Of a stretch of DNA of 64,000 nt, positions 1-64,000 are shown piece after piece. The translations under genes and the position numbers were made by a program. Location of the stretch: positions 2,320,001 to 2,384,000 of the forward strand of contig NC_045146.1 in assembly GCF_008831285.2 (NCBI RefSeq), given 5' to 3'. The notes beneath the pieces were generated by a model. The model made no database searches. It saw only the letters and a program-made list of their open reading frames with translations, and had not been told where the DNA came from. The first letter of the stretch is position 1; each line of letters opens with the position of its first letter. Origin of the DNA: Nymphaea colorata. Its lineage: Eukaryota > Streptophyta > Magnoliopsida > Nymphaeales > Nymphaeaceae.

Positions 1-3000
1 GTATTGCTTTAGGGAAAAAAAAAAGACTACATATAATATTAAGTAATTGGTTTTTTCTATATTTTTCTTTTAAAACTCATTAATAATCGAGCCTGCAGTT
101 CCGACCAAACTTTGTAACCACGAATCAAGTCCTGATGGATCACTGCAAAATTGTTTTAACTGGCCATTTGGCCTTGGTTCTAGTCGGCATCGAGACGTTC
201 TTCCCAAGTTTATAAGAAATGCATAGAGCTCAGATGCGGCCCTAAATTCTGTTTTGCTTTGCTGTATTTTGTTGTAAATAAATGATTCTTTGATCTCTAA
301 TCAGGATTGAATCGAAAAAAAAAAAACAAAAAAAAATAAAATAAAATCGTCGCAGGTGAACTGTCGTTATATAGTATATCCACTTTGCTCTACCCAGTCG
401 GTCATTAAATTGGTGGGCTCATTGAATAGGCAACCTCACTTATTATTCTTTCCAACAATGTGAGAGTGAAATGGCTTCCTTACTTCTTTTATGGCAAGTT
501 GCATTGGGTCTTGTCTTAATCACAGGAAGAGGATGTGATGTGGGCCTGAACTTGCCGCCAAACTGCTTGTTGATTCATCTCTCTGTCTATGTGACAGAAC
601 AGTAAAGAACCAAAGTAAAATCTGTCATAAAATTTACCAAAATTTTGGTTTGGCCATGGAAAAAATAGTTTTGGAAATTTTGGTTTTAGTAAGAGGTCAT
701 TTCTGAGGCTAGAACCCATTGGACTGATCCAGTGCTTTTGCCGGTGTAATGCTTAGTTAAGATTTTTTTAAATATTTTATTAATTTTTATATATAATTAT
801 AATATTTTATTATGAGTAATTATATTTATATATTATTTTATATTAAAAATATTCTCGATAAGTGCACATGCATACATATTTCGATAAAAATTGTTTCAAA
901 TTTCGTAGCTCTCGTATAAAATATAAAAAAAATTAAACCACACAATATTTTCCTATTAGAAAGAAAGAAACTTAACGTTTCTTATTTATTTGAGATGAAC
1001 ACAAAATCTTATTTATTTGAGATGAACACAAAAAAAAAATTTCAAGTAGTTTTCAATAACAATAAACAAAGATGTTTCGTCTCCAAGAAAATTGGTACAA
1101 CTGATGGGGCTCAATATCTGTTTTTAACTTGTCTGACATCAATTTCTTGTACCGTAAAAGGAGGGACACTCGTATACAAATTAAAACATAATACTGGCAT
1201 TACTCTAAGAAACCAAAAGCAAGACTGATACCTTAGGAGGAGGATTAAATTTTTCGGCTCTCAATTGTGCAGTATGATAAAATACTCATCTTGTTCACCC
1301 AAAAATAAAAACAAAAACATACCGGTGACTAAGGATTTAATGTTGAATTGAATTAAAAACATGATGGAAAGTGTGGAACTTGAGCCAAATTACTCTTTAT
1401 TTTCAGTTTAATAAACTCGATGCAGAATTGAGTCTAAAAATTGATGCTTGGGTTCCCCAAGCTTTGCCACGTGAACAACTTGGCAAGGTGCAATGGGTCG
1501 GGTCAGAATCAGAGCCAGAGTGGATGTGGGCCACTTGTAGGCCCCATTGATGGTAGCCAGCCAAACAGGATCTTCTTCAAAAGTGTGGAATCCATAAATA
1601 AAGTTCTTTGCAGAGTTGTCAGAATTCGCTATTCCCAATCTAAGGGTTTCATGTGTCAAATTTTAATTATTTTTTAATGTTTTGAGTTTTTATACTTTTA
1701 TTTTTAAAAAAATGTTTCTTGTGTACGTTGTGGGGCTGATTCGCAATCAATTCAGCTGAATAAATGAATCTGCCAAATTATTCACAAAAAACTGAGGTAA
1801 CGGAAAATTTGACACTCCACTCAAGTTATTTATCACAAAAAACTGAGTTTTGGTACATAGATTTAAACACAGGAACTAGGTTTTCAAAACTCACTGATAT
1901 TTGAGTGAAAAAGAAAAAAAGCTTTCATGAAAGTGTGTTGAAATTATCATTTGAATAACTTCAAGGAGTAGGAGTCGTGTACTGCATGCAGTCCACTTTC
2001 AAGGGGTCTAAAGTTCAAATCTTATAGTCACTGTCACGATTCAGTGCACTCTTTCTCTGAACTTTAATAAGCCTCGATGTAAAATTTGTGAACATCAAGA
2101 TGCCCCCTAATTCAGGGGTACATTGAAACCCTGAAAGTCTTTCATTTGGGCTTGGGTTGTTACAATGTGTATATATATATATTATATATCTTAAGTTTAT
2201 CTGAAGAGGAGGTATCATGATCAGGGTTCAACCTCAACATGACAATTAGAACATTAAAATGCTTCAAAATGTGGAAGTAGAAACAAGCCATATTTGATTT
2301 GAAATATTTTAATATTCTAATTACACAAGTAAAACATGGTGTTTGGAAATAAGTTAATTTTCCATTAGGCAATTGGGAAGAAAAGAAGGATGCCTCAATC
2401 CTCAAAAGCCTTATCCTAAGCCCCAAAGTATAGTAACAACTCACCTTCAACTTGATTTCACAACTCACTTCATAAAACAAATTAGAGTAACACTTCTAGA
2501 ATTATCATGAGCATTATGTTCATGTGTTTTAAGCGTAGTCGGTCAGGTTATAGGTCTATATAAAGGCAGATCTTTACTTTGATTCATGTGGGCATTATGT
2601 TCATGTGTTTTAAGCGTAGGTGGTAGGACATGACATTTAAATTAAAGGATGCACCGTTGCTATTACTGACACCGACGCAGCTCAGAATCTGAAAGGTAAG
2701 GGAAATGGGAGGGAGCCTTCGAGCCTTGTTTTGTGAACATCTCGCTCACCCAAACACTCATAAAAATCAACCCAATGTTATGTAATCTGTGAGCTTGCCA
2801 ACCCGACCACCTCTACTATGCCCCATTGAACAGCCCTGGTGGGTTAAACCCCATTGAACAGCCCGGTGGGTTAAACGGGGCATGGTTTTTTCATGATTGT
2901 GAATTCTAAATGGTTAAAAAGTTGAAATTAATGCACATGGTCTCACGTGAACCCCAGGCCCATTCAAACTCGTACATGCCAAAATCGCCAAACTGACTGA

Positions 3001-4450
3001 AAATTTCCTTAAGAGCACGGATTTTTAATCATATTTCCCAGAGATGGTCTAATACTTTTCCCTTTTATAATTGCCTCGCGCAGGTTATATAATATGGGAC
3101 CCACATGTTATGGGATGGAAATTTTCCAAAACACTCTTTCAGATTAATTGAAACACCTTTCTACGTAATATGGTGTCAAAAAATGTGAATGAAAATGAGG
3201 AAAAAACCCCTCTGCATGGTTTGGGAAGAATGTGAAGTAGAGTGGGCAGTTGGGGTTCCTGAACCAGCACTTTGGATCCAAATCCATATTGTACCAGTTT
3301 TGTCTACACCTGAGATCCAAAGCACTCATCACGTAGTCCGGATAGATAGGTGCTCCAGTCCGGCTGCACAGCAGCGTCCAGCACTGCAAAGTGCACGCCA
3401 TCCACCAAACGGAGCCGGGAGCAGATTACGGGTTTGGATCTTCACACCCGATCCCACTTTAGCGGAGGAAAGGAATAAAGGGCCTTGGGCGGAGATAAAT
3501 CTATACGCTGACAAAAGGAAAGGCGTCTGGCGTTCACGGTCTTGCCAGTTGCCAGTTTTTGAAAAGCAAAAAATTCATTACGACCCAAACTTCAGAACTT
3601 AATTTCAAAAAGCTCTTGGCTTCCCCTAATCACTAGTGAAAAAGATAACAAATTTAAGTTAAGTAGCAAAACCAAGTGACAATCCATAAAAACTTTCATT
3701 GCGATGAAGCGACACCTATGTCCAGCTAACCTATACAAGGGTAGAGTAGGAAATGTTTTATGAAGAGGGTCAAATTACAGTTTTCAATTTTAAACAAGGG
3801 CCAAAATATAATTTTTAAAAAAATTGAATATGATAAATGAAAATTTTTAAAATTTACATGTATATTTTTATTTATTTTCTTAGGAGGAGCTTAGGCCTCT
3901 GTCAACTCTGGCCCTGCTGGTGATGAATAAAACCTCTTGTTTCTTTTCAAAAGACAACAAATTTAAGACAATAGCGAACCTACATGTGAGCCTATGCAAA
4001 ATTTTGTAGGGACTTATATCCAATGCCACATGTGGTACCTACACCAAACTTAAGCCGGCGACTCAAATACTCTTCAACAAAAAAAATCTGGCTTAACACT
4101 AGTTTAAAGAATAACGAATATGTAAACCTTGATGTCATCTATCAATCTCTTTTGGCCTACCAACATTGTGTTATTAGAGCACGTAGTCGAAGAAGACATA
4201 ACATATATTTTTAAATGTATTTTATGATTATATCAAATGTTAAAAAAAATATACACTTATGAGAGTGCATTGATTGTAAGGGACATCCTGCATCACACAT
4301 AATTGGTAACTATTATGGGATATGGGTACCTTATATAATTTTTTAATAACTATATTATAATTTCAACCTACAAGAATATTCGCGGTTGGCCATACATGAA
4401 AATAATGTCATGCGCCTAGCCTAGGTAAATTGAGAGTCTCAGTTGGCAGT
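1..4450. other. Left intergenic DNA, no gene supported
   Basis: AT-rich sequence with no exon chain that I can support. Positions 240-320 (a TTGTAAATAAATGATTC stretch followed by A-runs) could be the 3' end of a transcript from further left, but no coding sequence precedes it. Small local duplications are seen: a 27-bp unit twice at 981-1033, a 28-bp word repeated 81 bp apart at 2511 and 2592, and a roughly 28-bp unit twice at 2821-2876. 3720-3920 resembles an AT-rich dispersed repeat that recurs near 46460-46600, 52680-52770, 59220-59340 and 59700-59825. 3189-3602 is GC-richer and open on both strands, but neither reading resembles a known protein. Confidence 0.5.
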
Positions 4451-4723
4451 CAACAAGAAAAGTGGCAGGACCCTAATTGGAATATAAAGTCTGATAATGG
4501 GATTATGGCTAAAAGTCTGGGAGCTGGACGTAGGTTTCTGGCAAAGAAAAATAAAAGGCTCCAGGAAAATATGCGTCCGTTACAACGCGATGAACGCACC
4601 CGTCGCTTTCTCCCGCTCGCTCCAGTCGATTGGCAATATATGACGACGAACACTGCTGCTGCTGGTCCTCCACAGGATCGAATTAGTGGGGAGCAGCGAC
4701 AAGGAAGGAAGAGGAGTCGAGAA

Positions 4724-5360
4724 ATGGGTGAGTGGCGGCCTCTAGATCCCGTTGTTGCTGGCGTCTGTTTTTGCGTTAATGGTGCTCTGTGTTTTCAATG
4801 TGCAGGTGCTGCGGAGGAGGAGTACCGCAGCGGCAGCAGTCTGTGGCTTGCTCCGACACCGAGCAAGAGATGGGGGGAGCTGTTCTTCCTTTTCTATACT
4901 CCCTTCTGGCTCACTCTCTGCCTTGGCATCGTCGTTCCTTACAGACTCTACGAGGTGCCTCGGATCTCCCGTCCAACCGTTTTCTTTGAAGTTTGTTTTT
5001 TTAATTTGAAATTGCTGGCCGTTTTCCTTTCCTTTTTGTTGCTTCTTTTTTCGATTTTTGCGTGGTTTTGGCTTGAGAGGCTTCGTTGTCGTGGGTGTCG
5101 TGACGGATGGGTTGCTTGTTGTATGGGTGTTCTCCGGAGTGACTTGTTTGTGGTGTCGCTGTTCTTGGATGTTCTGGTGGATTTTTGGTCTTATGGTTAG
5201 TGATGGAGTAGTGTGGGATGGAACACCAACAATGCTGTTTACGGTGGTTGGCATTGTAATGCCGGATTTTTTTTTTTCAATCTTCTCTGTTTCCTGTCTG
5301 AAAGTGCGGATTAGTCGCCGCTGGAATTTGGATGCTGTACTATTAGTAAATTGAAGAAGG

Positions 5361-5391
<31 letters not shown>

Positions 5392-8300
5392 TTCTATCAT
5401 AGAGCTAAGTTGACATCGCGTAGTGGCATGCCTTTTCTGAATTGGATGTTGTGATGATGGACCTGCATATGTGGGAATCCTCCCATAAGCATCCGTGTCA
5501 AAAACTTCATGTACCAAAAAGAAAGAAAGAAAAAAAAAAACGAAATTATGTGTATTTTCAGCGTCTTTTGAAGCCCAGAAGTTAAAGTTTCTTATTTGGT
5601 CTCTTGATTTGCAGAGCTTCTCAGAACTGGAGTACCTGCTTCTGTCATTGGTTTCTGCTGTTCCTTCTTTTATGATACCGACGATTCTAGTTGGGAAGGT
5701 TCCTCTCTGATCACCTCTTCTTTATAGTTGGTATTTCTGTTTTCTGTTGGGTTTCGCACACAGGATCACGATTCATCATATTTCTTTTTTGGGGTATTAA
5801 TGGCAATAAAAGCTGCTCTCATGAGAGTGTGCAACAAAACATGAGGCTTCAATGACAACGTCATGTGGACGTGGTGAGCTCTTCAGTGTCTTTGTCACTG
5901 AATCGTTATCTGCTAGCTCAATTTAATCTAACCTTTTGTGTTCAGTAATAAGCAGTAATAAGCATTGCGATTCCATGTGCCTCAAGTAGGTCCCAAGAAT
6001 TAAATGTGTTTCCTCAGGGATTGATAACTGTAGTTGCTAATTAACAATGCAATCAAGCAGATATAGTCAAATCTAACATTTTTTCTGTTCTAAATCTTTG
6101 GTGTCTTGAAGAATATCTTAGACTCATTTGGGAAATCACCGACTTTCTTTGAAAATGTAGTATCCAGAGCAATTGAGAACATGCATATTCACCAAAAGAA
6201 GTTCTAGGTGGGTACTGACTCTTCACAAAATGAGAGGTGTGGGCCACTATTGACTACTTGATGGCTTCCTAGTGGGAACAACCAAAAGTAGTATCTACAC
6301 CTTTCAGCAAAAAATATTAGTTATTAGATTCAAGCACTTCTTGAAGTTCTGCACTTTGAGTTTGAGCTTTTAAGTAGTTATTCATGGCTCCAAAAAATTG
6401 ACTTCAGGATGCTTCTTTCAGGAAGATGGTGGCAAACATTGGAAAGACCGTTACTGGGTAAAGGTCAGTGTCTTATCCTGCTAAACTCTTAGAACCTGAT
6501 GATGTAACAATCTGTACGTAGATGATGTCTTGTAGGAATTTGAAACTATTTTTATCCTATCAATGATAGTCATTTAGTTTACGAGATTGACAGAAATTCT
6601 TGGACAAATTTACACTTCAAAAATTTAACGAGTGATGAAGATTCACTTTTTGGCAATGCCTCTATGCTTGACATAACATGAAAACACAAGAGACAATGAA
6701 GATAGCCCCAGCATGATCTGTTTTGCATATAGGATTGTCGTAGGTAATGATATTAAGAAAAGACCTTTCTCAGTTGCTCTGTCCTTTTTGTGAAGGTTCT
6801 TTTCTTGATTAAATGAATGAGACAGAAAACCTAAGGCTATTGAAACAAATTCTTCATTATTTACAATGTATGATTTGGCTTATTTCTAACATGAATACTT
6901 AGTTTCTGGAAAATATTATTGCAAAAGTTGTCCTTGTTCTGGGTGATGGATACTGACTAAATAATAACATGTGTATGTGAATGCTGCTAATCATATGTCT
7001 ATATATTTGTTCTAAGTGCAATTCAGCTATAATTAACTTTTTAAAATTGAAGGCAATATGAACTATGATGAATTCCTGATATGTCATTTAGAGTGGCCAA
7101 TCAGTTGTTCTCCTTTGTGATGCTCATTGCATGTTTGATGCTTCTTGTTCTTTTGGTAAGCAGAATGCTGCTGAAGCCAACATATTGATTTGGTCCACGA
7201 CAATTTGAGCACCCAGATTTTTGTAATTGTCACTCTGTCTTAACCACCTAATTTTTGTACTATAACTCTGTGGCAGGCCAGTTTGTGGATTTCAATATTT
7301 AGTTATGTTGGCAATTATTTCTGGACTCACTATTTCTTCACCGTTCTTGGAGCATCCTATACTTTTCCATCTTGGAAGATGAATAATGTAAGTATAAAGA
7401 ATTACTCTAAAGAGGACAAAACAGTTGCTTTTCCACTCTACTGCTTTCATTTTCTTATTGCATTTAAGGGTTTTGAAAAGAATGAGGCAATTCCATTACA
7501 CATAGGAAGGAGCTTAGCTCATTTCTTTTACATTTAGAACAAGCATTAATGTTCAATTCTGGAAAAAGAACAACTCACATAAGTAGGATTAGCAACCGTT
7601 TTGGTTGACATAACTTGAATATTGCAGTTCTTATCTGATATCTCGAAGTTCCAACTTTAAGCTCATGATTTTAGGTTCTCTTCTATTTCCTTTGGATCAT
7701 AAACCACTTATAGGTTGCACACATGATCCAAGTAGTAAATATTCTTGGTTCTGGTAGGATGTTTACAATTGAGAATTGTGACTGGTTACTGATGCTGGTC
7801 TGTTTATTGCTGTCTAGACGTGGACCTGGAACCAGTCCTGCCTAAGTCAGGTCTGATGGACCCTGGTCCTTGTACCCACTACACCTCATAGTGGTACTTG
7901 GATCTGGAGGTTTGAACAGACATGCCTTAGCAGATGAACCATGCTTGTAACCATTAGGAAAGTTGAAGATTTGAAATATGAAATATATGTCCTGAAATTT
8001 GAAATATAAAATATACGTACTCATAACAAGGTCTATCTGGTACTCTGTTGTAAAGACTGAAGCCATTTGAACTGGTGACTACATATTCACCTTGATCAGG
8101 TTATCCTTTAATCTTGAGTTGCTTCCTTTACAGCACCATAATTAACATTCTAGGATGATTTTTCTTTTTTTAACTTTCATTTGTCATTAATTGTTTTTTT
8201 TTTTTCTTTTTAACTGACATTTTAAAATTTTTACTCCATGCAGGTGCCGCACACAACATTTTTTCTTACACATGTCTGTTTCTTATTTTACCATGTCACG

Positions 8301-11300
8301 TCTAATATGACTCTAAGGCGGCTACGTCATTCTATCTCAAATTTGTCGAAGCTGAATCAGTTAATTATTCAAGCAGTGTGGATTTTACTCCTCTCCTATT
8401 TCATAGCCTTCTTAGAGACCTTGGCTATTGCCAATGTATGTTAAGAAAACTGATCCTTGACTTTGATATTCTTGTTGATATATTAGTCATGATTACATGC
8501 TCAACGACAAATTTCTCACTCATAAAGGTTGAAAATAAAACCATTTTATGCAATGAATCTGATGAAGAAAATTCTTTGATGCAGTTTTAAATAAAATTGC
8601 TTTTTCTTGGGTTTTCCTGTTTGAGAACCCTACTTTTCATAGTACTTGTGTTTACTTTGTTGAAGAGAAAAGTAGAAACTGAAAACTTGGTTGACATAAT
8701 CTTTGGAAAATTTTTCCATTATATTGATTGATTATTTTTTGAATAATAAAAAAGTACAGAAACTAATTTTCTGTTTCTAGGTAAAGCAGTGGATTAAGAG
8801 TAAACATGTGTCATCAGTAGGCCACCAGCACTGTTTGTTCGTTATATTGTTCCTTTCAGGTTTAACTGGAGATGGACATGAAGCAAGATGTGTCAAAGTG
8901 ATGGGGAAAAAGTAGCACAGGCAAGAAAAAAATAACATTAACATCTGCCACAGTTAAGTTAACGTAGGATAAGCCTGGCCATGAAAATCTCCACAAACAA
9001 AGTATGTGCTTCTGGTAACAAGGATGGCCTGTAGCAGTAGGTTGGTGCCTCCACTTATGAAGAATGTAAATGGTGGCATTTCACTGCCTGATATTGGTAA
9101 ATTTTCAACGTACACCAATCTTTTTAAGAAAAACTTTACTAAACCGTACTTATTACAGTGAGGAGGGCAGCTGGCACAGGTGACCAATGAGTCAACATTG
9201 CTCCACTTACCTCATCAAGTAGGAATTAGGTAGAAAAGTATCAAAATCTTATTCTGATCTATGTTTCAAAATTCAAAGTGACCAATGGACATTGAAGATC
9301 TCTCAAGGTTTTTTTCTTGTTTTTCTGCTGCTGCTGCTAGTGCTTTTGCAAGCATTACTATATATGACTCGTTGACTATTACTACTACTAGTACTATTTT
9401 GCCGCTGCTGCTGCTAATTTTTCAGTTTGTGACTGGTTGCTTTCTTATTGTACATCCATCTAATCAAAATTAAATGATAGCAACCCAACTCCAAGGTTAT
9501 GCTGAACACATGTTCCTATGTCATTTTTGGTTCCTTATTTGTGTCTGTTTAGCCACTAGTATAACACATGTTTTATACTTGGAAGTTCAGAAACATTTTG
9601 ATAAATCACGGGTACCCAACGTAAAAGTGGATTCTGCACTAAAATTTTTCTCTTCTGCCTGTTTTTGATCTGAAATTAGGTTGAGGCAATGAACTTGCTT
9701 ACTGTGTTTTATCCTCAATCCTTTTCCAGAGAAAGTTTTATGTGCCATTCTCACATTTATGTTGAATGATCTGCAGTTCCCGTACTATGAGTTTGTAGAT
9801 CGCTCAGCAATGTACAGAGTGGGATCATTGTTCTATGCAATTTACTTTATAGTTAGCTTCCCCATGTTCATAAGGTAAGATACTGACAGAAAAAATATTG
9901 TGAAGCTTTGAGATTCTACATCATTTATAATTTCTTTTACAAATAGAGTTTTGTTCTTTTCTTTTGCAAGACAATATATGCTTCTAAATTTCAGTTTAAA
10001 ATGCATAACTTACAAAATAGCACAGATGCAACAGATGCACACACACACACATTTATCACATCATTTGAGATTTGCTGCATCTTTAGAATGAAGAATACAT
10101 AAAAAGTATGAAAAGCTGTTTAGGAAGCAAATCCTGCTCACCATTATTTTGCAATTACCCTATCTTGGACTACTTTTTGGTCTTCAAAGTTATTTTCTTG
10201 CTCCTGAATTTGATTAAAAACATGTGAAATGTACACGAGACCAGATCAAATTTTCTGGATAAAATTCCAATAATATCAATTCTTAGAGTTGGAGTCCATA
10301 ATAAGACAGGAAAACATTTAGAAGTATATGTTTCCCACCACTCGCTCTTTATCTGTAAAGGGCCATGAATGTGGTTCAACTTTTATAAAGGAAAAAAGTG
10401 GACATACGGTGGGCAGCACTAAATTTAGACAGAGACAGAGGAACCTGTATAACCCAAACCACCTAGGTCAGAGACAAAAACAGACCACTTAAATTTATGT
10501 GACAAAATATTTCAGAAAAAGATAAGCATTTAACATGTTTATGATTACTAATTTAGTGTAAAACATGTTCTAATTCAAGTTATTTTCAAGAAAATGTTGA
10601 TTTTTCTAATACCAAAATTTTAGCCGTCTAAAAGCCACTAATCTTTCTATGATTAGAAAAGCACATCTAAAACCTAAAAATGATTGAACTAATATATGTT
10701 TATATTAAAATCACACTTAAGCATAGCAACAAATATCATTTTCAGGTTTTAAATCACTAAGTTTTTTTTGGGTATAACATGGCAGCGTTAAAAATCTCAG
10801 GAATTAATAAGAAAAGATCCTAAACATAAATGTGAAAATAACAATCTGGTAATTAAAATGTAAAAAACATGAAAAAAGTGAAAACGTGAAAAAAAACCCC
10901 AAAAAACAAAAAAATGCAAAAAAGAAGTGTTTTTTCATTTTAGCATTTTTTCAAAAAGACGCTTTTTGTACCTTTTTCAGCTGGCTTGTTTTCAATGTTT
11001 TGAACGTGTTTCGTAAAAAAAAAAAAAGTGTTTTCTGTGGTTATGCTCTTAAGATCATACCTACCAGTTACATTGCACAGAAAAAATATTGATAATTTAG
11101 TTAAGGTGATCTGGTTCTTGTCCCTGGCCTACGTGGTGTCTCACTTATGCCAACTAGAATGATATCCATTATGCCCACCACTTAGTTTCTTGAAAGGGCC
11201 ATGGTAAAATCCATCTTTTGCAAAAGAACAGTAAGTGGTGAGACGTGTGCATGTGTGTGTGTGTGTGTATACGTTGACCAAAGTGAGGTCAACTTGATAT

Positions 11301-14300
11301 TGCATGTGTGTTCATGCGTGTTATACAAGTTCATTAAAGGTAACTTTCAGCTGGTGTTATGAGGATTGGGAGAATCATTTATTCAACAAAGTTTGAAATA
11401 TTTACGATGCTGCATATGCTGCTTGCCAGCTGAAGTGCCTCACTCCACTTGTTCATTAGGCAGAGCCCCTTAATGAGGTGAACTAAGACTGTCAATTCTG
11501 GAATGCAGCCTCGGCTTATCATATCACTATACAACTCAAAATTTTCTCGACTTTAGATGCCAAACATAGGGCCTAAATTAAGGAGGAGTATGTTTTCCTA
11601 TAAAAAGATGAATGCACAGGGGAGGACTGCAGTACCTCCTTATGCAATTCAAGAGCCACCTCCAACCTACCACCTTTACAGAGGGCATCAAGAAGAACAC
11701 CATAAGCAGGTAGAATTGGTACAGAGCTGTATCTTGTAATCTCATCTAAGGGGCCAAGGGAAGCTATAAATTCTTTACTGAACCCTTGAATTACTTCACC
11801 GTACCCTATTGAATGCTCTGGCCAGTATATCTGTTCCATCTCATCTAGAAAATTACGTGCTTCATCTAAAAGTCCAGCAGCACAGCAATGGTTTATCAGT
11901 ACCTATACGTGACCAGATTTGGAGCACAAACTTTCTTGGTCATTTGTTCCAACAGATCAAGACAAACATAAATCTTACCAACCTTTCCATATCCATCTAT
12001 GATTGCAGTATAAGTCACAACATTTGGATGGCATCCCTTTTCCTTCATCATCAATAGAAGTTTATGAGCTTCATCTGTTTTTCCTATTTTGCAGAGACCA
12101 TCAATCATTTCAGTGTATGTTATGACATTAGGGGCACACCCATTCTCTAACATCTTAGATAAGACCTTTAATGCAAGATCAAGCCTTTTATCCTTGAATA
12201 ATCTGTCCATTAAGGAGCTGTATGTGAACACATTGGGACTGTACCCACGTGCAGCCATCAGTTGGAAAACCCTTTGTGCCTCATCCAACTTCCCAAGCTT
12301 GCTGAACCCATCAATGAGTGCATCGTAAACAACATGATTAGGTTCACAGCCATCTCTTGACATGGCTTCCAAGAGGTCTTTAGCCTCAACCACCTTGTGG
12401 GCTTTACACAAACCATCAATTAAAGCACCATAAGTCACTACATTTGGCTTCATATCTGTGTCAGCGGCACCTGGTTCAAAATACATTTCAATATCATGAA
12501 TGCTCCCACTTCCTCGCATCCTAGCATATATCTGGCAAGCCTTGTCAACATTCCCAGCCTTGCAATGTCCATCAATAAGATCAGTATATGTGACTATATT
12601 TGGAGTGCAACCTTCAGCCAGCATCACTTCAAAAAGTTTGTTTGCCTCAAAGACCTGTCTTGCTTTAAGATAAGCATGTATCAGTGTTATAAGTGACAAC
12701 ATTTGGATGAGAGCCGTTGCTTACCATCTCATTTCACCATTTCCTAGCCTGTTGAAGAAGTCCAACCTTGCAAAAATTGTCAATCAGGATTGTATAAGTA
12801 AAAACATTAGGAACAATGTTGTTTTTCTTCATTTCTTCAAACAGATGCAACGCTCTCTCAACCTTCTTGGACTGACAGAGCAATTCAATCACTTTGTTGT
12901 AGGTACTTGTTTCTGGCATGAACCCTCTGCACATCATTTCCCCTATGATTCTGTATGCCCTGTCAGGTTTTCCATGACCACAAAGACACCGAGCAATGTG
13001 TTCCACGTTTATCTTATTCAGTACATATCCAGCATCAAGCATTTCGGCATATATAGCTTCAGCCAATTGCATATCTTCAGCACCTGGAAGATCCTCTTTA
13101 TCACATATTCCACCGACCAAGATATTGTATGCCACATATCCAGGGTGGTGACCCGCACCAGACATTTTCTTTAGCATCTTGTATGCATATGCATACTCGC
13201 CTGATTTGCAAACTGCGTGCATAGAGCAGTTAAAAACACTAACAACCTTCAGAGATAATTTGATTAAAAATTTTCTTACATCTACCCGACTGCCTAGATT
13301 TCAAAAGCCCGATTATAATCGTCCCATAAGTAACTGAATTAGGAAAACAGGAACTTGAACGCATGAGATGCAAGAAAGCTACTGCTTCATCCATCATAGA
13401 TGCTTCACACAACCCCCGAATCATTTTCGTATACAAAACAGCATCAGGTACAATTTCTTCCTTATCAATTAATCTGAGTGTGTCCTTCCATCTACCTTTT
13501 TTGCACAATGAACGCACAAAGCAACCAAGCGTGAAACGATCCACTTCAAAAGCTGAAGCTGTCATCTCGTTATACACAGCCAAAGCTAAATCCATGCGTT
13601 CTGCCATGAGAAGGACGTGAATCAGCGCAATGTAAGTAGTCTTTGTGGCCTATAACCAAAGTCCTTAAACCTCCCAATCTCTTCTAGAGCCTGGTTCTAC
13701 ATTCCATTTCGACAACACTTCGTAATCAATATATTGAGAAGCTTACCGAGAATTTCATCATCTCCATCCCTAAATTCCAATAGGAAACACTCCAGTATCT
13801 TAGTTCTTTTAGCATTCATCGAAATATCTAAAAGCGCATTATATGCCAAACTGCTATGACGGTAGCCGATTTGCCTCCCAGCCCAAATAAAAAACTTTAC
13901 GCAAGGCTCCGGTAATGTCCAGAAAACCTTCATTTTAGTCAAATATGGCAAGAAGAAACAAAAATTTCTAGTTACTTTGGAGGCAGATATCACTACTGGC
14001 ATGAGGCATGAGATATAATGCCAACTTCTAAACCATCTAAGACTGATGTGATTTATTCTAATCTTTTCCTGATGTAATGTGATCAATTTAAGAAACACAT
14101 CTGATGAACTTAAGCATCAACTAGTCTAGCATTCTGCTGGAGTTATTGAAAATTGTTTCTTGGTTTCTGTCTTTTGCTTTTTCTTTCTTTACTTGAGAGC
14201 AGCTTAGTTTTGCATGGTTGGTGAATATACAACTCCTGGATGCTATACAGTGGCTTTATCATCTTGTATTCAAAATCATTAACTGTTGTTGTTAAGTGCT

Positions 14301-14880
14301 TAGCACCAAAAACATGACCAGCACTATACTGCTGCCTAGATGGTGCTCTACAGTTAATATATTAAAGGATGTATCGGAACAGTTTTGTCATTCCTAGTAA
14401 AACATTCTGCACCAAAAACCAGACGCACACTTCACTCAATCTGATTGGTGCTTTATATTATACTAAAATTCAGGGACTAGTTTCTTTTGCTCCAAGAACC
14501 AAAGAGGCACTGTACTGCTGTCATGGATACAGAAATTTGGGGATCCTCCTGATTTTAGCAGTAGTGGAAAAATTTTGAGAAAGAACATTCCATTAACTTA
14601 GAAAATGAGGAACTTTTTCGGAAGCCTGGTCTTTAAGCACAAGTTTTGCCGTCTTCATTACAATCAATTACTACCTGAACTTAAGACCTTTTTTTATTTT
14701 GACAGACTAGATGAGAAACCAAATGACTCCTGGAGCCTGTCTAGAGCAGCTATTGATGCATTGGCAGCAGCAATGCTTGTAACAATAATATTGGACATGT
14801 GGCGCCTCTTTCTTGGGCCTATAATTCCAGTTCAAGACAAAGATCAAGGCTTACCAAAAGGTCTTCCGTGGTTTCCATGA
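4724..14880 (+). CDS. CPI1: Cycloeucalenol cycloisomerase (cyclopropyl sterol isomerase), 8 coding exons
   Basis: Plant sterol enzyme (EC 5.5.1.9) that opens the 9beta,19-cyclopropane ring of cycloeucalenol to give obtusifoliol, an integral ER-membrane protein. Coding exons: 4724-4727, 4806-4954, 5615-5698, 6422-6463, 7277-7387, 8244-8435, 9777-9874, 14706-14880. All junctions are GT-AG and keep frame, giving 284 aa against about 280 in Arabidopsis CPI1 as I remember it. Family landmarks are SLWLAPTPSKRWGE (residues 13-26), GNYFWTHYFF (103-112), VPHTTFFLTHVCFLFYHV (131-148), TLRRLRH, FPYYEFVDRSAMYRVG (195-210) and WRLFLGPI (about 259-266). Several hydrophobic stretches look like membrane helices. 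The start is unusual: exon 1 supplies only ATGG before GTGAGT, so the second codon is split (G|GT). The last intron is 4831 bp and holds an antisense PPR pseudogene. No break is seen in the CDS, so it is probably functional. Homology is certain; the exact exon 1 is an inference. Confidence 0.93.
5365..5392. repeat. (CT)n microsatellite in CPI1 intron 2
   Basis: An uninterrupted CT dinucleotide run of about 28 bp inside the intron 4955-5614. A T-rich stretch and a purine tract near 5515-5540 follow in the same intron. Confidence 0.85.
9875..14705 (+). other. Oversized last CPI1 intron with nested antisense insert
   Basis: Donor AAG|GTAAGA at 9875 and acceptor TTTTGACAG ending at 14705 bracket 4831 bp, compared with 78-1341 bp for the other CPI1 introns. 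About 2.7 kb (11379-14098) is a PPR pseudogene on the opposite strand. 10030-10050 is a short CA run, and 10860-11040 is a very A/T-rich stretch with short self-complementary runs. The rest is intronic with no further coding signal. Confidence 0.8.
11379..14098 (-). pseudogene. P-type PPR protein pseudogene (At1g06710-like), antisense in a CPI1 intron
   Basis: Pentatricopeptide repeat proteins of this class bind organelle RNA; the remembered Arabidopsis relative At1g06710 (about 1000 aa) is predicted mitochondrial. Read on the minus strand, the pieces follow that protein in order: FIWAGRQIGY near 13890, then ITKCCRNGM, GLCEASMMDEA, GYVAYNILVGGIC, FEEMKKNNIVPNVFTYT, LIDGHCKAGN, PNVVTYGALIDGLCK, YTEMIDGLCKIGKTDEA and a C-terminal GCIPELTV...LIKGLC ending at a TAA at 11381-11379. 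The frame is broken repeatedly. TAG stands where a Trp codon is expected just after CCRNGM (about 13700), and a one-base loss follows about 50 bases later. There is a stop plus frame change near 13236, an in-frame TGA near 12734, a one-base loss near 12690, a frame change near 11897 and another near 11565. It cannot make a full protein. The 5' end is uncertain and the N-terminal leader may be missing. Confidence 0.88.
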
Positions 14881-15259
14881 AAGTTACAGGAGCTGCAGTT
14901 TTGCTGTTGAAGTTTACGGTCAACTTTGTTGGCTATTTGCATTTTCATTAGCCTGTAGGCTTCCCTTGTCTTATTTTTTTATAGAGGCAACTCAGTCTCT
15001 GTTTGTTTCTGAAATTCACCCTTAACTGTTGTAAATTAGCGGGGTACCTCTTTTAAAAGTTGGGAGGTGACAATGCGAATCAAATACTGATGAGAAAACT
15101 ATTAACTTTATTTATTCAACCTGAATTTTCATTTGTTCTCGACATCCATCTTTGTTTCACTCGAGTTTTTCAGTAGCATGTTTTTATCCTTTTTCCCATT
15201 ACTTAGAAAAGGTGAGTCACAAGTTCAGAAACAAGATACAATCATTACCGCCTGGACAC
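14881..15259 (+). other. CPI1 3' flank, including probable 3' UTR
   Basis: T-rich sequence after the CPI1 stop at 14878-14880. It probably contains the 3' UTR, but no single polyadenylation signal stands out. It ends at 15234-15259 in a 26-bp word (GATACAATCATTACCGCCTG followed by GACACT) that recurs exactly near 26580, directly next to the breakpoint of the inverted CPI1/PPR copy. Confidence 0.45.
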
Positions 15260-15600
15260 TGCCTCATGCCAGTAGTGATATCTGCCTCCAAAGTTACTAG
15301 AAATTTTTGTTTCTTCTTGCCATATTTGACTAAAATGAAGGTTTTCTGGATATTAATATGATTAAATAACATAAACTTCTACATGTTTTCCTATGGATTT
15401 CAACTCTAAGCATTGATATTATTGGAATTCCATCCAGAAAATTTGATCTGGTCTCGTGTACATTTCACATCGTGTACATTTCACATGTTTTTAATCAAAT
15501 TCAGGAGCAAGAAAATAACTTTGAAGACCAAAAAAGAGTCCAAGATAGGGTAATTGTCAAATAATGGTGAGCAGGATTTGCTTCCTAAACAGCTTTTCAT
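15260..15600 (-). repeat. Inverted copy of PPR 5' end and CPI1 last-intron sequence
   Basis: 15260-15355 is the reverse complement of about 14008-13914 (5' part of the PPR pseudogene, including the region reading MPVVISASKVTRNF). About 15372-15600 is the reverse complement of about 10329-10108 (last CPI1 intron). The two donor blocks are in the order expected for one inverted duplication from which about 3.6 kb, nearly all of the PPR body, has been lost. Differences are small indels and substitutions, including a short tandem repeat of GTGTACATTTCACAT. It lies tail-to-tail with CPI1, 380 bp after the stop codon. Confidence 0.88.
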
Positions 15601-15601
15601 T

Positions 15602-16909
15602 AGCCTTCAAAGTTTTGAAGGCTAAGGTGGAAGATTAATTTTGCTCGATTGAGAAATAAAATTTTTACAAATTGATGGAGGGGAGATGGTGCAAAGCGGC
15701 CAAATCCTTAAGAGTGAATAAAATTGATAATGGTGCTTCGTCTCCACATACAAATGACTAGAATGGAGAGACAGAAAGAAAATGCGACAAAATATTGTTG
15801 AAATGGTGTTGTGCGTACATTGCTATTTCTTGTCAATATTTACCTTCAGTTTTACCTTAACCCGAATTGGAATCACCCAAGTAAAGCAGAATATAAGCAG
15901 ATTTTCCCTTCTTTTTTCAGATTTGACAAGTAAAACAAGGTGTACCTTGTAGGCATCAGAGCCCAACTTACGCCCAAACTGAGTCCAAAATCTAGAACAT
16001 ATTTGACTAGTCCACCTAGCTCGAACCCATGAGGTTGGTCCATTTACAATGGAACTTTGTCCAAACAGGGATTAGATGTTAGTGTTAGCACTCTTAGTTC
16101 TTAACTTCAAGGCTAACTGTACAGTTTGATCTTGATTTGATTGAGTTTCTTTTCCCATGGATGTGAGATCTCCTCCTATCTTAGATTCTTGTTTCTTGTG
16201 ACCCACAGGCAATAGAAAACATGGATTTGCGTGAATAAGAGGATTAATCTCACCACCGGACCAGGAGCCGAAGCCACCTTCCCTTCCTCTTGTTCTCAAG
16301 GTCTAGAGTTGTGTTGGTACCAGAAAGTGAGATCTTCAAATGTTTCAACTTGCAAGTAAGACCCTGGAACTGGGGAGGCACTGCATAATGCATCCAGCCC
16401 ACCGTTTGTGTTGTGCTCCTCAAGGCAGATAACTTGAATTTCCCTCAAAATCCTCCGATCTGAAGTTCGATGGGCTGGGTCGGATCTCAGATCAACCTGA
16501 GATCCTCCGTTTAACAAAAGTAGCCTCACTATTTGACACCTTATTTGTGCATTGATAGTAAGTCTTTGATCTCAATCATTTGAAAATTTTAGATCGTATA
16601 GCACTACTTTGCACGTCCATTTATGAACCATTTGGGATGGCTAAACACTAAAGTTACTGCTTTTAAGTACTCATATTAGGTGCCGTTCATACTTTAAAAA
16701 CCTTTTGATGTCCTTGCAAATTAATGGGAGGTGTTTCTTACTGAAAATCAAGTAGAGCCTGGCCATTGCTTGGCAAACGGAACAGTACATAATTGTTTCA
16801 TGTTATGACCTAAATATTGGGGCAGATTCATGGAACACCTTAAAAAATGGTCTACGGAGCAGTTACAAACTGTTCCACTTGCCAAATGGGCCCAGGATCA
16901 CTCAGTCGG
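15602..16909. repeat. Left arm of a 1.3-kb inverted repeat
   Basis: Reverse complement of 27939-29246. Both arms begin at AGC(C/T)TTCAAAG on the outside and end at CACT(C/T)AGTCGG on the inside. They differ by scattered substitutions and by two large indels: about 65 bp around 16310-16370 is present only here, and about 60 bp around 28245-28305 is present only in the other arm. The arm carries a 75-codon open frame (16072-16299, minus) that is also open in the partner (28546-28773, plus) and matches no family I know. Part of the arm (near 16760-16880) belongs to a repeat family with GGCAGATTCATGGAACAC words that also occurs around 27080 and 49000-49560. Confidence 0.9.
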
Positions 16910-16911
16910 TC

Positions 16912-17171
16912 AAGGTTGAAAATAAAACCATTTTATGCAATGAATCTGATGAAGAAAATTCTTTGATGCAGTTTTAAATAAAATTGCTTTTTCTTGGGTT
17001 TTCCTGTTTGATAACCCTACTTTCATAGTACTTGTGTTTACTTTGTTGAAGAGAAAACTTGGTTCTTGGTTGACATATTCTTACTTTGGAAAATTTTCCA
17101 TTATATTGATTGATTATTTTTTGAATAATAAAAAAGTATAGAAACTAATTTTGTGTTTCTAGGTAAAGCAG
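16912..17171 (+). repeat. Direct-orientation copy of CPI1 intron 6 sequence
   Basis: Matches 8525-8789 with small deletions. It begins at AAGGTTGAAAATAAAACC and ends at GTAAAGCAG. It abuts the inner end of the 1.3-kb arm on the left and an inverted CPI1 copy on the right. It is the only CPI1-derived block here that is not inverted, which suggests a local flip. Confidence 0.88.
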
Positions 17172-17663
17172 GATCCAAGTACCACTATGAGGTGTAGTGG
17201 GTACAAGGACCAGGGTCCATCAGACCTGACTTAGGCGGGACTGGTTCCAGGTCCATGTCTAGACAGCAATAAACAGACCAGCATCAGTAACCAGTCACAA
17301 TTCTCAATTGTAAACATCCTACCAAAACCAGGAATATTTACTACTTGGATCATGTGTGCAACCTATAAGTGTTTTAAGATCCAAAGGAAAGAGAAGAGAA
17401 CCTAAAATCATGAGCTTAAAGTTGGAACTTCGAGATATCAGATAAGAATTGCAATATTCAAGTTATGTCAACCAAACGGTTGCTAATCCTACTTGTGTGA
17501 GTTGTTCTTTTACCAGAATTGAACATCAATGTTTGTTCTGAATGTAAAAGAAATGAGCTAAGCTCCTTCCTATGTGTAATGGAATTGCCTCATTCTTTTC
17601 AAAACTTCAGCAGCATTCTGCTTACCAAAAGAACAAGAAGCATCAAACTTGCAATGAGCATCA
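17172..17663 (-). repeat. Inverted copy of CPI1 introns 5 and 4, exon deleted
   Basis: 17172-17605 is the reverse complement of 7904-7470 (intron 5) and 17606-17663 that of 7175-7118 (intron 4). The 294 bp between them in the parent, including the whole coding exon 7277-7387, are missing. The duplicate therefore holds no CPI1 coding sequence. It continues at 17950 after the solo LTR. Confidence 0.9.
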
Positions 17664-17944
17664 TGTTAGAATATCACGTAATAGGGAACCGGGTCCGGAT
17701 ATGGACCCGGTACCCATGGGTGCGGGAACTGAGGATGACTCGGTGCCCTAGGCAGGTTTCCTCTCTCTCTTATTTTCTGATCAATTATTGTAATCAGTTG
17801 ATTGAGTGATAATAGACTCTCTCTTAGGGTTGCGGTTTTGCCCCTAGGTTAGAGCTTCTCCGTGGTTTTTTTTCCTCTTCTTGAGGTTTTCCACGTATAT
17901 GTTGTGTTGCTTCTTCGTTTCTTCTTCTGTTGCGTGTTTCTACA
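17664..17944. mobile_element. Solo LTR with 5-bp target duplication
   Basis: A 281-bp unit starting TGTTAGAATATCACG and ending GTTTCTACA (TG...CA termini). It interrupts the inverted CPI1 copy exactly between bases matching 7118 and 7117. The flanks carry a perfect CATCA duplication (17659-17663 and 17945-17949), and the parental CPI1 sequence has this site once. No internal retroelement sequence is present, which fits LTR-LTR recombination after insertion. It is unrelated to the LTRs of the neighbouring copia element. Confidence 0.88.
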
Positions 17945-17949
17945 CATCA

Positions 17950-18062
17950 TAAAGGAGATCAACTGATTGGCCACTCTAAATGACATATCAGGAATTCATC
18001 ATAGTTCACATTGCCTTCAATTTTAAAAAGTTAATTATAGCTGAATTGCACTTAGAACAAAT
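17950..18062 (-). repeat. Inverted copy of CPI1 intron 4, continued
   Basis: Reverse complement of 7117-7005, resuming directly after the solo LTR target duplication and ending where the copia LTR starts. The parent continues ATATAGAC at this point but the copy does not, so the copia boundary is also a rearrangement breakpoint. Confidence 0.88.
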
Positions 18063-18087
18063 TGTTGAATATTGGAGGAAGAAGGGG

Positions 18088-18125
<38 letters not shown>

Positions 18126-18275
18126 CTTTCTTGCTTATTCACGTGACCCTAATCTCATATTGAAAGAGATTAGGGCTGGCAACATAACAATTACAAAATC
18201 AGTCCACTAAATATAAGAAAATATTTTAAAGAACTACTATTCAACTTTCTAATATTGCAGAAACACTCTTTAACA
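18063..18275 (-). repeat. Copia 3' LTR
   Basis: 213 bp with TGTTGAATATTGG at one edge and CACTCTTTAACA at the other. It contains a long (GA)n run at about 18091-18120 and aligns along its length with 22530-22733. Confidence 0.92.
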
Positions 18276-18287
18276 CTCCCCCTCAAG
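18276..18287 (-). other. Copia polypurine tract
   Basis: On the minus strand this reads CTTGAGGGGGAG directly before the 3' LTR, the expected position and composition for plus-strand priming. Confidence 0.75.
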
Positions 18288-21200
18288 CTGGAGCATAGAT
18301 ATCAATCATGCTCAGCTTGTTACAACCTTTCAGGAAATCGCCTATGGGAAGAGTTTTGGTGAACATATCAGTTGCCTGATCTTCAGAGGAGACATGAATA
18401 GTGCTAATAATTCCTTCTTGAACTAAATCTCGAACATAGTAACAATCCACTTCAATATGTTTTGTCCTTTCATGAAAAACAAGATTGTTAGCAATATAGG
18501 TAGCCGCCTTGTTGTCGCAATACATCTACATTGGGAGATTCACTGAAACACTCAACTCTAAAAGTAATGATTTGACCCATAACATTTCAACCGCAGTTTG
18601 AGCCATAGCCCTATATTCCGACTGAGTACTAAATCGAGCCATCACATTTTGCTTCCTGCTCCTCCAAGAAATAAGATTACCTCCCACAAAGACACAAAAA
18701 CCTATAGTAGACTTTCTGTCATCTACAGATCCTGCATAATCAACATCACTATATGCTTCAATGTTAACACCTTCTCCCTTTTTGAACCATAACCCCTTTC
18801 CTGTGGCTGATTTCAGGTATCTGACAACCATTAGAGCAGCGTCCCAATGAACTTTCTTAGGTTTCTCCATGAATTGACTTTGTTTATTCACAGCGAAGCT
18901 AATGTTAGGGCGAGTAACAGTCAAATATAGCAGTTTTCCTATTAGAGAACTGTAAGATTTAGAGTCAAAAAGCTCTGATTCATCATCATGTATATGAATG
19001 TGAGAGTTCATGGGGAGAGTTGCAGGTTTAGCCCCCAATAAACTTGTTTCTTGCAGAAGATCCAAAGCATATTTTCTCTGAGATACCACAACTCCTTTAC
19101 TACTACGGGCCACCTCAATACCAAGAAAATAACGGAGTTGTCCAAGGTCTTTCGTGACAAAGTGTTTCTGAAGAAACTCCTTTGTCTGAGCTATCTCTTG
19201 ATCACTTTCCCTAGTGAGAACAATATCAACGTAAACAATTAATATCACTATACCATATGTACCTTACTTGATAAACAATGAGTGATCAAATTGAGACCGA
19301 CGAAAGCCATATTTAGATAAGACCTCAGATAGCTTATGAAACCATGCACGAGTACTGTTTAAGCCCATAAATAGCCTCATATAGACAATTTCAAAAAGAT
19401 CTCCATATTAAAAAGCATTTTTCACGTCCAGCTGAAATAAAGGCCATTGTCGCTGGACAACAAGAGATATAATAAGTCGAATAGAGCCCAATCGAGCCAC
19501 ATGTGAAAAGGTCTCAAAGAAGTTAACACCGTAAGTCTGTGTATATCCTTTAGTGACAAGACGTGCCTTAAACCATTCAATTGAACCATCAGAATGATAC
19601 TTGATGGTGAACACCCACTTGGAGCCAACCACATCACAGTGCCTTGGTGGATCCACCAACTCCCAAGTCTCTCGAGAGATAAGAGCATCCATTTCCTCCT
19701 GCATGGCATGCTGCCACCGTGAATCTAATAGGGCTTGATGGTGAGAAGAAGAGATCATCTGACTAGACAGAGCTCGATCAAACTGCACCAAACTTGTACT
19801 CAAATGGTTAGTAGAGACAGAATTAGAAATCGGGTGTAGTGTGCATTGTCGCTTTCTCTTACAAATAGCAATAGGGAGATCATATGCATAGTGTTCATCA
19901 TTTAAACCTGAATCAGTCTGATCAGTGGAGTTTACCTCTTGAGAAGACGCTGGTAGGCGGTTGGAAGAGGGACCAAGACGATGAGTGTAAACCAATGGAA
20001 GATCAAAGAAACGTTCATGTGACATAGGTTGAGATGGCGGTAAGGACTCAAGGGACACTGGTGGAATGGGAAGAGGAAGAAGTATAGGCATCTCAGACAG
20101 AGGAGGACTCGAAGGAGAAAAATAAAGATGAGACTCAAAAAATGTAACATCTGCACTGATAATCTCTTTCTTGGTATGGGCATCAAAGCACTTATATCCT
20201 CTTTTATTGGCAGAGTATCCAATAAATACACATTTGATGGCTTGGGCAGCAAGTTTGTTTTTGTTTGGGCCTAGGATGTATGCAAAGCAAGTGCATCCAA
20301 ATACTTTGGGAGGTATATGAAATAGTGGTCGATTTGGATATAAAAGTTGAATGGGAATACAGACTTGGATGGCTGACGAGGGTAATCTGTTCATGAGGTA
20401 ACATGCAGCAAGAATAGCATCCCCCCAAAAGTAGGCAGGCATGTGAGAATGCAGCGTGAGGGTACGGGCCACATTTAGGAGTTGTCGATGTTTGCGTTCG
20501 GCAACACCATTTTGTTGGGATGTGTGTGGACAAGTATATTAAGGCCGAGTTCCATGATTGACATAAAACTGAAGTAGAACAGAAGATTTGAATTCAAGAG
20601 CATTATCAGTGCGAATATTTTTGACAATAAAACCAAACTGAGTTTTTATTTCCTTGACAAATTTAGGAAGAATACATATAACTTCGGATCTTTTCCGTAA
20701 CAAGAATACCCAACTAACTCGAGTAAAATCATCAACCAAAACAAGATAATACCGAAAACGCGAGTGAAAAGGAACCCGACTAGGACCCCACACATCCACA
20801 TGAAGGAAATCAAATGGACTTTGACTAGATGGTTCTTGACTCGAAGGAAAGCTACTCCGTGTATGTTTGCCTAATTGGCAAGCATCACATAAGAAGGACT
20901 CTGATATAGTAATACTTGGAAGCATGCGATGAAGTTTTGACACTGAAGGATGACCCAATCTGAGATGCCACTGAAAAGGAGAAGACTTTGAGGAGAATGA
21001 AGATACAACAACATTTACTGGGACAGACAATAAATAGAGACCCTCACGTTCATGGCCGTCACCAATCACCTTCCCAGTTAGTAAGTCCTGAAAAGAACAT
21101 GTACCAGGGTCAAAAATGACTCTACACTTTAAATCAATAGCCAGCTGCTTAACAGATAACAAATTAACGGGAAACTGTGGAGCATAGAGCACGTGGGTAA

Positions 21201-21492
21201 TAGTCCCTAAATGTGGGAGATAAATATCACTGCTGCCCAATATAGGAGATAGTTGGCCATCAGTCAGTCTGACATGTTGTGGTGTAGAGAACCTGACTAA
21301 TGATGAAAAAATATGTGGTTGATTACAACAGTGCCTGGAGGCGCCAGAATCTATCATCCACATCATATCTGGGTCATCGGTCAGAGCACCAATAGAGAAG
21401 GAAGAGTCTATCACAGTCGTGCTGGCATATGAGAAGGAATTTTCAGCCATCTTGTAGTCATTGGAACCCTCGGACACATTACCATCAGCCAT
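18283..21492 (-). pseudogene. Copia pol polyprotein remnant (PR-IN-RT-RH)
   Basis: Four open pieces in different frames. 21492-20539 holds the protease motif DSGAS, the GAG-pre-integrase WHLRLGHPS with CDACQLGK, and the start of the integrase core (DVWGPS, DDFTR). 20472-19408 holds the integrase tail (HMPAYFWGDAI) and the reverse transcriptase N-terminus (WELVDPP, SKWVFTIKY, LDVKNAF). 19248-18526 holds the reverse transcriptase C-terminus and the start of RNase H. 18525-18283 reads [12 protein letters not shown] to MFTKTLP. Stops or frame changes lie near 20539, 19408-19250 and 18526. The catalytic YVDD box reads YVDI at 19233-19222, lacking one Asp codon. The pieces cannot make an active polyprotein. 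Confidence 0.93.
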
Positions 21493-22517
21493 AGTAAAAG
21501 TCCAACCAGAATTGTACTCACAATATGTATGTATAAGGTGCAGTAGTTAACTTCAACCAAGGCACGACAACATAGAAGAATCTGGAACACACTTATGGCT
21601 CCAATCATCAACTCAGAACTTTACTAAAACAGGCAGCAACATAGGCACAAACTCATACAGCAACTCAACAAAATAATTTCAGCTGATGGCTGCAACACAA
21701 GTAGGAACTTTACGATTAGCAGCAGTCCACAACTAATGAGACCTCAACTTATAGATTTCATATCCACGATCTGTAGATCATTCTGCTCCTTACGTCAAAT
21801 TATATCCACAAGCAATAGATTGACTCTGCCCCACACGGTCAACATAAAAATCTGATTACAACAACAATAACCTCTACGAGATCCACTTAAGGATCAGGTT
21901 GAACACAACCACAAAACAAATTGGCGGACTGTTTTCAGACGTGGATAGCAGGCAACACTTTCAGATGTCGATAATAGGTAGCAAACAAGCACAAGTTTGA
22001 CAATAGAGAAAACCTGTCTCACTTCAACGATGCAGAGAGAAAGCAGAATTCTGCCTACTCCATACAATTTCAAACTTGTCTCACTTCAATGATACAGGAA
22101 AAAGACTGAATCTACCCACACGACATACCTTTGCCTGTGAGAATCTACCAGGCACCACACGGCTAAACAAATCAGACTGCCCTAGCAGATCCGACATTCT
22201 TTGGCCTAAACATCTTCCACGGCAGCACTTGAGTTAGATTTGATTTTGTAGCAAGGTCTGATCTGATTCACCATTTCAGCGACATGATAAGCTTCAACGG
22301 CAGCAGCTTTCAGCAACTTCACGACAGCAGCAGCAACACAAGGGTGCTAATCACGTTTTCACATGTTAAAAACGTGATTAGCCCCTATCCAACCAACCAA
22401 TCAACTTGCTTGTTTTGTAAACAACAACAACCCTAGGTGTGAAACCCTAGTTTGGCGGAAGAGAGGAGAAGGGAACCCTCGGCGTGAAACCCTAGATCAC
22501 ACAGCCCTAGGACTATT

Positions 22518-22529
22518 GCTCTGATACGA
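22518..22529 (-). other. Copia primer binding site
   Basis: Directly inside the 5' LTR the minus strand reads TCGTATCAGAGC. This is the usual TGGTATCAGAGC, complementary to the 3' end of initiator tRNA-Met, with one mismatch. Confidence 0.8.
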
Positions 22530-22733
22530 TGTTGAATATTGGAGGAAAAAGGGGACGAGAGAGAGAGAGAGAGATAGAAAAACACTTTCTTGCTTATTCA
22601 CGTGACCCTAATCTCATATTAAAAGAGATTAGGGTTGGCAACATAACAATTACAAAATCAGTCCACTAAATATAATAAAATATTTAAAGAACTACTATTC
22701 AACTTTCTAATATTGCAGAAACACTCTTTAACA
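22530..22733 (-). repeat. Copia 5' LTR
   Basis: 204 bp with the same termini as the left LTR and a shorter GA run. It is followed 13 bp later on the plus strand by an exon of an unrelated gene (22746). Confidence 0.92.
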
Positions 22734-22745
22734 CTTTCTTTCCAG

Positions 22746-25700
22746 CTGGGAAGACCTCTTGAGGAGGACTTAGCAAGCTGGGGGCATCATTCCTCTTCAA
22801 CTACTGTTCTTCAACCTTCAGCTGGTGAAGAGGTACCTTTTGGGTTTCATTCTTTTTCTAGTTTTGCCTTTTTTTCTTTTTTTCCTTGCTTTGCTTGCTA
22901 GCTTTTATAGGAATCATTCTTATCTAAATTAAAGACATTCAATTCTTGTCAACCTAATGCTGCAGGTAGTGTTTTATTTAATGCAGACAAAAAGTGGACT
23001 CCATAAGCTATTCTTTATCTCACCGTCCACTTGTTGCATTCTTTCTGACATTCTACATAGTTGTACTTGTCATTATTGACAATTTCCTGAAAAACTTGAC
23101 TATCTTAACATTCTTGTTTGATTTAAATCAATTCTTGCTGCCATGCATACTTCAATTGAAGAACAAGATCAGTTGTTTCATGCTGACATTAAATTAAGAA
23201 CTTCTATGCAGTGAACACAGGATTGTTGTTGTCTAAGGGCAAAATTAGTTCACATGGTTGTTGGAAAGAATCTGAAGATGCTTTTGGTAGATGGTCAAGC
23301 CCGTTATGTTATTTGATGCTTTCTACATTACTTCAACCACTCGATACCTAAGGGCAAACACTTGCTGTTATCTATTTGTCTTTTGAACTGTGAACTGAGC
23401 TGCTAAAACAGGGACCAAGGGAAAGACAACATACGTTCTTTCTTTTCATTGGACTGGATATCTATTTTTTTTCAAATGCCTACACAATTTAGGTATGGGA
23501 AAAAGTTGAAGGAGTTGAAGAAGCAAGAGAAGTTGAAGAGGGAGAGGTGCATAAAATTTTCAATTTTCTCTCTCTCTCTCTCTCTCTCATTCTCTGGAAT
23601 GGGATTCTAAATGGAGCTCGCTGCTCCTCCTTGTCCCTTTTTAAAGGTGGGACGAATGTCCCACCTTCTTTCCCATTTTTCCTTGCAACCTAATTTCTTG
23701 ACTGTTTTGGAAATCTAGATTCTTAGTTTGTTTAGGAAACTTAGTTCCCTAATTGTTTTTAGGAACATACATTCCTAATTTCAATTGTGGCACCTCCTCT
23801 TTCCTTTTTTTTGTAGTAAGTCCTTTTTGGCAAAACACTTTACTAGAACTTGTTTTCATCAAATAAACTATTCTTCAAGTCTTATTATCTGACCAATTTC
23901 AATTTAGATCAACTAGCATGGATGAATTCGTAAACTGCTATAGAGAATTACGGGAGGTTTAACACATGCCAAGGAGGACAACATTGTGTAGATAATCCTT
24001 CTAATACTAGTGGTGCAAGATGGTGTACCTTGCCATTGATGCAACCAAAAGGAAGGAAATTCATGTGAAGTTGATGTATCTTGTATTTTCCAGTCATAAG
24101 TCTTAATGTTTTCTGCAATACTGATTTGTGAACTATTTGGAAAATGAAACATGAAGCACTATTCTTCTACTCTTGGTAACTCCTAATTTCGTGAAAAATA
24201 TGGTTGGTACTATCTAGTTCAGTGGCATGTTTAGGTTTCAGCTGTGGTTTCTCTGCCTTGTCGGCTACCAGGAAGTCACATGCTGCTGTTCTGGCAGCTT
24301 CCATTTCTCACTGTTGAGAGCTTATTGCCATTGTGCTTCATCTAGTAGTTCATCGACCAAGAACTAAAATGTGAAACCCATTGCAAGTCACTCAGTCTCA
24401 TTGTGATGGGACAATGATGCATTCCAGGTTCACTTATGGTATATCACAATATGGCACCATAACTTGCTCAAGTTCATTGTCTATGTTATGCCATTACATG
24501 ATGGCTCCTATTCTGTCAATCGTGCAACTCAACATTCATGTATTGAGTCACTATAATTTTGTCTATTGCATTGCAGGATTGTGTAATGTTTTGGAAAAAA
24601 GTTTGTTTGCTTGTGAGGGGTTTTTCATGAAAAACATATTTATTTAAGGACCCTGTTAATGATATCACCATATTCCAGGTGATGCTCCCTGCAACTTCTG
24701 ATATATCCGGGGTCCTCATTTAGGGAGACAATGCTGATAATTAAGTTGCTTTCTGACATTGCCATCATTATTATTGTTATTCAGCATTGATATTTTGTGA
24801 GGGAATTCTAGCAATCTCTCCATCCTTTACCATGGAATCTATTAAATGAAGAACAACGAACCCTCTTTTCCATCAAGTAGTGTAATAATTGAGCTGCTTT
24901 TATTTAGTCTGATGTGCTATGGCATGCTGCCGCTAGTTAATTTTTGTTGTTCTTTCTAACTAGTTGTATTTGCTAGCAAATCACCATTTTTTTACCTATC
25001 TCCATGGGCATAAGTTTGTCGTGTTGGTTTCTGTATATGAATTATTCTTAGCCAGATTCTCTATTATCTCACTAAGACAGCTGATTTTATGCCATTCACC
25101 CTTAAACTTGCTTCTAGGTATTCTTTTGATAATCCAGTTTCAGCTACTACCTGTATCTGCCGTTCCTTTTGCTTGGTCTCATGTTCAATTATTTTTCTGA
25201 TTCAATAGTCAATGTCAAGGCACTAGCTGTACAAGGAAATCTTTCGGCAGATATTGCTATAAGTAATTTATGTTGACAATGTTTAATATCTGTTCTCCCC
25301 TAACAATAGCGTCCCTTTCCTGAGATATTTAACGTGTAAAGGCTATATTCATGCATCTTTTCTAGTTATTCACATGATTACTTGTTTTATTACGCTCTCT
25401 TTTCACCACATTATACAAACTGGTCAACCACCAGCATGTTGCATCACGTTTGCAATCATTTGTCCTGTACCTACAGGTCACATTTGTCTTTGCCAATCAA
25501 GTCGGTGGAAAGCTGGTTCCAGTTGAGCCAATGGAAAGAAAGTCGCCCGTTCCATACACCATCCTGATGACACCCCCTAATCCTAGTTCTGCACTTTCAT
25601 CACATAAAGTTAGTGCCTTGTCCCATTTGGTTGAAGACTCGAGCATCTGTAGAACAAGCGGTGCCTTTCCTCCTTTGCAGAAGCTGCCAAAATTTCCTAC

Positions 25701-25821
25701 AACAGCAAAGCACGCTAATACTAGTGCAAATTCAGTAAGCAAAGAAAGTATTTCGCATAAAATCCAGCTACCTGTCAAAAGGATGTCTACTGAAATTGAT
25801 GACGATGATGATTTTGTTTAG
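22746..25821 (+). CDS. Three terminal exons of an unidentified gene, 5' part missing
   Basis: Exons 22746-22832 (29 codons), 23493-23546 (18 codons) and 25477-25821 (114 aa plus TAG) are all flanked by GT-AG and all in phase 0, giving a 161-aa C-terminal fragment. It starts LGRPLEEDLASWG, has a highly acidic middle exon (VEGVEEAREVEEGE), then a Ser/Pro-rich tail with PVPYTILMTPPNPSS, and ends in an acidic EIDDDDDFV. I do not recognise the family. The first acceptor (TTTCTTTCCAG) lies only 2 bp from the copia LTR, so the LTR cut the gene inside the preceding intron and no upstream exons are found to the left. Three consecutive same-phase exons argue for a real gene end rather than chance. With no 5' end here it is probably a transposed or truncated fragment. 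Confidence 0.6.
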
Positions 25822-27938
25822 ACCTCATATCCTTTTTGTACAGATAGGCAATTCCACCAAGCGAGATATGGCCCTCAAATCTCATTGTTTATTCTTTGAG
25901 TTGGGGCTGAGTTGCTAAATAATGATGATGTGACCTATGCTCACCATTTTAGCAGTGTTGTCAGTATTGTTATCGGCATTGTATTGGTCCACATGGATCG
26001 TCCTGTATCGGCCTATTTCATTTATTTAATTTAAAAAATAACTTACATGCATACAAATTCTCGATTCGAATAGAACACTTTGTCAGTTGCATAGGAAAAT
26101 TTAGCATCTGGTTAAAAAAGAAAATTATGATATCTAATGAAGTTTTTCATCCTGATTCTAAAAAAAGCAAAGCACTTGGATGTTTTTGATATACCTTTGA
26201 CAATTTCACATTTGCGTCTACCGCAACATATAACTAATAAACTGTCAGTATAGATGCGTATTATAAAACCTTTATAGGCCTCCTGTTTTCTGCCATTTGC
26301 TAATTGTTGGTAATAGTACACTTAAAGAGAAGGCCATAATTTTTCTTCAAGGAGCTTGCATAGGACGATCTGGATGACATAGCTTAGCAAGTCGGTCGGA
26401 TCTAGTGGGAAGGATTTCTAATTTGTGTCTATCGAATCTGGCCCATTTGCATGGTCCATATAAGGTTCAGACTGGCCTGGCCTGATTCAAAATCGGGCTT
26501 GGATGGGCCAGGAGCCTGTGCCCGTTGCCCAGCGCTGGCGCAATTGTAATAAAAAATGTATATTTAATATATAATTAATGATACAATCATTACCGCCTGG
26601 ACACTTAGACATCTAAAGAGTAATTGCAGTGTCCCAATTGCAAGAGTAGACCTCTACCATCTGAGCTGTGTTCCCCAAGCCATGTAGTGCATGCATGATT
26701 GTGTCTAATGCTTCTATTATTTTCCCTGGCACAGCCTGTAACTAAAGGCTTGGCATGTGATACATCGAGTCAGTACTTTGATTTCACAATTTGCCATTGC
26801 TTAGCTTCTTGCCTGCATGATCTGGTTTTTGATAAATTCGCAACCAACAATTGATTAATCTAAAAAGATTGGTGTGTGTTTAAGTTAACAACTGAAGTGT
26901 AGGAATGACTTGGGATTGATCTTGAATTTTAAGATTTTGAAAAACATTGAGTGACCAGGGTCTCTTTATACTTTATGTCTCACTTAATGGCTTTCTTTTA
27001 GGGATAATTTAGACAAAGTAGCAGTTTGTGAGTGTCCAGTAAATCTGCCCCCAAAAAGTTGAGCAAATTCTTAGAACAGTGAAACCCATCATTCAATGAA
27101 TCTGCCCCAATTTTTAGGTCAGATTCATTGAGAAATCACAAACTGTTCCTTTGTCCACACAGCCCCTTAGGTTCTATGAAGTGGGTTAGGAACTTGATCA
27201 GTTCCGGGTGTCATTGACATAGGTGGTATCAAATCAATGTTTGCCTCTTGGACCTGGAGTCTCACGTTATGGGAATATGAGCCAGTAACATAATTGTGAA
27301 TTTTTGACTGGTTCGAGGAACAAGAAGCAAGCGGAAAGCAACACGAACAAAACTTTATAAACTTTATAAAAAAATGTTTAGAATTCAAGAAAAACTTTCA
27401 AGGCCAATCTGAATTTTAGTGACATGGGAATCAGAATTCACATGACCATAAATTGAGTTCCTTGTGATTGGGAGTCGGACTCATGTATAGGAACAAGGAT
27501 TTGCTATTGCATGGCCCTTTCCCATGCTTAGAATTAGTTCCTTTAAATAATGGTATTTTGGGGGAGTGGGAGCACTTTCCCACCACCGGAAAGTCAAAGC
27601 CCGGGAAGCGTTAGGGAGCTCCCTGCCCCTTCCAAGGCTGCATGGTGCCTGGTGTAAGGCCCCTAATGTATGTCAGCTAGCATATATGTCCCACCTCATT
27701 AGCACAAATGAGATTGAAGCCCATTCTGCTCTAGCCAGTGGCTGGTAGCCTACCAGCCATTGGTCGACCTGTGTGTCGTAACCCTGTCGGGTTTGATTAT
27801 AGTATTGATGCGGTAATTTTTCAAAATTCAATTTTATGAGCCAAAGTCAATCAGCTGGCTCTGATCCACTATCTTTGCTAGTGGATGCATTTGTGGATGA
27901 TTGGTGAACTTGGTTTATGTTGGCCATCTTGGAAAAAG
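25822..27938. repeat. Non-coding stretch with repeat fragments
   Basis: No gene supported. 26578-26603 repeats exactly the 26-bp word seen at 15234-15259. 26390-26540 is rich in GGCCTGGCC/GGGCCAGG inverted words typical of small transposon remnants. 26627-26676 looks like half of a tRNA or SINE on the minus strand. 27000-27175 belongs to the repeat family with AATCTGCCCCAATTTTTAGG words that recurs in the 1.3-kb arms and at 48985-49580. Confidence 0.55.
26627..26676 (-). other. tRNA-like or SINE-head remnant
   Basis: On the minus strand the sequence reads GGGGAACACAGCTCAGATGG then TAGAGG, like a tRNA acceptor strand and D arm (A-box). A proper B-box (GGTTCGA) is absent and the anticodon arm does not fold convincingly, so it is a decayed fragment at best. 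Confidence 0.3.
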
Positions 27939-29246
27939 CCGACTAAGTGATCCTGGGCCCATTTGGCAAATGGAACAGTTTGTAACCATTTCATAGACCA
28001 TTTTTTAAGGTGTTTCATGAATCTGCCCCAATATTTAGGCCATAACATGAAACAATTATATACTGTTCCGTTTGCCAAGCAATGGCAGACTCTACTTGAT
28101 TTTCAGTAAGAAACACTTCCCATTAATTTGCAAGGACATCAAAAGGTTTTTAAAGTATGAACGGCACCGAATATGAGTACTTAAAAGCATTAACTTTAGT
28201 GTTTAGCCATCCCAAATGGTTCATAAATGGACGTGCAAAGTAGCTTTCGAAAATGTCACTTTGTATGAGTGAACTTCCTTTTGGTTTGATAGTTTTTATT
28301 GCTATACGATCTAAAATTTTCAAATGATTGAGATCAAAGACTTACTGTCGATGCACAAAGAAGGTGTCAAATAGTGAGGCTACTTTTGTTAAACGGAGGA
28401 TCTCAGGTTGATCTGAGATCCGACCCAGCCCATCGAACTTCAGTCGGAGGTTTTTGAGGGAAATTCAAGTTATCTGTCTTGAGGAACACAACACAAACGG
28501 TGAGCTGGATGCATTATGCAGTGCCTCTCCAGACAACTCTAGACCTTGAGAACAAGAGGAAGGGATGGTGGCTTCGGCTCTTGGTTGGGTGGTGATATTA
28601 ATCCTCTTATTCACACAAATCCGTGTTTTCTATTGCCTGTGGGTCACAAGAAACAAGAATCTAAGATAGGAGGAGACCTCATATCCATGGTAAAAGAAAC
28701 TCAATCAAATCAAGATCAAACCATACAGTTAGCCTTGAAGTTAAGAACTAAGACTGCTAACACTAACATCTAATCCTCATTTGGACAAAGTTTTTCCATT
28801 GTAAATGGACCAACCTCATGGGTTCGAGCTAGGTGGACTAGTCAAATATGTTCTAGATTTTGGACTCAGTTTGGGCGTAAGTTGGGCTCTGATGCCTACA
28901 AGGTACACCTTGTTTTACTTGTCAAATCTGAAAAAGGAAGGGAAAATCTGCTTATATTTTGCTTTACTTGAGTGATTCCAATTCGGGTTAAGGTCAAACT
29001 GAAGGTAAATATTGACAAGAAATAGCAATGTACGCACAACACCATTTCAACAATATTTTGTCGCATTTTCTTTCTGTCTCCCCATTCTAGGCATTTGTAT
29101 GTGGAGACGAAGCACCATTATCAATTTTATTCTCTCTTACGGATTTGGTCGCTTTGCACCATCTCCCCTCCATCAATTTGTAACAATTTTATTTCTCAAC
29201 CGAGCAAAATTAATCTTCCACCTTAGCCTTCAAAACTTTGAAAGCT
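27939..29246. repeat. Right arm of the 1.3-kb inverted repeat
   Basis: Reverse complement of 15602-16909, the same overall length despite opposite large indels. The arms face each other across 11.0 kb holding the CPI1 shards, solo LTR, copia element and unknown exons. The shared 75-codon open frame is at 28546-28773 (plus strand here). No target duplication is seen outside the arms. Confidence 0.9.
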
Positions 29247-29387
29247 TGAGCTACATCGAACTTTTGAGCAACTATATAAATCTACGTATATTAGGGAAAA
29301 CCATATGTGAAGTGCACATAATATCAACATTTTTGTCAGTACAACCAGGAGAGCAGGATACCCCTTTTGGTTTATGAAAATACTGAC

Positions 29388-29428
<41 letters not shown>

Positions 29429-32400
29429 GGAATTGGAAGGGAGAATTCCCACTCACTCTCTCTCTCACACACACACACATATATATACATATATGTACAC
29501 CGGCTAAATTGGATACAGGTGCACCTCTTAAATTAGATATCTAACTTCACCAGTTGCTAGCACTCTAAAGAACGGAAAAGCCCTATAAAAGATTGCTCCA
29601 TGGTGAACAGAAGTAAATGCATTTGGCCCGAGTTGGTTTTTTTTTTTTTACAGGCCTATGTTAACTAATAAGGAAGTAAAATCATGTGAGAGTGTTGTAG
29701 AGGAAGGTAACAAAAACAAAAGCAAGCATGCGAACTAATTACTTTAACTGTATTCTGACACACTAGGTTCGGCAACTCGTGTTTCCATGTGAAATAGGTT
29801 TTTTTAATGTTATAGGACCAGACTGACCCCGTTTTTTCTTTTTGATAGCTCGCAATATTAATTTCTTATGTGACTCGCTTGTTTTATGGCAGGAACATAA
29901 GTTTAAAAAACAAAAAAACAAAAAAAATCTCATGAGGCCATGCCGTTACCACTGTGAAAAAACAAAGGCCCTCTCTAATCATTAATATTTGTCAAAATGG
30001 ATTTCTCAATCCAATATGTCAAAAAAAAGATTCAGAAAATTGTATGTTAATGTGATCAAATTAAAATTTACATTTAAACAACAATAAAAAGGTGGGAAAA
30101 TAAACAATGTAACAGAATAAACCAAAATATGTCATTCGTCTCCTGTTCAACCGCACCCTGTATCAAAAACCAAAAAAGGTCCAGTTTGATCCGAACTCTG
30201 CTGGCACTTCCCTCAAACTTGAGTCAAGCTTCGGCTGCGTCGATCCAGGATGTGGCTTGAACTCAGGCGCGTAGTTTATTAATAAAAATTACTTTTAATC
30301 CAAAATGAGACGATCAGGTTTGAGCTCTTGACCTGATATTACAAAAAAAACACAGAACCGCCGAGACGTGTGGATAGTTGGTCATCAGTGAATGTCTATT
30401 TTGCCGTCGTCCGGCCTGAACTGTTCGTGAAGATGAACTTTTACCGAGATTTAAAGAACGGCATTGATGAACATCGGCCTTCACAGAGCTCTGTTGCGGC
30501 AATTTGCTTAGTATCATGTGACGGCTTTACAAATTCTTTTTCTTCGAGCTTAAGTCGATCCTGCCTAATCAAGCTCAACTCCATTGAACATCCCTGGAGG
30601 CAGCTTCTTATCTTTCATGTCGTCAGATTTTTCGTTTACACGAAACATCATTCCTTCCATGTTTTTCTAGCAGCGGCACCATCTTGGTTACAGTAAAAAG
30701 AGAAGCCCCACATATGCTTGTATCACTATCGCAGCATCATAGATTCTTACTCTAGTGGAACGCAACGTCCAAAATAAGCAAAATGTTTGTGTTGGTAGCT
30801 CTTCTAGATGCATTATCGCGTGCTTCACTAAAGTAAAGTAAGAAAATTTCCTTTTTGGTATTTTATCGTATCGAAAGTGCGCTACAAATGCAACAGATGA
30901 AGGAAACCTTGATATAATCTTGGGGCTACCATTAACATGAGTGTCGTAAAAGCCATATACTATCGAGGGGAAGCGGGTCTAATATTGGGTCCAAATTGAT
31001 GTCCTTGGAAAGTCGGTGGGGAGACCTTCTCCTTACGGATTTGCATTGCTTTGAAAGTCGGATTCCGGTTGCAACTTTCATGTATACCTCAGATGGATCT
31101 ATGATGCTTGCTATTGCTTTCCAATGAGTGGGAGGATTAATCTCACTGTCTGCAGGGGTGAGAGCCCATGGCCGCCCACAAGGTTCAGATTATGATAGAG
31201 GAACATAACCTCCACTCTCCTCTTCGAGATATGTCCCTTGGGGAAGTAAATACAAGTTCTTATGTTTCTCCAAGTAGAAGCTGTTTTACAAAGAGTACTC
31301 CTTTCAAGGCCTGTTTGTTTGCACTTCCAGGAAATAAAAAAATTATGGCTTTTAACTTCCAAGTTTTTCAAATTTTGTAGTTTGTTGGGAGGTGTATTGT
31401 TAGGTAAAAAAAAAAGAAGAAGCAAATTTCATGCTTTGTTTGAGCAGTGCACCGACACCACCGTCATCCAATTGCCACTTTTGGCAGCCATCCCCTTAGC
31501 AGCCAACCACTTGTGCACATCTAACTTCAAACTTCATTTCGACCGTTCAACTTAGATTCATTACGAGTTACGAACGAAAGGCCGATTATTTAATAGTCTC
31601 ACGAATAGTTTACTTTATGCTTTAACCGTGTAGTGTTTTTAGCTTTTGCTTTGCTTCTGATATTAAAAAATGAGAGATATGCGCCCACACAATGAATTTC
31701 GATAGTGAATAAACTGTTGATCAGTAGTAGACACTATGAAATCAAGTCATTCAGGTGACTGCTCAGAATCTTGGTTAGACCTCACAGCATAGGTCGAGTC
31801 AGGAAATTTTTGGCTAAGAGGCATTAGTTATAAAATTAAATTTTTTAGAAGGTATCAATATGTAAATGAGAAAATTATTCTAAAGAATCAATATGTAAAT
31901 AAGCAATGTTTGTTGGTATGTGTCAGCGACTGCCCACACAATGCTGACACCTGACTCCACCTTTACCTCACAGAAACGTAGAGGTTACCAGTAAAATTAA
32001 AATTCAGTTCCGGTGGTCCAGGTGTGAAGCTATGAGTTCTAATTTCCCTTTCCCAGACAATATGGTGGCCAAAGATGCATGAGGCGCGAAGAGGACGCAA
32101 ATTAATTAATCTCATCGTTATTAAAACAGCACTAGTTGGGCTAAATTTCCCCAAGGTTCGTGGTCCAAACATGGCTGTGCATCGTGGACCATCCGATGGA
32201 TTACCGTGCCCATGAACCGGACAATGAAAAAGTCTAATCTGATAGATCTTGGCCTTCCAACACCAGAATGCCATGAAATTTCTGAGATACTTATTCATTT
32301 CATTAGTATTCAAAAACTGGTGTCAGACCTTATTCCTCTTGTAACTTGGGAAAAGATGAAAAAAATATGAGAGGAAGCAAATACTTCATAAGCAAGAAAA

Positions 32401-32618
32401 ATATGCAAGATGCTACTTCTTTTTTTTTCCCACTCTTACTGGCATTATTCTATACAACAAAAAATTAGGCCAAGCATTACTTGAATGGGCAGAAGAAAGT
32501 CCACGTCTGCACAGCTTAAATTATTTGAAGAACAGGGATATACAATACGAAAAGGACATGAGAGGAATGTGACAACCAAAATTACTCTTAAGAGGTGATA
32601 GAAGATGAGATAAGCTGT
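29247..32618. other. Intergenic stretch, no gene seen
   Basis: Open frames such as 30370-30696 and 31111-31425 have no recognisable domain or splice chain. 29386-29490 is a mirror-image microsatellite. The rest is AT-rich and featureless to me. The right end adjoins the 3' end of the C2/dilute-like gene, with T-rich sequence near 32411-32430. Confidence 0.5.
29386..29490. repeat. Palindromic (TA)n(TG)n...(CA)n(TA)n microsatellite
   Basis: A TA run and a TG run are followed by GGGAATTGGAAGGGAGAATTCCC, then CT, CA and TA runs. The second half is roughly the reverse complement of the first, so single-stranded DNA or RNA could fold into a hairpin of about 45 bp per arm. Confidence 0.8.
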
Positions 32619-35600
32619 TCAGTCCACATCAAGCCATACCTCGCGCAGAAGCTGGTACCTGCTAGTATTTCCCCTACCACTAGTGCTGATATCTTCTGGT
32701 AAGATGGGGCCAGCGGCAGGGTCCTTTGATGGTGAAGCTGGCACCTTATCGATGATGGATGTGAGTGGTGAATCAAGCTCATCAAGCTCGTCATCGCTTA
32801 TATGGCATTTTCTTAAAACCAAGGAAGTGTTCTTTTTAAGTTTTATGTGGCTTTGCACATCTCCAATGACGGTGGAGACAGATGATGCTGGTGGTGGTGA
32901 ATAATTGATTGGAGCTGCACTACATGGGTAGCTGGTTATTTGCTCAGTTCCAGCTGATGGCAGCTGTTCATTTAGAAGGTTCTGCACATTCTGCACAAAT
33001 TTGTAACAAAAATAATCATAACCACTGGATGACAATTCTAAGATCCTCAAAACCTAAAATTTTGAGTAACTAGCAGAGATGATGAACATAAAATTACAAA
33101 AAGAAGACAAAAACATCCATAATTCATTGGATTACTTCATGAAAGTTGAAATTGACTTGAACACAGTCCTAGGAGTAAACTGTACCTAGTTTAGAGCTTT
33201 AGATGGCTTTGAAAGTAATAGTCTTAAATGAGCCAATATAGGTAACTAAAAGTACTTTAATAAAGATGATACTCGTAACTACTTGAGCAGAACACGGCAC
33301 CTCAACAAGCATAAGCACAAAGACACAAGGAACAGAAGCTCAAGATGGAGTCAATTTATGTTCTTAAGGAGCCAATCATAAGCTTACTAGCTAATCAAGT
33401 ATATAAACTATCAAATTCCAATCGTCATGGGAATGTTTAAATTTCTTATCCCCAGACACTGGCTTGAGGCTGGATTTAGCATGTGATCCTTGAAATAATT
33501 GACATCCCAGTTAGGAGAAGATCTCAGATTATGAGATCAAGAATACAAGATGTCTGAAAAAACATGTGATGGACACGGTTCTCAGATCCTGTCCTTAAAG
33601 GTATGTTCAGTCTTGAGGGCAGAGTACTCAAATTTCAAACAAGTCCTTGAACCAAAAGATTTAGGTTCTAGAAATAACCAGGTGAAAACAGAATGTGCAC
33701 ATAATACCCAGGCAAGTTATATAGAGAAGTACTGACCTCAGAATCAAGTGCTTCAAGAACAGCCTCAGGAATTTGGTCAGGACAAAACTCATCAGGCACA
33801 AATTTCCACAGAATTCGTTTTATGAGAGGTGCAGCAAACGTCGGACATACCTTCCGATCAGCAACAGAGTTCATAAGTAGACTTTAGAAAGGTCATGTTG
33901 TGGGAAAACAAGAAAAAGCCAAAAAGTACAAACCTCTTTCCTGATAGATGCATCTAAAAGCATATCCTTTGGGAGCATCAATAAATCACTAAGCGCATTA
34001 AGCAGATGGAATGACTTGAATGATGTTGCAGAATTTTGTCTCTCATCATCATAGCAATTCATATCTTCAAGAGAATCATCATCATCAATACCGAAAAGAT
34101 CAGTCAGCCATCTAGACCAGGTTCCAATCTGCATAACCAATCTGGATAAGTCACATGCTGTGGAGAAGATCCTTTATCTTGCAAGATGTACTAGCATAGC
34201 GAAAGATATAATAAACCAAGAAAACAGCAAATTTTATTTCATAAGTCTGTTCTGGCTCATGCTAGCAGTCGTGCAATGAAACTATGGGTTCTTGGCTTCA
34301 AAGCCTGAAATTCTAAAGCTTCCTTTAGCCTTGACTTCTATTTCAGATATATACCCTGACAGGTAGAAGTTCTTACAATTAAGTGTCAATTATTTCACAA
34401 TTTAATCATTTGTTTCTTTTCACTTTTCCACTATTTATCCCAAAAGGAAGCTTACATGGAATCAGATGGATGGAGTTACAGGTAAACAGCAACACAAAAT
34501 TTTGTAGCAAAGTAATCAGACAGCGAACAATACAAACAGGAAAAATGTCTGTCAGCAATTGAATACAGAACCAAACATAAAAACATTACTTACAGAATTT
34601 TTCAACTGCACACCCACACCAAAGCTCAGATTCCCAGGTGAAATTGGAAGAACCTTGAAACCAATAATTGGATCAGAGATAGGATCAGTTGGAATGCCAT
34701 CAGGTGATTCACGCAGAATGGCATTGAACATAGCTATATCCAGCCAAACCACACATTGTTCCATGACCTGACAATATAAGTTCAAGGAAAAGATCAACAA
34801 ACATTTGAAACTTCCATAGTTCTTTTGATTTGGAGATGTCAATTTATCCTGTCAAGTAACAATTCTTATACCAAATTAATGGCAAATAAACTTTGAATAT
34901 TTTAGTTAAAATTCACCCCTAAACTCCTTCGTACTTGCATCACACAAAAAATAAAAAGGACAACATACACATTTTGATCAAAACCAGCTATTAGAATGGT
35001 CAAACTGAAGAATGCACCCATTAATCTTTCTGGAGAACGTGCTTCTTCAGAAGCCAATGACAACAGGATTATCACCTGTAAAGGAAAGCAATCTTATATG
35101 CATGTTGAAAATGACAAGCTCACCAGTTTTGCCAGAAGTGGCAAGCACCCACATTCATGGCCTGCTGCTCTAACAGGACAAAGCCTTTCAAAGGCATCTT
35201 GGAATGCCTTCTTCCACAGGCTAATTGAGAAGTTTCCTCCCAGATCAGCTGCTGAATTTGACATCTTTCCAACAAATTTTCTCAGTTGAACATTTTTCTC
35301 ATCAACAGGATATTGCATATATAAAGTCAAGGTCTGTGAAGGGCCAAAAGGAAATTTCTTTGCACATTAGAATCACAGAAAATAATGAAACAACCTAAGT
35401 TTGATGAATCAAAAGGTATACATATCTAGTACACCAACTAACAAACCAAAAGACAAGAGACTTTGAATTCCTAACCTGCCACCAAATAGATTTAATTATT
35501 TGACTGAATATCCAGGATTCAATTTTTTCTATGGCAGCAGTAAATGTGTTGGGATCCTGCCATTCCACCAACATTGGACTGAATAGAGAAATGTCTTTCT

Positions 35601-38600
35601 TTTTGTCAATAAAAGTATCCCTCCACTTCAAGCTAGAAGTTTTTCCCTTTCTATTTCCAGTAGTATCAATTTGTGGTCCATTTTCACTTCGCATGCCAGA
35701 ATCACCAAAGCCTTGAGAAATAATTGTCCTCAAGACAACTGAATTTGACAACCAGTACATCAACCTGATAGAAAGGGAAGAACCAAACCATATTAAGTTA
35801 ACAAGAAAATCTGCTAAAGTAATATCGACATAATCAAACATGACTGAAGTAAATCTTCAAAACTAAAGGCTTATTTTTAACGGTTTTACAGTTTCAGCCA
35901 TTTAACATCGACCAAGGTAGCATTCATCTTGAAAAAATAAACTATTAATGAATGTAATAATAAACTATTAATGAATTTGATCAATCAAAAGGAGAGAAAT
36001 AGAAAAGAAAAGTAGAAAAAATTGCTTGAACAAGAAACGTATATCCAAAGTGAGGAGTTGTTTCAGAATTCATCAAACAAATTGCAAGATGGACAAACAT
36101 TGACAAGCTACCAAGCAATGGAGAAATGACATCATCGTTACAAGTAACCCAAACAGAAGAACAATGTGGCAGTCAGAACCTCAAATATGTAGGACTAAAA
36201 AATTAAAAGGGAAAAAGTTATTAACTGAATGATAACTAAGAGCATGACTGACTAAAAATGGGAACAAAAATTCATGATGTGATACCAAAAAAATTCAACA
36301 AGACATATAAAACTTTTAGACAATCACAAAGAAAAAATTTCACTAAGAACCAAAGGAACAAAGTCATGTCAGAACATCATTCCAGGTTAACATCTTTGCA
36401 TTTACGGTCTGTCTAACGGAAAGCATCATAATCTTAATTGTCCTCCACTGCCAAGTATCATTGAAGGAATGATTCTGAGAAAAATACAAAATAAATCCAG
36501 GTCAGCTTTTGAAAAGATATCAAGGTTCCCTTCATCTCAGCTCTCTCAAAGATGAATAAGGATATTTTCATCCATCACCAACAAAACCAGTAAAAATGTC
36601 TAAAAGTAGACATAGAAAAGTTTATGATTCTCAGATACAAGTACTCCTAGAAGTGTAACCTACTGGCAGGACAGTCTTGTTAATTTATATGGATGTCTCA
36701 AATAGAAGACCTGATGAAGATAAAGGAAGGTCATCGTGGCATGGTAATTAAAGCTAGAGGTTACAATCATTGTGGCATGGTAATTAAAGCTGGAGGTTAC
36801 AACAAATAAAATTTTAACTTACAAAGGGTAAAGTTGAACAGGTTTTTCTTACCTTGCAACATCATTTCCACAGGCTTTGGCAACCAATACTAGTCCTGAA
36901 ACCATACTTCTTGCAGCACTGGCCCTCTTTTCTTTAGACCAGTTCCTGTAAGCATGAATATACATCCTTGAAAGACGGCGAGCTGGAGTGTGAACCTTGT
37001 GTACTGAACTTCCATGTTCTGCAACTATTGAATAAAGTGCAACCTCAAGCTCAGCTGCTTCTCTCAACTCAGATTCAAGTTCTTCAATTCTGTGCGCCAA
37101 TCCTTGGAGTTTGCTGTTACAAACAGTTTCACAAGCCTCTCTTGAACCATCCACTTCAGCAGCACCTGATCTGCTATGCATTTTCTCAGATCTTCTGGTT
37201 CTGTTGGAGTTCCTTTTACTACTACGTCCTGCCCTTTTCTGCACAAATAGGTCAGTATTCCCCAATGTCATGCTTGTTGAATTGTCATGGACTGTTCTGA
37301 CAGACTTATTCCCATGCTTTAGCCCACTATCAATGGAATTGTGGACCTTTGACCCTAAAACACCACCATCAGGAACCTCCTTAGCACAAGAACTCACTTG
37401 ATTTCTATGAGTGCCTTCTGAAACTTTAAACAGCTGATCATCAGATGTCTCCCCCTCCATAGACTTTACAGAAGAATTTGAATATGTTCCATCACACAGT
37501 TCTCCATTCAGTTCAAGCCCTTTCGAAGTCTCTGAAGAATGAGGTATTTCTTTTTCATCATCACTAGTCTCATCTGCATGGACAGTATCTCCATCCTCTG
37601 CTGCACTTTTGTTGCGTTGATTAGCATTTTCTCCATCTCCATTACTAAAACTAATGATTTCTGCAAGCACCAGGCTATCTGTCTGCACTCCTTTGTTATT
37701 TTCACCTCCTTCTACAGTGTTTCTTTCTTCTTTTTCTTCAGCCTCTTCTTCAACTTTTAAATCACCTATATCTACTATAACACCATTGCTGACTGTGTCT
37801 GAACCAGCCACAATTCTTCCACCTTCTTTGCAGTCATAAGTTTTTTGTCCTACCGAGGTGCCTGATGCAATGTCATTGTTATCCCCTGCAGCTTCCAGCA
37901 CCATCATTTTTGTGGCAGGATTGTTTGCAGTTATTTGATTGTCTGACATCTCCGAAACCATACTCGGACATTCTCCACCCTCTTTGTAATCATAACAATT
38001 AGGCCTTACTGAGTTCCCAGACACGATCTTGCTATTATCCCCTGGTGCATTCTGCAGCATCCCCTTTGAAATGAGACTGTCTTCATTTATGTGGTTATGT
38101 GCATTATCCAAACCAGTGTCTGCAGGTCCTTTTCCACTTTCTTTGTAATCATGAACTTCTTGTACCACTTCAGTGTGCATTACAGTCTTATCATTGTCAC
38201 CTGGAGCCTTCAGCACCACTACTTTTGTGTTGACACCATTTCCAATAGTCCTGTTGTCTCCCATCTCCAAACCAGTACTACAAAGCTCTCCTCCGCAATT
38301 TTTGTGTACATGATCTATTCTGCTGTCACTCTTTGCAGTCATTTGGTTTTCTGCCATCTTGGAGGCAGCATTTCCTTTTTCAATGTCTTTATCAAAATCT
38401 TTTGGTACTACTGGTGTGCCTGAGGCAATCTCATTACTTTGCCCTGGAGTCCCTTCCTTCACCACTCTTGCATTGACAACATTTGCGCTATTAGCTAGTC
38501 TAGCTTCAGATTCTACATTATCGGGATCTGATAATAAAGAGCCTGTGCGTATAGCTAATAATATGTCTGAAATTGTGGTCACATTCTGTTTCAAATGTGC

Positions 38601-40816
38601 AGATTCAGACTGTCCATTAATTTCTGGGCACTCACTACCTAAAGATACTTCTTCCAATGTCATTTTAGATGATTTTCTATGATCTGGAGTAAAAGCTTCA
38701 TGTGAATTACTTGTTCCATTTACCTTCATAGACAGATTCATGTCAGGCTGTGCCTGCACTTCTTTTACAAGAAAGTCATTTTTCCTATCAGACTTTGCTG
38801 AGTCCTCAGAAGATTTTTCAGCATTCTGTTTTTGCATAAAATTCCAAGATCAGATCGTAGAAGGACTGGTACTTTTTGGAACCCACATTAGTCACATAAC
38901 AAGAAAAGACATATATACAATCATCTGAAGTCCAACAAGCCTACTTTAGGTGCATGTTAATTCAATTAATTCTTAATATTGCCAAGATCATAATGAAAAA
39001 AGATCAACAAACACAGTTGATAGAGTGTATGCAAATGCAATTTTCTGATGGATAGAAGGAAAAACGAACCTGTATATTTTTTAAAAGCAACTATACTATC
39101 AGCAGTCGATGCTGCATGCTTACAACCTTAGTGACGCATCTTCTACACACTAAATAGTAAATAAGCTTCCAAGGATTAGGTTTTATAGAATACTACCAGA
39201 ACAAATAACTAAATGAAGCAGAACAATGGCATATAAGTACCAGCTTTCCCTTTTGATAGGTGATTGTAAGCCTTTCCTACAAACCTACTTTAAACATGCA
39301 TCAGCATCTGCAATGCAGGTTTCACTTGCATTCAGTGAAAGTTCTTTGCACAAATAGTTATTCCACAGGAAGGGAGACTTAACATTCCCACCACCCTCAT
39401 ATTATATGAAGGAAAGCATGCGGTTCCTACCAGTGCCAGAGGATCTTTCAACACAGAAAGTGCTCCAACTCCAGCAGACTGCATGGTCCCATTGAGAAGT
39501 CACATCTGGCCTTGAACTCCAAATACTAGTTGTTTTCGTCTTCAGAAAACTCTTGAAAATATTAGAAAACCCTGAGCTTAATCAAATAACTCCCTTAATT
39601 TTCAACATTTTCTTATCAAGCTAATCTATAACCAGCTATTCAATATTTCCGTTTAAGCCAAATTCTTGTCTCAGAAGATCCATACTATGTTGGCCTACTA
39701 GAGTATTAATTTTCAGAAAATTAAAGGGAACAGCAGATATTTTGAGAATTTATTCAAGCTACTTGTTCCATCTTGTTTGTCTATTTCCATCTATTGAATT
39801 GTTTTTTCTTCCACCTTTTAGTCACTCTTTCGGATTTCCTGCTATTTTCACTCAGTCAAAGGCAAAAATGATGCCCTCTATGAAAAACATTCAAAGCTGT
39901 GAAATTCAAAAAGTAGTGTCTAAAAGAAAATCTCTAATGCTTTAATCCAGGAAGGCAGATGTAATCAGTAGCCATTACAAATTTACAAGTCAATAACATG
40001 AAAACAAGAACCCATAAAAAGTACAAATGAGGGTCCATATGAAAGTAGTTACAGGTAAGCTCACAACTGAGACTAAATTTCCAATTGAGATTCCATGCAG
40101 TGGGCCATTCCCTCGGAACATCACATATACTTCTATGTGAGGAAAACATATTGCCATCTCTACCTTAACTATAGGAAACTACGACTCACCAGCACTTAGA
40201 GGCAGTTTATGCAACCAAACAGGATAAGCAATAATAACTAACAAGTCATTGTCATTGTAACAAAGGCCACTGTCTGTTGCCAAGTGCCAACCAATGGGTT
40301 CTGTAGAAGGCTACAAACAGCAGGTACTTTGCAGTGAAAGGCAAGAACAAAAGGGTTTCTTAGTGAAGCTATCATGTTCATAAGATTTAATCGAAGACAC
40401 TTTTCTTTTCTGGGAAGGTGCAGCAAGCATATTCCTCAAGCATAACATAACTTTGTTAAAGCAAGTATAGATTCAATTAATGGTACTTTGCAGTGAAAGG
40501 CAAGAACAAAAGGGTTTCTTAGTGAAGCTATCATGTTCATAAGATTTAATCGAAGACACTTTTCTTTTCTGGGAAGGTGCAGCAAGCATATTCCTCAAGC
40601 ATAACATAACTTTGTTAAAGCAAGTATAGATTCAATTAATGGTACTTTGCAGTGAAAGGCAAGAACAAAAGGGTTTCTTAGTGAAGCTATCATGTTCATA
40701 AGATTTAATCGAAGACACTTTTCTTTTCTGGGAAGGTGCAGCAAGCATATTCCTCAAGCATAACATAACTTTGTTAAAGCAAGTATAGATTCAATTAATG
40801 GTTCTGTAGTTTTTTT

Positions 40817-40855
<39 letters not shown>

Positions 40856-41669
40856 AAGAGATGGCATCATTTTTAAACAACAAAAATATATCAACAAGCA
40901 CACAAATTACTAGTACCTCTTCATCCAAGTTTCTGACACTCCAAGAATCCTCAGACTTAAGAGACACTATATCTGTGTTCTCTGCTGAATAAGGTGGAGA
41001 CTTGGGCAGTGATGTTTGAGAGCATTGAGAGGAAATGTCATCATCAGTAAAGGATGCAATTTCAGCTTCTTCAGCATATTCTTCACTCATAAGAGCAGAA
41101 ACTGATTCCTTACCATCCTTATCTGACGAAATCCCCTTGGGTACAGAATCTCTTGATGAGGAGCTGCCACTATCTCTTTCATATGGCTGAATTTTCATGT
41201 GTAGCATTGGTTGATAAGTGTTCCTATAGCTCCTCTTGCAGTTCATGGGAGCAGTTATATTTATGGGATCCTTGATCAATCCATATTCAGCCAGGTCTAT
41301 CAGAACAGTACCCAATAGCTGGCCTTTTACAATTTTGTCTCTACGAGGTTCGTACAAGTTCAGTTCCAAACAGTTCCTCTGAAATATATCCAATTCAACA
41401 CCCTTGACAGACAACTCGTGCAGCAAAGTGACTGGTAGCCTAAAGGACTCATTGAATTCAATCTTGCCGTCTGAACCAGATCCAATGGAAGGCACAACCT
41501 TTTTTGTGTATCCAGAATGCCGTTCTCCATTTTCCCACTGAAGTAGTACTGAGCGCACAGATTTCAAAGATTGAGAAGGTGGCCATGGTTTGATGTCCAA
41601 TATATGGATGATGTACTCAGTATGGACAGGTGTACCCTTTCTAGTCTTTGTTCGTAGACCAAGAACCAT
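32619..41669 (-). CDS. NT-type C2 / dilute-like (gar2-related) protein, 8 coding exons
   Basis: Plant family annotated as EEIG1/EHBP1 N-terminal or nucleolar gar2-related (remembered relative At2g42320); molecular role poorly defined. Coding exons in transcript order: 41669-40917, 38825-36853, 35764-35476, 35333-35124, 34767-34594, 34128-33934, 33850-33737, 32990-32619. All junctions are GT-AG and in frame, giving 1359 aa. Residues 1 to about 165 form the NT-type C2 domain (DIKPWPPSQSLKSVRSV, QWENGERHSG, GKIEFNESFRLPVTL, LNLYEPRRDK, MNCKRSYRNTYQP). Next come SVSALMSEEYAEEAEIASFTDDDIS, a long acidic linker with degenerate repeats (about 372-600), and a Lys/Arg/Ser patch. A coiled coil starts near residue 820 (LAHRIEELESELREAAELEV). 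The C-terminal dilute-like region (about 880-1236) has RLSRMYIHAYRNW, FERLCPVRAAGHECGCLP, FNAILRES, PTDPISDPI, LMLPKDML and PDEFCPDQIPEAVLE. No break is seen. The linker is longer than I recall for relatives. Confidence 0.9.
37780..38465 (-). repeat. Degenerate protein repeats in the acidic linker
   Basis: Within exon 2 the translated sequence repeats a pattern: a hydrophobic VVL/MVL start, then (A/T)PGDN, an IVSGTSV-like segment, YDYKEGG and MSDNQIT. Units begin at protein residues of about 372, 453, 506 and 559. The last three are 53 residues apart and the first gap is 81. The DNA is diverged, so the repeats are old. Confidence 0.7.
40323..40799. repeat. Perfect 3 x 159-bp tandem repeat in intron 1
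   Basis: Units 40323-40481, 40482-40640 and 40641-40799 each start GGTACTTTGCAGTGAAAGGC and end GATTCAATTAAT. By eye they are identical. The array lies in intron 1 (38826-40916), about 120 bp downstream of the end of the C2-encoding exon in transcript terms. Identity of all copies means recent amplification or an assembly artefact. Confidence 0.95.
40811..40857. repeat. (GT)n(GA)n compound microsatellite
   Basis: A T-run, then about 9 GT and about 10 GA units, directly beside the 159-bp array. Confidence 0.85.
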
Positions 41670-43340
41670 GACTGAATAGTGCTTTTAAGCAGAGGCTGCA
41701 ATAAAGTTGGTTGATTTGATTCAAAATGAAGGTTTCAAACTCACCCACCGGTATTGGCTCTTTGAACCAATGGTTTTGAATCCATTGGTTGCACTAAACC
41801 TGGAATACAGAGCAAACATCAATCAGTAATAACATACAAAATTTGATTCAGATGGACCGATACTTGCAGAAATAAGTTAATTTTGAAACTGTGACTGCCT
41901 GAACCATTACCATGTTCAACAAGCGCCTGTGAAATTTAAAGAACGCTTTGGTTGATAACAGGAAACAAAGAGCTATGAGATGTTTACCAGAAGCACAACA
42001 TCCATGCAGTTTGATTAGAATGATTTGGATAACTTTGCCTAGTGAAAGCCTAACTCGATTCCAGCTTGAGAGCGGTCGCAGTAAAAGAAATATAAACTAC
42101 ATTTTGATAAACCACAGACGACAGATAGAATCAGACGTGTAAATAAAACCACCTGATTTTCAAAATAAGACAGCGTGGATTTCCAGCCAAAAAAGGATTA
42201 GATTATATCAAAACGGAAGAAAAGGAATATTCCCTTCATCATATTCTATGTAAAACTAAACCCAGCAAGAGAACCAAAGAAGCACCAAGAAGGGGTGTAG
42301 GTGCCAAAAGAAAACGAAAAGCTTTCCAAAAGCTTGAATCTACACATAAGAAAGAAGAAGTTTAACCAACTGAGAATACTCGCCACGTATAAACAACCAA
42401 CAATGTAAACTTCCATTCATTGAGACGCTAACTTAGACAAAGAATCAACAAATAAGTGCAGAAGATGCACTGTAAGAAGTTTTCCAATTAAAAAGGAACA
42501 GCGCAGAAGATATTTTCTCAAATCAAAATAACTAAACGATAATGAATAAACAATAAATGTCCACATAAAATTCCGACATAACAGGTGCGCAGACAAGCAT
42601 ACGGAGTCAGTTATCTAAGGCATTGCTACATGTTCTGATTTGTTTGATAAATATATCAGTTTTTTGCTTTTGAAAACAAGCAGAATATCAGTTACTAACG
42701 AAAAAAACAATACGATCGGCAATCGACAGAGACAGAGAGAGAAAGAGAGAAAATCATATATTCGTGTTATGCATTGCCACTTTGGTCGGTGAACAGAAAG
42801 ATGACCAAAAAATGGAAAGAAGAAAATGTCATTTTAGTTACCGAAGAACCAAAAACACTGCCGAGCAGTTACACATTAGAGATTGAGAGAAGGGAGTACG
42901 GAACACAGAGAATTGTCTTCAGATCCGAAACAAAACCTAGGAGAACGCCGCCATTAATGCTGAGGTGCCGCAGCAGAGGCGACGCTTGAATTTAAGTCTT
43001 TAACTAAAAAGAGAGGACCAACTTCCCACCAGCAATGAACCCAACCAAAAGAACGCAAAAGAGATACAACATCACGGTAGTTACGAGAGAGAGAGAGATC
43101 TTCATCTTCTACCTTGGGATGTTGATCCGTCCGTTTCTCAGTCTCGCTCACTCCTTCCTGACCTCCATTGCCGTCCCTTTCAAGAGTCACCAGCCACCCC
43201 ACTGGAAAATTTTCGGAAAAGAAACCACAAAAGCGAAAATCGTGAATCTCTCGATTTTTCATATTCACTTCCAAATTTTCAGGTAATTGTAAATGCGTTG
43301 CTACTCGAACGAAATTTTTCAATCTAGCGATCCATGACAT
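41670..43340 (-). promoter_or_regulatory. 5' leader and upstream region of the C2/dilute-like gene
   Basis: Minus-strand splice signals suggest spliced 5' UTR exons. An acceptor TTATTGCAG precedes 41695, 26 nt before the ATG. A possible small exon is 41799-41745 (acceptor TATTCCAG, donor GTGAGT) containing an upstream ATG at 41785. A GC-richer block at about 42880-43320 with a GA run near 43088 could be the first exon, since a 128-codon open frame there looks like leader sequence rather than a known protein. TATA box and transcription start are not resolved. Confidence 0.45.
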
Positions 43341-46002
43341 AGAATGTTATCCATCAAAAATATCCTACAAAATGACGAAAACAAGCCTTAAATCATCATG
43401 TGGAACACGATTTTGCGCATAATATGGAACCCAACCTCTCAGGTAAGTATGAATATGTCAATACCCTTATATGGTAGGACTGAACTCAGTAAAAAACGTC
43501 AATATTTTAATGAAGATAAAGCCTGAGACCATATTCCATCTTTGCTTACTTTTTTACTTATTTTATTGGCTTTGGAAATCGTACCCGAAGAAAGATACCG
43601 TGACAATGAGAAACATCAAAAGAATAATTTACCGGACCCTCTTCGAGCCACTTGGCAGGAATGGAGGTTCTTGAAACTCCACTGGTGGGTTTTATTCCCC
43701 TTCTTACACGCGGTCGAAATTTTAAGTGGGACTTGTTGTTTGGGTGCTGAAAATAGTGAGAAGATTCTTTCGGGTTCATTTTGCGGCGACGGAGGAAGTC
43801 GAAAATGCTCCTGTGTTTCGCTTGAATGACGGTAGACTTCCAGAGCCACGTGGTCTGTGGCCTGTGGGTTTGGCTGTACTGGATCAAGGGTCTGGATCTG
43901 GGATGGATCATGATCTGATTTTTGTCAGGGACTGGGACTGGATCCAATTAGTGGTTCAAATTTCAGATCACATGTTCCGTAAGGATATCCTTTTAACTGT
44001 TCTTTGACAGGCCATTTGACTTATGAACAGAACAGAATAGACAAAGTATCGAGTGTTCGACAGTGCACCTGTAAGACCGACCTATTTTTAGGCTTGGGTC
44101 CTTGGTTCGACCGATCTCAACCTGCTCCCTATCAGTTTTGGCTTTTAATCCCAAAAGGGTTAGGAACCAGGACAACCATTTATGTAATGACTCTTTTTAT
44201 AAACTCTTGATGATCCCTCACAAATACACGACTAAATTTTTGAGGCGTTGCAATCCACCCCCTTTAAAGCACACGTGTCTGCTCATGTGGTACCTTAGGT
44301 TCGAGTATTGAACTGGTTATAATAGCAATGTAACAACCCAACCTATTTCTAGGCTCGGGCTCTTGGTTCGATGGATGCCAACCCACCCCCCTTAATCGTT
44401 TTGGCTCTAACACCAAAAATGCTATGAACAAGGACAACTATTTATGTAATGACCTCCTTTATAAACTCTTGAAGATCTCTCACAATCTTCAATACGAGAC
44501 TAAATTTGCAAAGGCATAACATAACTGGTCAGGCTGGTAGGCTGGTGAAAATCCATTTGTTTGTTTGTTTCTCGTGAGAGCTATTCTTTTGTATTATAAA
44601 TTGTGGCTGCGACACCTTAGTTGATGGGTTCATAATAGGTCTATCAAGCTTCAAAGCAGCCTAAACCCTAAGGTGGAGACAAGGATGAGGGCTTGAGCAC
44701 TTTTTTGAGCTGCTTCAGCTCACCCAAACATATAAGAAGAAGGGCATTAGGAGAACACCACTACTCTCCCAAACAAATTAGCCTCTAAAGGATGACCATT
44801 CTTTTGGTTTTAAGAGCATCTCCAAGTACTGAACTTTTGACTCTTTTCATGGCATCTAATTACATCAGATCTTAATGCCTAGATTCCGATTTAATATGAT
44901 ATTGTCCACTTTAGATCCATGATTCTAGTAAGTTGTGAATATGAAAACTGTGGATATGATTTGAATATGCCTCAATTTCATAGAATATTTCAACCCACAT
45001 ATCTCTTGGGTGCTTCACTTGTCATTTATAAATTTCAAGGTGTAAGATCTACAAATATACACTACAATTTTTTTACCTTTGCAAAAAAAAAAAAAATCTT
45101 TATTAGAAATCAAAAGTATGATATGATCAGATATTGCTGCAATGAGCATAGCCTAGCTGGCGAGTTGGCAACATGTGAATGGGTGCATTCCTTGTTGGAT
45201 TTTTTTGAAGGCTATATATATGCTCTTGTGGGGATAGAGAACACGAAGATAGTCATAAAGCTCTTGAATTTAATCCCCTAATTGGTGGCCGAGAATCCAT
45301 GCGTTGGCTTCGGTTAGATGAAAAATTTTGTAAAAAAAAAAAAAAAATCTTATTACTTGAAATTTACAAAGTTGTTAATGGGGGTTGGTGTGGGCCACTA
45401 CCCATATCAGTCAAAAGTTCGATTAAAAGAATTTAAAATTACATTATGATGAATTAAAAATTACATCAAACACCAACATATGGGTTGGTGATTCAAACGC
45501 CCCGCAACGAACGAAAAAAATCCTAGCTTCGCTCTTACTGGATTGCATGGGAGCGCATAGGACGAATGTCAACTCTTAACTAATCCTACTGATTTGTATG
45601 ATTTCTCAAGCGAATTTGAAAGTATGAAGCAAGGAAATGTTGAAATTTGGTTACCTTGAAATATTGATTTTCCAAAAGAAAAGAGCATCGGTATGTACGC
45701 TAGGATGCAGTGTCTGTTTGTCCTTGCCCTTCACTTGTGAGAGAAGGCCAAATCGTGTTTGCATTCAAGCCGTTGTGCTTTGTAAATGTACATTATATCA
45801 CTGGAATCATAATCTAGTGGAACGACAACAGTACAGTAATAATACGTCTTATGTCGCCCCCTTGCCGACACTATACAAGGCAATGTGATTTTTTTTTTAA
45901 ATTTAAAATATTTAAAGTTATATTTTCAATTTTAAAAAATGAAAAATTAACATGACAAAGTCCGGTACGTAGGATATGGAGGCCATGCTGATACATATAC
46001 AC

Positions 46003-46083
46003 TTGTACCATTGGTAGGTGTGTGTGGGCTTGTACCATTGGTAGGTGTGTGTGGGCTTGTACCATTGGTAGGTGTGTGTAGGC
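46003..46083. repeat. 3 x 27-bp tandem repeat
   Basis: Unit TTGTACCATTGGTAGGTGTG plus TGTGGGC, starting at 46003, 46030 and 46057, with one substitution in the last copy. Confidence 0.9.
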
Positions 46084-46599
46084 TTAAATACGAGTGAGCT
46101 CGAGCTGCTTAGCTCAACTCAAGTGATTGAACTTTGAGCTTGAGCTCCACACAAGAGAACTAAATACGGGCAGAATTGAGCTTGAGCTGATTAGCTTGGC
46201 TCGGGTGATGAAGCTTTGAGCTGGAGCTCCATTGAAGAACCTCGAGCTTGACTCAATGGTACAGGCTCGAGCTCGATTCTTTGAACTTGTTTAAGCCGGT
46301 TTGAATGAGCTCATTTTCAATACAGCCATCGGTAATCGTCCTCTCTGCCATCTTGCTTGAATGAGGATTTTAGAAACTCTAGATCAAGGGCTTTTCAAAC
46401 TTAAAGGGTTTTAGATCAAAGAAAGAAAGACTCAGTGCCAGAAATTTCTCATGAAGAGAAATGAATTAAAGTTTCTAAGTTTTGACATGCCAAAATATAA
46501 TTTTGCAAAATTTTTATATAACACAAATAACTTTTTTTAAAAATTTACATGTAAATAAAAAAAAATTGAGCAGCCCCATACAATCTCCCTTGGCTCCAC

Positions 46600-46601
<2 letters not shown>

Positions 46602-46682
<81 letters not shown>
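46602..46682. repeat. (TA)n(GA)n microsatellite
   Basis: About 53 bp of TA followed by about 28 bp of GA. Confidence 0.95.
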
Positions 46683-46684
<2 letters not shown>

Positions 46685-49043
46685 GTGTTTTTACCCAAGT
46701 ATCAACATCATGAGTCAATGGTCATGAATGGAGCACTGCCGGTGCTAACCTTGGAGAGAGAAAACACACGATGGAATGGAATGGAAGTTTGGTGTTAAAT
46801 ACTTGAGCTGAGTCAAGTTTAGAAAGTTGAATTTCATAAACTCGAACTGAGCTGAGTCAAGTTTAGAAAGTCGAATTTCATAAACTCGAACTCGAACTCG
46901 AACTCGGCTAGATAAATCATGACTCGGCTAGATAAAACATGAGCTCCACCTCAGCCCATTTAATGAGACGGCAAGGTCGAGCAAGCTAAGCTTGAACGAG
47001 CCAGGCTTGAGCTGGTCGGCTCGTTGTTCGAGTTGAAGCGTGTCGGTGAGAACGTGTTCAATTGAGGACGTGATCTGGTATTATCTGAAAATGGGGGAAA
47101 AGAATTTTTTGGGGAAAACTGAAAGTTATATGTGGCATAATGGAAAAGTGTGGGACCGGTTGAGAAGATCCAAGATTTGTGTGGTCGGTAAAGGTGCTGT
47201 GGATGGTGGACGGCTGTCAATTCGCAAGATGTAGCCCATGACCATGATGATGATGATGACAAGGGGATGGATAATGATGGTGCCCATGATAGTTTAGTTA
47301 TGAATGTGATATGACATTTCTGCATGAGACTTGATGCGCATGGCCGAGCAATATTAAGAGTTTATTATCTAATGTTGATGTTCTGATCATTATTCATGTA
47401 TGAATGGGACGGGGAAATTAACCATTTTTGCTTAGCTTCAAATGAAAGCAACGAATAACCCTTTATATCGGTCATCATGCATAGCCATTTTTGTCGGCAT
47501 CACGTTTTTATGTAACCAAAAGTCGTTTTGAATAATATGTCAAACTTGGTTTTGGAGTTCTTAAACTTTATAGTTTAATCGTATGTTGTTCAAGTTCCGT
47601 TGAATTGAATTTATTTTTGTTAACATTTTTTTTCTTTGAAGAAGAACAAATTTTCAAAATGGTTTTTTTATATTAAACTAAAACGAATATTTTATGATTT
47701 TAAAATTAATAAATAAGAAACATAGCTGGCTTTCGAACACTTATAAACATTAAGCAAAGAAGATATTGCATATATACGTATTTCACAATTTATCTATATA
47801 ATAGAGTTTTATATTTTTTTTTTGGCCCCATGCTTGGGGATGTCAATGGATCGTATTTGAATTGAATATACTTCTTACATGTATTTGTTTATTTGATGTT
47901 TATATATATGTATTTTAATTCAAATTCAAATATGGACCAAAAAAATCATATCCAAATCCGAATTCAAAATTTGATTTCACAAATTCGAATCTGGTTTCAC
48001 ATCTGAATTCAAATCCGGATTTTAAACTAAATCCTGCCTACTTTTAAAATGTAAGGGCATGGAATATAGGATACTTATTAAAAATTAAAATTGTTAGATA
48101 TTTATGTATATCTAAAACTCATCGGATATCACTTCTTGAATCCGACTGATCCGATTTTTTAATCAACTTATCTGATTTTTTTAAATGATTTGGTTCAATA
48201 TCCAATCCAAGTAGAATATATTGTCATACAACTTGTTGCCCCTACCAAAAAACATGCATGAAAGTATTTTTAAAATATTTAAACTAGCATGCACCTTAAA
48301 TACTTAATTACCTGTCCACAAATAATCGATTTCAATTTTTTATTTCAAACAAAAAAACAATAAATTTATCTTCTTAAAGATACCAAATGAGCAAAATAAC
48401 TGTTTTTTTTTTCCAACTTTTATAAACAAGTTATCGACCCCAAATTGATACATCAAGTTGGCGATCCATCCATTCGCAGGTAGAAAACAACGCAAAGGAG
48501 AAGTAAAAGACAAACACGACATCGCCCACAATTTGATTATCTTTCTTTCTTTATATGAAAAGAAAGTCGCGTATTTTTTTTTTCCATAAAAGCAATGGGA
48601 ACGCCCCGAATCCAACAATAATCAAGTGATGGGCGAGGTCCACTGGTGACCTGCGAGTTGGAATTATTGTACTGATCGTTCAAGACAAAATTAGAGAGGA
48701 AAAAGGAATCGCAAAAAAGAAAAATGTGGCGTGAGAATAATTTCTGATCAAAATGTCACTAATTAATATGTCAATTAAAATATCACTAATTAATAACTTC
48801 CTTAACCTTTTGTGATTAGATCATGTTGAAAATATTTCTTGATGTTATTTTTTTTCTTTTCATATCTCTGCTACTGACTGACTCATGAATCTTCCTTTCC
48901 TTTTCGGTAACAGTACTTCTCAAGTTTTAAGAAACATTTAATATACTCACACAGCATGGTTGATCTCCAAGAGTTAACCCTTATTGGCCGTTTGACATTA
49001 TGAATAATATGTGAGTGTTTCATGAATATACTTAAAATTTAAA

Positions 49044-49313
49044 ATAGATTTATGAGGACATTTGTTTGAGTGCTCTTCGAATCATTTTCAATTTTAGAAC
49101 AAATTCATGGAACACTTGCACGTTGTTCCTAATATAGATTCATGAGGAAATTTGTTTGAGTGCTCTTCTAAGCTTTTTCAATTTTAAGGTAAATTCATGA
49201 AACACTTGCACGTTATTCCGAATATAGATTCATGAGGACATTTGTTTGAGTGTTCTTCTAAGCTTTCACAATTTTAGGGTAAATTTATGGAACACTTACA
49301 CGTTATTCCTAAT
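49044..49313. repeat. 3 x 90-bp tandem repeat inside a dispersed repeat
   Basis: Units start ATAGATT(T/C)ATGAGGA at 49044, 49134 and 49224 and contain TTTGTTTGAGTG(C/T)TCTTC and GGAACACTTGCACGTT. They differ by several substitutions each. The array sits in a larger diverged block (about 48985-49580) with TGGCCGTTTGA and GGCAGATTCATGAAACACTC words, the family also present in the 1.3-kb arms. Confidence 0.9.
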
Positions 49314-50887
49314 ATTAATCAGCCCCTTAGCGATCGTTTGATGATAGTAATAAAAAAACCGGTTTAGATTCATTGGACACTTTAAAAGAATATTTCATCC
49401 ATTGTTCCCAAACAGCGCTTTGAGTGTCGTTTGACTGCAAAGATACTCTACGAGTCTTTTATGAATCTGATAAAAAAAGGTTCATGGAACATTAGTATCA
49501 ATGCTCCATGAATCTCACCCAATCTTTAAGGCAGATTCATGAAACACTCACATAATATCTTTACTGTCAAACATTCCCTTATAGTAACACATTATCATTG
49601 TCTGTTATTGTTGCCAAACAACTCCATAAAAATAGTAACAAACTGCTCTATGAATTTGTCTCAAAAATCGATTAACACAGGTATGAAATAGTTTGCTAGT
49701 GTTCCTGTTTTCAAACAATCACATAAGTCCAACCACCCAAATGGGTAGATCAAATAAAGAAAAGAAACTTTGGGGAATTTCTCTACATACCAACTCTCCA
49801 TTTCTCTGATCTGGACATGGATTTTTTTTATGACTAAACTTTTGCTTCCTTTGAAAAATAATATAACAAGCAATGAACTCTTTTAGGGAAGGGTGTGACT
49901 GAGGGTGATATTATAAATAGTTTTTCGAGTAACTAGTAGTAGCCAAGTTCTCTTTCCACTTTCCTTTTCAAATTAATATATACAGGAACCCTCGCTTTCA
50001 GATATGGTGAGGCACAAACTGAAAAAAACTTAGTCAAAGGAATGAGATAACAAAGGAAGAAACAGATCCTGACTTCCTGTTTGAAGAGAATGAAAATAAT
50101 GACATATATTATGTTTGTATGGCAAACTACAGAGGAATGAAAGAAAAGAAAAATGAAAATTATATTTGGCTTCAGAAGAATGGAAAGACTGATACTTTTC
50201 TTTCCCTTTATATTTGCTATCATTAATTCCTCGGTATCCTTTCATTTCATTTTCATCCTAGCATCTTCTTCCTCTCTATTCAATCATGTTGCCAATGGAA
50301 AATAATTGATTGAAGAAGACTTATGACAAGAGCTTAGTACTCCAATATTTTAAGGGTGCAACTATATATATAATTATGTATATAACTGGCTATTCAAAGT
50401 CACCCAGCTCATTAACGAGGACCATTAGATCCATTATATTGAACAGTTGAAATAAAAATAAAAAAAGTGTGAATTAATACTAAATTTGAAAAATGTTCAT
50501 CACCATTTTCTTGTTGTTTTTCTCTCAACCATCGATCACAGTGGATCAGATAAGCCTCATAAGTACGTTGGGTAGATTGTGATTTTTTTATATCATTATT
50601 AAGAAAAAAGCCTTAATAGAAAAGTATGTCATTCTCTCTCTCTTTTTTTCCTCTCTCTCACATCTCTCACACTTAAGTGCGAGATAAGTAAGAAACCATT
50701 TCTGCCTTTGATTTTTTCTATATTAGCGGTCCAAAGAAAAGAAAAAGAAAAACGGTGAATTAATAATAGATGATGAAAAATCTTATATATTTTAATGTCA
50801 ACCTTAGGTTTTTTTGTCAATGTAAGGGGTAATGTAAGGGGTAGGTGGTTTCTTAAAGTCTAATGCCTAATACTGTGACACCTTTTC

Positions 50888-50921
50888 TCTCTCTTTTTTT
50901 TTCTCTCTCTCTCTCTCTCTT

Positions 50922-50986
<65 letters not shown>
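50888..50986. repeat. (CT)n(AT)n microsatellite
   Basis: A pyrimidine-rich CT run (about 50888-50930) leading into about 56 bp of AT. Confidence 0.95.
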
Positions 50987-50988
<2 letters not shown>

Positions 50989-51642
50989 CAAAGGTTTTGT
51001 TAAGAAGGTAGAAATAAATCAAAATATTAATATTTTCATGAACATTTTGACTTCATACTGATTTTTTACCCAAAAAGTTGTTCAAGAGTCTATTCCGCCG
51101 AAAGGAACAAGGGAGGCGTGGGGTTAGATATTGAGCTGCTGTCATTGTTGTTGACGTTTGACATCGTGTTGCCAAAATTGCTGGCAGGAAAAGACTGCCA
51201 CCTAAATGATTAAGTAAATATTTTACTTTACACAACCGACACGGTTAAATGGTCAGTAAAATTTCATGTCATCGACGTATCCTTAGGACCAATATTTCAG
51301 AATTACTTGCACTTCAATCATGCACATGGAGTTTTGGAATTTTAGAAAATCTAATTAATTTTGTCGTTAAGTGCACTTAATTAAGTACATTAGTGTAATC
51401 ACATTTTAAGATGACTACAGTTAAAGTACAGTGAAAAAGTTGTAATTTTGTGGCTCAAAAATTTGAAGAAAAAACTTGTAACTTTTTTTGGTTTATCAAC
51501 AAAGAAAATCAACCAAATTATACATTTTGATATTCCATATTCCATATATAAACTAACACCCATTAACATCATGTCCTCTCACAAATTTTAGTATGATGTT
51601 GAAAATTTGGTCAATATTATTTTTATAGTCTTAATATTTTGT

Positions 51643-51644
<2 letters not shown>

Positions 51645-51698
<54 letters not shown>
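51645..51698. repeat. (AT)n microsatellite
   Basis: About 54 bp of uninterrupted AT. Confidence 0.95.
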
Positions 51699-51700
<2 letters not shown>

Positions 51701-52773
51701 TAGTTGGCATGATCATTGTTATAAATGAATTCAATCCGAGCTGACCTTGCTAGCATGGTGCACAAGGGTGTGCACCAAAAATTTGTGCATGGGGTGGCAA
51801 TGACCAAAATAATCTTATTAAAATAATAAAAAAAATGTTTAAAAGGGTAAAACATGTTCAATGGGTCAATCTACATCAGTTTGTCTCATTTAGGAGATTT
51901 GCATCTCATTTTGCTTGCACAATGAGATTATGCAATAACCAAAATGTCTCTATTAGAATACATCACTAATTTTTTTTATAAGGATAAGCAAGGATTGTGA
52001 AAAAAAAAAAGTCTAAAATGATATCTACTTTATAGAAAAAAAAAAAAAAAAAACACCCCCGTCTTCCTTTATAAAAAAAATTAAAATACCTCCATCTTCC
52101 CTTTGGTGTATATTTGTTGCACGCATAGAAGTGTGCATGCAACTCAATCTCATGATAAGCATGTATAACTTGTTGGTTGACAAGTTGTGACAATTTCATG
52201 AAAATATGTGAAATTATTCCTGCATATGTATTGGTGGGTCACTTTTGTTCCTACCAGTTTATGCCATAACCTTAGAGGGAATGTTGAATATTATTTCTCC
52301 ACCTACTTGGCCTTGAAAGGTCATGATCCAATGTGTTGACCAAGTGAAGGTAGCATTAATTTCCAATTTATATACTGAGGAGAAAATGGGCTAATTTGGT
52401 GCTTTTAGTTTTTAAACCACAATGTACACTTTCTTGTCCAATTTTGTTTAGAAAAACTCATTAATTTCATTAATTTTGAAAAATGATTTTTCACTCCTAT
52501 AAAAATTTTGAAACTATAATTTGACCTCCTTTACGATGCAGTACCCATTCAAGGCAAGGATACTTAGATGCAACGATTGGTACCAATGATGCATTAAAAT
52601 GTTGATTGCAAGATTTTTATTCTTTTCCAGTATTAGGGTTTTGGTATGGACTAAAGTTACATTCACGCGTGTGTAGTTAGAAATTTTTCATGAGGAGGTC
52701 AAATTATAATTTCAAAATTTTGACAAGAACCGAAAAAATCAATTTTCAAAATTTTGAGGGGGCCTAATACCTA

Positions 52774-53221
52774 GGGATGTCAATATATCCGATTTGAATC
52801 GGATATCCGACCGATCCGATAAAAAAAAAAACGGATACGGATAAAAATTTAATATCCGATTAAGAAATCGGATCGGATTCAGATTTAATAAATGACATCC
52901 GATTGGATTCGGATTCGGATATACATGAATATCAGATCGGATTCGGATACGGATTCGGATCAGATTCAGTTTTAAACAAATATCCTCTATCTAATACTTG
53001 AAAAATGGCAAAATCCGGTTCAAAATTCGGATTCGGATTCAGATATAAATATATAAAATCGGATTCAGATCGGATTCGGATTGTAAAATCGGATTTTGGA
53101 TTTGGATTCGGATATGACTTTGCTTTATCCGAATTCGAATCCGAATCCGAATATATGAATATCCAAAAAAACAGATATGGTTGAAAATATATCCGATCTG
53201 AATCCGATCCGTTGACATCCC
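52774..53221. mobile_element. TA-flanked inverted-terminus element with GGATTCGGAT body
   Basis: 448 bp beginning GGGATGTCAA and ending TTGACATCCC (perfect 10-bp inverted ends), flanked on both sides by TA (52772-52773, 53222-53223). The interior consists almost entirely of GGATTCGGAT/ATCCGAATCC words in changing orientation. Small MITE-like element, non-coding. The open frames through it (for example an Ile-Arg repeat) are products of the simple repeat. Confidence 0.75.
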
Positions 53222-53223
53222 TA

Positions 53224-53856
53224 CTAGTACCCTGCCCACCCCTTCTTGGCTCTACCCCAGTTAAGGTGCATGCTGTACAAACCTCCGGTACATGACATGT
53301 AGGCCCTGGCTCATTTTCAGGATGGTCGTGGCTCACTCTTAAGAACATGTGTCATGCACACAGTGTTGTATACCTTTGTATTGTAAACAAGCTTGTGCAT
53401 ATAACTACATTAGTTCTGGTATAAAAAAAAATGGCATTCTCTGTCATTGCTAACATGCAATGGTACTTGTTAGGGCATGCCACTTAAGAGAAGCCCATTT
53501 TTACCCTAAAAAAAAAAGTTGAAGCTTATGACCGTTGCGTTGTTTAAGAATTCAAGGGGCAAGTTAAACATGCGAAAAATATTTTATTTCATATCGGTTA
53601 AATATTGGGGAAAATCTAAATTTTCAAGTTTAATTATTCAAATTAAAAAGGCGTCCTGTTAGTAGCACAGTTTTGGCTATTGCACACTCAACGATTTATG
53701 CAATTCATGGCCTTTTGAATGTGAAAATGTAACTTCAGTTAGCATTTAATGTAATTGTTTAATCTTTTCAGTTTTTTTTTCTTTTCTTCCTTCCGCTGGT
53801 TTAAAAAAGTCTATGATTTTGAAAACACGTTTGAACAAAAGCTACATTGTTCACTA
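53224..53856. other. Short intergenic spacer
   Basis: AT-rich sequence between two small inverted-terminus elements. No gene or clear repeat is seen. Confidence 0.5.
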
Positions 53857-54687
53857 GGGCTGCACAACGAGCCGAGCCAACTTGGGCTCAACTTGAACTC
53901 GCTCAAAAAACTCAACTTGTTTATAAACGAGCCGAGTTCGAGCTTACAAAGATACTCAAAATGATAAATGAGTCAAGTTCAAGTTTCAGGAACTCGGCTC
54001 CTTTATACTCAATTCTCAAACCAGTACTCTATATAATATTGCCAACTTTTAGGGGACAAGTTACACAAGTTAAATGCTTAACGAGTTAAACGAGTTACAT
54101 GACATGAGTTAACACCAAACACGTTAACGCCTAAACGAGTCGACTTCGAGCTCAAGCTTACAATAAGGAGCTTGACTCAGTTCGAGCCGAGTTCGAGCTT
54201 GAGTTTTTTGAAGCCAGTCGAGCTTGAGCTGGCCAAGCTTGACATGAGTTAACACCAAACACGTTAACGCCTAAACGAGTCGACTTCGAGCTCAAGCTTA
54301 CAATAAGGAGCTTGACTCAGTTCGAGCCGAGTTCGAGCTTGAGTTTTTTGAAGCCAGTCGAGCTTGAGCTGGCCAAGCTTGACATGAGTTAACACCAAAC
54401 ACGTTAATGCCTAAACGAGTCGACTTCGAGCTCAAGCTTACAATAAGGAGCTTGACTCAGTTCGAGCCGAGTTCGAGCTTGAGTTTTTTGAAGCCAGTCG
54501 AGCTTGAGCTGGCCAAGCTTGACATGAGTTAACACCAAACACGTTAACGCCTAAACGAGTCGACTTCGAGCTCAAGCTTACAATAAGGAGCTTGACTCAG
54601 TTCGAGCCGAGTTCGAGCTTGAGTTTTTTGAAGCCAGTCGAGCTTGAGCTGGCCAAGCTTGGGCTCGACTCGGCTCACGTGCAGCCC
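53857..54687. mobile_element. TA-flanked inverted-terminus element holding a 140-bp array
   Basis: Begins GGGCTGCACAACGAGCCGAG and ends CTCGGCTCACGTGCAGCCC. The outer 9 bp (GGGCTGCAC/GTGCAGCCC) are perfectly inverted and the next bases mostly are. TA lies on each side (53855-53856, 54688-54689). The interior is GAGCTCGAGCTT-rich and contains four 140-bp units. Non-coding, MITE-like. TA duplication and GGG...CCC ends are shared with the element at 52774. Confidence 0.75.
54101..54660. repeat. 4 x 140-bp tandem repeat
   Basis: Units start GACATGAGTTAACACCAAAC at 54101, 54241, 54381 and 54521. The only difference seen is ACGTTAATGCC in place of ACGTTAACGCC in the third copy. Amplified inside the element 53857-54687. 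Confidence 0.95.
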
Positions 54688-54689
54688 TA

Positions 54690-55990
54690 TTCAGGACACA
54701 CATTTTGCAACATCCATTATGTATTCTCATTGCTTATCCAGTATTTCCAAAGTTAGATATGTTGCTCACGAGAGAGAGAGAGAAGGCAATCCAATGACTA
54801 TGAGAATGAGAAACGTAAAAGATAACAGTGTTTGGCTTGAATGAGAAAGGTAAAACTCAAGAGAATAGTTGGTGAAGGTTTGTCAAAAGACGAAAACTAA
54901 TGAAGAACCGTCTAACGATCGTTGGTAAACCTTACCAAATCCACCTCTGCTTCAACAGTAAGAAAATAGTTGGTGGTCAAGCTTTTGTGAAGAATCGGCT
55001 TGTATTTTCAAGCTTCGGAAACTATTACTAAAGAGGCCTTGTTCAATAGATCATAATGGGTTAAGGGATGATATTTCGCTTCCTATAGGCATCATAAATC
55101 TGTTCATCAATGTCTATCGGCGTTGTTGAGATAAGTTTGATGCAACAAACCAATTGAAAATAACAATTGAGAGCAAATGTCACCAACTTCTCTATTGATC
55201 AAAGGATGAGGCAACATGCAATGGCGGAGGGGCACTCTGAATTTAAATTTTAAAATTGAAGGGTCACCCGTATGTAAAAAACTGAAAAAACCAATGATGT
55301 TTCTATATGTAACTAAGGTAAAATGTGTGGGCTGGGGTGGCAATTGCCCACACTAGCTATCAACATGTGATCCTTAGGCCTACCCTCGACAGTGTAAAAC
55401 CTTATATCACAGACAACATATTTCTCAAACACGGACAGAGTTTTCATGATGAGAAGACAATGTTGGCGAAGGTAATGGTGAAATTGGTGTTATATACACA
55501 GACACACACACACTAATGCTAAGAAGACAACGGGTCGGCAAAGGTTGGACTTTCCTAGACATTTTTTTAACAAGAAAATGGCACTCTAAGGTTAATCATT
55601 TGGAGGGTGTTCGACGATGCTGAGATGATATAAATGTAGAATTAAAATGTTCATTTTTTATGAGATAAGAATTGCTTAATATCAAAACAAAGAATTTTGA
55701 TTCCAAAATTATAAGCTCATTTTTGAATCAAAATTCTATGATTCTACCTTAATTAGGGATAGAATTACGTTTTCAGAATTTTAGATTTTTTTTTTCATTT
55801 TTCTTTGAGACACATGTCAAGATAGTTTTAATTCATCAACATTTTTAGAATTTTAATTGGTGTTTTATCATGTTTGATTTTTTAAATCAAAATTCCAGAC
55901 TATCAAACACAAAGAGAAATTAGAACTGGGACTTTCACTTCAATTCCAATTTGAGGTGCAATTTGGTTTCTAAATTCTATCATCAAAATT
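54690..55990. other. Intergenic stretch, no gene seen
   Basis: AT-rich. 55620-55990 has repeated GAATTTTGATTC/GAATCAAAATTC words in both orientations, suggesting an old small transposon. No coding signal. Confidence 0.45.
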
Positions 55991-56151
55991 CAAGGCCCTA
56001 CTGACGTTTTTTGAGACAATGTCACTAAAAGTCCCACCTAGGGGTCTTCGTTGATGGTTTTGAGAAAACGTCTTCAAACCTTTATTGACGTTTTAGAGAA
56101 AGCATCACTAAAAATCTGCACTTTCGTGCCGTGACCTCTTTTTTCCTAGTG
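55991..56151. mobile_element. Right end of a CACTA-type DNA transposon
   Basis: Ends CTTTTTTCCTAGTG at 56151, the reverse complement of a CACTAGGAAAAAAG terminus. Inside lie repeated subterminal motifs of the family (TGACGTTTT, GAGA.A..G.CACTAAAA, ACGTCTTC). No matching CACTA left end was found to the left, so only a terminal fragment is claimed. Confidence 0.6.
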
Positions 56152-58200
56152 CATTCGAGCTAGGCTTGAGCAGAAAATTGTAAAAATTGGGTCCTTATTG
56201 GAGGTAATTGTTAGCAATAAGACATTTTTACCTTGTTATACAATTCCCTCTTCAAAGTTGGGCAGATTTATAAGGCACTTGCCCTCAATTTGACTCGGCA
56301 GATCCAATTACAGGCGATCTTATTGAGGCAACGACAATATTAATGCACAGAAAGTTGCCTGAATCCTTGAAACAAATGCAACACTTCCAAGGTCTCCTAC
56401 CCTCCATTTCAAGGGTTCTACACAAAGTCAAGTTAGATTTGACTAAAATATATTAATCTAGCAACTTTTAGTCCCTAGTTCTGACATATCTCGGATTTTC
56501 ATGTTGTACTCCACCTAAGTATCGACGCAGCCCAAGACTTTGGAGGCAAAGAGAACGAGCGGCTTTCGAGGTTTCTTCTTCAAGCAGTAGGTTGTTAACC
56601 TCCTGCTTACCCGGGAAGTTTATTGTCATGCATATGATGCATCGTTTTATTTATATTATTTTAAATGATAAATGAGTTATGCAACTTGGATTTGATATGC
56701 ACTTTTTCATATTTGACGACCAACGAGTTTATTAGCACGCATATGATGCAGCGTTTCAGTATTTAAAACGATAAATGAATTATGCAACTCTCAAACTAGA
56801 TGAAGAAAAAGCATCATGTCGTATACCAAATTAGTTTAATGCCCCTAACATTTACATGTAATATACTTGATTATTCTTTAACATAGACTATTTGATACCA
56901 AACTAAGGCTTGATTTTTGTAATTGTTTGCAGTTCTAAAGCAACTTCCAACATTGAAAAACTTAGTTTCTCGTGATGAGTAAGTACCGAACTATCAACAA
57001 TTATGAAATATCAAATGACGTATCGGGAATCGCATGTGACTGCTGATTGTATCTTCTCCTCAATCAAGAAGCAACGATAAATTTGTATTTCTTGTACAAC
57101 TCATGCGTTATAACATAACATTTTCATTACTATGAAGACATATGCATGCATTAAAGAACGTTCTCTAATCCTCATTGAGTCAACTTCTCATGAAATATCT
57201 ACCTCAAGTTCTCGTAGATGATGGACATCACATAGTGCTAATTTTAGATATTAGATATTCTATCTCGTTTTACCAAGGTTATATAATTTAAAATTGAGGG
57301 GGAGATACCCAGGGGCGGAGCTCAGATTTTTTTTAGGGGCGGGCCAAATGGGAGCTGGGTTTTGTGGGTTAGATTTGAGTATGACCAAACTGAACTCTCA
57401 TTCAAAAAATACATGTAGGCAAAAAAATTTTCAATTTTTACACTGTATTTTTTTTTTTCATCTAGAGATACCTCAAAGAAGCTAAAGCCGCTCTTCCTGT
57501 TACCTTGCCTTGGGTTGCTTTGGAACCTCAGTGACTTATTGTTAGTCATTCAACTCAAGAGTAAAGCCCACCACCATTTGTAATTTAGAAAAGTAACACT
57601 CATGTGAATCGAATTGATGAGCAGCTTTCACTGGTCCACCAGCCCTACCAGCTATGCGGCAGAACATTTGGTAAGAAAAACATTATGTTCTTGAAATCCA
57701 TATTCCTATAGAATAGGTGCTTACGTATCATGTTTCTTAGAGAAAAAAAAAAGTACGGTGTTTTCAGATCACATATTATAAGACTCTGTTCCAATTACTC
57801 AATGTTTTTAACAAAAAGAAGAAGCTCCGGATCATGTACCGCAGGACTTTATGTTCCGAACACCCAATGGTTTTCTTCCTCTAATAACTCATATGATGGA
57901 TCGTTACCAGAGAGTAATTAGTCCCCTCCGCATTTTAATTCTGATGTGCCATCCTAAGTTTGTTTGAATCCGATAAGCGTTACCGGAACTACATATAAAA
58001 TATTTATTTTCTAAAAAACATTTAAAGAAGAAGGCTTTAGAGGCAAATTTCCTATTCAGTAAATAATAGGTATAAAATACTACTGATTGAATAAAGAAAA
58101 GAAAATATCTGATAAACATCAGATGAGGGGGACAAAAAATGTGAATTTGACAGTGGGGATCTCATAAATGTCCAAGCTTTTATTTAATTGAATAAATATG
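56152..58200. other. Intergenic stretch, no gene seen
   Basis: No exon chain recognised. 57295-57420 starts with CAGGGGCGGAGCTCAGA, a form common at the ends of dispersed plant repeats, followed by GGGCGGGCC. Related GGAGC(C/A)..-type words occur at 58630-58680, 59360-59410 and 59705-59760. 55330-55350, 58655-58675 and 59380-59405 share a GTGTGGGC..TTGCCCACAC palindrome. Confidence 0.45.
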
Positions 58201-58285
58201 TGCTGGCTATGGGGTTCGAACCCATGCGCACTGAATGTGCAGAAGATCTTAAGTCTTCCCCCTTAGACCTCTCGGGCAAACCAGC
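58201..58285 (-). tRNA. tRNA-Leu(UAA)
   Basis: 85-nt class II tRNA on the minus strand. The acceptor stem GCTGGTT pairs with AGCCAGC (one G-T pair), with discriminator A at 58201. The anticodon stem GAAGA/TCTTC encloses the loop CTTAAGA with anticodon TAA, reading UUA Leu codons. A long variable arm follows, and the T arm has GGGTTCGAACCCC, so the B-box is intact. There is no intron, unlike the plastid trnL-UAA gene, so this is a nuclear-type gene. It stands alone in intergenic DNA. Confidence 0.93.
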
Positions 58286-60873
58286 AGGATGTTTCTGATG
58301 GTACCGATTTTTCTTTTTTGTGCGATAAAATAAGGAAACCGGTTCCGTCGGTCCAGTTGGAACTTTGATCCGAATCCAACCTCATCGTCTGGAGTTTAGC
58401 CTGATCCTTGTCCCACGACCCAAATGGGTTGAACCGTCTTCTGGTTGCAGTCGGATTAGAAATTTAGATTCACCGCTTTATACCAGATGGCGTTGTCCAG
58501 ATTTGATTTTCTAATGGTTCGGTGTCACCATATGTTTCAGAACCATCTTCGTGAGATCCATCTCAGTTTCAACTTGGATCGCGATCTATGTGGAATCGTG
58601 GATCTATTACTGTATTTGAAGTTAGGCATACTCTGGAGCCACATGCTAGCGGGTGTGGGCAGTTGCCCACACCAGCCCAACAAAATAAAATTTATCTACA
58701 TACAGCGGCCTTCAAAATATTTGCGGATCTATACACATATTATTGCCTTCTCAGCCCAATATTTTTGGCTCCGTCAATGTCATGTATCTTTCAGATTACC
58801 GCTTCCTTTTTTATGAGACGAAAACCCATTTGGTATCAAATCTATTTGCACATTTTCCCTTTTATTCGCGGTACTAATCCGAATTTCCCATAAGTTTAAC
58901 AAGGAAACTATCCATCAATCAGGTGGGAAAGGGCGATCTGGATCGATCAGTATTAAGTATTGAGAAGCACTTACTGCAAGGTTCTCACCTCACCCACTCG
59001 CTTGGTCGAGCTCTTTATCTCTTGCATTAATAAACTTATGTATGTATGTATGCATGTGTATATATGTATGTTTGTTTGTTTCTACAAAACTAACGAAGAA
59101 ATGATAAGACTTAATGGATCGATTCAACATTTATAGTTTATTTTGCACGTAACAAATTCTAAATCATGTCATCTAATGTGTGAAACAAAAAATGGAAATG
59201 AAGGATGTCAAGAACCAGAGGGGGCATAAAGGGGGGCCCACATGGGTCTTGGCCCCACCTCAATTCTTTTAAAAAGATTACATGTAAATTTTTAAAAAAT
59301 TTATTTGTTTTATATAAAATTTTTGAAAAATAATATTTCGGCTCATATAAAAACTAAGCAGCAGGGCCGAAGCCACATGTGGGCATGTGTGGGCAATTGC
59401 CCACACAGCCCAATAAAACCCTTCTTTACATATTGGTTGACCTTAAACTTTTGTTTATATATATATATATATATATATAAACGAATCCAACTTCATATCC
59501 ATGTTTTTTTTACATGTAGCGTGAATTTGGATTCCACGCTTCCGAGATCTACTGCTTGTTTTAGGAAGGAAACTTACATCACACATCTTTTAAAGCAGTC
59601 TCGGATCTGTTTTCTTTTTCTTGGAAAATGCAGTCTCGGATCTGTTTTCTTTTTCTTGGAAAATGCATTGGAATTAAGATGAAGTTACTTGAGTTACGAT
59701 AGCTCAGGAGCAGAGCCAAGGTAGACCCGCATGGGCCTTGACCCCACTTCAATTTTTTTTAATTTACATATAAATTTTAGAAATTTTCACTTGTTTTATA
59801 TAAAATTTTGAAAAACAATAGTCAAAAACTTTAATTCAACTCCTTTATGGTGAAAAAATTTCTGAATCCGCCTCTACAATAGCTTCTGACGAAAGCAGAT
59901 CTGAACATCTACCAATCCACATTGCATAACGTGCACTGACATCCCTACTATTACTAGTTGTCTCCTCATTCTTTATGTGTATGTGGTAGGGTAAACACAT
60001 AAAAGGACCACACGGTATGAGTGCCCACAGGCCGATTGTTATTTGATCTTGATGAACCGAATATATGAGAGGATTTATGCTAAGCTTCAGCATAGAATTA
60101 TTGATCAGAATGTGTCCAATCCAATCAGAAGGCCTTATTGAACGATAAGATACTTAGATAATGTTGCAGAACAAGGCCTCGTTTTAGCCAGGCATTATCT
60201 GCAGAGTTGAGCAGTTAGGGTACTGATTAAAGGCATGGTGGTTGGATGGATGCATGGTACAGGCTCATTAAATGCATATCCAGTTCTTAGTGATGGTTCC
60301 TTGTCTTCATGTTATGTAAGAGGAAAATACCAACTTGAAGTTTGTTGGCTGCAATGCAATGCATGTAATGGCAAGGAAGCAGCTAAGAACTTAATGCTTG
60401 TGTTCAGGACCATGGTTTTCTGGTTCTTCCATTAGTTTCTTTCCAGTTACCGGAATGTGGACGTCTCGCCGTCACTCTTTTATCTATGTTGATTGGAAGA
60501 TAAACTTGCCCTTGGTTTTAATTTGGTGCAATATGAATCACACTCTTAAATCTAAGTGGTTCGATGTATACCTTGTGGATGTTCTCTGCAGACATCCATC
60601 TCAGGGAAGATGAAACCTCAAGGCAGATAGAGTGCATAGTATCAAACACTGCCTAAGTTGCTTATAGCAGAAGCTGTCATGCCTACACATGGCACAGCAG
60701 ATAAGGATCTGCTAAGACGCAGTCCAACCATTCACATGATGATGAATATGACTCACAAAGATGGGAACTGAACCTTATTCCATATGACTCAGGTTCAAAA
60801 CATTTAGATAGAACCATAGACAAGTGATAATAAGTTCTCTCTTAGAGACATACAAACTTATGGTTCTGAACCA
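58286..60873. other. Intergenic stretch, no gene seen
   Basis: Contains two diverged copies of an AT-rich dispersed repeat (about 59220-59340 and 59700-59825), a short (TA)n run at 59457-59480 and a 35-bp duplication at 59595-59664. 60200-60640 is less repetitive but shows no recognisable exon chain. Confidence 0.5.
59595..59664. repeat. 2 x 35-bp tandem duplication
   Basis: GCAGTCTCGGATCTG...GGAAAAT occurs twice, starting at 59595 and 59630, identical by eye. Confidence 0.9.
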
Positions 60874-61552
60874 CTAGGGGCATTTAGGACCCCCTCTCTT
60901 GGTCTTCCAGCTGTTGTAGCAAGGGCAGACCTCCTTGTGGGCGTAAGTGCCTGGTGGTACACATCTACACTTGTAGCAACACTCCTGACAGTAGAACATG
61001 CATGGCTTGTGAAATGCAGTCTTCGAGCATCTAAAAGAACAGGCATCCGGGCATTCTGTAACAATGGAGAAGAGATTTTGATCTCATTAAGGAAAACAAT
61101 TGACAATTATTGTATATCTACAATTGATTTAACCACTGTAACATACTGAACATGAATGAATTCATAAAAATTACAGTAGCACACATATATATGTGTGTAC
61201 CTGATGCAGCAAATCCTGAATGCCTGTGTCTGTGCTGAAATTTGACAAAGAAAACTGTCATCTCTCAAAATGAAAGGGAAAAAAGGAGAACCATGAAAAA
61301 AAGGTCTTTGTTCTGTTTGATCTCAGGTAACGTTTCTTACCCATGGCTTGGCTGTTGTAGAGGTTGTAACCCTCCCCTGTTGTGACTCTGCCTGTACCAC
61401 CATTTGAAAAATAACAATTTACATCAAATCTTGAATAAGATATGGAAGTAAGCTCAGTCAGATGCTGGTGCTTGAGTTACCATGGTCGAGCTTCCAGCCA
61501 GTAGTGCAAAAAACAGAGCCAAGAAGAATAGACAGCAAACAGGTTTCTCCAT
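60874..61552 (-). CDS. GASA/snakin gibberellin-regulated cysteine-rich peptide, 4 exons
   Basis: Secreted small protein of the GASA (snakin) family, linked to hormone response, growth and antimicrobial defence. Coding exons in transcript order: 61552-61481, 61391-61341, 61234-61201, 61055-60874. GT-AG junctions keep frame and give 112 aa ending in TAG. Residues 1 to about 22 are a signal peptide (CLFFLALFFALLAG). Residues about 25-52 are a short linker with HRHRHSG. The last 60 residues are the GASA domain with all 12 cysteines in the family spacing: ECPDACSFRCS, CMFYCQECCYKCRCVPPGTY, CPCYNSWK and the terminal GGPKCP. Introns are short (89, 106 and 145 bp). A TATA-like box lies 58-66 nt upstream of the ATG. 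Probably functional. The exact family member cannot be assigned. Confidence 0.95.
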
Positions 61553-61609
61553 TGAAACACACAGCTTCCAAGGGGAACTAAGATGTGAGATGAAAGCAAA
61601 CCGGTTAGG

Positions 61610-61618
61610 TACTTATAG
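61610..61618 (-). promoter_or_regulatory. Probable TATA box of the GASA gene
   Basis: CTATAAGTA on the minus strand, 58-66 nt upstream of the ATG. That is compatible with a short leader starting about 30 nt upstream of the ATG. A (CT)n run follows just upstream, at 61640-61665 on the plus strand. Confidence 0.5.
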
Positions 61619-61639
61619 ACAGAACACCGACACTTTAAT

Positions 61640-61665
61640 TCTCTCTCTCTCTCTCTCTCTCTCTC
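61640..61665. repeat. (CT)n microsatellite in the GASA promoter
   Basis: About 26 bp of CT on the plus strand (GA on the GASA sense strand), 22 bp upstream of the TATA-like box. Confidence 0.9.
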
Positions 61666-64000
61666 AACCTCTACTTTTCCGCGTATTTACTTTTGCCAGT
61701 GTCAGAGGAAGAGGGTAGTGAAGTGTAAGGCAAGATCACATGGTATTGTTTTCTCTTTGGCTTTTACTGTTGAAGGAAGCAGGAAGGTGCGTTTAATTCA
61801 TTGTCCACCAGAGAGGGAGAGTGAGTGGACAAAATTATGAGGACGACCCCACCACTGTGGTTACCCTCCCAGAGCCATAGCTCTGTCATCACAACACCGT
61901 TGAAATCGAACCCTGTACTGTAGCCGATGAACTCTGGCCTTTCCAAATGTATTGATCATCACGTGGTATGTTTTCTTTTGATAAGTAATACATACGTATC
62001 AATTGGCTTGATCACATGCTATTTGCATCACAGGTCTAAATATCTAGTGAGAAATTTAGATAGTTCTGTGGAGGGTACAGTTAGTACAAGAGTAATCTAA
62101 TTATGAGTTCTAAAAATCTGCTTGGCTCTTATTTCATTTGGTGAGAAGAGGGTTAACATCCCTCTCTTGAGTTCTCTCCCACCATTGTGGGTTTTTGTGT
62201 TCATCAGATCCCTTGCTAGACAAAGATGCACATGCAGCGCTCAGATCACGTCCTTGTTTTCTAGTGTGCGACTCTCAATCATGTTCTCTGTTCTGCCTAT
62301 CAAATGTCAGATCAGTCCTTCACTGTCACTGCGTTGTGTATCCTCTCAGATTCTATTCAAGGACGACGGGTTGAAGTAGAAACAAAACTGTAATTGTTAT
62401 GACTCTCAGAGTCGGAAATCACAATAATCAGTCATCCACGCTGACCTGAGTTACCAAAACTGTACCGACTCTGTGACAGAAGGAGAGGCTGATCTTTCTT
62501 GCACTTTGATCTGAGTTTCCAAAAGTGCATCAACTCTGAGACCGAAGGAGAGAATGATCTTTCATGCACTTTGATCTGAGTTACCAATTAATGATTCATC
62601 AGGAGCTTGTGCGCCCCACCGGTCACTGTACTTGATGGCACCCTCCTGCTCAATATTGCTTCTGCTATAAGTCCAATTACTGTAACCTGATCTCCCTGCA
62701 TTGATGTTGTGACAGGGGAAGAGATGGAAGCATTTTACAGTTCATTTTGATCCGCTTTAATTGTCAGAAGGTTGAGTGCTGCAAAAGCAGAATCACCGAT
62801 GCTTTAAGTTAAAAGCACAAGGAGTGTAGCATTCCGAGACATTGAAAACAGGCTCTGTACCATATGAGAACAATGGGTTGAGTGGGAGTTGTAGCCCTCT
62901 ACCGAGCGGTGGGTTTCTCCCACCTGGGTAGGTCTACATAATTGAGAGAGAAAGAGAGATAACTAAAACTTTTATACGTATCTCGATTTCTTTTGCTTTG
63001 TCACTCTTCCCAATCTCATAATTGAAATCTACATCTTTTCTGGAATTTCATTTCCTAGTTCTTATTATCTATGTGCATGTTTTTCTTTCTCCAAATTCTG
63101 CATGATCCTGAATTATTCTAAGGGTATCCAAAGAAGAGAAGGGAAGAGAGGGAGAGAGAGAGAGAGAAGTGTGGGGACTCATGGGTGCTAACGGTCCCTA
63201 TCTTCTCGTGTTCATGTCAGAGATTGGAGACCAGGCTTGTATGACTGACATGAATGGTTCTGTTTCGGGTAGGATCAAGAAGTTGGTACCGAATTCACGC
63301 AACTGGTCTGATTTCATGTCATTGAATATGAATTCAGACCAAGATCCAGATTCTAACTTTTATGCATTTGGATCAGTCTTTATTTGTCTGATTCCAGACT
63401 CAGATTTGGATTCAATTGATCTGAATCAGATCAATGTCTGGATCCATGATTTAATCACATCCAATTAAACGTATTCAGAATCAAATAGATAAGAGGACGA
63501 CAATATCGGACCCACTAATTCAAGCTTCTTTACCGCATCCATGTGTTCACCGTGCAGAGAGATCTAACGAGCCAAAAGAAGCACAGCCATATGAGAGTCG
63601 TAACTTTTGGAAAAGCTTTATTGAAGGACAATAATCTTAGATGTCAGCCACTAACGGCCGCTGCCATTGCTGCAGTTAGCTTATCTTCTGCAGCAGCCTG
63701 CTGCCAATGAAGTCGTAGCATGCAATTTGACTCAGTGGACTGCATCCATCTCTTTCTTCTTCTTCATCAACAGTTCCTTTTGCCATGATGGTACCATCCT
63801 CCCGCACGTCAAAAATGGGACGTACAATTAAACATCATGATCATGCTAAGTCACATGGGTGCGGATAAAAAAAATATGATTATTCAGGGTCATTCAACAA
63901 CCTAAAGAAAAAAGGTAAGAATTGCTTTTAGATTATGAAAATATTCATCATCCTTTTCTCATTGTTTTCTCTAACCATTCATCATGATAGATCAAACGGC
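61666..64000. other. Right-edge intergenic DNA
   Basis: No confident gene. 62446-62575 is a 2 x 65-bp imperfect tandem repeat beginning CTGAGTT(A/T)CCAAAA, with the start of a third unit. 63145-63167 is a GA run. 63310-63470 is rich in GATTC/GAATC words like the element at 52774. A short minus-strand coding-like tail at 63676-63786 is listed separately. Confidence 0.45.
63676..63786 (-). CDS. Short coding-like minus-strand frame of unknown origin
   Basis: From ATG at 63786 to TAA at 63676 it reads 36 codons (MAKGTVDEEEERDGCSPLSQ...LLQKIS). The frame stays open upstream as VRPIFDVREDGTI before a stop. A TTCAATAAAGC polyadenylation-like signal follows about 50 nt after the TAA. It could be the last exon of a gene extending beyond the right edge, or a relic. 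No family recognised and no clear acceptor. Confidence 0.25.
   Translation of the reverse strand: MAKGTVDEEEERDGCSPLSQIACYDFIGSRLLQKIS

Follow-up and report, generated by a model that had tools for sequence, protein, structure and literature searches.

Several described systems resemble the structure reported here. In human, the excerpted text of PMC2671141 presents repair-mediated duplication, in which proximal DNA is captured at breaks, and accounts for it with an SDSA model; microhomology of 2-9 nt is common in that set, pieces reach 619 bp and distances rarely exceed 5 kb. As far as the available parts of the plant reports go, filler insertions at double-strand breaks are known from tobacco, Arabidopsis and barley (PMC3289645, PMC3706897), chromosomes are shattered in Arabidopsis haploid induction (PMC4461816), and inverted duplication is the basis of a model of plant miRNA origin (PMC3237417).

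The window, that is the whole stretch of 64,000 nucleotides of Nymphaea colorata DNA analysed here, holds an intact gene whose features are collected in Table 1. We take this gene to be CPI1. All its introns fit a GT-AG model of 8 exons, encoding 284 residues with no internal stop, and a Pfam search of the product returned no family. On its 3' side copied scraps form a patchwork, derived for the most part from CPI1 introns 4-7 and mostly inverted.

Table 1. Features of the CPI1 locus, the mosaic array and its surroundings (positions in the window).
Feature	Position	Strand	Remarks
CPI1	4724..14880	+	intact, 8 exons; plant sterol gene
CPI1 exons 1-4	4724-4727, 4806-4954, 5615-5698, 6422-6463	+	
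CPI1 exons 5-8	7277-7387, 8244-8435, 9777-9874, 14706-14880	+	
Parent piece, CPI1 intron 4	7005..7176	+	
Parent piece, CPI1 intron 5	7470..7904	+	
Parent piece, CPI1 intron 6	8525..8789	+	
Parent piece, CPI1 intron 7	10108..10332	+	
Parent piece, CPI1 intron 7	13913..14008	+	inside nested PPR copy
Parent piece from 28 kb	27939..29246	+	lacks 57 bp present in both mosaics (window and sister)
Dispersed-repeat piece in CPI1 3' flank	15135..15260	+	broken at 15260, where the mosaic starts
Mosaic piece 1	15260..15355	-	from 13913-14008; 2 substitutions in 96; junction common to sister
Mosaic piece 2	15368..15600	-	from 10108-10332; 11 substitutions in 215 (15368-15598); junctions common to sister; preceded by 12 nt of filler; private 16-bp repeat
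Mosaic piece 3	15602..16909	-	from 27939-29246; 51 substitutions in 1252; 56 bp of parent and sister absent
Mosaic piece 4	16912..17171	+	from 8525-8789, direct; 9 substitutions in 256; junctions common to sister
Mosaic piece 5a	17172..17605	-	from 7470-7904; 13 substitutions in 434
Mosaic piece 5b	17605..18062	-	from 7005-7176; 4 substitutions in 177; split by solo LTR
Solo LTR in piece 5b	17664..17944	.	281 bp, TG...CA, CATCA on either side
Copia element bounding array	18063..22733	-	LTRs of 213 and 204 bp; RVT_2, GAG-pre-integrase, others
3' part of another gene	22734..25822	+	exon-like pieces only; 5' side missing here

In a self-comparison of the window every block named by the first-pass annotation was recovered to within a few bases, with E-values from 2e-22 to 0, while the array compared with the reversed window, as a control, gave no match at E <= 1e-3. 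The annotation was right that CPI1 introns had been copied, mostly inverted and collinear, to the gene's own 3' side: the five CPI1 pieces stand in the exact reverse of the parent order, and only 8525-8789 is direct. Some of its details had to be revised. The five blocks it listed are present, but two of them (7005-7117 and 7118-7175) make up a single block, 7005-7176, interrupted by the solo LTR; it overlooked the 28-kb piece as part of the mosaic; and it placed the end correctly at 18062 without seeing the Copia element, whose LTR starts there and is the reason why the array stops.

Counted by substitutions, the pieces are 95-98% alike to their parents. Divergence is uniform across nine aligned pieces (chi-square p = 0.81), and the CPI1-derived sequence (39/1178) does not differ detectably from that derived from 28 kb (51/1252; Fisher p = 0.34). 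This uniformity gives no date for the deletions. Neighbouring pieces overlap by 0-1 nt or are separated by 0-12 nt of filler. The donors lie 1.3-14 kb from 15260, so that donor and acceptor are closely linked, over a range wider than in the human set.

A search of the same genome revealed a sister mosaic (C9:7616008-7620186) with five junctions in common with that of the window; the CPI1 exon 8 flank adjoins it there as well, and exon 5 is retained. Within 15235-18062 no CPI1 exon was found, the best exon match being 12 bp and 24.3 bits (mean 22.8 and maximum 28.2 bits in 30 shuffles). The first-pass annotation was therefore correct about the exon-free array, but since the sister keeps exon 5 this state is not original, and exon sequence in a copy, which the annotation had named as evidence against its reading, does occur in the sister. 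The sister is unbroken over 6940-7904, which indicates that pieces 5a and 5b were once continuous through exon 5. In the window the interval between them (7177-7469, 293 bp) was deleted later; exon 5 went with it, as annotated, but so did 100 bp on the intron 4 side and 82 bp on the intron 5 side, and the deletion is not exact to the exon. That the array lacks exons seems to be the accidental result of a later deletion, not a gene-silencing device. The number of known mosaics, two, is drawn from 7470-7904, which has 3 places in the genome (3/3 candidates scored), and from a search with the exon 8 flank, which is present in the window, in the sister, in an older paralog at 77% and in two dispersed-repeat matches. 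The search dominated by the solo LTR, in which 40 of 1287 candidates were scored, may miss further mosaic copies.

CPI1 exons have 26 matches elsewhere in the genome, 25 of them recent. In the stretches read, these matches lie inside chimeric duplications built from window 6-40 kb; composites at different loci have joints in common, and those holding CPI1 fragments are on C3, C9, C12 and C14, while C2 and C8 have matches at the protein level. The places are C3:29.06-29.10, C9:7.56-7.64, C9:9.17-9.20, C12:13.85, 14.25, 14.35 and 14.50, C14:9.62-9.64, C2:4.57 and C8:2.41 Mb. The composite structure was read in six stretches and one single locus. A composite runs through window 22.7-33.6 kb, inverted CPI1 6000-7358, 34.3-40.0 kb and CPI1 8701-10376, and then through a 1.1-kb filler, 37.6-40.0 kb and 8701-10225 again, and a 4-kb repeat X. 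A tree built from 11 copies of the window segment 8955-10225 has one well-supported inner branch out of eight; it is nearly star-like and leaves the burst unrooted. Among open frames of repeat X, of the 28-kb source and of the 3' part of the other gene, Pfam found nothing but Copia parts above the cut-off. The annotation had also named independent, widely dispersed repeats as evidence against its reading of the blocks. This is true of the solo LTR, which has at least 33 other genome matches (8 pairs 4-10 kb apart among them), and, through the composites, of 10108-10329, with 20 genome matches including parent, window copy and sister; it was rejected for the blocks as a whole by the 3 places of 7470-7904.

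Taken together, these data favour the reading, to which we give a probability of about 0.62, that the array is a repair patchwork made next to CPI1 by template switching at a break, as part of a burst of chimeric segmental duplication. Extension would have begun at a DNA end lying about 380 bp beyond the CPI1 stop codon (15260) and copied five stretches from templates close by: two from CPI1 intron 7 reversed, 14008 to 13913 and then 10332 to 10108; one from the 28-kb region reversed, 29246 to 27939; one from intron 6 in forward orientation, 8525-8789; and one from introns 5 and 4 reversed, running through exon 5 from 7904 down to 6940 or further. Afterwards, and in the window copy alone, the 293-bp deletion would have taken the exon 5 part, an LTR element would have inserted and left the solo LTR, and a Copia-associated loss would have truncated the array at 7005. 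In the wider burst the 6-40 kb neighbourhood would have been copied piecemeal into chimeric composites at several chromosomal places. In favour of repair, the pieces come from two neighbourhoods and in both orientations, their divergence is uniform, a sister has five of the junctions and CPI1 composites occur elsewhere. We infer that the array arose in a single event, and by template switching (SDSA or MMBIR-like) rather than by ligation of broken fragments. However, microhomology of 0-1 nt is below the 2-9 nt of the captures excerpted from PMC2671141 and fits ligation equally, and pieces of 1.3 and ~1.0 kb, like donor distances of up to 14 kb, lie beyond the range of that human set. Most likely the patchwork has no function of its own.

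The perfect reverse order, which would be expected in only 1 of 60 cases if order were random, also speaks against repair, as it is the prediction of a single inverted (foldback) duplication of ~7-8 kb at the CPI1 3' end that deletions, a small inversion affecting the intron 6 piece and a 1.3-kb insertion from 28 kb subsequently eroded. The sister shows that one deletion at least, 7177-7469, was indeed a later event. The single inverted duplication proposed by the first-pass annotation does not suffice by itself, because the array is not one contiguous inverted copy: the 28-kb piece lies inside, one piece is direct and there are gaps between pieces. The eroded form calls for separate deletions plus an inversion and an insertion, all of which must predate the sister, since five junctions are common to both, and the inserted piece is equal in divergence to the rest. 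The order keeps this explanation alive as a rival, although we consider it unlikely.

It is more doubtful still that the composite itself is a mobile or self-amplifying unit lacking known transposon ends, for example a reintegrating circle assembled from shattered DNA, with the CPI1 patchwork as a by-product at the donor locus.

Capture and transport of the fragments by a transposon (Helitron, MULE or similar) would agree with composites having common joints at several loci and with the ~22-bp palindrome in which piece 3 terminates. Nevertheless, the printed edges, inspected for piece 3 and the array, show no inverted terminal repeats on the piece, no Helitron-like end after the palindrome and no target duplication round the array (the outer ends of the composites were read in part); moreover, both known mosaics bear CPI1's own exon 8 flank, which means that the mosaic did not arrive as one inserted unit. 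We judge this origin very improbable.

Least credible of all is a functional source of double-stranded RNA regulating CPI1, with exons lost by selection, which the first-pass annotation had allowed beside chance: the arms would pair strongly, with computed duplex energies of -165, -325 and -785 kcal/mol for three arm pairs and loops of 1251, 5035 and 9267 nt, the first two arms start 380-490 bp beyond the stop codon, where read-through may reach them, and pairing within nascent read-through RNA may occur, but exon 5 is retained in the sister and its loss postdates that copy, exons match elsewhere, randomly placed pieces miss every exon in 38-54% of trials, an exon-free copy should be unable to target spliced CPI1 mRNA, and Rfam gave no small RNA at gathering score in 14900-29400. 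Relaxed Rfam matches there numbered 6, none near gathering score, and the whole window has one tRNA, at 58 kb.

The surroundings of the array were also characterized. The repeat piece preceding it is 84% alike to C4:266327-266451, and a different portion of this repeat is found at window 26580-26660. A 26-bp match between 15235-15260 and 26580-26605 was tried as a further templated patch and rejected: C4:266151-266551 spans both places, so that they belong to a single dispersed repeat and the start of the mosaic is at 15260. The 26-mer found no match in viral contigs. Near 26580-26605 there is what we take for a tRNA-like A box (26652-26668); ARAGORN found no tRNA in 14800-30000. The integrase core of the Copia element scores 30.0 bits (cut-off 32.6), and its flanks, CAAAT and CTTTC, do not match each other. 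On C3 and at C9:7.626 Mb the gene beyond it runs on leftward of the Copia site; comparison of its 3' part with solved structures yielded one match only (E = 0.076).

The sister copy, found in the same genome, illustrates how seeming exon avoidance in an inverted duplicate can be accidental, and removes a tempting natural-RNAi story. What it revealed is a burst that cut up the neighbourhood of one gene, rejoined the parts and spread them, with joints in common, to several places on the chromosomes; should the unit that spreads be defined, this would bear on the dispersal of plant gene fragments without a recognisable transposon.

Compared with the excerpted model of PMC3237417, the locus has an inverted copy adjoining its source gene; however, that model requires foldback sequence matching the target transcript, whereas here nothing but intron sequence is left, and 1.25-9.3 kb separate the arms examined. 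As in the available parts of PMC4461816, pieces are rearranged in both orientations with joints that are blunt or show microhomology or insertion, and template switching was proposed there for part of the rearranged pieces, but that event was chromosome-scale and occurred in a cross, while ours involves one 34-kb neighbourhood. PMC3289645 and PMC3706897 likewise have plant breaks mended with nuclear or flanking sequence and short filler at the joints; in their excerpts the breaks were induced, with insertions of 80-677 bp, or filler was inferred at small indels, and a multi-kilobase mosaic such as ours is not among the cases described. With PMC2671141 the likeness is in nearby DNA copied into a break and in filler or microhomology at the joints. 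The excerpted human set includes some acceptors that are two-donor chimeras and one inverted exon copy; here two neighbourhoods contributed five stretches, with pieces as long as 1.3 kb and donors as far as ~14 kb away. Joints with filler or microhomology, no poly(A) and, on inspection, no target duplication agree with those of SDSA-type events, with weaker microhomology than in PMC2671141. The kind of structure is already known, and the CPI1 patchwork is a further example of it.

All the intron-derived blocks that the first-pass annotation had named downstream of CPI1 were recovered in a self-comparison of the window, but its two separate intron 4 blocks, although both present, are a single block interrupted by a solo LTR of 281 bp (17664-17944) with CATCA on both sides. 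Among the best 40 of 1287 candidates, at least 33 other genome matches to this LTR were found, with at least 8 pairs spaced 4-10 kb; its retrotransposon family has many genome copies. The same annotation had proposed a single inverted copy of CPI1. The five CPI1 pieces do lie in perfect reverse order (probability 1/60 under random order), and this makes an eroded foldback duplication of the gene a serious rival, if an unlikely one, whereas window 15602-16909 is, by BLAST, an inverted copy of 27939-29246 (the 28-kb piece) at 95-96%, so that the array is, as read from its sequence, a mosaic drawn from two neighbourhoods. Divergence is uniform across nine aligned pieces of this mosaic (chi-square p = 0.81), with substitutions at 39 of 1178 sites in the CPI1-derived pieces versus 51 of 1252 in the 28-kb pieces (Fisher p = 0.34), and its joints show an overlap of 0-1 nt or a filler of 0-12 nt. 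A 26-bp match at 15235-15260, considered as a further patch, was rejected as a common part of a dispersed repeat; therefore the mosaic begins at 15260.

Decisive evidence on the mosaic's history is provided by the sister, a second copy at C9:7616008-7620186, where CPI1 13990-15260 (the end of intron 7, exon 8 and 3' flank) is followed by the same mosaic. Five junctions are common to window and sister (15260/14008, 13913/10332, 10108/29246, 27939/8525 and 8789/7904), while the window's intron 5/intron 4 joint and its Copia joint are absent from the sister. There 6940-7904 runs uninterrupted and exon 5 is kept with its splice sites, apart from one 3-bp deletion and two substitutions, which indicates that the window mosaic lost this exon later, through a 293-bp deletion. 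When six pieces were compared three ways, mosaic and sister agreed against the parent at 60 sites; the window copy alone differed at 35 and the sister alone at 40, all three disagreed at 2, and 2284 sites showed no difference. Within the 28-kb piece, the sister has both 57 bp missing from the parent and 56 bp missing from the window mosaic.

Selection against exons had been suggested, beside chance, for their absence from the array. The exon-free state needs no selection, because random placement of the five blocks in 7005-14008, of which exons occupy 401 of 7004 bases, missed every exon in 38% of trials (54% with the end blocks fixed). Of the idea that the array is a source of double-stranded RNA, what is left is that intron arms may pair in nascent read-through transcripts, a pairing predicted to be energetically easy; an exon-free array should be unable to pair with spliced CPI1 mRNA.

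The eight-exon gene itself, which we take to be CPI1, is intact, with GT-AG introns, 284 residues and no internal stops, and its product matched no Pfam family. An older paralog, matching exon 8 at C9:21069692-21069909 (77% in DNA, 56% in protein), has two internal stops. Nested within intron 7 (11600-13900), on the minus strand, is a copy of a PPR gene in several open frames. Its sole other genome match (C9:2232725-2235040, minus strand) is 96% alike and lies ~97 kb upstream, so the nested copy looks like a recent duplicate placed into the intron.

The window corresponds to C9:2320001-2384000 of the genome searched, which comprises 407.8 Mb in 783 contigs and, judging by its genes, is that of a plant; match counts are lower bounds. 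Block 10108-10329 has 20 matches on C9, C12, C14, C3 and C2, including parent, window copy and sister, because CPI1 pieces are held by composites, chimeric duplications assembled elsewhere from pieces of window 6-40 kb; 7470-7904 has 3 matches, and 24000-25000 has 10 including itself. The parts of the composite are, in order, window 22.7-33.6 kb, inverted CPI1 6000-7358, 34.3-40.0 kb, CPI1 8701-10376, a 1.1-kb filler, 37.6-40.0 kb again, 8701-10225 again and a 4-kb repeat, X. Of the loci fetched, none has all of these parts in full, and several have just a subset. The joint 10225/X is identical at the seven places compared, save one base at one place, and 33636/7358 at the three compared. Repeat X (for example C12:13861296-13865298) is fragmented in the stretches read and has no match within the window; no Pfam family scored above cut-off for open frames in X or in the sequence around it. 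The fetched stretches contain CPI1 exons 4, 5 and 7, with exon 8 in the sister only; exon 5 is whole in the sister and elsewhere cut, to at most 82 bp. A search with the CPI1 protein (42 of 42 candidates scored) gave 32 matches. Six fall within the window; the other 26 comprise 14 of exon 7, 10 of exon 5, one of exon 8 and the older paralog. Matches to exons 2, 3 and 6 were confined to the window; exons 1 and 4 fall below the length that such a search can match. Since the window is the sole holder of an intact CPI1 and the composites use its pieces shuffled, we infer that it was their donor.

The Copia element bounding the array has non-matching flanks (CAAAT versus CTTTC), and its LTR pair shows 9 differences in 210 positions, a few bases past the LTR included. 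Copies of the Copia-site stretch on C3 and at C9:7.626 Mb are without Copia, with the sequence GTAATCCTTTCTTTCCAG, and preserve a state older than the window's. These copies and the unequal flanks suggest that Copia inserted at CTTTC, in a similar stretch, and that the mosaic end afterwards took the place of its left side, with loss of the intervening DNA, possibly through recombination between two Copia copies.

Copia element and other repeats and open frames in the window
Feature	Position	Strand	Observations
Copia element bounding the array	18063-22733		RVT_2 and GAG-pre-integrase matches; integrase-core match just below cut-off
Dispersed-repeat part, possibly a SINE	26580-26668		tRNA-like A box on minus strand
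MITE-like, hairpin-forming stretch	27957-28085		Within 28-kb source; weakly resembles Rfam family MIR4371 (28.2 bits vs gathering score 110)
Large open frames	36849-41684	minus	One with NT-C2 domain match; fragments recur in composites
Tandem direct repeat	40323-40805		Period 159 bp, >99% alike
Tandem direct repeat	54100-54661		Period ~140 bp, >99% alike

The literature searched, mostly without subscription journals, gave no recognised account of this CPI1 mosaic. That breaks can capture nearby sequence is already known. In human, the accessible part of PMC2671141 describes 824 proximal captures, with pieces of up to 619 bp and a mean distance of 1.2 kb; 20 of the acceptors are two-donor chimeras. 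As far as the available portions of the plant studies go, induced breaks in tobacco and Arabidopsis gain nuclear and flanking sequence with filler of 1-36 bp (PMC3289645), barley deletions with filler are ascribed to SDSA (PMC3706897), and joints in shattered Arabidopsis chromosomes are blunt or show microhomology or insertion (PMC4461816). The small microhomology of the mosaic fits ligation as well. Set against what these portions describe, the mosaic fits the same kind, with pieces that are more numerous and longer.
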